64,000 nucleotides of DNA from Cloeon dipterum (taxonomy: Eukaryota; Arthropoda; Insecta; Ephemeroptera; Baetidae). Position numbers and translations under genes: made by a program. Numbering within the stretch: position 1 is the stretch's first letter; each line of letters starts with the position of its first letter. Below, piece after piece: positions 1-64,000 of this stretch. The DNA lies in NCBI RefSeq assembly GCF_949628265.1, contig NC_088787.1, positions 31,980,844 through 32,044,843 of the forward strand, written 5' to 3'. The notes under the pieces are model-generated. The model was not told the origin of the DNA and searched no databases. It saw only the letters and a list, made by a program, of their open reading frames with translations.

Positions 1-140
1 ATTTGACGGAGCACAAGCGGCTGCACAGCGGGGAGAAGCCGTTCCAGTGCAGCAAGTGCCTGAAGCGCTTCTCGCACTCAGGTTCGTACAGTCAGCACAT
101 GAACCACCGCTACTCGTACTGCAAGCCGTACCGCGAGTAG
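1..140 (+). CDS. zfh1: Zfh1/ZEB transcription factor, C-terminal end (partial)
   Basis: The left edge cuts into the last exon; the open frame starts at base 3 and ends with TAG at 138-140. The 45 visible codons hold the end of one C2H2 finger (HKRLH, then the linker SGEKPF) and one full finger (CSKC, ...[17 protein letters not shown]), then a short tail KPYRE. The [17 protein letters not shown] signature is diagnostic of the C-terminal finger cluster of ZEB1/2 and fly Zfh1. Stopping a few residues after the finger is the insect form; vertebrate ZEBs carry an acidic tail. Zfh1 is a nuclear zinc-finger/homeodomain repressor that acts in mesoderm, stem cells and neurons. The repressor and homeodomain parts lie outside the window. 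Confidence 0.93.
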
Positions 141-2425
141 ACTCCCTGCGTGAGCCATTTCAGCACGTGTAAATACGTTTGATACGCAAAAATGCAATTG
201 ACAAATTTTTATTGTGAACATTTTGAGCTTAAGCACACACACACACACAACATGATGCAAGGACAGGAACAATCTGTTGCATCAGCATTCCTCAGAAACA
301 CTCTACTTTTATCCATCCATGTCGTAAAAGGAGAAACAGCTAACTAAGTGTTTTAAAGTTGCTAATATTATAATTGTAAAAACTCGTCGGTATGCAATTG
401 TGCCAGATTTTAGCACCAACCGCGCGCTTCTTCCTATTTCCAAAGCTATTGGAACACTAGACCTTATTGTTAGCATTATAGGCCAAAGAGTAGAGAAATT
501 TCTCCTTAAAGTAGTCGGTCGATCCCTGAAATCTCATTATTGATGTCAGGAAATTCATTCGAGCCACGTCCGTTTTTCTAACGTGGCCGTCATTGAAACT
601 TAAGAATCAACCAGGTACAAAGCCTTTTTAAAGCCAATCTCGTCAGCTGAACAATAACGTAATCTATTTGTAATTTTAATCATATGACACGCAATCTCTG
701 TTTTTGTTTTGATCATAACAAGCCGTTCTCTCTAGTCGATTTCGTTTCACGCGACGTTTGTGCCAAATCCACACAAAAATCGGCTGTCTTCCGCCTACAG
801 ACAAAATTCGCAGGATTAGTGGTCAAGTTTGAATTTTAAAAGTATAAATAATAATATTCTATATAAATCCGTAGTGGAATCTCGAGAGAATCGATCAAAC
901 GAGCGCACTTGTTATGTACAGAGAGCCTCACACACTCATATGCCCACACACACACACCTACACATTAAATTCGAATTGTTACCAATTCAAAAAATATAAT
1001 ATGATATAATTATCGCGCATGGAAATGTATATTTTTAAAGGAATAAAAGAAAATTGAGTATTTTATACTAAAGTTAAGAGTTTTCCAAATCAATAAAGCG
1101 TGTTAGCAGCATTTTCACAAGAAAAGTGCTTCCAGCTGAACAAATATTGCGGAATTAGGTGAGAGAATTCGAAAAACTGCGCAGCTCTGTGTTCTTGAAG
1201 ACAATATATTGACGAAAAAGTACCCTACCAGCACAATATGTGTATAAATAAAACGACTGTTCTCACACAAAACGAATCGCAAACTGGATCACGCGTTCAC
1301 ACCCACACTCGAGTACATTCCACTGTATAAACTAGAATTTAAAACTGGGCTCGACAATAAATAATTTGAGTTGTGAGATGTGAAAGTTTATTTGCCATAT
1401 ATAAAAAAGTACGCGTTCTCCTCGGTTCTGCATCGAGAATGGAGCCGTAAGAACAAATGATAATTATTATAAATTGTACACAATTGAAATCACACGGTGA
1501 GTGATATTATTTATACACACACGTACGCAGAACAAACAACTCATTGGGCGATTTCATTACCAGCCTACTAGTAACTGATATTGATGTACATACGTGCGAA
1601 TAAATTAAAAGCCAAAGCGTTAGTCACTTGGTAATGGAATCGGCGGGCGGATATGCAAGAGTTACCTCTCTTTTTGATAAAAACCCGATTACGTAACGAG
1701 GCGGTAGAGACACACATTCTTTCGGGTGCAATAGATGTTTAATAATTGACTCTTACGTGCAAATATTACTTTTATTTTTGCTATTTGTTGTTGTTAATAT
1801 ATTTTTGTATGCTTTTGACCGTATCTAGGCGCTACCAAAGACAACGATCGAGCCAACTTTCACTTGTCTAGCGTGTAAAATAATAACTAAGTTAATCTAT
1901 GCTTTGCGCAATTTCTTTTTGCGCATCAAAAGGGCTAGAACAACCAAAGATAGCGTGTGTTGAGTGTTGCCGCGGCGCCTCCGCCCCGAGCGGACGACCG
2001 GCCATTGCCATGGTTTGATTGGATTTGATTTGTCTGCTTTTTTATGTTTGTATCATGCTCTCTCTCTCCTTCTCTCTCTGTAAAATACGCGTTTGTAATT
2101 TCTCTACTGTACCAAGACGTTAAAACGAATATATATATTAAACGATATTTATTATTAAACAATGTGAACGAAATTGTTGTATAGCTTCAGGTGTTGCAAA
2201 TTTTTATACAACCTCTATTGCGCATATATAGTGTATGATGACAACAGCATGACCATGTATAAAAAAGAAATTATTATAGTACCATATGGATGAGTATGAT
2301 TGCGGTTCTTATATGCAGAAGAAAACATTTAAAATACACAACTTGTATAACTCTACTTTAAATTCATTAAAATACCAATTAAATATACTCTCTCTCGTGT
2401 TTTAATTCGCTCCAATTCCCAATCA
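141..2425. other. zfh1 3' UTR and convergent intergenic stretch
   Basis: AT-rich sequence with no credible ORF. Canonical AATAAA signals on the + strand lie at 1042-1047, 1092-1097, 1247-1252 and 1356-1361, so the zfh1 3' UTR is probably 0.9-1.25 kb. A CA microsatellite sits near 233-249. A TTTATT (AATAAA on the minus strand) near 2146 could serve the convergent SIAH-like gene. Because ZEB/zfh1 mRNAs are classic miR-8/miR-200 targets, I looked for the CAGTATT seed match and saw only a weak 6-mer (AGTATT near 1055). Confidence 0.6.
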
Positions 2426-4096
2426 TCATTTTTGCGATTTATCTGTGATGGACAGGTTAAAAACGAGGTTGCCCTCCTCAGCGATTGAGTTGGCGATGTC
2501 CAGCTCGATGATCAAGCATTCCTGCTTTGCGATTAAATCTTTCAGGTCCTCCTGGATGGATCTGGGCGCCGACTTGAATGTGAGCACTCTTTGCTTGCTC
2601 TTGGTCGTCAGCCGGCACCAAAACTTCTTGGCGTCCCCCGCCAGGCCGAAGAACTGGACGGTGGCGTAGATCCGAGGTCGGCCGACCATTTCGTCTCGCT
2701 TCGAGATAGAAACAAAGAAAGCGTGATCCTCCACAGTCACGGTTTTGACGAAATGCGTCAGAGTGCATCCTGAATTTGACGTCAAAAGTTTACTAAGACT
2801 GGAAATTTAGACGATCGACTATTTTTTTCTGAGCTTTCAATCGTTGCGAAACCATCCAATGAGCACGAATCGTGCAATTTTAGGCCAGTTAAATTAAACT
2901 TAAAATTTCTAAAACCGTTTTAATTTACTAAAAAATCTGTAAGTGCATGATTTTGCTTCACTAGTAAAAATATTGGCCAGTTTTAATTTTTAAAGAAATG
3001 TTTCATGCAAAGAAAATATAAACGATGTCACCGTTTTCAGTGGGTTGGCTGGGTACCAAATCAGACGTCCCTTCAACCCTCCCCCACCCCTTAAATTAAA
3101 TTATTGCACTTTAAAAAATTCCCTTCTATGATTTTTTTGCAATCTTCCGCACTTTGATTTTTCCACATTTTACTTATAGGAATGGTTGAAAGGTTGGTTG
3201 AGGGAACAATTGGAATGACTTTTGACATGAAGCAAAGGATAAATGATACACTGTACAATTTTTAGTTCAACAATGCACATTTCCAACCGTGAGGTTTTTT
3301 TTAAAATATCGTGCTTTTGGAACATCCCTGCTCGCAAAGAAAATGACATTTATAATAACGTTTAGGCAAGAACATAAGAAAAATGCAAAATTGTAGCCGA
3401 AAAACTTGTTAAAGTGATGTCTAAAAACCGTCTATGTTGCACAAAATAACAGTCTAAAAATAGTCGACCATTTCCCGAATAAAATCGTTTTATTTTCAGT
3501 TCTAATTATGTCATAAATTAAGCAGCTCGATAATTACCCTCCGTCGGAACTTTAATGGCGCAGTTGTAGTTTCCGGCATGTTTCTTCGCCTCGACAGATT
3601 CCACTTCGTGCTCCTCTTGAAGATGCGGTAGCACCTTGTCCAGGATGCCACTCCACCAGCAGTTTGCCCCAGGAAAGGGGCAGCGATACATTTGGAAGGG
3701 ACATAGAGCCTCGTGCTCGGTCCTCTCGGGCACTTTCAGTTTCAGCCCGCAACCGTTTGATTTGTTCTTGCAAGGGAAGTCGAGCGTTTCCGCCACCAAA
3801 ATATACAAAATTAAATTTATTCGAATGGCTGGATCTCAACTAATCAGGAAACTCACCTTTTCCATGAGCAAATTTCTGACGTTGTCCAAAAGCTTGACTC
3901 TGCAAATTGGGCAGATTTCCAAGCTGAGTTTGCAGGTGAAACAAACGATGTGGCCATTCGTGCACTGTTGAATCGGCGTCAGCACGTATTCAAAGCAGAC
4001 GGGACACTTGTAAAGCTCGCTCAGGTCGACGGCTTTTGCTTTCCTCTTGGCTTTGCTCGGCCCTTCCAGGTGGACAGATTTCTTTTTTGAGCTCAT
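2426..4096 (-). CDS. Divergent seven-in-absentia (SIAH) RING E3 ubiquitin ligase
   Basis: Three exons: 4096-3857, 3796-3538 and 2769-2426, giving 280 aa against about 282 in SIAH1. Exon 1 has the RING finger (CPVC, CTNGHIVC, C, CPIC; residues about 30-65). Exon 2 has the paired SIAH zinc fingers (FPCKN..GC, HEALC, CPFPGANC, PHLQEEH). Exon 3 has the substrate-binding beta-sandwich (APRSIQE, EEGNLVFNLSI). SIAH proteins dimerise and ubiquitinate substrates for proteasomal decay. Identity to canonical Sina looks well below the usual very high level, so this is a diverged paralogue rather than the sina orthologue. Intron 2 joins in phase (GAGG|GTAATT ... TTCAG|GA). Intron 1 starts with a perfect GTGAGT, but the join that restores the frame (MEK|VAETLDFPC) ends in TTTTG rather than AG. 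The gene converges on zfh1. Family confidence is high; exon 1-2 join confidence is moderate. Confidence 0.88.
3797..3856 (-). other. Intron 1 of SIAH-like gene with apparent GT-TG ends
   Basis: Read on the minus strand, the intron opens GTGAGT and closes ...TATATTTTG before GTGGCG. No AG in the interval gives the needed phase 0, and read-through hits a stop within 8 codons. Length (60 nt) and the T-rich end are normal for this genome. See findings. Confidence 0.45.
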
Positions 4097-4703
4097 CTTC
4101 TTTCTCTTTCAAACGCCACAACTCTTTTGACTATTTTCATAAGTTATTCAGGGAGAGAAGTAATGCATAAATAATGTGCTTCCAATATTATTCGAACCTA
4201 ATTCATTTCTAATATTTTTTACTCATTATTCTTACATGGTTTCAACAACAGGATATTTTTTGCCTTAAATATCTATTAGAGTTCTCTTGAATTTAACCCG
4301 GACAAATTTTAAAATATTTGCATTTCAGTTAAAGATGACATTCGAATGAAACAAGTTTTTGAGCTTATGAATTTTTATTTTAGAAATATTTACATTTATT
4401 TGCTGTGGAAGGAACTATTGCTGAAAATACGTAGAATTTTTGGTTTGTTTCTGGGTCAATTGGGTTAATTCGTGGATACCTCAGGAGAGAAATTCGCATA
4501 GCACAATACATATAACTAAGTATTTTCCACCTTGTTATTATTAGAAAAAACGTTTTGTCGCACTTGGAATATTTTACGCTAACCATAGTTGGAAATTAAA
4601 ACTAGAGAATCGCTTAAAAGAATAGAGAAAATCACAATAAATGCACCTGTCCCAACAATCTGCATCCAAAAATGTCATCATAAGATACAAATTCATTCAA
4701 GAG

Positions 4704-4709
4704 TTTATT
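4704..4709 (-). promoter_or_regulatory. Polyadenylation signal AATAAA of the TAZ-only gene B
   Basis: TTTATT on the plus strand reads AATAAA on the minus strand, 16 nt past the stop codon at 4726-4728. It would make a very short 3' UTR. Confidence 0.5.
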
Positions 4710-4725
4710 TTCATTGTTGCTGCTG

Positions 4726-5377
4726 TTACTTTTGCTTGGAGTACGGGCAGTAACGCACAGGACAGTTCTTCTGCTGACAGTTCTTGGCGTGCTGGGAGGA
4801 AACTTGAAGGAAACTCCGCCGCTTTTTGCAAAACCGGCAACCATTATAGGAACACCCAAGAAACTTTTGCTGCCGCCGTTTCATCTTCAAAAAATAAATT
4901 TTAAATTGAGCGTATAGTTACGTTAAACGCTATATTGTAAGATACTAACCAGCTTTAATCCAGGGCAAATAGACACGGGGCAGTTGGCCTCCTGCAGGCA
5001 CTGCTCGGCGTGATTTGCACAAAGTGTTATAAATTCTCTGCAAATTTGGCAGCCGGTTGAAGTGGCCGTGCACTTCTTAAAGTGCCGCAACACGATGTTC
5101 ATCCTCCTACACCCTAGCAGTTTGCATTTCTCATTTGTGCACTGAGAAGCGTGCTCCAGACACTCGAAGATCCGCCGGTTTGCTTCCTGTAATGATAATT
5201 TGAATAGTTATTCGGATGCCAATTTTTTACTTACACCCAAGGTCGTGAGAAAAAATTCAGCAGCTTCAAAATGAAACCGGAAACTTATAGTTTTACCTTG
5301 ATTGAATCCGATTCTGCATCGGTCCCAATCGCACCAATTGTGGCCGCACCTGCCAGGTGATTACCAGCCTCCATCAT
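4726..5377 (-). CDS. Small TAZ-type zinc-finger protein (gene B)
   Basis: Three phase-0 exons: 5377-5297, 5186-4950 and 4884-4726, total 158 aa. Exon 2 is a complete TAZ domain of the CBP/p300 TAZ2 kind, with three HCCC sites: H..C...C....C in the first helix pair, HFKKC..GCQIC, then HAEQCLQEANCPVSIC. Exon 3 repeats only the last third of a TAZ module (GCRFCKK, QHAKNCQQKNCPVRYC) and then stops. In CBP/p300, TAZ domains bind transactivation domains; here there is no KIX, bromodomain or acetyltransferase. Splice sites are good (ATCAAG|GTAAAA, ATTACAG|GAAGCA, CTG|GTTAGT). The start is the first ATG of exon 1; a possible upstream exon ending near 5407 cannot be excluded, and then A and B could be one transcript. 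Tandem paralogue of gene A, same first-intron phase. Confidence 0.72.
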
Positions 5378-5544
5378 CTTCTGCTCCTGATCAGTTTTGA
5401 TTTTAAACTATGAAAGCATTTTAAAAATAAATAAATTTTAATCATTTAATAAAATTAAACAAGCACATCGGTTCTATAATGTATCATTTTTGTAAATCTC
5501 TCTTTCTGGAAGCGATATATTTTGGCTGTTAAAACATGCAATGC

Positions 5545-6235
5545 GTCTTACCCATTCAAAAATGTTTTCAATCATACAATGTTCAGAGCAGGAAAGTGTC
5601 AAATTTTCAATTTCCAGGTAAAAAAGTACAAAAAATCGCGATAATTTAAAAATTTCCACTCGGGATGAAATTATGGCCAATAGGGGTTGAGAATTCAAGG
5701 GAGAGAACCCCCAAAAACCATTCAGCTTACCAGAGGAAGTCAAACGGTGTGCAGTTTTTGCATTTGTGACCCTTAGGACCCGAGATTTGGCAATCACAAC
5801 ATTTGCAAAAATTAAAAAATCATGTTTTTTTTAATTTAATATATTGAATTTTTTGATAACGAAGCCGGAAAACACTTTAAAATTTTTACACAACTTCACT
5901 CGTGCCCTGAGACCATTTCCGGATTTTTAAAGTCTATAATAGTGCTTGTTTTTAAAATCGCAAAAACACCAGTAAATTGTCGAAAATGACCCGTGATGAC
6001 CCGTGACCTTAACCAATAACCTCACATTTGGGGATCATTCGATCGGGCTTGACAAGACGAGTTCAACGCACACCTTGACTATTAAATTGTGCCAACTCAT
6101 AATTAGTTATTGCCAAAAATGTCCAATAAAACCCGCAAAAATGATCTATATTATATTATGATTTAATTGTGAATTTTGTCTGATTAACTCGACACCGCCA
6201 AAACCATCCTGCAACCCATGATTTTTGCTCTATTA
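5545..6235 (+). repeat. Dispersed repeat R1, copy A (longest)
   Basis: About 690 bp that recurs in diverged form at 32.2, 34.9, 36.4 (inverted) and 38.0 kb. Landmarks in order: GCGTCTTACCCATT, ATGGCCAATAGGGGTTGA, CCCCCAAAAACCATTCAGC, TTTTTGCATTTGTGACCC, GATTTGGCAATCACAACAT, TGAAGCCGGAAAACAC-like block, GTTCAACGCACACCTT, AATAAAACCCGCAAAAATG, GACACCGCCAAAACCATCC. No protein-coding potential is seen, so it is probably a non-autonomous transposable element. Its right end overlaps the 3' end of TAZ gene A. Confidence 0.75.
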
Positions 6236-7097
6236 ATGTTATTTCGTTAGTTTGTAAAAAAATGTAACTAAAAAACAAACGTGCATTGAGAGTATCGTGT
6301 TTGGCCCCTTGACGAGTGTTGTTGTGAGGCAGCTGCACTTCCTGGTGCTTCTTGCCTTGGAACGCGCCAGCGGCGGACGGCGTGGCCGACATGTCCTGCT
6401 GCTCTGTCAGTTTCTGCTTGACCGTCGAGCACAAGGGCACAGGACAATTGGTTTCCTGGCAATGCTTAGCGTGGTAGCAACACAGGCTTACAAACTTCTT
6501 GCACAAGAGGCAGATTTTGCTTGTGCAGATCTTGGAATGCAGCACCATTTTCTTCATCGTCTGGCATTCCGTCAGTAAGCACTGCGGGTCTCTACAGTGG
6601 CAAGCGTGCACCAGAAACAGCACGCAGCGCTGAGCGGTCTGTTTCTTAGCCTCCTAAAATATTGATTTGATTTTTTTTTTTAGAAATTTAGCGATTAAAC
6701 ATGGAAAATATGACATCTCACTGAATTTAACATGGCTATTTTACCGATAGATTGGTACCTTTCCCTCGCAATCAGTCATTGTACAATAAACAAATATTTT
6801 TAAGATAAATTGGTATTCAAAATTAAATTTATTATTACGCTGCCTTTTATTAAAAAAAACATTATATATACATAGTAAATTTAAAAAAAGATGAAGAAAT
6901 AATTAAAACCAAAATTTTTGTCTGCCAGAAAGGGCAAACAAAAAAAATTGGTCCACAAATTGTTTAGCGCTAAAGATACTTAATTGTTTTATAATATTTA
7001 CCATGTCTAATGTTTCATCCTTTAACAAAGCCGATTTTGCTTCAGCCTCAGCAGTCACACTACTTTTGGCGGCACCTCGAGGCCCTCGACGCATCAT
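6156..7097 (-). CDS. TAZ-type zinc-finger protein (gene A)
   Basis: Two exons, 7097-7002 and 6653-6156, joined in phase 0 (GACATG|GTAAAT ... TTTTAG|GAGGCT), total 197 aa. After a short Ala/Glu-rich leader the second exon encodes a full TAZ2-like domain: LVHACHC....C....C, HSKIC....CLLC, CCYHAKHCQETNCPVPLC, then a Q/K-rich helix end. The CCYHAKHCQE.NCPVP.C block matches CBP/p300 almost residue for residue. In CBP the TAZ2 domain docks transcription-factor activation domains; this protein has nothing else from CBP. The last 26 or so residues (6156-6235) are read from dispersed repeat R1 and look non-ancestral, so the true mRNA could end or splice earlier. No AATAAA lies just downstream, leaving open a transcript shared with gene B. 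Family confidence is high, 3' structure low. Confidence 0.72.
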
Positions 7098-8351
7098 ACT
7101 AAAAATAATATATTATAAATTAAAACTTTTGTATAAAAGCATATCATAAACATTCCTTATTTATCAATCAAATGATAATAAGTTTAAAATTAATATTTTC
7201 TATTCGAGTTTCGCTTTGTTTTCAAAATATTTAAGACACTTCAGGTATGTTCTCATATCGACGAGAGGGCCGTACCTGCCACCTCATATGTTGAAGGCTC
7301 AATCTAAATGTTTACAGCACCGTAAATGCCAAAAATGTCATTCTTTCTGTGTAAATTTAGTCCTGGAATGCCCACAATTAAGAACAAAATTTTGTATATA
7401 CGTCAGGGGAACGCGCGGCTGGAGATAGGTGAGCTCGCGGGCCCTAGAAACGGGGGCGTGTGTCTCCCCCGTGTGATTATTATTCGTTTTCGGGCTATTA
7501 ATACTCCAAAATTATTTATGTTCTGTGTCTCTTTGGCATGCCTCATTTGGGCAAGGGATACGAGCAGGGAAACAAGTGATATTACCTTTTGCTTAGGTTT
7601 ATTGTGGTGCTGGTCCGTTACACGTATATAATTTTGTCAACTGCTCAGGGCTGCGAGAGGGGAGAGGGAGAGAGGGCACGTCTGCTTGCGCCACTGGTCC
7701 GTTGTCGAATCTTTAGTTGCAGTCTCTCCTCAAATGTTAACTCTCCACTCTCCTCCCCCTCTTGCACCCTGAGCCCCACAACGTCGTTACGAACAGTAAC
7801 ATTGATCGATAGCTTCCGTCAGGGTAAACCTAGGGGGGCGGATTACGGCAACGCCACCTTGAGAGAAAATGGCAACGCTGGGCATTGTACAGTGTTTCAA
7901 AGGTCGAGCTAAAAAACGGTGCCGTAAACTGCAAGTCAGGGGTGATAAAATGTCACTGCAGCGCAGTGATATTTTCTCACCCCTGATTTGCAGTGCAACA
8001 ATGCTGCTTTTGAATTCTCCACCAGCGCTGCGCTGACAATAAATACCTTTGGAAAAGAATAACTTGTGGATCTAAAATAACAATCAGATTGATATAAAAG
8101 CAGCTTTTCGAATTCTATGGACGATTTTAAATAAAAACAAAGAAAACTTTTCCGAATATTTTAACTGCTGATTTTTGAACGACGGAGCCAAAAAAGTCCA
8201 ACCTTGAAATTTAGCCCCTTTAGGTTTATTATATTGCGTTTGTTATCTCCTGCCCTTTCTATCTTATCAAAGTTGTATATTTTATCGCTGATGCACGCCC
8301 ACCTAAAAAGAAAGCAAATAATCCAAATTAGTTTAATTGTTCTGAAATTAT
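7098..8351. other. Intergenic, TAZ gene A to first secreted-family gene
   Basis: Divergent spacer of about 1.25 kb. 7420-7860 is GC-rich with a G/A-rich run near 7657-7676. A long imperfect palindrome lies at 7928-7994. TATAAAAG at 8093-8100 might be a TATA box for the downstream gene if that gene has a longer 5' UTR. ORFs here are short and show no family resemblance. Confidence 0.5.
7928..7994. repeat. Imperfect 32-bp inverted repeat with 3-nt loop
   Basis: Left arm begins ACTGCAAGTCAGGGGTGA; the right arm is its reverse complement with three mismatches over 32 bases. The arms are separated by AGC only. Transcribed, it would form one long hairpin. Confidence 0.8.
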
Positions 8352-8968
8352 ATGGTGAAAATGCTGTCGTCTCACATATTGATCCTGACATTGGGAGCCT
8401 CCGTGGTGCCCTTGGTGGACGCTGGCCTCTTTTACGACCTGTCCGGCGGCAGTGCCGGTCTGCTGAGCCCGTGCTCCATGCACAGTCTCACTGGCGTCTT
8501 CGTGGAGGAGCGCGCCTCCCTCTACGAGCCGGACACGGACGGACTGGTGCTCGTGTCCAAGTACACGGATGACTTGGGCTGCTTGCAGACGCCAGAGTTC
8601 GTTCAGGTGCATCGCAACTTCACCTTCAGGGTGCGTGCTTTCCTGCCGAGACCAGTCGAGGTGCTCAATCCGGTGCCTATTTTCTACGCCTACCTCTGGA
8701 ACGAGCAGGAAGGGTTGATTCCCCTCGCCTACCACATGGGTCCAACCGCCGATGGCTGGGTTGAGTGGCAACAACAGGTGCCTCACTACCTGCACTACCC
8801 ACAAATGTTTAAGGTTAAAATTGATTGATCCGCATGGATGTTGTAATGTTGTTGCTCTCCTTTTTTAAAAAATTTCAGGTTGAAATTAGGTCTGATTTGT
8901 ACACTGCCAGTTACGTCGCAATCCGCTGGTTTGGTCTCTCTGACGAACAACTGCCACCGTTAATTTAG
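8352..8968 (+). CDS. Secreted AIRWF-family protein 1
   Basis: Two exons, 8352-8813 and 8879-8968 (TTTAAG|GTTAAA ... TTTCAG|GTTGAA, phase 0), 183 aa. The ATG at 8352 or 8361 both give a signal peptide (hydrophobic ILILTLGASVVPLV, cut near residue 24). The mature chain starts GLFYDL, has only two cysteines (about 41 and 77, probably one disulfide), one N-glycosylation site (NFT), a conserved PVPIFYAYLWNE block, and ends SYVAIRWFGLSDEQLPP. I do not recognise the family. Size, the FYD start and a Y-V-A-I-R-W-F last strand recall MAM-type or other beta-sandwich domains, but the usual MAM cysteines are absent, so this is inference. First of four paralogues, closest to the one at 9756. Confidence 0.8.
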
Positions 8969-9755
8969 TCACGAGGGAAGAGCTTTGTGTTGAAGTAAAG
9001 CTTACCTGAAAATTGAGGATAATGCTAAAATAGTCATAAATATTTGATAAAAATGTGTTTAAAGTCTGCATAATTGTCAATCAATAACTGTCTCCCTCTA
9101 CTCTGTTAACTGTAAAGCCACGATTTATTAAATTTCACAATTTAGGGACTTTTTCCTCAATATTCGCACGACAAGAGGGATCAAAATCAATATAAATTAT
9201 GTAAAATCCGAAATTTAATTTCCCTCGGTTCAGAGTTCAAATTTGTTGCTAAATTAAAAAAAACTAAACTCAATGAACTACTAATAATTGCTATAGTCAA
9301 GCACGGATATTGTTCTTATTAATTGGCCTGTAGAGCTCTACTTTAAAAAGAAACTTAGTTGTTTCTGACGTGCCATTATTTTAACGCTGTATTGAATCTA
9401 AGAAAAAAACACCGACATGCCACATCATTTTGTGATAAATCGCTTTTCGGGAAATACCTTTTACTGTTTATTCCTGATTTCCTGTTACGCTAGATTATAT
9501 TACATTTAATATTTTATAATAACACTTGAAATGTGTGCTACAACAGCGACTTCGTTATAATTAAAAATAAATTTCATTGATTAAAAATCAAATGAAAAAG
9601 AAAAAAATAAATCATTGTCGCTCAAGAAATACGACTGTCTATGTCTAGTAGGAAAACCCCAACATGATATTAAAATGGTTTTTCTTATCTAATCGCATAT
9701 CTAACAATCTTTTAGTCGAATATCGAGTCAACTTACAATTAGGAACACAATTGAA
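8969..9755. other. Intergenic between AIRWF genes 1 and 2
   Basis: AT-rich, no ORF of interest. It includes the 3' UTR of gene 1 and the promoter of gene 2. Nothing else stands out. Confidence 0.5.
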
Positions 9756-10354
9756 ATGTCTTCAAACGTTGAGGTTAGCATTTTCCTTCTCTTGCTGGGA
9801 GCTATCATCGCTCCTTCGGTAGCGACCGGCGTGTTTTTTGACCTGTCGAGCGGCAACCCTGGTCTCGAGACGCCATGCAGCAGGTACAATTTCAGCAGTG
9901 CCTTCTTTGAGCAAGAAGCCAGCGTTTTCGACCCTGCCACCTCGGGACTAATGCTGGTTTCGGCGAACCTTGGCACTGGGTGCCTCGAGACGCCTCAGTT
10001 CGTCGAGGTGCACAAGAACTACACCTTCATGGTGAGGACGTTCTTGCCGAAACCTCGTGAGATTGCCTACCCGGTGCCCATATTCTACGCTTACTTGTGG
10101 AATGAGAAGGAAGGGCTGATCCCGTTGACGTATCACATGGGGCCTGGTGCGGACGGATGGGTCGAGTGGCAGGAGGAAGTGCCTTACTACCTCGAATATC
10201 CGCAGATGTTCAAGGTATTCAAAACATAAGTTCTCATTATAAATTAATCTAATTTTTGTAATTTTAGATCGTTATTTTGTCGGAATTGTTCACTGCTAAG
10301 TACGTCGCAGTGCGTTGGTTCGGCCTTTCCGATGAACCCGTGCCGCTTGTGTGA
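9756..10354 (+). CDS. Secreted AIRWF-family protein 2
   Basis: Two exons, 9756-10214 and 10268-10354 (TTCAAG|GTATTC ... TTTTAG|ATCGTT, phase 0), 181 aa. Signal peptide MSSNVEVSIFLLLLGAIIAP..., mature start GVFFDL. Closely related to the gene at 8352: shared PVPIFYAYLWNE, EGLIPL.YHMGP, DGWVEWQ and YVA(I/V)RWFGLSDE blocks, the same two cysteines (TPCS, GCLETP) and the same intron. N-glycosylation candidates NFS and NYT. A polyadenylation signal AATAAA is at 10391-10396. Function unknown; predicted soluble and extracellular. Confidence 0.82.
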
Positions 10355-10907
10355 ATTGAAATCTGCTACATCTTTGGGTTCAAATAATGAAATAAAAAAA
10401 TATTACGATTTTCCCTCCCGTCTATATTTTGGTTTCAATTTAAAATGTAAGATTGCTATTATTTGTCTCAAGAAATATCAAGCGGGCTCATTGTTTCGCC
10501 GCTTTATGTAGAATCACGCGTTGATTAGATTATAAGAGTTGCACATCGCACGCAGTGATCGATTTAGGATCAAAAAAGGTCACGATATTGCTTTGTCTCC
10601 TGGAATTATTTTTTACTTTTGCGGATAAAAATCACGACTTGCTACAGTTTCCGATTGGTGCGATTATTTATTTATTTTTTTGTCATTGATTCAAAATAAG
10701 AAAATTTATACACAACACTTTTAATTTACAATATTACTACTTGAATTAATTTTTGAGTCGATGCACAATGCACGCAATGGTGCGGTCAGCATCATTCAGC
10801 GGACAATAGGGGAAGCCGAGGTTGCACGAGTTGGCATCTGATTAGATTATCAGAGTTGTTCACTGCCGTTGCGCGGACCTTGGTGGTCACATTTCGAGCT
10901 GAGAAGA
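10355..10907. other. Intergenic with repeated promoter-like motif
   Basis: Holds the 3' end of AIRWF gene 2. GATTAGATTAT(A/C)AGAGTTG occurs twice, near 10524 and 10843, each followed by CAC-rich sequence; the second lies just before the protease-homologue start. The first copy carries TATAAG and a CAGTG about 25 nt later, so it may be an alternative or relic promoter. Confidence 0.4.
10843..10870 (+). promoter_or_regulatory. Putative GATA-type promoter element of SPH1
   Basis: GATTAGATTATCAG contains an inverted GATA motif (CTGATAA), followed by TTGTTCACTGC, an Inr-like TCACTG. The SPH2 promoter has GTGATAAGATTAG and CTCACTGCGC near 12301-12322. Shared GATA plus TCACTGC points to common control; insect fat-body and haemocyte genes are often GATA-driven. 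Confidence 0.35.
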
Positions 10908-12004
10908 ATGAGGCGTAGCATTTTACTCACTCTCTTGGCGATTTTTGCGGGAATACAACAGTCGCAGGGTGGCCTCGTTTCGTCGCTTGACCAACTTTTT
11001 TTAGAAACTAGTGAAAATGAGAAAATTGAAATCATCGACCATCCGTATCAGGCGAGTTGTTTTTTTTATCGCTTTGCACACGAGGCTATATATAATTTTC
11101 AATTTTAGGTGTCGATCCACTATAGTTTTTACGGACATATCTGTGGTGGAGCAATCCTATCAGAAAGATGGGTCGTGACTGCAGCGCGTTGCGTTTGGCA
11201 GTGAGACTTATGAGTGTAATTTACACTGCTTAACACAATTAATCCAAATAACAGAAAATCAGTGGGACGGTTCATCGTAATGGCTGGCTCAGTTGCACTA
11301 GACGATAGCACAAACAGTACGTTGAATCTAGTCGATAGAATTGTAATACATCCGGAATTTGACGGATCACGGCTGCCCGAGAGGGACATCGCCCTGATTA
11401 GGGTAAAAATTAATTGTAGTTTAATTCGATAAAATCCAATCAATATTTTCATTTTCAGTTAGCGAACAGCTTAATTTTCGATAGCAGGATCAATGCCATA
11501 GCCATTCCTGAGCAGGGCTACACACCTGAAAGGGTTTTGGGGTGCACAATGGCTGGATGGGGAGCTGAAAGCTACCTCGGCGATATCCCACTGGACATGA
11601 GAGTGCAGAAATTGCGCACACACGATTTTGCCCTGTGCAACAACTCGTACAGCATTTTAAGTGTGTCTCTGCCTGAAGAAACTCAATGTGCTATAAGACC
11701 TATTCTGGGAACCTCTGTTCCCTGCACGGTATTTCATTTAAAGGTGTGTAAATATTTTAAAATTAATTGTATGTTTTGAAAGGGTGAATGGGGAGGCCCC
11801 CTTGTTTGCACGAGGGACGCTGCTGAAGGCCCAGTGCTGCTTGGTCTCGCTTCAGGAGATCCAATTCCTTGCGGATTCACAATTTTCAATATTGAGCTAT
11901 TTTCCCTTCCTTACATGTTCACCAGAATCAGCAGCTTTACGGACTGGATTTATCAGACAATACAAGAGCCTGCTGAGGCTGAGGCATCAATGTTTCAAAA
12001 ATGA
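10908..12004 (+). CDS. Secreted serine-protease homologue 1 (catalytically dead)
   Basis: Five exons: 10908-11051, 11109-11200, 11255-11402, 11459-11728 and 11783-12004; 291 aa. Signal peptide MRRSILLTLLAIFAG..., then a short pro-region leading straight into DHPYQVSI, and a chymotrypsin-fold domain (HICGGAIL, MAGWGAE, TRISSFTDWI). The catalytic triad is broken: TAAHC is TAARC (His to Arg75), DIAL is kept (Asp123), and GDSGGP is GEWGGP (Ser to Trp221). The R/IVGG activation site is missing, so no zymogen cleavage is expected. Such proteins act in insect haemolymph as cofactors or binding proteins, e.g. in melanisation; the role here is inferred. Intron 1 has a GC donor (CAG|GCGAGT). Tandem paralogue of the gene at 12376 with all intron phases conserved. 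Confidence 0.9.
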
Positions 12005-12375
12005 AAACAATTAATTCATCAAACCAGAGATATTATATATGGTGGGATCACAGTCAATGTCTTAATTTAATAATTATTGCAAAGTGAGGAATGTGTGTGC
12101 TCATATTATATAAAAAAGTAGGACATAAAAAACTTATTATTGTTTCTAAATTAAACCTTACCATATCTCATCTAATTATTTTTCACCATCAGTGATTTTT
12201 TAAATCAACGGAAAGTGTGTTTTGCAATAATGTGCTAACTACCAAACTAATTTTGCAAGTGAGGTAATAAACACGCGGTTTGCTAGAGGAAGAATCTGAT
12301 AGTGATAAGATTAGCTCACTGCGCGGTGCGTCATGATTGCACACTTGCGATCATATTGGTTTGAGAGCAAGAAAA
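12005..12375. other. Intergenic between the two protease homologues
   Basis: 3' UTR of SPH1 and promoter of SPH2. A GATAAG motif lies at about 12304-12309 and CTCACTGCGCGG just after it. No ORF. Confidence 0.45.
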
Positions 12376-13448
12376 ATGAAACACGCGATTTTATTTTGTC
12401 TCTTGGCATTTTTTGCTGAAAAATCGCAGGGGGTCTGTGAGATTCCATTTGTGGAGAATCTTTACTCTAATAATTTCGGTAGTGAAAGGCTTGCAATCAG
12501 CGACTATCCTTATCAAGTGAGTAATAATTGAGACCTGAACGTGACCTGAAAAATTCTAATTTTCGTGCTAGGTGTCGATACATTATAGTTTCTACGGACA
12601 CATATGCGGAGGAGCGATTCTCTCTGAAAGATGGATCGTGACCTCCGCGCGATGCGTTTGGCAGTAAGGTTTGATTTCCGTCAAGGAGTTACGTAATTAA
12701 ATCTAAATTAACAAACAGAAAATCTGTCGAAGAGTTCGTCATAATGGCTGGCTCAGTGGCATTAGATGATACAAGCAGTCGAACCCTTGCATGGCCGGAA
12801 AGGATAGAAATTCATCCCGAGTATGACGGCTCGAGACTTCCTGAGAAGGATATTGCTCTATTAAAGGTATAACTCAAATATTCGTCAGAAAAATTGATAA
12901 AATTTGTGATTTCAGTTGAATGCAAGTTTGCCATTCAGTGACAGCATCAACGCAATAGCAATTCCTGAGCAGGATTCGTTGCTAGGAACGGGTGTCCCGT
13001 GCAAAATGGCTGGTTGGGGTGCCGAGGAGCACAATGGGGACATTCCTCTCGACCTGAGACTACTCAGATTCGTCACTCTTGACTTTGAGACGTGCCAAAA
13101 TGTGAGCAGCGTGTTATTCAGTCTGCCAGAAGAAACCATGTGTGCCATAGCAACAGATTTGACGGGAGATGCAGTTCCTTGCAGTGTAATTCATTTGATA
13201 ATTTAATAATAATTAAATATCAAACTGAATTTAATTTTCAGGGTGAGTGGGGCAGTCCTCTTACACGGGCCACTGGCGGTGGGCAGCAGTTGATTGGCCT
13301 CGCCTCTCGTGATCCAATCTCCTGTGCATTTGATCACGTAATGGTTAGAAATTGTTCGCTCTCTCTTCTCAGCATGTTTACCAGAGTCAGCAACTTTTCT
13401 GACTGGATCGAAACGACAATAAATGAGCCTGCAACCTTGTTGGCTTGA
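12376..13448 (+). CDS. Secreted serine-protease homologue 2 (catalytically dead)
   Basis: Five exons: 12376-12516, 12572-12663, 12719-12866, 12916-13185 and 13242-13448; 285 aa. The start ATG opens a signal peptide (MKHAILFCLLAFFAEKSQG). Exons and phases match SPH1 exactly. The triad reads TSARC (His to Arg74), DIALLK (Asp122 kept) and GEWGSP (Ser to Trp220), so both paralogues lost the same two catalytic residues in the same way. The activation motif is again replaced by a sequence ending DYPYQVSI. Intron 1 here has a normal GT donor (CAA|GTGAGT), unlike SPH1. Predicted secreted, non-proteolytic, with a binding or regulatory role. Confidence 0.9.
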
Positions 13449-13645
13449 TTTAAATGTTTGAATTCTGATTCCATACCGACCCCAAATCAAAACTCTTGTC
13501 GCTAGCCAAATGCTGGGGCATGTATACACTGTGTTGCGTAGCAGAAAGGACAAAAAAATTAATAGAACTGACATCTGTTTCGTGACGCATCACATTTATT
13601 AGGCTGGACAAAAAAATTCTTCTTAAGAGGAGCAGTTGCTCCAAA

Positions 13646-15903
13646 ATGATACCTCACACTGGTTGTTTCCCAACGTTGGTGGTCATTCTGGCGTTTTTGA
13701 CCGTGTTTGATGGACACGCAGAGGTTCAAAACAAGTCGAGTGGACCGAGGGAAGACTCGGCCGGCGTGAGAAACGGGAGCCAAGTGAGGAGTCCGTTGTC
13801 AGTAAGTGCTCATACTGTAAAAACGCAAGAGAAATCTTTGTTCAAATTTTTTTGCGGCGTAAAAAAGTCTGTGAAACAATTCAACTAGAGGAAGAGAGAA
13901 CATCGGACAAAATTTTAAGTTCCACGTATCTTTCAATCCAAAATTTGGTTTTTTTCGCTTCCAAAGATGAAAATTTGCCTATGGAATTAATGAATGATTC
14001 GCTAAAACAGTGATAAGATTTCCATAAACTTTACATTTTTTTTAATCTGCTCAATGAGACGACAAATAATATGTTTGGATTTGCCTAGACACCAAATCAT
14101 CCCCTCAATGATTGCAGATAGAATTAGGGTCCAGTGAAGGCCCGCAGGAGGACTGCCTTCGCACGAGTCGCACGATGATTGGCGTGTTGTCCAGCCTGCA
14201 ACGCCTGAGCGACCGGCTGACGGCCATCCAGACGCTGAGCCAGGAGCAGTCCCGCCGATTCGAGACCCTGGACTACCGGCTGACCAGATTGGAGGTGCAG
14301 GAGCAGGAGCGGGCCGAGTCCCTGCGCAAGTCGGTGTCCGAGGTGTCCAAGAACATGCAACAGGCCACCTGGCAGAATGGACAAATCGTGTCCACCTTGG
14401 AGACCATCAGACAGGGGCAGGACGAGCACAAACACGCGATTTCGGTGCTGGCCGCCAACCCACCGGGTGAATAGTGTAATTTGCTGCTATGGAAGAATCA
14501 AATTTTTGTCCTTTAAAGAGACCAAAGTCAGCGTCAAGGGAGGAGGAGAGATTCTGCACAAGATCCAATCTTTGTCCAACGCCGTCCAGGGCACCAAGGC
14601 CACGATTGCGTCGATCAATGAGAAATCTGCGACTGTAGGAAAAGATTTAGCGGCCTTGACTAATTTGACAAGGTATTACAACATTTAAAAATCTAACAAT
14701 TGATCTAAAATTCACGCCTCTAGAAATCTACAGAGTGCGCAATCTAATCTGCTAACCAGACAAGCCTTCGCCTCGTCAATCATTGAACTGAAGCAAGTTA
14801 ATCCAGGTTCAATTCCCCAAAAAGCCCAGTCAGGTAACGGCCGTAATTTAATGCAAAATTGGAAAAGCCAAATAAATATACGCAAATCTAGGTGAACCTT
14901 TGCCGAAAGACTGCGATGCTATTATGAAAGAGGGGAAATTCACGAAGTCTGGGATCTATAAAATCCAACCAAATCGCATGTTAGGACCATTTTTCGTTTT
15001 TTGCGAGCTCGCTGACCGTGGTGGTGGATGGACGGTGGGTGCGATTAGTACATATTTCCCAATATATAATGGTCCTCCATTATCAGGTGATTCAGAACAG
15101 ATACGAAGGCGCCGTTAACTTTTACAAGGACTGGCTGGATTACAAATATGGATTTGGAAACATTGGCGGCGAGTTCTGGCTCGGTTTGGAGAAAATGCAT
15201 CTGTTAACAACAGATAAGGTGATGATCCAACATGCACTTTTTACAATTACCGCAATTAAAAAAATAATAAACTCATATCCTTAGGTTAACGAACTAGTAA
15301 TTGAATTGGAGGATTTCGATCACCAAAAGGTGTATGCGTATTACTCGGCTTTCGCGGTAGGCTCTGAGGTGGAAGGGTACTCGTTAACTTTCCTCGCTGG
15401 TTATGATGGAGACGCAGGCAAGAAAACTAAAATAATATTGTAGAAAAAAAAAAACAAAAAAATGACCGATTCTTTCTAGGGGACTCTCTCAGCTATCACG
15501 CCGGCATGAAATTCTCGACAAGAGATTTTGATAACGACCAGTGGCCTGACGGAAACTGTGCTACGACCCACAGTGGTGCCTGGTGGTACAATGGATGCGA
15601 TACGAGGTCTTGAATTTTAGATCGAATTATCATTGGCTCTATCGTAAAAATTCCAGCAATCTCAATGGAATGTATTTAAACGGCGATTTGCCTGAGATCC
15701 ACGAGTACAAGGGTATGTACTGGTACGACTGGCATGGACCAACTTACTCTCTTATGAGCACAAGAATGATGATCAGACCAAGAACAGACGCGGCGGATGG
15801 GTTGGATTCACAAAAGAAAAACTCCACAACGAGCAACAATAATTCTAAAACGAAATTGACCGACAGGCAGAAGGCCGAGCCTGGTTTAAAAAGAGCTGGA
15901 TAA
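13646..15903 (+). CDS. Secreted coiled-coil fibrinogen-related protein (FREP / techylectin-like)
   Basis: Nine exons: 13646-13801, 14118-14466, 14519-14672, 14724-14833, 14892-15034, 15087-15218, 15285-15417, 15480-15606 and 15657-15903; 516 aa. Signal peptide ([14 protein letters not shown]), a heptad-rich coiled coil at about residues 70-240 ([17 protein letters not shown]..., many E/Q/R), then a fibrinogen C-terminal domain at about 264-476: DC..I...[53 protein letters not shown] (calcium loop), [20 protein letters not shown] 40-residue basic, Asn/Ser-rich tail follows. FREPs are oligomeric lectins of arthropod haemolymph that bind acetylated sugars or microbes; the role is inferred. Intron 7 has a GC donor (GCAG|GCAAGA). 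AATAAA at 15973-15978. Confidence 0.92.
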
Positions 15904-16328
15904 AATTGCCAAAATGATTAAAGCGTTGTAGAGGATATTGCAATATTTGAAGTACGCAGTTTTTGGAAGAGAAATAAATAAAAATAATCACGTCATTGAA
16001 CGTCATTAATTTATATATCTGACGTCAACCTGCGCAATTCTTGACTCAAAAAAAAACAAAAATCCTTGGAATGAAGATCAATTTGATGAATTTATGATAT
16101 TGTTTTTGTCTTGATGATTTGTTCTTCATAGCACGTTATCCCATTATGTCTACATTATGCGGGAATCGACGTCGGAATGACGATAAAGACGTTTAAAGAA
16201 CTACGTCCTTTAATTGTAAGAGATAAAAGTAATAAAATTAAGTAAACATCGATCAGTTTTGCAATCTATAAATAATAAAGCGTTTGATCACGATTGCCAA
16301 GTTGCATTTTGGGGCTCAAGCGAGACAC
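15904..16328. other. Intergenic, FREP to AIRWF gene 3
   Basis: 3' UTR of the FREP gene and a probable promoter with TATAAATA at 16267-16274, about 55 nt before the next start codon. Nothing else seen. Confidence 0.45.
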
Positions 16329-17206
16329 ATGGATCATTTTTCGCTCTTCGTTGCTGTAGCAGCAATTTTCGCCGCAACAGATGTGGTGCAAGGGACGCTG
16401 TACGACATGCAAGAAGGCATACCTCAATGGATAGTGACGCCTTGCAGAACAGGAAATAGGCTTGGAGCATGGATCGAAGACGCCGCCGCAAATTACCAGA
16501 TGACTGAAGGTGGGAAGGTGGTGGTCTCACAGAAGAACAAGGAATCTTGCATGCGAGCCCCTGCTCAAGTGATTCAGCAAGACTATAAACTAACGATCAG
16601 AATATTTGTCTCGCGAGAGGGTTATAATCCTGGCAGGAAAGATGTCCTCGTAGTTAGATTCGTGGAGGAAGGAAACGGCATTGTGCATGACGTTGACATC
16701 AACCAAGATTTGTTTGTCATCGGCTGGCAAACAGTAACGTTTAACCACCCAAGTTTGAGTTTTGGGTCTAAAGCCTATTCGGTGAGTTTTCTCTAATTTG
16801 CTGGCGTCGATATAAAAAAATCATATTTCAGGCTGAAGTTGCGTCAGTGAATACAGGACAGGCCTACACTGCAATAAGATGGTTCAGTATTGGCAGTGAA
16901 GGCCTATCGCCTACCACTACTACGATTGCCACTGAATCGACAACTTGGGAATATCCCACGACCGAAATTGAAACTACTACCACTGCTGAAGACACCACCG
17001 TGGATCCTGAAACAACCTCCTGGACGAATCCCTCGACTGTTAATGCAACACAACCTACAGAAGCCACCACTCTGTTTGAGGAAGAAACAACAAGAGATTC
17101 GTCAGATTTTCCCACAACACCAACTCCATTGACCTCTACCACAACGGATGCTACAACAACTAGAAGGGTGGGCTGTCGTAGTAGCTGGCATCGCAAGAAA
17201 AATTAA
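16329..17206 (+). CDS. Secreted AIRWF-family protein 3 with Thr-rich mucin-like tail
   Basis: Two exons, 16329-16781 and 16832-17206 (TATTCG|GTGAGT ... TTTCAG|GCTGAA, phase 0), 275 aa. Signal peptide MDHFSLFVAVAAIFAAT..., mature start TLYDMQEGIP. The domain keeps the two family cysteines (TPCR, SCMRAP) and ends YTAIRWFSI. It is followed at about 176-262 by a Thr/Pro/Glu-rich, mucin-like stretch (PTTTTIATEST, TTTTAEDTT), probably O-glycosylated, and a short basic end (RRVGCRSSWHRKKN). No membrane segment is in frame, but another frame over the last codons reads a short hydrophobic run (GWAVVVAGIA), which may be the remnant of an anchor. Pairs with the paralogue at 18774. Extracellular; function unknown. 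Confidence 0.8.
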
Positions 17207-18773
17207 ATAAATATATGCTAATGCTTGAGCCTCTCATTGACAGAATTAATTTAAGTACATTATTCTCGTTGGAATTCAACTACCATCAAAGGTTGAGAGA
17301 TTGTATTATCCATTTTTTGCCTACACCAGACAATATTGTAGCAAATAAAATTGAAAGGTATTTTTAGAGATAAAAAGTGATATACATACTTGCTTGTTCA
17401 ATTCAATCCAGTTTTATTCCTCCAAATAAGTCATGACACCAATATTTAAATTGATTTTAGCTTAATATCAATCATGTGCAATGAATTAGTCTTTTGTGCC
17501 ATTTGATTTTTCTGGCAAATAATGTCAATAAAATTACGAAGAACATTGAATGATAATGATAATATGTAAAAAGTTGTAACACATGCCAATATCGCCAATG
17601 AGTGCAACGTCAAAATCAAACGTTTGAATTGAAGGAAATAATCTGAATAAAAGTAAAAAAGAAAAGCCATAAACGTTTTTATTTAATTAGTAGAGTGAAG
17701 AGCTTCTATAGTAGCTATCTCCAGAGGATTATGAGCCCTGCTGATAAGGCAGAAGACATGAAACCCAGTCCGTAAAATTCACACGGCAGGAACAGGAAGT
17801 AAACTTGCTGCAAGTTTAAAAGAATCAAGAGTCAATTAAATAATTGGACACCTAATCTTTAGAAAAAAAAACTTGTAAAAGTGATTGTAAAGAATTCATT
17901 TAAAACAATCCTCGTTACCTATAGATTAACTAAGGCATATCATGGCTTATATAAAGTCAATATAAAAACATCGAAAAAGCTTAAATTTGAGGACTTTATA
18001 AGTATTATGAAACGTTAAGTGTCCAAACAAAATCAAGAGTAAAAAAGAGGAAGAAATAGTAAAATTTTACGAACTATTGTTTTATATGCAATAAAACTAG
18101 GATGGGGATTAGCGAACAGTTTGCTGAGCAGTAAAAAAGACGTAACATAAATATCATCACGCAATATCATACATAGCGTCTCGCAACAATACGGCTAGCA
18201 TTTAGGAATGTATATTGCCCACTATAAAAAAATGAAATTCGTTTATAGAGGCGATTGGACTGTCTTGAACTTGAACGAGAAAAGGTTGAAGAGTGTGAAG
18301 TGAGTCCTCGATCATTTAATTACTTCAATCAACTGTATGTCAAATTAAAACTGCAATAATTGTATGATGTCATGCTTTTAAAAATTTCATTCTAAATTCT
18401 TCTCATTCCTTTCAATAACAAAACTTATCTTACAGGTGACGAGATACAGGAAGAAATATTAATGAACAATTGCTTATGATAAGCTAATCCTAAGTCCCGG
18501 ATTCCTACAAATGCAGCGCAATCTATGACGCCAAAGCGTGTTTTGATTCCATAGAAGAAACTTCGCAGTTAAATTTTATTTCCTCAATCCACTCCACCGG
18601 GGCAATAGAAGAGAATATAGATCGAAGGAACGGGTTAGCGGATTTTTGTCGGAAAGTGCGTCACAAAATCATGAGATAAGAGTAATCCAAACAGAACAAA
18701 ACAAGATTCTTTGCCGGTATAAATTGTTTAGCATCAACCCCAAATCAGTCAGTCTTGGTTATCTCATTCAAAG
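17207..18773. other. Intergenic, AIRWF genes 3 and 4
   Basis: AT-rich. An exon-like minus-strand piece at about 17747-17818 (acceptor TTGCAG, hydrophobic codons, stop) has no partner exon that I could join and is not called. Otherwise only promoter elements at the right end. Confidence 0.45.
18718..18749 (+). promoter_or_regulatory. Core promoter of AIRWF gene 4 (TATA plus Inr)
   Basis: TATAAAT at 18718-18724 and TCAGT at 18745-18749. Taking the A of TCAGT as +1 puts TATA at -29, the textbook arthropod arrangement, with a 27-nt leader to the ATG at 18774. Confidence 0.6.
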
Positions 18774-19874
18774 ATGATGCTCCCACTTTTCATCGCAGCG
18801 GCTATCACAGTCGCAGGGACAGGTGCGCAACAGGGGGTTTTCTACGACATGCAGGCAGGAATCCCTTCAGGAATAGAAACCAAATGCGATGGAACCTCAT
18901 TCTTGGGCTCCTGGAGAGAAGACGAGGCAGCTAATCATCAGCTTACAGAAGGCGGTAAAGTGGCTGTTTCACAGAGAGGGGTGATCTCTTGTATGCGAGC
19001 CCCAGTCATGGAAATCCAAAGTGATTACAAGTTCACAATTCAGCTTTTCGTGTCAGAAAATGGGAACATAAATGCTAAGGATATGATACTACAAGTCTTC
19101 TTTGTTGAGGAAGGAACTTCAGTATTTAAAATGTTGACTATCTTTCGAAGCGACATAAAAACAGGCTGGCACAATATTACTAAGAACATGCCACCTAGAA
19201 TGGATTTTTCCAAAAACCATCAGGTAGGTACTTAGCATGATTCCGTCTACTTCATTTAAAAGCTGATTTTTGCCCAACAGATCGAAATTACGTCTTCCGA
19301 TTTGATCAACTATGTTGCAATTCGATGGTTTGGAATATCTAACGAGGAGCTTCCACCGCCAACAACGACCACTCCTGCTGCAGAACCAGAAACGTCCGTT
19401 AATACCACTCCTGCTGCAGAAACGTCCGTTGATACCACCTCAGAAGCAATCACTACCACAACTGCTGGTGAAGACCAATCGACATCCTCCCCTACTGAAC
19501 TGATTACAACAACGACTGTTCAAGCACAAACAGAGTTGTCGACCACGAGCAGAGAGCCCATCACGGATACAACTCCGAAACCCCCAGCGCAGGTGGTTTC
19601 GGTCTTTCCAGAGCTTTGGAGCACCCTCTTGGGAATTGCAATCGGAATCATAGCAATGTGCGTGCTCTTCTTCGTGGCGACCTGCTGTCGATTGTGCTTG
19701 TTCGGCAAGAGAACAGGTCGCCAAAGGATCGATTCAGGATTCAGACTGCCGAGGCTTCACGTTGTTTCCACGCCAAGCCAGAAAAGTATTACAGGGTCAA
19801 TTGACACACACTCGTCGGCCAGCACCGCTGACCCGTTTTGGGTGAAAAGCAAGGCTTGGTCGCACATCCCGTAA
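18774..19874 (+). CDS. Membrane-anchored AIRWF-family protein 4 with Thr-rich stalk
   Basis: Two exons, 18774-19223 and 19281-19874 (CATCAG|GTAGGT ... AACAG|ATCGAA, phase 0), 347 aa. Signal peptide (LFIAAAITVAGTGAQ), mature start GVFYDMQAGIP; family domain to about residue 170 with cysteines in TKCDG and SCMRAP, one NIT site, and the ending NYVAIRWFGISNEELPP. Residues about 177-250 are a Thr/Ser/Pro-rich stalk with a duplicated PAAE.ETSV.TT unit. A transmembrane helix follows at about 262-285 (LLGIAIGIIAMCVLFFVATC), then CCRLC (possible palmitoylation) and a 60-residue basic, Ser-rich cytoplasmic tail. Type I surface protein, perhaps a receptor or adhesion molecule. Converges on Elp1 with about 150 bp between stops. 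Confidence 0.82.
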
Positions 19875-20025
19875 ATTAGAGTGAGTTGTTGTGTAACGCC
19901 AAATTTAATCTGAGATTTACCCATTTTTGATAAGACTGACCCTTCCCAATATCACATATCGGTATGTACAAAATAGTAATTAAAATTTGTAATCAGATCT
20001 AAAAGTATTATTGTTTCACCTACCT

Positions 20026-23000
20026 TTACGTAAGAATCTTCAACTTCCATGAAGAGTGAGGCATCAGCGGTGGCAAGCAGAGGTGAGGTTCTGAAATCAT
20101 ATGGGAAATGTTAATTTTAGTTAACAAGTAGAACACACCTGTTCATCCGAGCAAAATATAATTTCTTTTTCTTCAACCATCATAAGATTAAAATAATTAT
20201 GCCAAAGGAGAACTTTCCGTTATTTGCAGTTTTCAAGTTGAGGACGTTAAAGTCTTCAATATATAGAATACGTTCAAAAGCTGTTAGGCTACGAGAAATA
20301 TCTAAAAATATTAAACTAAATTGACAAAATACAAGTAACTGGTGGCAATTTAACTAAAAATTTTAAATAATCAGGGATTTTTTTGCAAATTTATACACAG
20401 TATCTTTAGATTTATGGCGTGAGCAAAGTACAAAAGAAAACCAACCTATTTCAGCAGCTGGATTCAGTTGATTTACAGCTGATAACGAGTTCGAAGTTCC
20501 CTCAGGTCCAAGAGCCTGAAACAGCATAACAACACCTTCAATTATCACTTTAGATCAGAATGATACAATTTACAACTTGATTGGAGAAAGAGTTAAACTT
20601 GATCACATAATTTTATTCTTTGATCTTGATGCTCTTTAGCAAAAAACTGATAAGAGGTGTTATAGGATTAACTTAAAGAACAATACTGACTGCTAAGGCT
20701 GCAGTGCGGTTTTGTACTAATTCAGGAATCCAGATTGTCGACTTTTTCGCTTCCATATCGGTCAACAGGGTCGAAAGTCTGTTCTGCAAATCAGCAGCCT
20801 CTCTGTCCATGTTCAGCTGGAGCAGCGCCGCGCATAGATTTTTCACATCATCTGGTTTAAATTAAAATTAGGAACAATTAACCTCAATAAAACGTATTCA
20901 AATACCTCGATAGGAGTAAATTTTCAAGTACAACTCGTAGAGTGCGCGAACAAGCGCCAAATCCTCATATGGGCTGCCTTCTTTCAGACTCAACAGCTTC
21001 CGTTCGTGTTTTCTTTTGTTTTTGCTCGAGCGGTAAGTACGCCTGGAAATGAACCATTGCAAAAAGGTTTCACAATTAAGATAAAATTAAAAAATGCTAA
21101 CCCTGATCCATGAGAAGAGGCTCCACTGCTTCTGGACTTGGTCGAGCCTCTGATGCTGCTCGTGTCGGAAAACATGTCGCATTCCGGCAAGTTGGCAAAC
21201 TCATCTGAGCATATTTTTTACAAATAAGGATTTAAAAATATATTCTGCACTACCTCCTTCCTCGATTCTTTTGGCCTTGTCGACGCGCACCACAAGCAGT
21301 CGACTTGATTGCTGTGCCACCTGTTCTTGGGCCGCATCAATATCGCTCAGCAAACTACTTAATTGGTTCACAATCTCAAACCGCAAGAGTTGGTCTATAA
21401 CAGCAGTTCATAGTTTATTAAACTCGCAACGCTTGCTCGCAATACCTGAGCCAGGAATGTCAAAAGAGCTTTTGACCCTCCAGGCTTCATCCCAGGCTTT
21501 GGCTTTGCACAGAGAAATCAGCCTCTCCTCTTGGTTTTGGACGTACTCTGCAAACACAGTTGCCGAATCCAGATATTGTTTTCGCTCGCGCAATTCGAGT
21601 CCCAGTACTTCGTAAAACGAGCTATGTCTCTCCTTGCTGAATATAATTTTTAATCCACAAACACGTTTTTATATCGAATTGTCTACCTCCACCCAAGTTT
21701 CGGCAGGATAGGGATGATTCTCCTCCAGCACCCAGCCTTCCTGAAAGCTTCCACACTCTCCTCATAGCATTCAGCTCGGAGAAAAATGATTCCAGCCTCC
21801 TCGTAGTGCTGGCCAGACATCAGATTTGCACCATACTCTTTACAAATGTCCTATAATAAGATGGAGATCAAAATTTATGTTAGTAAAACCAATCAATGTC
21901 CTACTTTGTACAAGTAATGAGAGGGCGGGAACACTTTCAAGGCAGCTGAGTACAGTTTGTGTTCAGATATGAACTTTTTGCACTCATTGTAGTGTTCTGG
22001 TCCACATTCCTTAATATGATTCAAGGCAGATTCAAACTTTTTCAAGTGTTTGTCAATGGTGAACTTCTGATAGTTTGGCTCCAACCTCCTCAACTCGTTT
22101 AAAAACGGAATGTACTCTTTAGGATCCTATAGAAAAAATATAGAATCTTAATTTGATTCAATGATCATTGTTTAAACTTAATACCTTTTGAGATTTCTGA
22201 GCCACGAGCATGACCAACTCAAAGTCATAGAGTCCAAGAGCAACGTCAAACAGCTCGTAGACATCAACAATGTAAAAGAGGTAGTTGAGGGCTTCGTCGC
22301 TCGAAACGGGAAGCTTCTTTCCTCGTTCCTCTTCCACTGCAACTAGATTTTAGAAAAAATATCTGAAAAAAAAGTATCGGCAAATAAACACCTTTGATCT
22401 TGTTGATGAATTGAAGTGCTGATCCTATATCTGATTTGGTTTCTTTGATGAATGTCGTGATTACAGGCAAAACCAACCGCTTAGAGTCAACGTCTAACAG
22501 AACCTACACAAAAATTTGTTAAATTTTAAGAAATAGTAAAAATAAAGATTGATTTTAAGAAAACCATCATGGAAAAAAATGAAGTCAATAGATTATTGCA
22601 CTCGATTTTGCAAAAGTATGGAAATCCAAAAAGTGGCTTGCACCCCTTGGGTCATTCGGGTCTCCAATTGGTTGGCCTTAAGTAATTGGTTTCATTTTTT
22701 AACTCCCCTACGGACTGGATTCAGTTTCAGACATGAAACGCGTCGATTGCTCAGGTTAGACACCGAATTTGAACTTTGCCAAACAGGGGAAGAGGGAAGA
22801 TAGGGAATGGGTCTGGTCGAGGGGCAGGCCAGATTTGTTAAGTTTTTTTGCTCTGGGGACAACTTAGCACCCTGCCCCAAAGTGCTCGGCCGTTGCTTTG
22901 TTGTATTAGATGTGTAGAATTTTTCTTGCCTTACGCATGTGGGAACAGACAAAATCTAGTTTTGTTGTGTTCTGAGGTAGGACAAATCCTGGTTTTGATG

Positions 23001-26000
23001 GATAATGGCCTGCGTACATGCTTTCTGTCACATCAGTCTCCCTGCAAACATGAAAAATCAGCAATTTTCAAACCAAAACATTGAGCAAATTACATCAAAT
23101 CAGTCAGGAACTGGCACAACCAGGTTGGATCTTTGATTTGCAGCACAAAATCCTTAATGTTTTCAAGGAACAGAGCTGGATTGTGGTCGTAGATTAGGTT
23201 GAGATTGATTCTTTGCTTTCTCATGGTGTCAAAAGCTCTAAAGTACTTCTTGCTGCAAGAGAGAAAAATTATGCATTTGAATATTTCATTTGTAGTGTTC
23301 TCCTACTTGTCCAACAGGTGCTTAATGATGAAAATGGCCAATGATCTTGGTTGGATGACCTCAAGGTTGCCTCTGGGCATTTGCAGCACCACTCTGGTGT
23401 CGCAGGGCACGGCTGCGACAAGTACAGCTCCGAATTCGGTCTGCCTTTCCGTTCCGTCAGGCCCTACTTTGCTTCTGTCCAACAAGGACTCTGCAACCAA
23501 TCAATTTTGTACAAGGAGAGCCAAGATGGTTGTTTTATTGATTTTTTACCGATTCCGTCTTTGGTTTTTGGAATGCAGAGCAATTTGTTTTCAGAAGTGG
23601 TGATCAAGATGAAGTTGGAGTGGATGAAATAGGATGAACAGTTCTTCATGACATCGACATTGTCCACGTAGAGAATTCCAAAAAGGTTTCGTCCAATAAC
23701 ATGAACATTGTCATCGACTTCGAAAACTTCAAACTGAAAATTATGTGTTTAGCCAGATAAACGAGGAAACTGTACTTTTTGGCGGATTAATAAATTCTTG
23801 ATGCGAACCACGTTCAGTGGTGGAAAATTTTGATTTTAGCCGTTTTTGGAGATTTTAATTGAAAACTTGATTCAAAAGCGCATTGCTCAATTGAGAACAA
23901 AATTTTGGTTTGTGGTCTCTGTTCAACGAGCCTGGAAAATAAAGAAGTTTCAGGCTTTGCAAGGTTTTAATGGTTTATCGTATTGTAGAGCAAAATATTA
24001 CACATAATCTGAAAGCTGATGAAATTTGCTATTTAAAACATGTTAAAAATTTCTTTGCATCATTTATTGTTTCTAAAAAAAACTGCATTGATTTAAAATT
24101 TATTAATTATAAAATTTTAGATTTTTTTTCTTAGTGACTTAAATGGAGCTACATGGCCTGGTAGTAAGCTCAGGGATTTAACTAAAATTATTTTGAGCCA
24201 CTAGCCAATTTCCCGGCAAGAGTCAAAATATTAGGGAGTTTCCCAGAAGATAAAAAATGAGCCACCGATCGATTCACCTTTGATAGATTCGCCGATTGAA
24301 TGAAAAGTGGATTCACAATGAAACATTTTCCCAGTCAGGGTTTTGCAAACTGCATCGAGTCGAAAAAGTAAATCCTAAGATTATCCTTATGTTAGTTTAC
24401 CTGTACGCATGTTGAAAACGATTTGAACTGCATGTGAAACCTTGTGGTGAAGTCCACAACTGAGTCATCATTGCACGTCCACAGTTTCAAAACGTCTTGG
24501 GCCAGGTTTACAACCACTTCCTTTGCACTTGGCAGAAGACACAGTCCCTTGACCGCACTCTCGACTAAAATTGCTGATCTGTAATGATTTACTAGGTGAA
24601 TATCCAAATTATAAGTAATTATCAAATGACTTACACCACTGCAATTGTTTCGCTTTCGGAATCCAACTCCAATTTGAGCAAATAACTCTTTCGCTTCTCA
24701 GCAGGAAGAACGCAAACCAGCAAGTTCTCAGCTATCCACAGCCAATGGTGCAGACTGGAAGGGATTTGTCTGTATTTCAACTGCTCGTATTTTCCCCAGT
24801 CTAATTTGTGGAAGCCAGTTGGTACTAATTTGGTTCCAGAATTCACAAAGCCTTGCTCCTCAGGGGAAAACGGCGCAACAGATATGCTTGCAGTCGAAGA
24901 AAGATGCCCTGAATGGACCACTGTTAAGAAATATTCCTCATTCTGAGCTTAACAAAATACCATTTAGAGTGAACTTGGCCACTTCATTCTCGCTTGTAAC
25001 AACACAAACGTCGTCATTTAGAAAGGCCACACACGAGACGGGATTCGGCACTTTTAAGAAATAGCTGCACATCGGTGGAGGAACAACCGCCTCTCTCAGG
25101 TTTGTCATTTTAACGTTGGCTGAAAATGCAACTTCATTATTGAGCTAAAGATAAAATAAAAAACTACGCCACCTCCATCAATTACGGCAACACTGCAAAG
25201 GTCAATGGGAGACTTTCCAGTACTGTGATCTGTTTCCCACTTCCAAACGTACTCGACGTACACTGGCCCCTCTTGGATGACATGCAAACTGCAATTTCAG
25301 ATTAGAATCCAGTGAATAACTAGAATATATCTACTATACTTGTAAATCAGCTCTTTATCCCAAGAGAAGTTCAGCAAATTCTGCTCTGCGGAAAAGTTAA
25401 GGCTTTGCTTCAGTTGCCAGTGGTAATTAGTTGCTGCCCACAGCTGCAGGCACGACTTCTTGCTCTCTCTGCACACGCACCAAATGGCCAAAATGCTCGA
25501 GTCCAGATTCCAACGCAACTCTTTCACCTGATGAGAAAATTTAAATTTCCTTGCTTCAATCGACATGGACAAACTTACTTGAACCTCATTGGGTTGGAAA
25601 GGCAGCGCAAATTCGCCATGACGGAGGCCATTCTTCTCAAAGAAGGCGACAATATGCTTGTTGGGCATCGTGACCGTTGAAGCAAAGACAGATCCTGACA
25701 GTTTCCAGTCCAGACACTGCTCCAGACCGACAGTTGGCTCACTGGTATACTGTAGCACGCCTTCTCGGTTGAAAATTCGGATTTGACGTGCACCTTCAAG
25801 GGCCAAAATAAATTTTTTGTTCTAGCTCGGGTTAGAATTGGGTCTTCACCAGAGTGTTTAATGAAAGACACAGCAAACAAGGCGCCGTCACCTCTCCACC
25901 GGATTCTGGGCAGTTTGTCGTCGAGCTCATTAGCTTGCGTCTCGTCAACTTGCAGTTTTGCCTGAGCAGCTGCTTTTCCCGCCGTTCCATGAAACTGGGT

Positions 26001-26698
26001 TTCCTTTTTCCCCCAACCAACATTAACAAATTGTTCTGTAACGGTAGCAAAATATTTAAATTTGACAGGAATTACAATTTTACTCATTACTTTCGCCAAA
26101 TCCCTCTTGGTGAAGATCAATTTCACCGGTTATAGGGTCGAAATCAGAGGACAGGACCATTACGGTATCGTTTCCAGATACTAAAACCACAAGCGATTCA
26201 TCCGCACTCCACTCCATGGCTTTAATCCCGCTCTCCACACTTCCCACGTAGGAAATCTGAAAAATTAAAATTATTTAAAAATTTGCACATAAATATCAAG
26301 CATGTAAAATAAAATAAAACACCATTAAATCCTTAAAAAGAAATAATTTTTACCTCATCCCGATCCAAAGTTGCAACTTCACCGACTGCAAGCGCAACGT
26401 ACAATTTCTCCCAAACAGAAGTGTACGCGAATCCAACCACACTGACATCGTCTCCTGGCAAATCCAATTCGTATTTCCCAATTATCTGGCATTTAAAACA
26501 ATCAATGACACAATCTATCTATAACGAAAATACCGCTCAACCAACCTGTTCCGTGGACAGGTCAACTTTGTAGATTGTTTTCGCCTCGAATAAAAACAAG
26601 ATTGGCGGGTTTACGTGCGCCTGGACACAAAAGCAAGGACTGCTGGGCAGATCAGAACTCTCGAAAACCCGCACTGACAAGAGACGCAGGTCTCTCAT
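20026..26698 (-). CDS. Elp1: Elongator complex protein 1 (IKAP/ELP1)
   Basis: Scaffold subunit of Elongator, which modifies wobble uridines of tRNAs. All 25 exons join in frame to 1313 aa (human 1332): 26698-26546, 26485-26354, 26256-26091, 26035-25850, 25793-25579, 25527-25340, 25288-25173, 25119-24961, 24920-24635, 24578-24401, 23733-23550, 23490-23307, 23252-23094, 23041-22930, 22503-22392, 22342-22185, 22126-21905, 21850-21687, 21636-21446, 21394-21254, 21204-21102, 21042-20906, 20851-20691, 20515-20446, 20090-20026. Landmarks: MRDLRLL start, [71 protein letters not shown], the basic patch and GSPYEDLAL (about 1171-1200), and the end WKLKIL. N-terminal WD40 propellers span about 1-700, C-terminal TPR-like repeats follow. 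Intron 14 has a GC donor. Largest intron 23734-24400. Confidence 0.97.
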
Positions 26699-27151
26699 CT
26701 TGAAACGCGTGAGGAGTTCCGGAGATTTGAGAAATTTCTGTAGCTAAACACAAAAACACCTGGCATGCACACACCCACTCAGTCAGCCTCAGCCAGGCCT
26801 CAGCCACACAACAATGCCATCAAAATAAACACACGTGCTGCTAGCTGCCTGGCTGGTGGGAACAAAAGCGCATCGCGACGCGCAGGTCTGGCTTCGCCCC
26901 CTTATCGCGACTTTCGCAAATAATATTGACAATAACAAACAAAAATGTGTGATCAACAGTGAAGGCGAAGAGAGTGAGAACTTGAACGTGATTAAGCTTG
27001 TCCAGGAATCTTTAAAGAGTCGCAAGATGTCAAGAAGCGTTCGTGGCATTTCGTGGAATTCTTCGCATTCTTAAATTTGACCACTTCTGGTTTGGTTTCT
27101 TAAAGACCGACATGAATCAGTAAAATTGTTACATATTATTTCGAAATAGTC
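26699..27151. promoter_or_regulatory. Shared divergent promoter region Elp1 / BTBD17-like
   Basis: Only 453 bp separate the two start codons, so both 5' UTRs and promoters lie here. No TATA box is obvious on either side, as expected for a housekeeping gene. Confidence 0.5.
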
Positions 27152-29725
27152 ATGGAACATTGGGACAAAAAGGACAAAAATATTCCTGTGCCTTCCCCTG
27201 TAAGTGTCAATCAATTTATTGTTTTGGTCCTTTTCAATGAATTAATTTCAGAGGGATTCCTCGCAGAATATTCTGCAGAGGATTTCCAATTTGTGCGGCA
27301 GCTACGAAATGAGCGATGTCATTCTTGTGGTTGGTCCCAAAGAATTCCCAGCACACCGTCTTCTCCTCTGCCTCTCCAGTGAAGTGTTTAGGGTACAATA
27401 TTCCGTCTTGATTTCATGTATGTATTTGTAATGCAAATTAAATTCATATCCAGGTAATGCTGATGAACAAGGAATGGAACGAGGCTCAGGTAATGAAAGT
27501 GGAGCTCCAGGAGTCGCAACAGTGCTGTGAACATTTCCACAAATTCCTCGCGTTCTTCTACAGAGGCAAAATTAGTATTTCAGTTGACGACTGTTTGCCA
27601 CTTTTGTGCCTTGCAGATAAATATAATGTTAAGGTAGGAGGAGTTAGTTTGTAGCGACTTTACAGCTGGTTTATCTTGGCATTTCCTCAGGAATTAAGCT
27701 CAACTTGTTTGGATTACATGTGTTCCCACATCGCGTATGCTGCCACAAAAAGTATCTTACTCTCCTGGCTGCAATACACTCACTGCTGTAGCCATTTAAT
27801 AGCTGCCCAGGTGCGTTTGTTTCATTCTCAAGTAGTCATGTTTCAACCTCAATTGTTCAATCCAAACAGGCCTGCCAGAATTTCGTGTTGTGGAACTTCT
27901 CAACTGTCGCATGCGCGTCAGATTTTGGTAGTTTAGAGCTGGAATCAATGGTTTGGATCCTCCAGCAAAATGATCTTGTTGTCCAAGATGAACTCGAGCT
28001 CTACAGGTAACAATCATAGCGTGATTTTTAAACTAGATAGAGAGAGATTTAAAAATGAATGAAATCCTTTAACATGTGTATACTGATAAGGTCCTAAGGA
28101 CCATGACTGTACAGTTAAAAAATAGATAGGTTGTTAATTGAGGCAATGGCGAAGTCGGCTAATACGTAAATGGTGTAGAATAATTTATTTATTTTTAGTT
28201 TTGTTAAACATCTTTCCCAAAATCACCGATGAGAGCGCATATAACCCGGCCACATAACTGGTGACTTGTAATGAGGCCAAACTTCGAAAAAATTGGATTT
28301 TTGTTTCACATTTGGTCAAAAGTGTTTGGTAAAATTGATAGGTTAGGGTTAAATTTTTCATGTAATATCATTTTTCAAATAAAAAATCCCCATCATTTCA
28401 CTTTAAGGCGGCGGCTTAGCCATTTTTTTGCCCTGCAGCGGCGGCTGGCGCGGCTGACAATATTTTAAACGTCCAGTTTGATAGTACTTTAATGGAACAC
28501 ATTTTATTCCCCTGTACTTTTTAATTTCTGACCCTTTTTCACCGGCGGTTGGCGCAGCTTAGCCACATTCACGGCTCATGGCGGCTGCCAACTAAAACTT
28601 TAATTTGCCGGCTAGCGTGGCACAGCGCAGCTGGCCTCTAAAATCTTGGCATTTTAATTACAGAGGTGTATAGATCAAGCAAAACTTAAATTCTAATTTA
28701 AAAAAAATCAATGCTCTTGAATGGTAGAAACAAAATTTGCATTTCTTGTCATACATTTAAAAAATAAACAGCCCTAATAATTAATGAATTGGTTTGAAGG
28801 GTTAATTATTGTGAAATGATTTGAAACAGGTTAGTGATATACTGGTTGGAACTGCAGCAGCTGCGACTCATCGATACTGACACGGACTTGGAAGAGACGA
28901 TGGAGATGTACACAAAAACCACCATGATGTGCATTCGCTTTCCCATGATGTCTCCGAGACAGCTGGCTGACCTGCTCCTTCAGGGCGAGGTGAAAAAGTA
29001 CAAAGACTTCTTTGTAGACAGACTCGGCCTCGGAATGGCATTTCATTCTTCCAACCACCATCAGTAAATTAACAGGTTGTTATTTAAACAGTTGCTAATT
29101 GGCCTTTAGTCTAGTCAAACTGATGAAGAATGAGTCGGGTTTGATGCTGACCCCTCGCATCTACATGACAGACACATGGAGCTCGGGGCTGACGATTGAG
29201 AAGTACTCGGACATCCAGCCCTACCACACGAGCACCCTAGTTTTTTCCATTCCAATCTCATTCTCAGAGTGCCATCAGAGCAGCCACGTCGAGTGGGTGG
29301 CCGACTTCTATCCCAGAGGCCTGTGGTATCCAAAAGGCCTGCTGATCGCGTGGGAGGGCACAAAGGAAATCCCAGAGGCTGTGCTCAAGACGTGCAGGCT
29401 GTCGCTCACCTGCAGAGACCTTGAGAGCATAAGCAAAATGCATTTTCACGTCAAAATCGGAATTCTGGTACCGTAAAGGTTTCGCCTGGATGATTTTTTC
29501 TTGTAACAATTTTTGTTTTAGGTCACTGGAACCAGTGCTGGAATCGAGCACGTGGCGCAGGTTGTTTACAAGCATCATTACTTTGACCGCAGTAACTGCG
29601 TGCTGCACATTGATGATTTCATGCCCTATGAAAAGTTGCTGAATAGTAAATTTTTGGTTGGACCTAATTCAGACACTCTGAAGCTGCGGATTGTCATAGA
29701 ACCCCTTGTTGATATGATAAAATGA
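27152..29725 (+). CDS. BTB/BACK protein, BTBD17 / Tango10-like
   Basis: Eight exons: 27152-27199, 27252-27392, 27454-27633, 27691-27810, 27870-28006, 28830-29063, 29110-29467 and 29522-29725; 473 aa (human BTBD17 about 478). BTB domain at about 30-125 (SDVILVVGPKEFPAHRLLL, VMLMNKEW, CLADKYNV), BACK-like helices at about 126-240, then a C-terminal beta-rich region. The order and length fit BTBD17 and fly Tango10, a BTB adaptor linked to Cul3-based ubiquitination and circadian output. Assignment is from the BTB signature and overall length and is not certain among BTB-BACK proteins. Intron 5 (823 bp) is much larger than the others and holds scattered GGCGGCTGGCG-like and GGCTTAGCC pieces. AATAAA at 29734-29739. 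Confidence 0.85.
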
Positions 29726-32208
29726 ATTATTACAATAAAAAATTGCAAAATTTAAAGATTTTTTCCTTTTTTAATCCCAGATCAATCATTAAAGGTTATA
29801 GCCAATCTCGTCATTTGCATCTGCTGGGTAGAATAAGGAAAACATTTAAGTGAGACGCTTATGTGACTCAGTCAAGCTCCTGTTTGCATAGCCAATTTAT
29901 TGAGGAAAACTTGCATGCTAAAGATAACAGCAGCATTCGCGGTATATTACCATTTTTCCTTGTAATCAAACTCTTATCTATTTTTGGATGCAATAAAGAT
30001 TATTAATTTAATTTTTTAGGGAGTACTATTATACCGTATTATTTTACATAATTTCAAAATTTCTAACGCAGTGAAACCTACGTTACATTAAATTTTAAGA
30101 ATAATTTAAATCAAATTTCTAGTGGTGAAATATTTTACACCGCTTCGTTACAAACTCCGTTTAAATTGAGTTAAAAGCTGTTGCCTTATATCGAGTTTTT
30201 AATATAATGTATACAATCAGAATTACTCTATTTGCATTAATTTCCCAGGAAACAATGCACAATTCAACTCCATAAAGTAAAAATTTAAAGAAATTTCAAG
30301 CTGTCACAATTTCTTGAAAGGTTTTAATAAAAAACTACACATTTGTGGAATGAGCTCAGAGAGACAATATAAAATGATGTGTGCCACTTTCATTATTTTA
30401 CAAAAGCTATTGATTTTTCCTTTAGAATATGTTCGGCTTTTAAAATAACATATAGTTTCATAAAATTCAGCTTCATTTAAGCTTTTTCTAATTTTTGCTG
30501 GAAAATAATTTCCTTTAATTCAAATATTTCAATCTTAACGTCAAAATTAGTTGTAAAATGACACAAATTGGCCAATTTTGTGAAAATTGTTCCATTATCT
30601 ATTAATTACTTACAGATATGCAGTCAGGAAAATTAGTTTAGGAAAAATTGGGAAACTATATAGCTACATAAATTGAGAGCTATATTGTGTGCTGTAATTT
30701 AGCAAAAGTGAAGGCTTGGGCAAGATGCAAGAATATTTTGTTAATATGATGTTTATAATTATTATGTTCCCAGAAGATATGAAGAGATCCAGAAAATCCT
30801 TTCCATAGACTTAGTAGCCATGGCAGAGTTTATAGGTCTAAATATCGGTTTAGTTTCATAACTCATAACTTTTAAACCACTACTTTGTGTTCTAAACTTA
30901 AATTTTTGGTAAATATTTTTTAAATGTCAGTAGCTTAACTATAAACATATTTAATTGATATTAAATTTCTTGCTCGCTCTTGCACTATAGTTCCAATCAC
31001 GAAATACATTTTTCCGTTCGTCGGATCCGCTCTAAGTAAGTGATCCCGAATGCTCGCGCTGTGACACAAAAGAAAGAATAAGTTTGTGTAAAAATTTCCC
31101 AAGGAAGAGACGCCAGCGCGGCGACAGCGGGTAAATGGTGTGTCTGTAAAATGATCTGCCACGGCGGGATGGCGACGAGAGGGTTGGAGCTGGGGGGCGC
31201 TGTGTTGTGTGGTAATAGAGATGATTAATCTAGAGGGCGCCGGGCGCGCTGCTGGCCAACTGCACGCGCGGGGGAAGACGCTGGCGCCGCTCGCTGGACG
31301 GACCCAAGAGGATGGAGAGAGCCGCAGGCGCCAGGGCTCCGCGCTGTCCGCCCTTCTGCGCTAAATCGCATCAAAACACACCCCTTGTGCCTGTTTTTAT
31401 GTGGCCGTGCGGCGTCGGGGTCGGTCGCCTGCCCGGCGCGGCGCTCGCAGTCGTCTCAAAAATAATAAGTGAAATATTGGCTTGGCTCCTGGCTGCCTCC
31501 ACTGCTGGCGTCTCCGATGCTGCGGCGCCGCCTGCAGACACCGACGCGAGGTCTGCAACACACAAAGAGCAGTGCAGAGCGTACGTTGGCAGTTCAAGCA
31601 ACTCGGCCGTGATTGGAATCAATCAACAAGTGTCACTTGTCACTGCTAATTGCGCCCAATCAATCAGCATTTTCCAATTAAATTATTATTTAGTGAACGA
31701 GTCCCTAATTAGAATTAATTGCTTGCTCCGGCCTTCTTATCGGTGTTGAAAATTGAAGATTAAAATATTGCTGTTGCTGAGAGCGTACTAAAATAATCAT
31801 GTCAAACACTTGACGTCTTCAAGTGATTGATGAGATAACTTTTTCATATTAAATATGTGAAGCAACCGTGTCAAAATCGTCTCCTTTACTCATGCTCATT
31901 GGGATAATTCAGCTCAGAACATAATATTTTTGTGATGATTACTTGAACAACCCCAGTTAAAATTGTTCTATTTTTGCATTGCTTTCGAGTTACGAAGTGG
32001 ACGAAATGTTTTAAAAAAACGCAACTGGGACTGTGAAGCGGTGCATAGAAAGATTCTGGATCTTGATTTATGAAGCCCAGCAATGAGATGAAATTCAGTT
32101 GAGCAGAAATCAGTATAATAAAAATGATTTGCATATACAAAATTGGTTCTAGAGCATCATTATTGACAATCCTTTTTTTTCCAAAGCCTAATACGGCTAA
32201 TCATCTGA
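29726..32208. other. Gene-poor stretch with a GC-rich island
   Basis: 29.75-31.0 kb is AT-rich with nothing seen. 31140-31620 turns sharply GC-rich and CpG-rich (GGGCGCCGGGCGCGCTGC). A 145-codon ORF at 31312-31749 is of GC-island composition and resembles no family. It could be a promoter or first-exon region of a gene or lncRNA, or a distal Dad element; I cannot tell. Confidence 0.4.
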
Positions 32209-32600
32209 TGCGTCTTACCCATTGAGAAATGTTATTTAAATATCATACTGTGTTAAAAACGGGAGAGTCAATAAATTCCAAAACAAAAAATCAAGACGGT
32301 TTAAAAATTTCGAGATGGAGGAAAAATAAATTATGGCCGAAAGGGGTTGAGGATATGGGGGTGAGCATCCCCAAAAACATTCATCTCACCAAGGGAAGTT
32401 GAACCAAAGTTGAACGGTGAGCCGTTTTTGCATTTCTGACCCTTAGAACCCGAAATTTGGCGCTCACAACATATTTGAAAAAAAAAATCGAAAAATCGTT
32501 TTTTTTTTCGAATATAATAATCGAATTTCTTGAAAAGGAAGCCGAAAACCACTCTGAAATTTTCACACAAGTTCCCTCGCACCTTGAGAGCACTGTACTT
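32209..32600 (+). repeat. Dispersed repeat R1, copy B
   Basis: Same orientation as copy A. Shared blocks in order: GCGTCTTACCCATT, TTATGGCC.A.AGGGGTTGA, CCCCAAAAAC.TTCA, CCGTTTTTGCATTTCTGACC, CCCGAAATTTGGC.CTCACAA, GAAGCCGAAAACCAC. The right third of copy A is absent. Confidence 0.75.
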
Positions 32601-34914
32601 TTTAGCCCTGCACGACCCAAGCTATAGTTTCATAAATCATATTATACTCTTAAACAAAAGCTGCAGCAAGTAAATAAATCAATTCTGAATCAAATTGAAA
32701 GTGTCAAGTGTATTTTTGGGTGGCCCAGCCAAGGTCGGCTACACAAAGACTTCTGTACTACGTAAATGTGAAAATGGTATTTATTCAGCAATAAATAAAA
32801 GCCGCCAATGGCTCAAAGCTTATGTTCTGGTCACTATTGACACTTTTCTGAAAGACTTTTATGAAGCCTTTGATATATGATTTAACGATGCCCTGGGAGA
32901 TAGCGTGGAAAATGATCTCGGGGTTTTGTCCGAAAACTTGGTGAGAACAATTGTTTGCACAGTGGGTGGACAGCACATTGAAAAAGTAAATAGCCTTGAA
33001 GGAGCCAAACGTTTCAGCATAGTGTATACGTTCCGCGTTTCTCGCCAAGAGGAACTGTCAAATTATTTTTGTTATTATAATAGACGAGTGAGTGATTACA
33101 TTCCACTTTTCAAGGGAATATAAAAGGTTTGGTTTGGGTTTTGTGTATACAATATACGCTTTTCAAAACATGTTCCTCGAAGCAAAAAATAAGGGTTCAT
33201 GGCAAAACTCTTTTTTGTTTCCTTTCCCCCTCGATGTGTGTGAGCAGTATTTTTATGATTTAAAAAGAAATATAATTAAATTAAAGTTGAAAATACTGGC
33301 GATTTTTTTATTCTGAAGAAAATAATTAATGGTCTGTTATCAAAGAATTAGGACAACTTTTCTGATTATGTCAGCAGTAAGAAAGGTTTTAGAAACTCTC
33401 CCTCAAAGCTTTTCGTATTTGATAAACACCAAAATGATTTAAATAAAGGAAGGAATGTTGGCGTAGTGCATTTTTGTGAGGGAGAGAAAGTAGCGACTTT
33501 GAAAAGATTTCATAGCTTCATTGCGTTGATTCTCGGAACTGTCTGCAGCTAACCTCCGAAAGGAATAAATTGTATTTTTAAAGTATAAATTTTATTACTT
33601 TTCTCATCCGCCTGTGGCGCCGAAACAACTATAGCCACAAAGTATGAGAATGAGTAAAATAAACACGAAATAATTTTTTTCAGGAAATGGAAGTTATAAT
33701 TGGTATGCATATAATATTAATCTTTATTTCAAGATGGCAGTTTATTTTAATGAAACAATGTTCTTTAAAAATGACCCTAATTTTTGTTGCTCGTAGTAGA
33801 TTAGAACATTTTATGAAGCAACTAATTTAATTCACAAGGGCAGTGACAATTTTGCAAAGGAATAGCTCCCGTTATTTATGGTCTCAAAAGTCTCCAAAAT
33901 TCGAGATTTGAATTCGAAAACCGATCAAAATTTCATATAATTTCAAATTCTGTACAATGGCAGTAAAAAATGCCCTCTTTGTTAAATAGAACCGATTAAT
34001 TCTGCGAAAGGAAGTTGGACAATTTAAGCATTCACAGTTTGCGATGTGACACTTTTCGAATCGGGCGAGTGGAATGGAACGTGCAGAGAATCGAGCCGCG
34101 AGTGTGTGTGTATGTGTATATAATATGGGCATAGAAAAAAGCAGGGCGGCACAGCAGCAGCAAGAGCAGCTCGATCGTCGTCATCATCATTAGAGGTGGC
34201 TTTGACGTTGGCACAGACCCAGAGTGGCGGCCGTCAACACGGCGCTTGGTCCGGACGGGCGCCCGTCAAGGCGCCTGCTTCTTTGGTAAACACTGCATGG
34301 CATACAATATTGAATAAATGGCTAACCTAAATAGTCTAGCAGCGCGCGCGGATATATGGCCAAAATATAGCAGCGGGGACTCGCTTTTGAAAATAAACAG
34401 CACGCACCAAATGCGCTCGTGTGTATATTTTGCGTGTAATTCGTGATCGAATGTGTTTTACAAAATATACCTGCTAGCTCCTCTCGTAAATCAAGCGGAA
34501 AAGCAAACGCGCCGTTTGGAATTTTTAGCGCGTCTCTCTTGAAAGTTCAAAATTTTCCGTTATAGAGCCGAAAATTGATCACCTTTAAGTATGTTTTTAT
34601 TTCTTTCCTCGCTGTAATATACATAGGAAAAATTCGCAGCTTTTTACATGAAGAGGAATGCAGGAACGTCATCAGTGTATGACTATTGAATGAAGTCTTT
34701 ATTATAATTAAATTCCCCATCTGGAAAAAATCATTCGTTTTATATCAACGACCATTATTCAAAAATTCCAAAGGGGGTGTAAACCTTTTCCTCTAGGGGA
34801 TACAACTACTCAATTGGGGTCATTTAAAATACGTTAAATTTTCCTGTATTACTCTACCCTCTGCATATGTTGCCCATGAACAAAAGATATCGATGACTAA
34901 TATTTAAAAAATTT
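32601..34914. other. Intergenic, no gene called
   Basis: AT-rich. Overlapping short ORFs on both strands at about 32.7-33.1 kb are unconvincing. 34140-34340 is GC-rich with CAGCAG and CATCAT runs. Confidence 0.4.
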
Positions 34915-35345
34915 CTTTTTGACTCGCATGATGAAGTTATGGCCAATAGGGGTTGAAGGCTGAGGGATGAGCACCCCAAAAACTAATCAGCTTTCCAGAG
35001 GATGTCAAACCAAGTCGAAAAATTTGCAGTTTTTGCATTTCTGACTCTTAGAACCCAAAATTTGGTGCTAAAAACATTTTTTTTTAAATTCAAAATTAAA
35101 TTTCTTGAAATTGAAGCCGAACACCACCTTGAAACTTTCACAAAAGTTCACATGTAGCCTGATACCACTTTTGCTAGGCATTCCGGATTTTTACAATCCC
35201 AAAAAACACTCGGAAGTTTTCGAAAATGACCTTTGATGACTTTTAACCTTGATCGGCGACCTAAAATTTGGTGTTCATTCCATGAGGTTTGACGCGAGGT
35301 GTTCAACGCACACCTTAACTTTAAAATATTATCAACTCACTTTTT
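34915..35345 (+). repeat. Dispersed repeat R1, copy C
   Basis: Matches copy A from ATGGCCAATAGGGGTTGA through GAGCACCCCAAAAAC, TTTTTGCATTTCTGAC and GAAGCCGAACACCAC to GTTCAACGCACACCTTAA. This copy shows that copies A and B derive from one longer element. Confidence 0.75.
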
Positions 35346-36374
35346 TTAATTAAAAATTCCAGCTCAAATTCAAAAATAATTTTCATGATGGAACGTTTCG
35401 ATTAACAAATATAAATTTTACTGTTGTGTCGATGACAAAGAGCCCAAAGTATTAACCAACCCTAAAAAGTGAAATAAAACACGCAGTAACATTATTTCTA
35501 AAAAAAACATGTAATAATCATCGCAGCAACCGTAAATTTTTACGTTATTTTCCATTAAATTCATGTGCGTCATTGAAATGTCGATAGGAAAATATCAAGA
35601 CCACCTGTCTAGACTCTGTTTCCCAATATTTATTCGGTTGGATGGGCTCGTAACCTCAAAAGTGATGTCTTGGAGAGCATCTCAAACAAAATTAAAAAAG
35701 GAGCGCAAAGAGAGGCGCCAGCACAATCCGAACAATGGTGTTCCCACGAAAAATGCCAATCCCGTATGTCTGTCTCCGCGTGCAATGGGAGACGGTAAAT
35801 AATTTTACGGGACAGCTAGGCTCTCGGCTCTCGCGCTTTGCTCGGAAATAGAAATAATCACGTCGGCTGCAACCGCGATGCTTGTTATTGTTTTACAGCG
35901 AAGAGAAAAAAGCAGCGCGGCGAGGAGGAGTATATGTATTTTCAGTTGCTGGCGCCAGCCGACTCCAGGCAAATGACACAGTCCGTGGGTCGGTCGGCGT
36001 CGGCTGATGCAGCTTGCACAGAAAGCATCATCTCTCATAGCTTGTGTGCAGTGAGTGTGTGTTATGCTGCTTCAAATTATCCACGCGAGCAGCAGCCGGC
36101 TCTGAAGTAATAACAGGCCGTATCACACTCGCGCAGCCACAGCCGAGACAGACGAAACAATTTTTAGTATTTTCATGTCGCGCCTCCAATAATGATACAT
36201 TCACAAATATCATCATCACTCGCGCAACGGCGACGGCGGCGGCGGCGGTCGGACGCCCATGGTTCACTTTCTGACGCCACTTATTTAATCTCAACCGGTG
36301 CAGCACTTTATGCGCGGACAAGCCCTTCCCTGCGTGTGTTGCAACATTAGCATTGCGATTTTTTTAATATATTA
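35346..36374. other. Intergenic with GC-rich block
   Basis: 35.8-36.3 kb is GC-rich with GGCGGCGGCGG near 36233. No ORF with family resemblance. Possibly regulatory sequence of the nearby Dad locus (inference). Confidence 0.35.
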
Positions 36375-36705
36375 AATTCTGAGTGGAAATCACGGGTCGC
36401 AGGATGGTATTGGCGGTGTCAAGATAATCTGACGAAATTCACACCATCTTAGCACAAAGAAAACCCAAAATTCTCATTTTTGCGGGTTTTATTCTATTGG
36501 TCATTTTTGGTGAATTTAATAATGAGCTAACTAATGAGACGTTAAGGTAAGCGTTGAACTCACCTTTCATTGAGCCCGATCGAATGAACTCTAATTTTGA
36601 GGTCATCGGTGAAGATCAAAGGTCATGAAAGCTCATTTTAGTATATTTCTGGTTGTTTTTCGGGATTTTGAAAACCCGAATAATCCGAAACGCCACTCAA
36701 AGTGG
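36375..36705 (-). repeat. Dispersed repeat R1, copy D (inverted)
   Basis: The reverse complement matches the right half of copy A: GTTCATTCGATCGGGCT, GAGTTCAACGC..ACCTTAA, AAAACCCGCAAAAATGA, GACACCGCCAATACCATCC. It ends abruptly where the 129-bp repeat X begins. Confidence 0.75.
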
Positions 36706-37172
36706 TCTTAAGGAACGTCAGAGGTTGTTGCACCTGTTCTAGCGGTGGCTTTGTGGACAAAGGTCTATTATTTCAATGTAAGATCTCTGTGCAGGACGGC
36801 GAAATGTTGGCCGCGATTGGGCCCAAGCTCCTTCCACATGAGTAGAAATCAGCTTGAGTAAATAGAGGCCAAAATTGTTTGCATCCTCTGTCCCGATCTC
36901 CTGAAAAAAAGTCGAATATTTTTACCAATAACTCAAGCGAACAATGTTTTGTTGATAAAGGGAGCCAGCAAGTATTGTGGTTGCACTTGACAGCGAGTCT
37001 TGGGGGAGTGTAAAAGCATTACAAGAATTTTGCCGTCAAAATCTCTTAAGGAACGTCAGAGGTTGTTGCACCTGTTCTAGCGGTGGCTTTGTGGACAAAG
37101 GTCTATTATTTCAATGTAAGATCTCTGTGCAGGACGGCGAAATGTTGGCCGCGATTGGGCCCAAGCTCCTTC
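36706..37172. repeat. X-E-X repeat block
   Basis: A 129-bp sequence X (36706-36834) recurs at 37044-37172 with no difference that I can see. Between them lies E (36839-37045, 207 bp), which recurs at 49900-50106, again without visible differences. The layout equals one and a third units of an E+X tandem. An open frame runs through E into X2 (36977-37225, PASIVVALDSESWGSVKAL, ...), of unknown identity. Confidence 0.85.
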
Positions 37173-38014
37173 TGCGGCCCCTCAAGCACCATGCATGTTA
37201 TTATCCTGTTTCTGGGATCTGGTGAGCTCATATCCCACGGCATGAGCTTTAAAAATTATGATACTTAAAAATTGTATTTTAAATAATTGTTTTACCTGCA
37301 GGAAAAAATTATTCTAATGCATTTTGTTCCTGCGTTGAATAAAAATAAGAAAAATTAGTATTCAGAGTCAACCCCTGCGGGACTGAGGCTGATACTAATT
37401 GATTAAAAAACATGCAACAAAAGAGCATAAATTATTCATTCAAATTGCAGTTCACCTCGTTGACGGTGGAGATGGTCACTGAATAATTTATATTTGCGAG
37501 GACGCAAATCAAGTGGCGACAGTGTCATCGCGAGCGAGAGTGAAATGCACCATAAATTATCAGTAGTGAATCAATTTACAATCGCATCTTCTGAATAATG
37601 AACTGTGGTGCAACAAAAGCGCATCAAGTTAGCAGTGAAAAACCTGATTTTCTATTATGCTGATGCAACAATGCTTGCCGAGAAGGAGGAAAAATTGTCC
37701 TCCAACGTACCTTGCATATCTATTGCAGGGGCTGTGAAAAATAGTGGAGAAACTCACTCCATTACAACATATATACCGCTAGAAATTCTGTGAAATCTTA
37801 ATTCTTTGAATTTCTTGAACAAGAATTTGTATTGGCTAAGAGACTGAATTATAAAATATTTTTAAAAGCTTGGGTGTCTTGTTTTTATTTTTCACTTAAA
37901 CGAAAATTGGTATTAGGTCAAAAAACTCAACATGAAAATATTCAGTAATAACAATTTGGGACTGGGGTCAGCGCCACCTAAACCCGGGTATTCAGCTCTT
38001 CAGCTGGTCAGGGA
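37173..38014. other. Intergenic, no gene called
   Basis: Nothing identifiable; short ORFs only. Confidence 0.35.
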
Positions 38015-38265
38015 AGGTTAAGACGAGTCTATTGGTGGGTTGTTTTTGCAATTTTGGTTGTTAGAGCCCGAGATTTGGAGTTGAAAATATTTGAATAAAA
38101 AGAAAAAGTCGAAAATATGTTTTTTTCTTTCGATTTTTGAAATAGAAATTCTCGAAAACAAAAAGGTACACCGCTCTGAGATTTTCACATAAGCCTTAGG
38201 ACGACATTGAAGCACATTTTCACAATTCCAAAATCCAGAGCTCATTTACAAAATTTAAAGCCAAA
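38015..38265 (+). repeat. Dispersed repeat R1, copy E (diverged)
   Basis: Weaker match to the middle of R1: TTTTTGCAATTTTGGTTG, AGAGCCCGAGATTTGG, GTACACCGCTCTGAGATTTTCACA. Confidence 0.55.
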
Positions 38266-40179
38266 ATTGTCAAAATTGGTAAAAGTTCAGTCTGGCTCGG
38301 CGAGAAGAATCCAAAGTAAACCATGCGTTTTATAAATTGCGCTATATATACGTGAAGATGAACTACTGATGCCTCAAAGTTTTCCAAAATTGTCCAGTAA
38401 TGATGCTTTTTCTAGTAAAGTGAAATTTCGCATAGTTTTCCCGAGGCATTTTGTCTTAATTACTTTAAAGTTTTGTGTCGGATGAAAAAACCAGCTTTAT
38501 TGAAAAACCAATAATTTCAACTTAACTGCATGCGTTGCTATCTCAAACTTGACAATTTTTCACCGCCCCTGTGAATTATTATTAACTTAATTATCGTATA
38601 ATGAGCAAGTGATGCGTAACAACAAGTGAAACAATCGGCACGATTTATTTTCTCGCTTGCAATAACGCGTACAACGGCATGCCGCGAGTTTTTCTTTTAA
38701 TTATTCTCACAGCAGCCTTGTGCAAATAAATTGTGATTTTCTCTCGCCCCGCCGCCGCCGCTCGTAAATTCTTTATTTACTGTCGCCTCTGTGTTTCAAG
38801 CGCACGTATATATTCCAAAAGGGGATATATATGTGGTTTAATGCGCACGTATAGTGCAAAGGTGGAGGAGTAATTACAGTTAATGATCGAGATTGTCACG
38901 CCTAGAAAAAATAGTTTTACCTGCGGTTTCTCAAGAGTTAATAATATGCAGCAGATAATGCAGTCATTACATTTCTGTCTAGAAAAAACTTTAGGAAAAA
39001 ATCTAAGAATTTAGTTTTGACATGCGCTTTTCCTTAATTTTGATGCTGCTAGATGTGTTAAGCATTGGAGCTACGGAACGAGTACCTTTTACGAGTTTGA
39101 TTGATTTGACACTATGGAAACATTCATCTCGTGACTCGTATTTTTCCCCTGTCACTTCCCCGAATTCTTTGTTAACTTTTGACAAAAGCAGCATATTATA
39201 TAAGAATATACCCACAATTTAAAAATGTTTAGCTTGAGTTGTAAACAGATTGTACAATATTGTGTAGTATTTATTTTTATTTTTAAAGCAATAATATATT
39301 TTAAACGGACTTCTCCCAGACATTTTTTTCATTTAACACAAAATGTAATAGATGCTTTATCATAGAGGGCTTTGCACAAGCTCTCATAAAGTCATAAACG
39401 AATTTTCTACAAATCATTTCAAATTGGTCGTAGAACAAAGGTTCGGACACCGTTTAACTCTTCTCGTCAAGTTGAACATCTTTTCTGTTGGCCTTAAATT
39501 CATTGAAATTCACTAAAATCGAATTTTCGAAAAGACACAAAGTTGACATTGAAAATCTTGAATTTTTTACATTTTGATCCATCTTGTAGAACGCAAAAAT
39601 GGTTTGGAAATTCATAATGGCGTTTGGGCTTTATATTTTATTAAAAAAGACCAAACAACTTGAGCTTTTTCAGATATCACCCCAATTTTCCGGCAAATGC
39701 TAAATAAAATTATCCGGGTTTCACTATTTAGATCTAGGATAAATTTATTAACTTCTATAACTTCCTAAACTGCGTAACAAGATATATTTTATGTCTTGTC
39801 TCAAGCCTCCAAAGCAAATACGAGCAGTCACCGATGATATCCACGCATTTTATCTTGTATATTTATGTTGTACACTATTAGTGTTTATTAAAGTTTTTCA
39901 TTACGAAAACTTGGTTGTTTCGACTCCTCTAAACACTGCCGGAAACACCGTTAAACATAACAGGATGGTGATCAAACAAAATTGAAAAATACTAAAAATT
40001 TCATGATATATTATCAAATCTCTTGCAGTTACAAAACCAAAAACGGAGGCTTTAATTTCATCAGTTTCAGGCGGGGGGAAATTAAAGCAATCCCTTCACG
40101 TAGATCAAGCCGGTTTTTGCTGCGAGGCAGATTGGCCAGATTCAGATTGGCAAAAAATAATTAGCGCGCCAATGGGTTG
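38266..40179. other. Intergenic upstream of Dad
   Basis: AT-rich with a short GC run at 38745-38765 (GCCGCCGCCG). No gene seen. Confidence 0.35.
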
Positions 40180-40685
40180 GTTGCGGGAGAGGCAGAGAGG
40201 TGTCGCGGCAGGCGGGGCAGATTGGCTGGCGCAGACGAGTTCATTTATTTAAAATGTAGACGTGCATGTGTGCGGAGAGTGGCGGCCGCCAAGCCGAAGA
40301 CTGCGAAGAGCCGGCGCCGCTCGCACGGCGCGAGAGGGGGGAGGGGCGACTGGCTGGCGGCAGCGGCGGCGGCGGATAGAGCCTGGCATCGGCCAGCCGT
40401 GCCTCTGCCTGCTTCAGTCGCAGTGGAAACCGAGTGAAGTGCAGTCGCGTTGTCGTGAGAGTCGCGAGTCGTGAGAGTGGATCGCCGGACGCATTGACGC
40501 ACGCACGCACGGAAGGGGAGCAAGCGAGATGCGTGCGTCGACGCCGCCGTCGCTGCCGCCGCGCCGGCAGCGCTGAGTCCGGAACCACGGCCGCCGTGCG
40601 ACGATGCCTTCGCGCAGCAGCACGTGAGCCGCCGTCGTCCGATGGTGGCTTGCTGCGGCGTTCGCTCTGGCGTTTGTTCACCTCC
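40180..40685 (+). promoter_or_regulatory. GC-rich promoter / 5' UTR region of Dad
   Basis: Composition changes from AT-rich to strongly GC- and CpG-rich at about 40.18 kb and stays so into the Dad coding exon. The frame is open upstream of the chosen ATG from 40434 but reads low-complexity Arg/Ala sequence, so it is treated as leader. Confidence 0.5.
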
Positions 40686-43600
40686 ATGTTCCGCCGCAAA
40701 CGCGAGCCCCTGACGCAACGCCTACTCAAGGCCGTGCGCGAGAAGGCCGCCGCCGCCGACGCCGCCGCCGTTGACGCTGCGTCGCTGCACACGCACGTGC
40801 TGCAGCAGCTGAGTGAGCAGCATCTGGAGCTGCTGCTGCTGGCCGTCGAACGCGATGGCGCCCGCACCTGCTGCGTGCCCGCCAGACGCGGCGCCACCAC
40901 CAGCGTCGACGCGGCCTCCTCTACCTACTGTTGCTGCGCGACGCCCGGCGACGACGAGTCGCCGCCGGCGTCTGGCGCCAGCAGGACGGCTGAAGAAAAG
41001 CCGTACCAATCACCTCACGTGTTGTGTTGCCAAGCGTTCCGCTGGCCGGAACTCCAAGACACCACGCAGCTCAGGCGTCTGCCCCAGTGCACCACCCTTG
41101 AATGCTGCAACCCTTTCCACTACAGCAAAGTTTGCGGACCAGGTCAGTCTCGCGGCGGGTGCATGGCCACGGCCAAATGGGTCAACGACCAACACACGTT
41201 CCCAGGGTTCGCGCCTCCACCTTATTCTCTGTCTTTGGCTCTAGCAATAAGTCAGGGTGGCGTGCTCGTGTCGCGCCACTCTCGTCGGGGTCACCAAATT
41301 AACGAGTAGCAGTAAAAAAAACTAAGTATTAAACGGTTTGTCAATGATTTTCTGCTCGATTTTGGTTCCTTTCATCGCGATCTATCCAACGGAGCGAGTT
41401 TGGAGGAAAAATCCCCTTAATTGTGATACAAATCGTGATTTCCGTAAAGAAAAGGGGCGAGGCGTATTCATTGAACTCTATAAAAAATCCCAAAAACCAG
41501 AGGCATGTTGAAAGATCTAAGCAAAAGGTTACACCGTGACTAATCATCAAAACATCAGTATTTTTTGTCTGCTCTTTCCCTTATAAATAATATGTGTTTA
41601 CCTGGCGTCGTCAGGTCAGGCACCCTCCTGAAAAAGGATAATAGCCTGCCCCTAAAAGTGTCGCAGCATGCGTTCTCGGACAAAGGCGCAAAAAAACCAC
41701 TCGATAATTGATTCGAAATTACTTTGGTCGGCTGTAATAACGTCATCGCCATAAAAACGACACATTATTCAGATAAAATTGTAATTACGTGTCATTGGAG
41801 GGAATAAGTCGGCGCATTTGCATGTTGCCGTCCGCGTCCGCACACGAACGTGTGTGTGCGCGCATAAAAAACAAATTTATAAACACGTTCGAGTCGCGCA
41901 TTTGATCTTGAGCGCATATGACATCATGCGAGGAGCATTTTAGGTTAGGGAAGTGATTGTCTGGCCAATCACCTGCTTTTAATATCACTCTTGGCGCCAT
42001 GCATTCATTCGCGCTGGCTGGCTGGCTAGCTGACTGGCTGACTTCAGCTCGGCGGCTGGGCTGGCGGCGGCGGCGGCAGCTTTTACACTGGACAGACGAC
42101 GCGCTGCTTTTTATTAGTGTCGCACCTGCTGGCTATCGAAAGGCGAATCAAGTACGCCGCCGACCGACACACAGCCTGAGAAATGAGCCCGATTTGCATC
42201 GCTTTACCCGCGACCCAAACTCACTCAATTTAGCCGAAAAAACAGGCCTACGCGGCTTTTGCAAATTCCCCCAATTTCTTCTAGACATTTTTGTAGAATA
42301 ACTTATTGGGGATAAATTTCGTATTTCATTTTGCTTTCTATTTGGCAGTAAAGTTAAATTCATTTAGAGTGAGAAATTATTCGTGAAAACCGAACCCTGG
42401 ACCTTTCTGCTGAGAAATTCAGTCAAGTCAGTTGAATGTTTAAAATTGCAGCCTAGTATTTCCTAAATTCAGAATTTAACCTAATCAGGTTTGGCATCCC
42501 TCTTTCATATGTTAATTTGTTGGCTATTTTTTTTTTGCTGAATTTTTTGATTTGAATAAGCGCTGTGAGAAAAGTCGCCGAACTCGTGTCTTAAATAATG
42601 CCTTTGTCTGCTACCGATGTGTGTATGGTGTCTGCTTGTGGCTCAAGAGTTAATATATTATTATTGCAGAAACACATCAAGAGTTGATTTAACTGCGATT
42701 GAAAACACCGAAATCGGAGACGGCACGAAAAACCCGATTTGGGTATTTTCACTCGCGGTTAATTAGGTTTAAATCAAGTTGTAATGTGATTCTTTGATTC
42801 GAAATCGATAGAATGTTGATGTAAGTGAGAACAAACATCTAAATATAGACTAATTAATTAGCTGCAACTTGACACCGAACAATTGGCTGCTCGTGCATCA
42901 GGTAGCGGAACATATAAGTTGAGGGGGTTAAATCCGTTCGGTGACGTTTTGAGAGCGAATATCTCTGTTTAGTTTATTTAATTTATTTGTATTCATTCAA
43001 CGAAACAGAAAGTGAAGCTCCTTATTTCCTATTACCGTGCATTTACAAATCAAGTCACAAAATTAAATGGAACAAAAGAAGAAAAAGAAATACTCTTTTC
43101 ATTTAGGATATTAATTGGTAGGAAAGCGTTATGAAAAAAATATTTCTTGCAGAAGAAATCGTTAAGGATGTGCAACCCTGTAATAAAAATTGATTGGCTC
43201 ATGCGACATAGTACTACATTTTTGGTGAAATGCTCGGCCAAACACAAAACAAAAGTTTCTCATTCTGCTTCGCCCTCAATTAATTTGGCTTACATTTAAA
43301 GATCTCTGAAGAGCACTCGCTTCTTCCTCTGTTGCACAAAGAAAAATGTGCGTTCTATTTTGGCTCAAGACTTCAAAACGCGTGAACCTCTTGAGCTGGT
43401 GCTAATCGGTCAAACTGATGCCTCGGCTGCGGCTGCTCACATCCGCTGCTTGCTGTCGGATCAGCGCGCAGAAAATGCAGGCGCCGGTAGAACAATGGTC
43501 TGTTGGCCGCTGCTGCGGGCTTTGCATTCGGCCGTGTTTATCTTGCAGTGTCGCGCCAATTAAGATAACACTCTGGCGTCAAGGATAGCATAATTGATTT

Positions 43601-43689
43601 AATGCACGTGTCAGCGCAAAAGATACCGAGGCAAAAATAAAACCGCTACCGCCGCCGCCGCCGTCGCCGCCAAGACGACAAAACAACCG

Positions 43690-43759
<70 letters not shown>

Positions 43760-46700
43760 CTCTCTGCTGACTGGCCTGCGAGAAAAATGAGATCACAAAT
43801 TATAAAAAAATAAAAGCACCGCTGTATGTTTACAATTTGAAAAGTAGACACATTGTTATGGTAGCGTGTCAAAGCGAATATGGCGACGTTATTATCGTTA
43901 TTTTATTTTTCTCCTCTCTGCTGGCTGGCATCATCGTCGTTTTCTTTCTTTTCGGCTCGAAAAAGCTGCGAAACGCGCGTGACCCGGGGTCAAGGGCTGG
44001 CAGCGTGTGAGAGCGCGCCGAGTCGCGAGGTGACATCGGCCCGGCCCCCTCCACAGGCAGCACAACATAATGCTGTTTTGAATTGCCGCGAATATTTATT
44101 TTTACAATCCATTAGCAAACGGCTAAAGAGGATAATAAATTTGGAATTGAATATGTATTCACGAGGCAGCCCCACGACCACTCCTCTCTTTTCCAAGGTG
44201 CTCATTCGCTCGTCGATCAATAAAAATTGCTGACCATTGATTTCCCATTCGGATTGTTACTTGAATGGATCGCACCGCCACGGCCCTTTCGTTTCGTTCA
44301 GACAGACGGCTCGTTTGGAAAAAAAAAGAAACGCAGGCGAACGTTGTTTTATCGATTTCCGATGCGTCAATATTGCGGGCGTGATTTCTCTCGGGTTTAT
44401 TTCCAATATTTGAATTTCAAATTTAGCTGCGAGAGTTACGAAAGTTCTTGAATGCTCTCGTAGGCGGACTCATCCTTTTCCATTTGTAAAACAAATTGAA
44501 AGCAGGCTTAAAGCAAGTTGAATAGAGTAAGAATAGCTCTCATTGTTTTATTTCTAAATTTGAGTTTAAATTTGCTCGTTCGCCGAAAGGCAACTACGCA
44601 AAACGGTCCGGTTTCCAAGGCAATACCTTAACTCAGTCAGTGGGAAGGTGCGCTAAAAGCCCGGTGCGTCCACGTCCACCCACACGGCGCCCGCCACTCT
44701 TGGTTTCGCAACTTTTCCGCCCAGACGCACACGCCGAGAATGAATGATCCTCTCTTTTCGACTCGGCGTGCGTGCACCTGTTGCAATCTGCACAAGCAGC
44801 CAGGCGCCGGCTGCTGCTCCTCTCGGTCGGCAGCGGCCTTTTTTCCGCGAAAAGCAACCGGTGAATGGAATAACGCACGACGCGGCAGATGGCGAAAACG
44901 CGGCCAAGGTGCGAATTCGCACAAAGCGACAGCCGCCATACCAAGAGCGAGAGAGGTATGAATGAAAATGATGCACACCGAAAATAGCCCGCTTTTGTGA
45001 CGGGTTCGAACTTTAAATGGATTACAGTAAGGACGATTACAGGTTGTGTTTTTTCCTGAGTTGCTCCTAATCTGTTTGTTTAGTTGGACTTAATCGGTTA
45101 AAAAAATAAATTTCAATTTAATCCTCAAACCTCCCAGGCTATTGGAGCCAGTCGTGTCAATAGAGCCAGTGCAGTCTGCCGTGAAAGGGAAATTCCTTTC
45201 ATTCCTTCCACGGCATGCACCCCTGGGGTTTGTTAGTTGGAAGAGTTCCTTCCCTCGTATTTTTTTTCTCATTGCTAGATAAGGTCGGTTGTTCCTTTGG
45301 CCTGTCAGGTGACGGTGACGGAGGGTGGAAGGAAGGAAGGGAGGGATGGAGGGTGTCGCTTGACCGGCCGGCCTTTGGATAACGAGGCGCCGCTCGCTCT
45401 GTATTTTGAGACGCCGTGGGTACCTCGCTGGCCGGCGAGAAAGAAAGAAAGAGAACGGGCGGGCGGGGAGAGGCGCCGCGCTGTCGCTGAGAGGGGAGGC
45501 GCAGGTGAAGGAAGAAGAGGCGGTTGCTCTCCGCCGCCGCCACCGACAGCCACGGCTGGCTCCGTCCGCCGCCGCCGTTGCCGCGTATATACAACAACAA
45601 TAATGCAACACACACACACACACACACACACGGGCACAGGCAGGCGCCACCGAGACTTGTGCTCTCTCACATATTTATAGATAAAAGAGCCATACGCGGA
45701 GCTGCTCTTCGCTCTCTCGCTTTCGCCTCGGCCATTCATGTGCAGCCCGCGCCGCCACTTCGATTAATTAGGCGCCGCCGCCGCCACCGCATCTTCAGCC
45801 GCTGGCCCAGTGCCCTTGTGCCGGCTTTTCTGCCTTTTCAGCCGAGATTGCGAGCGAAAAGAAATTCAGGCCAAGGGGTGGGTGGACGGGCACCTGATAC
45901 GCAGGATGCGCCCGCCCGTTCGCAAGCTGTCGCCGCACCAACCCGATATTATCAAATATCGAGCCTTGAATTTTTTTACTAACGAACGGCATGATAAAAG
46001 CCGTGTCTTAAAATGTTCACTTATAGAAGGTTCCTTGTTCATGCTAACCTGTTGCAACACTCATTCGGTATTTTCCCCCATCCGCCCGATGTGTTTTTCT
46101 GTCCGCACCGGATGGAAAGGGATAGTTTTTCCTGACGTCACGTTCGTCGCGGCGAAATATCAGGTCTCACGTCGCGAAGGTTGAGAAGTGCATGCGGCGT
46201 GCATCGCGTTTCACGCAAACGCAACTGCGAAAGCGGAAAGAGGAGCGAGGAGCGGTTCCCTTTTTTGCGTTTGTCTGATCAAAGCAAACTTTCGGCCGCC
46301 TCCGCCTCCTTCTCAATAACCTCGAGTGAAAAATAATGCTCGTCTGAGGCGCCAACTTGAGAGGTGACCTCTGCATAATATCCACTCGTTGACGCCGCGT
46401 GAGGTGCCTTAGCTTTGTAGCTACAAAGCCCAGCCCCGTTTTCTTCTTTAAAATCGGGGGTGACCCGCAATTATCGCGGCTTATCTGTCTTAGGGGACCT
46501 TTAGAACTAACCGTTTCGCGAGGTCAACCCGCTTGTCAATCAGTCGGTTTCGCGTATCAGCTTTGTCCGCCGCCTCTTTGGTGCACTAATTGTGAGATAA
46601 CCTCGCCTCCAGACTCGGCCCAAGCACGTAGCGCAGTTTTTTGCTCGCGCCAATTACGATATATTAACCAATTAATTAGCCAATATGACAATTTTACATA

Positions 46701-48004
46701 TTATTAGGGTCATTGCCTCGCATCATCTGATGATTTACAGCCTTGTGCTCATGTTGCTCTTTTGTGTTACAGAGTCACCACCCCCGCCTTACCGCCGCTA
46801 CCCTTACGAGAAGCTAAGACCTGAAGGTGAGAGACAGTGAATGGGCGATGTTTTCATTCATGCAAGTTTTTATGGGGGATTGGGTTGTTGACTTTTAAGT
46901 GTGTGGCACTCACCCGTCAACTGCACGAGACAGGGGTTTGTGCCGACAGCACCTGCAACAAGAGGTGTACTATGCCATGCCCAATCCGACAAACTGGCAA
47001 GCACAATTGGGTAAACTCTATATCGATATAAATCTTTTTTGAGAGGTCACACATCAGAGACGGTTTCATTCCAATCCAATAATACGCCCCCTAATGGCAA
47101 TTCACACACAAAATAAACATACAGAAATCATGATTGTTTTATAAAATCAATGAATTTGGAAGAATCGTAAAACTTCTTGAGGTACACAAATTTCTTCAGA
47201 GCAGTCACGAATTTGCTCATAGCGTGGCTCAAGCCCCATTATTCTAAGTTGCAGCTCTTGAAAACGGAGTCTGCTGTGAAATCATCAATTTCTGGGGTGC
47301 GAAATACAAATCAGACGTGCAACGCGTGCTGTGCCCGTACACGTTAGGCGGGGTGTTTTTTTAAATAAACTTCCATGCCTCAAACAAATATTATTTTGAT
47401 AACACTGGAAGCTGGTTGTACCGCTCTAAAAGAGGTCTCGCGGATCGACTCGGATCCTAGTTGTATTTTTTGGCGAGTAACTAGGTTCGAAATCCATTGT
47501 GGTAAATCCTGAGGGTAGACTCGGGTCACAATAGATTAATGCACCTTGCCTACAATAACCGCGACAAACCATCAACACTTAAACACCTGTGAAAAGCGAC
47601 CGTCTCGCGGATCGACTCAGATCCCAGTTGTATTTTTTGGCGAGTGACTATAGGTTCCAAATCCATTGTGGCAAAACCTGAGGGTAGACTCGGGTCACAA
47701 AAGATTAAGACACCTTGCCTACAATAACCGCGACAAACCATCAACACTTGAACACCTGTGAAAAGCGACCGCTACCTGGGAGGTGACCCATATAGACAGT
47801 GATAGAGATTATATATCCCCAACCCTTGCAGACAGGGTGCGTCCAGTTATTGCGTGGCCGGCATTGAGAGAAGGCCAGCTGACGGAGAAGGTGCGGCGGG
47901 CGCCTGTGTGTGCTCACTCGGCGTCCGGCAGTCGCTGTTACCTGGAGAGATTACCCGATTAGCGCGCACCTGGCGCGACGCCGCCGCCGTGTGTGTGCGT
48001 GCGT

Positions 48005-48091
<87 letters not shown>

Positions 48092-51000
48092 CCCACAGCA
48101 ACGACGCCACTCAGCATGCACTCGCGCTGCTGGCTTGATTCATGAGCTCTTGGCGCCTGTATGCTCGTCTGTCCCGCGCCCCCGGCCCGCCGACACACAT
48201 TCCCCGATTCGGTCGCTAACGCCGCCGCCTGCTTTGCTTAATCGGCGGATTTCGGATCGATCCAACGAGTTCCCTTTCATTCAGCGCGGTTTTGATTGTA
48301 TTTTATTTATAATTTTAACTACAAAACGACGCATTCCCTCTCGTGCGGACGTGCGCGAAGCGGCCGTTCTCTCGGCGATTCTGTTTACTGATTGTGACAA
48401 AACGAATTGTTGTCTCAATCCTGGTCCCCGTGGCGCCAAGCACTGCGAAGAATTTCTGCACTTTCCTTGACGTCGATCGCGACGGAAATCCCTCTGGCCT
48501 GCCCGCCTGGCGACGGGCGAGGTGCAGGAGAGCATTAATAATTATCAATTGTACATTTATATAAATAAAAAAGGAAACCGCTGCTCGCATTTGCACAAAA
48601 TAGGGCTTGTTTCCGAGAAGGATAAAGCGAAGGCGAAATAAAGCCGTGAAGGGCGCTTGCTGGCGCCATGTGCATCAAGCAGCGACTGACTGACTTCCTT
48701 GTCAATGGCGTGACCTCAGCGCAGCTCCATCGCGAGCTGTCGAGCGCGGACGCACCCAGAATTTTAAAAATATCCGCCATAACCGATTGACATTCTCGCT
48801 AATTGATTTAAGTGCTAAGTTGTTTCCCTTTTGTTCGCAGACCGGGCGCCGAGTGAAGAAAGTTTGACGACCAACAAGATTTCCTACACCACCTCGCCCA
48901 ATTGTTCGTCAATTTCCAATTTTTCCCTGCGTTCGTCGTTTTCTACTAATGGAGAGGGTAAGTCAGTTTTATCACTTATAAATTAAAGAATGCGCCGGTA
49001 TTAACGGGAGTGTAATTCACGACAAGGAAAAAAGCATTTTTTTTCCTAAATGCAACAGGCCGTTTTATGAGGATTAAATTGCATTTTCGGTGGGCCTAAG
49101 TTTACATCGCCATTCGCAGAGACGCTGATAACCATTTATTTTTGTGTTTCCTTCACCGATGAATCAGTGCAGCCGCAAACAAAGCTACCTGTTATCTGCT
49201 GCCGCGTGAAAGCGATCGAGCTAAAAAAGAAGAGACTCTGGTAATCCGGAGCGGTGATCTTCTAGAACGAAATGAGCGAATCCAAATGATGTCAGTCGTC
49301 GGCGGCGAGCTGTCAAAAGTGGCGTCAGCAGAATTTTGGCGCCGTCGCACAAAATCTGCAAACCACCGGTGGCGCCTTATCACATATTTGGCTGGCCGTC
49401 AAAAATTCTCGGCGTCACTTAATGAGCCGAGCGCCGTTGCTGCGAATCTGTGTCATTTCTCCCCAGCGCTAAATAACTTTAGTGGTGCGAAACCCCGCAG
49501 CGAGACTGGAGCCTGCAGGGGTAAGCCGAGACAGAATAGCATATTTTGCGGCTTGTTCGTCCCGTGAACAAATAGGGAGTCATCAATTTACCGCATTCAA
49601 TGCAGCGTGACGAATTTATCTCTGAGAGCAGTGAGCTTCAAGCGCGAGTGCGCCTCTCAGCAAGTGTCAAGTGCATGGAGATGCGGCCGCTGACGGACAA
49701 TGACTCGTCCGCCCCGCGATAAGAGAAAGATGCTGCCGCAAGATCAAAACGATGCTTCTCTCTGGACACACTGCCTGTTAATTATTGTGAAACAATGTGG
49801 CAAACAATATGCACAATGGGGAACTTTGCCGCTGCGGTTAAATTTTTTCAAATTCACATTTCATGCGAGTAAACCCCTCTGAATAGGGCGGACAACACTT
49901 GAGTAGAAATCAGCTTGAGTAAATAGAGGCCAAAATTGTTTGCATCCTCTGTCCCGATCTCCTGAAAAAAAGTCGAATATTTTTACCAATAACTCAAGCG
50001 AACAATGTTTTGTTGATAAAGGGAGCCAGCAAGTATTGTGGTTGCACTTGACAGCGAGTCTTGGGGGAGTGTAAAAGCATTACAAGAATTTTGCCGTCAA
50101 AATCTCGACGTGGGTCTAAAGATAGAAGTGACATGCACGCTGTCACAAATGCGTCAGTTTTCTATTTGCTTAGTTAGTTGCTTGCTTGCTGATACAAACA
50201 AGGTGGAATAATTGAACTTGAGCCAATGCCTTATCAATTCCAACTCTAATCGCAGATTTCGCTTGTTTTACTCCCGCGCTCTTGACGATTCAGCCTTGAA
50301 TCCTTTTTGCTTTCAGGAACAGAAAAGGAAATTTAGAAATTGTTGCACTACAATCTGCCACCGATTCCATTGAAATATTTACCTGCTACCGAGAAAACAT
50401 GTTGTTCACCCCTAAATGTTTGCAATGGGGGTGGACACAAAAGAGAGGATGTATAGATTCCACGCTACTGCCCAGGTGGTATGTTTGTGGCGCCAAAGTT
50501 TGTTTATTCCCTGTAGAAGGGGCAAAATATAATTCCTATTGAAGCCTCCCTATGCGAAAGATGAGTGGAACAGGAAAAGGAAAAGAGAGCCGGGCAGAGG
50601 AATGCAGTCAAGGATAGGATGTGTATTATTAAAGTGGCCTCTTTGATCCATAAAAGTAGTGTGTCTGGGGCGTTATTTTATAATTATCACTGTGCGAAGG
50701 GAAAATAGACGAGACGGGCTGGAATGTGATTATGACACGGCAAAAGCGGTTCCGAGAGTGAGTGGTGGCGGCTTTGTTTTAAATTAAAACTCGACGACGA
50801 CGGGACCGCCGGCCGCCCGGCGGCCGGGCGAACGAGAAACAAAAAGGAGGAAGGAATCTTCGCAGAAAAACAACGCAAAATACGCAAATAGAATCTTGGG
50901 TGGTGGTGCGTGTTTTTAATTGAGGAAACTGTCGCACCTCTTGACTCGGACGGGCGCGAAAATAAAACAAAGTGGTGATTTTCGGCTCACAAGTGATGGA

Positions 51001-53981
51001 GCTGCGAGCTGCGCGAATTTGTCACCGTGACTCGCGTGAATTTTAATTCTGGTAACGAAGCCAACAATAACTCGGTGAAAAGAAGCAAGGAATTCCATTG
51101 ACTTGTTTCCCAAGACGCGATCGGGCACAAAGGGTCCAGTAAACATTTTTCAGCGCAGCACGCTGCCCTTGAGGCGAATCTGGCACTTTTTGTTTTGTCC
51201 CAAACCAGATCTCTCTCTAACTCCCATTCCTCCCCGATCTGTTTCTCTTGCCAAGCAATAACCGTGCGAATCATCGCAACCCCCGTTGCCTGGAAAGCTG
51301 CGGTGGAAGTGATTTTAAACTATTTATGCGATCCGCCCATTGGAAATTAAGGAAGGCACGCATCCATGTTTTGAGCGCGCGGTAGGCCTGCTCTCTTCTC
51401 TTTCTTTGCTTGTTGCTTTTTGACCTTGGCCATAAGAATCTCTTGAGTCGCTCTCGGCTCGGTCTCTGGCGGAGGATGGATGGATGGATGCGGTTCTCTC
51501 TCTATCTCTCTCTCTCCTCGGCTGGGTATTTTCTCAAATTCAAATACGAAAGTGCCGCTTTTACCTGCGAATTCCCATCAGGGTGACATCATCCACCCGA
51601 CTGGCGCGGCTGATTATTAATAGTGCCATTTCTTTTACTTTAATGGTGCCGAAACTGGATTTTCCACAATCCATGCCCGCGGTCGGATTGATTTGGCGAG
51701 TGCCGGCCGGCCGGCCGACTGTGGGCGGTCGACGCCTCGTGTAGTTATCCAAATTTATTTATTAATTAGTCCCTTTGGCGTGGCAACGAGACGGGCTTTT
51801 AAAATTATCTGAATTTACATTTAAAGCCATTTAAAATAATTGCCGGCAAAACTTTGTGTGCACTCCGCGAGCCACGAGAGAGGGAGAAAAAGTTGGGTTT
51901 CTCTTCTTTGTCCGGCGTCGTGGAACTCGTGGATGCTGCACCTGTACGCGAAATAAAAGAGAGCAGCGACTGACGGAGATTATTAATATTTGACAGACTG
52001 CGCAGAGAAAAAGAAAGAGTCAGTCAGACAGGAATCGAGACAAGCAGGGAGGCCAAATTGAAGTGCGCCTCTCTTTCATTTCTCGCCGGCCGCCGGAGCC
52101 GTGTGGCTGTGCAAGCGAGCAACCAAGCAAGGACAAAAAGCGGCTCACACAGAGTTTTTAAAACGGCGGCACCGGTTTTCGCGTTGCGCAGGGTACAGCG
52201 GTGACGTCAGATGGCGCCAGCCTCCCATATCACGTAAATAAGATGGGACCAAATGAGCAGCTCTTTTATTTTCCACCACATATGTGTTTGCATACACTAC
52301 ACACTCTCTCTCTCTCTCTCTCTCTCTGCCGCCGCCGCCGCCACCACCGCCGTCGCTGCTGCTACACAGAAAGAACATTATAATGACACGGCGGCAACAT
52401 TTTTACACTTCTTACTGATGCAGCAGCAGAATGCTAGCTGCTTCAACTCGAAAAATATTCGTGGGACTATGTTTTGCCCGAGAATTAATTTAAAGTAGTG
52501 ATCCACAAGCTGTAAATTATGAACATTTTGCTTTTTTGATTATTGCAAGTAGTGCATTGAGTTTATTGTTTGCGAAATTTAGTGCAGTAATGAAATCAGG
52601 ACCAAGGAAAGTCAAATTTTAGATTGAGACAAATATCTTGATATTTTTCGCTCGATTTCGATCTGTATCCAATGGTGAGAGAAAAATTCCCTATATCGTG
52701 AAACAAATCGTGTTGTTTTAGCACCCTACTATTGAGCCGATTTTCTCAAAAGTTTAAATAAATTATAATAACTAATATTTTTCTTTATTGCAGGCTCCGA
52801 ACAGACTGATGAATGGTGCAAGCTGGCGTATTGGGAGCAGCAGCACCGAATTGGGGACCTTTTCTCCGTGCGCAGCCCCTCGGTGCACGTCTTTGGCGGA
52901 CCCGCGAAGCCTGGCATGGTGTCAGCGGCCCTTTGCCTCACGGACCTCGTGCCCAAATACCCTGGCGTTCCTATCGAGCCCAGCGCACCCATAAAAAAGA
53001 CTAGAAGCAAAATAGCAGATGGTGAGTTTGCCGGAACAGGAAAAATAAAAATAAATTGTTGCAATCATTCTAATACAAATCAGTAGTTTTTATGCCCCTA
53101 GTCTGTTTTAAATTAATGAAATTTCGGTCGTACAATCTTGCAAAACGTTCTCATACCGCAGAGAAAATAATTTTTGTTATAAATTAAAGTAAATTAATTG
53201 TTAATGGGCAAATTATTAATATTGAAAAAATGTTTATTAAAAATGGAACTATTAAGAATTCTGTTTATTTCCTTTTTATTTATTAAATATTAAAATTATA
53301 CAACAAATCTGAAATATAACCAAGCACAACAATAATTTTAATTTTAATTAGAAAATGTCTTAAATTATTTTTATAACTGTTTAGTAAGAGAATTATTTAA
53401 TTTCAATTAAATTGAATTATTTAATATCGATTAAATAATTAACAAATTAAAGAAATAATAATTTTTTGGATAAAGTGCAATTCTTTTTATTTCATTTAAA
53501 ATTTCATTTACAAATAATACCATGGTGTACGTGTTTTTATTTTTAAATTCCTCCCCTGCGTTATATTTTACAATTATCAATTTAATTATGTATCAGTAAA
53601 TAGAGTAAACGCTTTTGGCTTGTATTCTAATTTCGTTCAATTTCCGCAGGAGTGCTGATAAGTCAAGAGGGTGATACGGTATGGGCTTACAATCTGTCCG
53701 AGTGTCCGATGTTCGTGAACTCGCCGACGCTGGACGACCTGCACTCGCGCTCGCTGGTCGTGTACAAACTGCCGCCAGGCTACTGCCAGCGCATCTTCAG
53801 CTGGGAGCGGGCTGAGCTGCGGCGCAAGGTCAACGCGAGGAGCGAGAACACGCTGGGCCCGGAGAACACATACTCGGTGCGGATCAGCTTCGCCAAGGGC
53901 TGGGGGCCCAAGTACGCGCGGCAGGAGATCACCGTGTGTCACTGCTGGCTCGAGGTGCTGCTCACCAAGCCTGCCCGGTGA
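40686..53981 (+). CDS. Dad: Daughters against Dpp, inhibitory Smad (Smad6/7)
   Basis: Five exons: 40686-41142, 46773-46826, 48841-48957, 52794-53021 and 53650-53981; 395 aa (vertebrate Smad7 about 426). The start MFRRKREPLTQRL matches Smad7 MFR.KR. The MH1-like region (Ala-rich insert, then LLLLAVERDGARTCCVP, CCQAFRWPEL, CNPFHYSKVC) is the degenerate form typical of I-Smads. PPPPY at 155-159, the Smurf-binding PY motif, is encoded by the 54-nt exon 2. The MH2 domain runs from W217 (WCKLAYWEQQHRIGDLF) to the end (VRISFAKGWGPKY, CHCWLEVLL) and lacks the C-terminal SSxS phosphorylation motif, as expected for an inhibitor. Dad blocks BMP/Dpp type I receptor signalling. All introns are phase 1; intron 1 is 5.6 kb. 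Confidence 0.95.
41345..41440 (+). repeat. Dispersed repeat R2, copy 1 (Dad intron 1)
   Basis: GCTCGATTTTG..., CGATCTATCCAACGG, GAGGAAAAATCCCC, GTGATACAAATCGTG match a similar stretch at 52644-52712 in intron 3. Confidence 0.5.
43693..43766. repeat. (TC)n microsatellite, Dad intron 1
   Basis: About 32 perfect TC units and a short imperfect extension (CGCTCTCTCT). It produces spurious Arg-Glu and Ser-Leu ORFs. Confidence 0.95.
44600..46700. other. GC-rich part of Dad intron 1
   Basis: CpG-rich blocks at 44.64-44.95, 45.3-45.9 and 46.2-46.45 kb, with a CA run at 45609-45632. ORFs of up to 186 codons on both strands are of low complexity and are not called. Possibly enhancer or alternative promoter sequence. 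Confidence 0.35.
47435..47770. repeat. Two-copy tandem duplication, about 167 bp unit
   Basis: Copy 1 starts GTCTCGCGGATCGACTCGG at 47435, copy 2 starts GTCTCGCGGATCGACTCAG at 47602. Both end CACCTGTGAAAAGCGACC. A few substitutions separate them. It lies in Dad intron 2. Confidence 0.9.
48010..48091. repeat. Compound (GT)n-(GA)n microsatellite, Dad intron 2
   Basis: About 29 GT units followed directly by about 12 GA units. Confidence 0.95.
49900..50106. repeat. Second copy of 207-bp element E, Dad intron 3
   Basis: I see no difference from 36839-37045 over 207 bp; the flanks are unrelated on both sides (ACAACACT before, GACGTGGG after). X is not present here. Confidence 0.9.
52304..52327. 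repeat. (CT)n microsatellite, Dad intron 3
   Basis: About 12 CT units, followed by a GCCGCCGCC run. Confidence 0.9.
52644..52712 (+). repeat. Dispersed repeat R2, copy 2 (Dad intron 3)
   Basis: CGCTCGATTTCGATCTGTA, TCCAATGG, GAGAAAAATTCCCT, GTGAAACAAATCGTG; the diverged partner is at 41345. Confidence 0.5.
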
Positions 53982-55785
53982 CCTTCTGCCAGCCAGAGAC
54001 TGGTTCTTGCCGGACAGTGCGCCCTAGTGTATTATTGTGTACATTTTCAAGCGCCGCCAGTCAAGTGGTAGAAAAACTGGACAAAAAGTTTTTGAGCTGC
54101 CTCTGTGATCCGCGGACGTTTTACTATCCGAAAATGCAGCCTTCGGAACGGGCAGCGGTGGTGTTACACGTTTTTCCGTGTTTCGTTCTTCTCGCTACGG
54201 AATTCTTGCTTTGTCCCTCTCAAACATGCATTTTTTACTGTCCAAGAGATAAAAATTTTCACAGGTGATTTTATTATTTTTATTTTTATCCGATCATGAT
54301 TAAATTTGGTATGCAGACTCTCCTTGACGAGACAAATCGATCAATGTGTAATCTTTGACATTCTCACTAAATTATGATTTTTTCTCAGGCCTAAGCAAGT
54401 GAAAATGTTAAAAAAGCAGCAAATTTTAAATAGTTTTGCAATATTTTGGTATTTATTTAAACCTAATATAAGTTTAAATTAATATAAAAAACATTGAAAG
54501 AAGTTTAATCAAATAAAATACAGAAAATTGTCTTCAATGAGCAAAATATAATCCGTCGTCAATGGGAGTCTGCACTAATAAGCCATTACAAGAAGCACTG
54601 GAATAAAGTTTTCGACAACCAATCGATTCCTGAAGGTTAGACAGCCACAATTTGACGCGACGTTTCCTAATTCAGAGAAAAACGTAAAACCGTATCTTAA
54701 GTGGTGTTTAGTTTAAACTTAGCCACAATAATGCCTTTCTCTGATTGGATTCCGGCGTTCTTGTGGTTAGATTTAGACTTATAAATGCTAAACAAATGTT
54801 TTTTTTAGATTTTTGACCGATTTATTTGGCTGCCAACCCTAATCTGTTCCTCAGGTATCAAAAAATAAATTCCAGTGCTACTAGAAACATAAAAATTGAA
54901 TTACTTAAAATTTCCTCTCATCAAGCGGAACGAAGCCAGGGTTCCTTGTCAAGTCCTTGATTCAAAAGTCACAGCAGGGCAGCTCAATGATATTATGTAC
55001 ATATAAAATCAAGATAAATCTATATATTTATATCTAGATTATACTATATAAATATCATTGCCATTGTTGTGTTTTAAGAAGAAGAGCTAAGAGTGTACCT
55101 GTCGAAGACGCGTTCCTTTCGGCCTCGTTTCGAGAGGAACGCAACTTCAAAAAACTAATTTTATATAATATATCACCATAAATATGTATTTACCTTGCTT
55201 CTAAAACTCTACTGCGCGACAAATTCTCTTAGCTGAAAATTTATTAATTCTTTTGGTTCTTGATTGAGGAAGGAAGTTGTAACAAAGACTGCGAAGTCAT
55301 ATTTTTTCCAAAACAATAAACTAGCTTGTTGGTTATCAAAACTGTGTGTGCACACCTCCTGGAGAAACTGACGAGCTCTATTTATTTATAGTGCGCCACA
55401 TTCTGTGATGTCAGGGGCAATAGTTATCTGCCCTTTTTCACCAAAACAATATGTTGAAGCCTCGCTCCTCTTTTAGCATTTTTTCCCTCAAGGTGCAATT
55501 GGTTTGCATTTTTTTTTTGTTCAGTAAATTGGCAATTTATGGCAAAAGAGGAGAGGAATCGGCTTAGCTACCCAAACATTCCGTCATCATTTAATAATTG
55601 TCTATATAGAGTGGAATTTTGTCTTTTTGTCCAGAAAGAGCAAATTGTGCCCCTCCGTGCCCCCGGCCTGCGCTGCTAAGACTAGTACTTTTGTGCTGGA
55701 AAACCGTCCAGAATTTTGACTAACTCACAGGGTTTTGCTTGTGAAAAGGAAGCAGGTGATTCAGAAATATGCCATCACAATAATG

Positions 55786-55822
<37 letters not shown>

Positions 55823-57040
55823 TTGTCTGATTAGCACTTGGCAACATATCTCCTTGTTAGTAAAGTCGTTGGCAAAAGAAAATAATTATAATTAAATAAA
55901 AGCAAGACCCTGAGAATGTAATTTTTGTCTTGGTTTTCCAAAGAATCTGCTTAAATTCGTGCTAAAACTTAACAGACAATCACAGTGTAACACTCACAAT
56001 ATTTCTTTGTCCCTTTCGGCGTTTTCTTTTTTACTTTGGACGCACATAATCTACCATATAAATAAAAATATAAATGATGAATGTAACCAGGACAAATGCT
56101 GCTGCTATATCGTGATGAAACACATACATATACGAGTATAATTAATTAATAACCCAAGAGATTGTTTTGTGAGATCCACCATACACACATCCACACGAAT
56201 TCAACACAAACTGGAAACAAGCTACATACCGTGCGATTTAATACAACATACAAACTATGTATAATGTAAATGCTTCGGATAGCCTGTACAAGAGAAGAAA
56301 AACCATGTTAAAATTGTATAATATATTGTAGTTATGTATGCATCTTTAAACAGAATGAAAAGCATGGTGGAGAACAAGAATCTGCCACCACGATTTTTAT
56401 TGATTAAAATTTAACAAGAAAAAACAAACTCTTTAATTGCACTTTCAATACCTTGAAAATCAGGGAAACCCTTTATACTTTTGCTTGATATTTATAGATA
56501 TAAAAAATTAGGAGGAAGCTCACAATTTCCAAGGTTGCCAGAAAATCGGTTTAAAAGTTTGCATGATCATCAAGAGGCTAGCATCAATTGTAAAATCCGT
56601 AAAATCACGATTTCATTTCACAATTCTGGGAACTTTTCCTCAAAATTTGCATACCATTGGAAATTGTGTGTACAGACCTCAGAAATCTTGATTCATTTTT
56701 CATTTCATAGCGAATTGATGGAACTAATTCAAGAGCTAGACCTGGAGTGACACCCCCGTAGCTTTTAACTTTTTGCTTGCATTTTGCAACATAATAATAA
56801 CATAAATTATATTTAGCATACATTTTTTACTAGTTTATGGATTCACCAAAGTTTCCCGTTTCCCGGGCTTCTCCCTTCCCCCACTTAATAGGAGAGATGT
56901 GAAAAGAGATTCTACTACATATCCACAAAATCATCAAGACAGCGACAGCACCACCCCCACATGGCACATGCTCATGTTTTTGTTTTGCTTTGCTGTTGCT
57001 GTTTGCTGGCTTTCATAGTTCCATACTCAAAACTCAAATC
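53982..57040. other. Dad 3' UTR and downstream intergenic
   Basis: AATAAA at 54512-54517 and 54602-54607 would give a Dad 3' UTR of about 0.55-0.65 kb. A (CT)n run lies at 55787-55817. The remainder is AT-rich with no gene seen. Confidence 0.5.
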
Positions 57041-57292
57041 CCGTCAGTCAGCTCCAGGTCAGCTCTCGGCTCACTTCGCCTCTTCGGGCCTCGGCCAGCT
57101 TCTTACCTTGTTGTAGTGAGGTCAGACTGACCATTGATCAGATTAATACGCGTCTGCGAATTTCTTCTCTCGCAACCTTTTATATTTTTCACCAAGCTGA
57201 CGTACGATGGACCTGACAACAAGCAGGCAGTACGGACAAGGACCGCAAAGGTCGGTCTTTAGCAGAGTTTGACTCGTTTGACTCATCAAAGG
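57041..57292 (+). other. Exon-like segment with strong donor
   Basis: GC-richer than its surroundings, with TTTTATATTTTTCACC and then ATGGACCTGACAACAAGC, a 22-codon ORF, and a good donor TCAAAG|GTAAGA at 57292. It could be a 5' exon of a plus-strand lncRNA or gene, but no downstream exon was identified. Confidence 0.2.
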
Positions 57293-60200
57293 TAAGATAA
57301 GAAGTCTTTATTATTATTGTTATATCTGGTTATTTTATTAATCATAATTCTTTTGCTGCTCTTCTTTAGTACATTATTCAAAACAAAATAAGTAGGAATT
57401 TAGCCTATGCATAATTATGTAACGCTTGAAGTGGTCTTCATAAAATCAAACACATGATTTTGCGGATGTTTTGTTGCTACAGTTTTGTTTATTGAATATA
57501 TAATTAATTGCATAAGTCTCACATCACACAAATTAAATATCTTAGAATGTGGTGGTTTCTTCACAATTGAGCCATACAAATCCAGTTAGCAGCGGGGAAA
57601 ATGACTAGTTAGGATATTTTCGCGATTTCAATTTTTCTAATAGAAACGTCGCTTTTTTGCACAAATTCTTTTTTCTTCGTGTGTGTAGCTATACATTTAA
57701 TATAATTATTTTTACTTCACGACAAATGCACCAAAAGCAATTAAATTATCTTTATTATTCTTACTTGTCATAATATAGAATATTTTATCCATTCAATACA
57801 TACACAGCGAGTGTGTGTCTGTTTTTTCTTTTCTTTAGGGAAAGTTGCAAGGAAATATCGAGAAGTGCATATATATTTATGTTTTTTAACCTTAAATTTT
57901 CCAAAGCAATATATAAGAGATGATTGGTAAATGGCGACCAAAGTGTTTTTGCGTCTTACATAATTCTACAATTTTCCACAGCATTATATTTAGTACACAA
58001 ATTTAAATTATCTACGTGCGAATGGTGTGCCCTAGAAAAACAACTCTGGGCAAGGAAACTCACAGCAATGCAATTACAATTTGCTTTTAATAAACCCAGG
58101 CTTTTAGCGTTTAACAAATTTGGTAATGCGCTATATTTTACTGGGTTTTTTATTCGCACTAAAAATATAGGAATTACAGAAGGTGTCAAATTTCAAAACG
58201 TTTCCTGCCGTCTTTTAAATCGTTTCTCCAAACTAATAGCCGCTCTTTTATTACAGGACTATCATTCACTCATTCTCTTGTGTTTCTGTGTTGAGAGTAG
58301 GTTAATTTAAAAGCCGCTTCAAGCAATTTGAGCTCATCTTTTTGCGATTGGAACGAGTAATCTCTATTCACAGAATTTTGACATGCTACTTCAGCGATGG
58401 CGCGCGGCCGCTTTGACACACTCTGTCCAGAAACCTGGGCCGCCGCTTGAAAGGCATAATTATTTTCAACTTTCTTTCTTATTTTAGCACCAATTTGACT
58501 CCGATGGCTTAAGCAACACTACTTTATGTTTTGCGCGTTGCTGCATTGGCGATCTGACAAAAGCGTTCGCTTCCTTAACTTCTCGTTCTGCGTGGTTTAG
58601 GAAATAAACAGACTGCTCATTCGTTTCGCGCAAGCTCCTTTTCCAGGCATTTTTCACGCGTTTCTGGCTAGTTAAGAGCGAATTTTTCTCATCTGATTGC
58701 CAGCACAGCAACCGAATTATTGTGCTCCTTTCCTAGTGTCAGACAACCATCAAATTAAGTATCACATCGCTCCCCGTTGTTGCGTATATTTCAACTTCTC
58801 CGAAACGCAAACCAACTTAAGATCACATTTTGCTGAAACAAAAGCACAAAGGGAACGTTGTTGTTTTAAGACTAATTAGGAATTCAACTCCTCAAAAGCG
58901 AGGGGAAATCTACCTACATCCATAAAAATATTCCGCACAGGCAATATTATTATTCTCCGATTTGGAAATTATCCACTTTCCCCAATCACATTATTTTTAT
59001 CCAACTTATGCGAGAATTAACGCTACGCAATTACGCTAATATTACCGAATCACACGATATGCTGAATGAAACGACTGAAATTTCATTTTTTTCCACTTCG
59101 AGGCGAAATCTTTAGAAGTAATGATAACTGACGCAGTACGGCGTAAAGTTACGTGTTTTAGGCCTACTGAAGTGTGTCACTTTCAAGTTAACGTTCATGG
59201 TTGCATCGTAAATTAACCACTTACATCATTTAAAGGGCCGAAACTAGAATGAAGTCACAATTATACTTTGGGAACAGTTGAATGCACATTCTTGTATTGT
59301 AAGATTCAACTGACTAAATATTTATCACGTACAGTGCCAATCGTAGATGAACTATTTTAATTCATTTTTTTCTCGTTAATCGTTATACAAATACACGTGC
59401 GTCAATATTTCGACGCGCTAAATCTCATTCTAACGCACATGTTTACACCCTGGCTGCCTTATTTTCACCCGAATCTCAATAAATATGCACGTTTGTTATC
59501 CTCTCCTGCAAGACAAGTAGCGAAAAATGTCTTGATCATTTTAGTGAAATCCAGCTTTTCGTCTTATCCGCAAAAAATTATAATTTGAAGCAATTTTTGA
59601 CTTTTTTGACACTCAAATCGTCACTTTCATTCGTGTTTTCATTTTCCTACAACTGATTCGCAAGCAATTATAGTAGATAAATGTGATTTCCACGAAACAC
59701 TGAAACATATTATATTGTGTGATTATATTTAGGAAGAGAAAATACACCCCCAATTAATCTGCTCTTTCCGATAGTACTCCAGAGATTGTGCATTTCCCAG
59801 CATTTTCTCGTATCATTTATTTCCATCACATTTCTTTTTCGATATTATATTTTGTATTTTCTTACCTACATCTACAGTACAATCCTCCAAACTAAGAAGA
59901 AAGTGTAAAGCAAACTATTTATATTTTTTTCCTTTTTGTTTCATTTGGAATGCGTATGTAAATTCAAATGAAATCCAAACGTATTTTCTAGTATCTGGCG
60001 TGAGTCGCAGTTTTTCAAAAAGTGTCGTGTATAATTTACTAAAGTTTCACATCCAAAATCGTGGACAATGTATTTTCAATAACATATCATATACTACACG
60101 TTATTTTTTTTTAGTTTTGCTAACAAGTTGATATTCAAGAAAAATGGACCTTTATTAAAAACTGGACTTTCATTTTTGAAACTTGTATTAGCGACGGAAT

Positions 60201-60950
60201 AACGATGAAAATAAGATGCTTGTTGAGATCAAATTCTTGCGACATTTTTTCATGAAATACGAATCTCGCGATTAGAATGCTCTCGCTGTCGAGGTATTAC
60301 AGATTGTTTGACAAGTATCTTCTCAAGAGAGCACGTCGCCCCGTTATTCACTTCTCTCGCGGGCGACGCGCCACTCTTGTTTACGAATGAAGCACACAAA
60401 GTCGGAACGATCATTTAGCTATGCGCTTCCAGTATACACATCATCTACGGAGAATGCGTCAAACGCGTTATGGTTCGGAAACAAAGCGGAGGATAGAACG
60501 AATCACCTGGCAACTATTTAGAGTCCAAACTATGTGATATTTTCAACGTGAGAAGCTTTCCCAACAGGAGGATTCTTTTGAGGCGGGTGGGCGTCATTAA
60601 TGAGGCGGAAAATATGAGAAAAATACCAAATCCTGTTCAGTCTTATCACGAGAGACATTCCCCTAGACCGTATATTGAATGAATCGCGACACACCTCAAT
60701 GCGTGCTGTCTCAAAAATAATCCATATCTCCAAACTATTTGCAAATTCCCTCGTTATAGGCAGCAGGCGTCCATTTTTATAGCATCTTCATTTCAAATCC
60801 GAAATTAAACCGTTCTTTTAATCTTTGTTTTTGGAAAAAAATTGTGTGTGTGAGTTACTACTCTGAGGTGTTATTACGAAGTTTAGTGATGGGGACACTA
60901 ATTATGTGAATTGAATGCCCTAAGGTGTGTTTGTTGCGCATAAAGTACAT
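57293..60950. other. Gene-poor stretch downstream of futsch
   Basis: AT-rich. ORFs at 57.9-58.3 (+) and 58.5-58.7 kb (-) show no recognisable domain. It contains the futsch 3' UTR on the minus strand. Confidence 0.4.
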
Positions 60951-63900
60951 TTAAAACTCAAGGCGGTAAGCTGAACAGCTAGTCTCATGATCCTGCAGAT
61001 TGATGGTGCACCTACTGGCTGAAGGTGAAAGGTCGATCTTGTTTAGGGCTATGCTCTCTTCATTCTCGGCCACCCATTGACCGAGTGTGTCCGTATCGTA
61101 CGTTGGGATAATAGTTACTTCTGTAACAAATTGAATATGGGTGTTAATAATTTAATGATTAAATTTCATGATTAAATTATGCAAATAATGGGAGATTTAT
61201 TGTTGATCATATCACGGTTTGGTGGGTTTTAACCGTAAAATATTTTTTTCAATATATAAATTTAAGGTACTCACCTAAATCCTTTTCATCCCATGACTGT
61301 TTGCCTTCGAGGAGAGCATCGTAGACTTCCTTGCTGGGCTCGATACCGCTGAAAACGTAATATCTTGCGCGTACATTCTTGAAGAACTCGACCTGCGAGT
61401 AATTTGAGTTTCCGTGGTGGGGCACATATGTTAGATCGAAATACATCGGGCTGGTCGGGATTTTGTTTTTAGTGCTGGCGTCCTTGTTTGATTTGGCTTT
61501 CGACCTGTCTACAGCCTTTTTCGCGGCAGCAGTCTTCTCCTTTTTGGGCGTTCCATGCTGACTTCCAATTGTGTCGTTCGTTGCTGGTGGGGCTGGGGAT
61601 GGAAGACCTAAAGGTTTTCCCCAACTCTCGATGGGGTCTTTTGGAGCAGTGCTGGTGGACTTTGGCTCAGCTTTTTCTTGAGAGCTCAATGAAGGACCAG
61701 CCATAGGGAGCGATTCAGACACAGCACTCTCAGTCGCAATAGCGATTTCACCCAACTTTGCGATTTGGTTCTTTGAGTCTTTGACATCCTTTGCAATTGA
61801 CTCGATCGGAGCGAACTCTTCATCACCAGGGAGACCTCCATAGAAGGAACCAGTCATAACTGACTGAGGTGTCACGTCAAATTTCATTTTTGACGTCGTA
61901 AAAGGTGGAGATGAGATATCCTTATCACTGATCTCACTCTGCCTTGACGATGACCTGTTGTCGTCCCAGACGTGAGGATCCCGGGACATTTGACCACTGC
62001 TAATATCACTGTGAGGAGAAGGAGGAACATTATCGTGGTCACTTTCATACCCTGGAGAAGGTACTCGCTCAGTGTTACTAACTTTGCTTGAATCGTACAT
62101 TTTAGTTGAGCTAATTTCAATATCATCTTTTAGTGGAACATTAGCTGCGACGAATATTGATGAGTGGTCCAATTCTATTTGTTTATCGACTGCTCTTTCA
62201 ATTGTTTTGACATCCTCTGGAATTGAGAATTTGTCCACATTCACTCCAGTGGAAGAAGTTTTCTTCTCAGCACTGCTTGAAGGTGGTGTGCTCACTCGCA
62301 CAGTAGAACTTTCACCGACATCTGTGGGTTTCTCAGGTTCAATTTTGATGCCTTTTTCTTGTGAAGTTAAGGGAACAGTATCAAACTCCGTTTCACCACC
62401 ACCATCTTCACTGCTTGCAGTTAGCATTAGACGATGATGACTTTTCTTAATTGTGTGCTCATCACCCGACTGTAGAGGGTCAATTTCTGCTCCAATTTGG
62501 GTTTTTTCGTATTCAGGTACATCAGAAGAATCAATGTCTTGCTCGAAAAGAGTTGACCTTGTCATTGGGTCATCGATTTGTGCTAAAACTGGTTTGCCAC
62601 CACCACTCTCAGTTGAGTCGCTTTGCAACTTGTTGATGATTTCAATGTAACTTGCTGTGATTGGGTCTGACACTTCCGATGGTGAAGGTGTCTTTTCTGC
62701 GCTATGTGATGCGGCTGTCTGTTTACTTGGCTCAGCAGATTTTTCATCCTCCTGAAGAATCGAATGTGTGAGCGCTGTTGGCGAGGTTTTGTTTTCATCA
62801 TGTATAGGTGACTGTGTTATTTCTGCTTTCTTTTTATTTTCTAGTGTTTCCTCTTCGCTCTTAGATTCAGTTAGCTTGGTTGGTTGGGGAGATGGCGTCT
62901 TTGAATCCTTGTCCTTTACTGAAGGTTCTGGGGAAGGTGATTTCTTCTCATCAATGAGAGATGGAGCTGGAGAAGGAGATTTTGACTTTTGTTTATCATT
63001 GCTTGAATGCTCCATTGGCAGTGGTGTTGACCCAGATACGTCAAGATCCTTTGGAGTTGGGGAAGCTGACACTCCATCTGACAACTTCCTAACGAACTGT
63101 ATTGGTTCACTTTTTTCCGCCTGTCCATTGATTGGGAGTTTACTCTCTTCAACAACTGTCCGGCTGGGAGATGGTGATTTTTCGAGACTAGTTGCTTCCT
63201 TTGATTGAGTAAAATCATCTGCAATCAATATTGGCGATAGTGAGACGCTCGGTTCAGTCGGTACGTGTTGAGCACTTTGAATCTCAGTATTTGTCAGTAA
63301 AGAGGAATTGTTTCCACCCTCGGTTTCAGCCAAGGAAGAAGCTACTGTGGATGATCCGAGTTTTAAGTCTTTCAGAGATTCGGATTTTTCAATGTGTGCA
63401 TCCACTTCTGTCGTTTCTACTTCTTTTGTAATCGACTCTGCTGAAAGGGTTTCTTCTCGAACTGACACCTTATCCTCAGATTCGATCTTTGCAAGTGAAA
63501 TGGGCTCTAGGGAAGCTTCAACCACGGGAATTTTTTCGTTTGTATCCAGTGGTGGTAATGGTGATGGAGCTCCAGAGAGAGGCTTCCCATTTAGTAAAGC
63601 ATTAGCTTCATTTATTGAGGGAGCTGGTGATGGAGACTTCTCCTCTTTGAAAAACTCGATATCTCTTAATTCAGGTTCTGGTGAGGGAGATTTTGTGATC
63701 TCTTTGTCATCCGTAAATAGTGCATCCATTTTCTTGCTCGTCAAATCATCCGTTTTTTCACTTGAAGTCAAAGTGTTGGCCTCTGAATATTCCTGATATG
63801 TTTCACCACTTACTATGGTAGGCTTTTCCCTGATTTCTATTGTTTCTTTGCTCTCTTTACACGACTGTTCATCTGAATTTGTCGCCAAGGGTAAAGATTG

Positions 63901-64000
63901 CTCTTGGGTTGTCTCTTTAGAACTTGTTGAATCCAAAGCGCTATGGATTGTTTCTAATTTGGAAAGTGCAAAATCTTCAACAACTTCTTGCAACATATTT
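60951..64000 (-). CDS. futsch: Futsch / MAP1 microtubule-associated protein, C-terminal part (partial)
   Basis: Last two exons: a giant exon entering from the right edge to 61275 (over 900 codons) and a final exon 61120-60951, joined at GATTTAG|GTGAGT ... TTACAG|AAGTAA. The long exon is acidic, Ser/Pro/Glu/Lys-rich and full of SPSP(A/E)PS motifs, likely proline-directed kinase sites, as in the fly Futsch repeat region. The end is the conserved MAP1 light-chain domain: PMYFDLTYVPHHG, FFKNVRARYYVFSG, DALLEGK..W, then VTIIPTYDTDTLGQWV and the terminal YRLEF. Futsch binds and stabilises microtubules in axons and at neuromuscular synapses. The N-terminal MAP1 domain lies outside the window. Confidence 0.93.

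Follow-up and report, generated by a model that had tools for sequence, protein, structure and literature searches.

An uncatalogued small family of secreted and membrane-anchored proteins with a predicted MAM-like jelly roll in Cloeon dipterum

Four genes of Cloeon dipterum, g1 to g4, belong, judged by sequence, to an uncatalogued small family of secreted and membrane-anchored proteins. They are located in the window, by which the whole analysed stretch of 64,000 nucleotides is meant (contig NC_088787.1, positions 31,980,844 to 32,044,843 of the forward strand). The domain common to the family is predicted to fold into a jelly roll, and the proteins are plausible recognition proteins, recognition being their most likely role. 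All four gene models, with two exons each, are intact, their translations running without internal stops. The features of the window genes and of the further members g5 and B1 to B3 are as follows:

8352..8968, plus strand: g1, exons 8352-8813 and 8879-8968; 183 aa; secreted, single domain
9756..10354, plus strand: g2, exons 9756-10214 and 10268-10354; 181 aa; secreted, single domain
16329..17206, plus strand: g3, exons 16329-16781 and 16832-17206; 275 aa; domain and Thr-rich tail, without membrane segment
16910..17203, plus strand: Thr-rich tail of g3, 35 Thr in 98 residues
18774..19874, plus strand: g4, exons 18774-19223 and 19281-19874; 347 aa; membrane-anchored
18834..19355, plus strand: domain of g4, from the mature start to the end of the AIRWFGISNEELP strand, including the intron 19224-19280
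19356..19604, plus strand: Ser/Thr-rich stalk of g4, read from the sequence; composition computed on the whole post-domain part
19626..19682, plus strand: transmembrane segment of g4, LLGIAIGIIAMCVLFFVAT, mean hydropathy 2.72, with a homologous segment in B2 and B3
19683..19871, plus strand: presumed cytoplasmic tail of g4, with the LPRLxVxS motif
~185 kb upstream of the window genes, contig C2: g5 (locus L020, 3709-4410)
C2:10.162-10.173 Mb, minus strand: B1, B2 and B3, ~22 Mb from the window cluster

Exon 1 of each window gene encodes a signal-peptide-like hydrophobic N-terminus and the bulk of a two-cysteine domain of ~155 residues; just ahead of the AIRWF strand, each gene is interrupted by a phase-0 intron. 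The introns of g1, g2, g3 and g4 (65, 53, 50 and 57 bp) are all GT-AG, and exon 2 starts 11-12 residues ahead of the first residue of VAIRWF. The position of this last-strand intron is identical in all eight family members, of which B1-B3 carry an additional phase-1 intron within the domain. All eight have two domain cysteines, spaced by 35-36 residues in g1-g4 and by 36-41 residues in g5, B1, B2, and B3; outside the domain, one further cysteine is found in the C-terminal tail of g3, and g4 contains four more, within and after the membrane segment. A preliminary description of this DNA had proposed four related genes with a signal peptide and a two-cysteine domain, and both the intact models and the E values given below, which are far from chance, agree with it. 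Some of its details were revised: the intron is of phase 0 in all four genes as claimed, but lies 11-12 and not 15-18 residues before the strand; two cysteines per domain were confirmed, but at the spacing given above instead of 36-40 residues, and "exactly two" holds for the domain only, in view of the extra cysteines of g3 and g4. The mature start G(L/V)F(Y/F)D(L/M) does not extend to g3, which begins with GTLYDM.

The relatedness of the window genes is far beyond chance. The genes g1 and g2 share 61% identity over the first exon (E 1e-60), g3 and g4 share 47% identity (E 5.6e-34), and the two pairs are linked by matches between g2 and g4 (E 7.2e-6 and 1.7e-5). The genome (190 Mb, ten contigs) was searched with three single-protein queries yielding 9, 9, and 16 matches, and all 34 fall within eight genes on contig C2, i.e., g1-g4 and the four further members g5, B1, B2, and B3 on the same contig. 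As the search scores only its best candidates, the family size is given as at least eight genes. Exon 2 is absent from the 34 matches in the case of g2 and g3; both exons became visible when the window and the family loci were scanned for motifs. In the 8 kb around g5, only gag/Arc-like matches were found on the plus strand. Elsewhere in this genome, the odorant-receptor family PF02949, known from insects, yielded 5 matches above the cut-off, in agreement with an insect source, odorant-binding proteins (PF01395) yielded 1 match, and an exact TTAGG 30-mer yielded 0.

Searches for a named family upheld the earlier statement that none matches. Pfam at E<=10 returned nothing convincing for the eight family domains, and at E<=0.01 no match for the eight last exons, which include stalk, membrane segment, and tail. 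NCBIfam (best E 0.057), PHROGs (best E 0.073), and PDB sequences searched by single query or by profile (best E 0.06) gave chance-level matches only. A Pfam match to CBM53 (E 0.0035) was rejected, as it covers 26 residues, occurs in B2 alone of the eight members and lies below the cut-off, and the other sub-threshold Pfam matches of the eight domains are likewise short and below cut-off. The jelly-roll carbohydrate-binding modules CBM22, CBM16, and CBM27 differ from the family in that no sequence match exists. A bacterial, viral or transferred origin was considered and dropped: 5 pattern matches in viral contigs and 10 in genome contigs were obtained, none of which was confirmed. A literature search, largely of papers available without subscription, retrieved nothing describing such a family.

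The members differ in what follows the domain. In g4, B2, and B3 (3/8 members), a Thr-rich stalk leads to a strongly hydrophobic segment, after which a short tail ends the protein. The membrane segment and tail of B2 used as query matched, besides B2 itself, B3 (65%) and g4 (40%, E 5.8e-7), and the motif LPRLxVxS is common to the tails of all three; a fourth match at E 4.2 was taken as chance, and no match was found near g3 or g5. The stalk of B3 consists of ~108 copies of an 18-bp unit, and B3 has 338 Thr among 771 post-domain residues. In g3 and g5 the Thr tract is shorter, a membrane segment is missing, and an identical TTTRRVGCRSSW is found near both ends. Past the domain, g1 and g2 have 3 and 2 residues, i.e., no stalk, and B1 has 17.

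A protein tree of the eight family domains, midpoint-rooted and without outgroup, splits g3, g4, and g5 from B1-B3, g1, and g2 (100/100) and unites g1 with g2 (100/100), with only 2/5 inner branches being well supported. The window cluster thus holds two deep lineages. Under the midpoint root, anchored members occur in either half of the deepest split. The anchor is older than the window cluster and not a local gain, because the g4 membrane segment and tail share homology with their counterparts in B2 and B3 ~22 Mb away; on the simplest history, an anchored ancestor would have been followed by repeated loss of stalk and anchor, although a root on the g1/g2 branch, in place of the midpoint, would leave the polarity of g1 and g2 undecided. 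This argues against the earlier view of a local duplication with later gain of stalk and anchor. The notion of a fast-evolving family was not borne out either. Pairwise dN/dS is ~0.14 for g1/g2 and ~0.28 for g4/g5, which shows constraint on average. All 11 of 28 pairs with finite dS have dN/dS below about 0.55, and positive selection was not supported by this test, which is weak because the other 17 pairs are saturated at synonymous sites.

For the domain of g5, one good structural model was obtained, in which a predicted ten-strand jelly roll spans the whole domain. Its best structural matches are MAM domains, with ~145 residues aligning at ~3 A, and by homology to this model the g4 domain is predicted to be a jelly roll as well. 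The MAM-like beta-sandwich suggested in the preliminary description is, on the structure comparison run with this one model, the best reading of the fold. Other structural matches comprise a gingipain adhesin, calreticulin, lectin-like domains of insecticidal proteins, and virus capsids, and these were not used for function.

The domain probably has a MAM-like fold; by sequence it is no member of the MAM family. The likeness to MAM domains (PF00629; e.g., those of meprin, enteropeptidase, and neuropilin-1) lies in the predicted ten-strand jelly roll over the full domain, whereas no sequence relation is detectable. PF00629 matched none of the eight members at E<=10, and over the own genome it gave 11 matches, all on contigs C4 and C5, where ordinary MAM loci are found by the Pfam model (the C4 locus also with an LDL-receptor A match), and none at the family loci. 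The family profile was compared by hhalign with a shallow MAM profile of four PDB sequences and with 200 column shuffles, giving Prob 0.3, with 40/200 (local) and 100/200 (global) shuffles scoring as high; for the C-terminal half alone 116/200 and 47/200 shuffles scored as high. The shallow profile nonetheless works, because leave-one-out MAM controls were recovered in 4/4 cases with Prob 99.28-99.85. According to one study, the MAM domain of NRP1 has four cysteines forming two intramolecular disulfides, that of meprin has five, and the ligands of the acidic Ca2+ site in NRP1 are E651, D685, N691, and D796, the last located in the last strand (PMC5104691). The family domain differs in having two cysteines. 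In its last strand, all eight members have A-[IVL]-R-W-F, and placed by eye VAIRWF sits at IAIDDV of MAM and the preceding QIEI at QIVI, so that R-W stands where the MAM strand has its Asp pair and the MAM Ca2+ ligand seems to be missing. One idea is that the invariant Asp5 or Glu29 might pair with the invariant Arg145 and so replace the Ca2+; NRP2 is an example of a MAM domain without a complete Ca2+ site. It is possible, though we lean against it, that the family is a true but very divergent MAM branch descended from a MAM-domain gene, which would be compatible with the recognition reading: the top structural matches and the strand placement by eye favour such descent, while the hhalign scores next to those of the MAM controls, the confinement of MAM matches to C4 and C5, and R-W in place of the DD pair speak against it.

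To the reading that the family represents insect extracellular recognition proteins, with a MAM-like or CBM-like head, a mucin stalk in anchored members, and soluble paralogues, we give an even chance. Each member would consist of a signal peptide and one such jelly roll closed by one probable disulfide. In g4, B2, and B3, the Thr-rich and presumably O-glycosylated stalk would raise the head above the cell surface, and the single membrane segment with the short conserved tail would hold it at the cell; g1, g2, B1, and probably g3 and g5 would release the same head as soluble form. The head would probably bind a glycan or protein ligand, which anchored members would capture on the cell surface, and the soluble ones would serve as opsonins, decoys or co-factors. 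The family as a whole may have its role in defence or on an epithelium. This layout would correspond to an insect scavenger receptor class C cut down to one domain. These receptors (Drosophila SR-CI, Spodoptera SR-C) are the nearest working parallel, combining a MAM-type fold, which is predicted for the family, with a Ser/Thr-rich stalk, a single membrane segment, and a short tail; stalk and membrane segment of this kind occur in 3/8 members (g4, B2, B3). In contrast to SR-C, the family has one domain and several soluble paralogues, it lacks CCP and somatomedin B, and its sequences do not match the SR-C MAM domain; Pfam matched no CCP, MAM or somatomedin B in the eight domains or the eight last exons. 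For insect SR-C, one report describes cellular uptake of a bacterial protein, which is bound by the CCP and MAM domains of the receptor (PMC6191154).

For the immune or gut-surface role that the preliminary description considered possible, the neighbouring genes give the only hint, a contextual one of immunity. Two trypsin-like genes are located between g2 and g3, the second exceeding the Trypsin cut-off (E 2.9e-7) and the first below it (E 0.01). Both look catalytically dead, because TAARC or TSARC replaces TAAHC and GEWGGP or GEWGSP replaces GDSGGP. With 90 residues of the second gene as query, only the two neighbours were matched (2/2). The pair is followed by a gene with three fibrinogen-C pieces (3/3 exon frames examined), and the region preceding these pieces reads like a putative coiled coil. 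Serine protease homologues and fibrinogen-domain proteins often act in haemolymph defence. A more far-reaching proposal, which we regard as unlikely, is a lineage-restricted recognition system built on a new MAM-fold domain, with receptors whose stalk length varies through the 18-bp repeats and with soluble opsonin or decoy heads, encoded in a locus together with dead proteases and a fibrinogen lectin.

Other roles can account for parts of these observations. The proteins might be structural components of a glycocalyx or mucosal layer, in which Thr-rich stalks shield gut, gill or tracheal epithelium and the jelly roll organises or cross-links the layer. The repeat stalk of B3 with its high Thr content suits a mucin, yet g1 and g2 are stalkless, and because of this the domain appears to be useful by itself; we consider this role somewhat improbable. 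The Drosophila atypical mucins Sgf1/Sgf2 resemble the family in being lineage-restricted, clustered, secreted and mucin-like, and such small secreted mucins trap fungal spores according to one report (PMC13373891). Their fold would differ, because in the same report the N-terminus is disordered, and the C-terminus has three beta strands and 6-7 Cys (PMC13373891). Reproductive recognition by sperm, egg or seminal fluid proteins would fit a small, partly tandem family whose members are either soluble or anchored. Among reproductive proteins, too, duplicates of small secreted and anchored proteins are common. The nearby protease homologues and fibrinogen-domain gene suggest haemolymph over gonad, although by association only, and a reproductive role is judged to be distinctly unlikely. 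Finally, g3 and g5 might be decaying relics, truncated and non-functional after loss of the anchor, as both lack a membrane segment and end shortly past the Thr-rich tract, and the B2 membrane segment and tail find nothing nearby. Their frames are intact, however, the shared motif is kept near both ends, and dN/dS of g4/g5 is ~0.28, which makes such decay very improbable.

If the proteins are in fact a divergent adhesion domain and nothing more, they would constitute an ordinary lineage-specific gene family. If the recognition reading, to which an immune function is added by inference only, is true, one more unannotated family would join the few insect surface-recognition proteins. A MAM-type fold would then persist below sequence detection, with one head used in soluble and anchored versions, and surveys of immune genes based on Pfam domains would overlook such families.

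Between the family genes g2 and g3 lie a tandem pair of serine protease homologues and a gene with a fibrinogen-C domain:

Window 10908-12004 and 12376-13448, plus strand: serine protease homologues, tandem pair
Window 13646-15903, plus strand: fibrinogen-C domain gene

By sequence reading, both protease homologues have Arg for His57 and Trp for Ser195, and the first (10908-12004) seems to contain a GC-AG intron. A genome search with 90 residues of the second as query returned no close copies beyond the tandem pair. The fibrinogen-C gene has a tail rich in Ser, Asn and Lys and a putative coiled-coil-like region.

Elsewhere in the window, three minus-strand features were noted: a frame at 6162-6653 matches a TAZ zinc finger (E 3.8e-10), the stretch 25303-25821 matches the ELP1 beta-propeller (E 3e-42), with the remainder of an ELP1 gene probably downstream on the same strand, and a 915-aa open frame at 61255-63999 continues past the window edge and gave no matches in a Pfam scan at E<=0.05. 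Computed per 4-kb block, G+C is 48-50% in window 40001-52000 and 36-42% in the remaining blocks.

Outside the window, a retrotransposon gag/Arc-like match lies 3' of the family member g5 (locus L020, 7480-7800, plus strand), and a frame of tandem GHFLVQR units is found immediately upstream of the member B1 (locus L021, 8694-9167, minus strand). The stalk of the member B3 is itself repetitive:

L022 850-2786 (C2:10.170-10.172 Mb): B3 stalk repeat, 18-bp unit, about 108 copies

The unit encodes hexapeptides of the TTTEEP type, and the repeat is a candidate length polymorphism.
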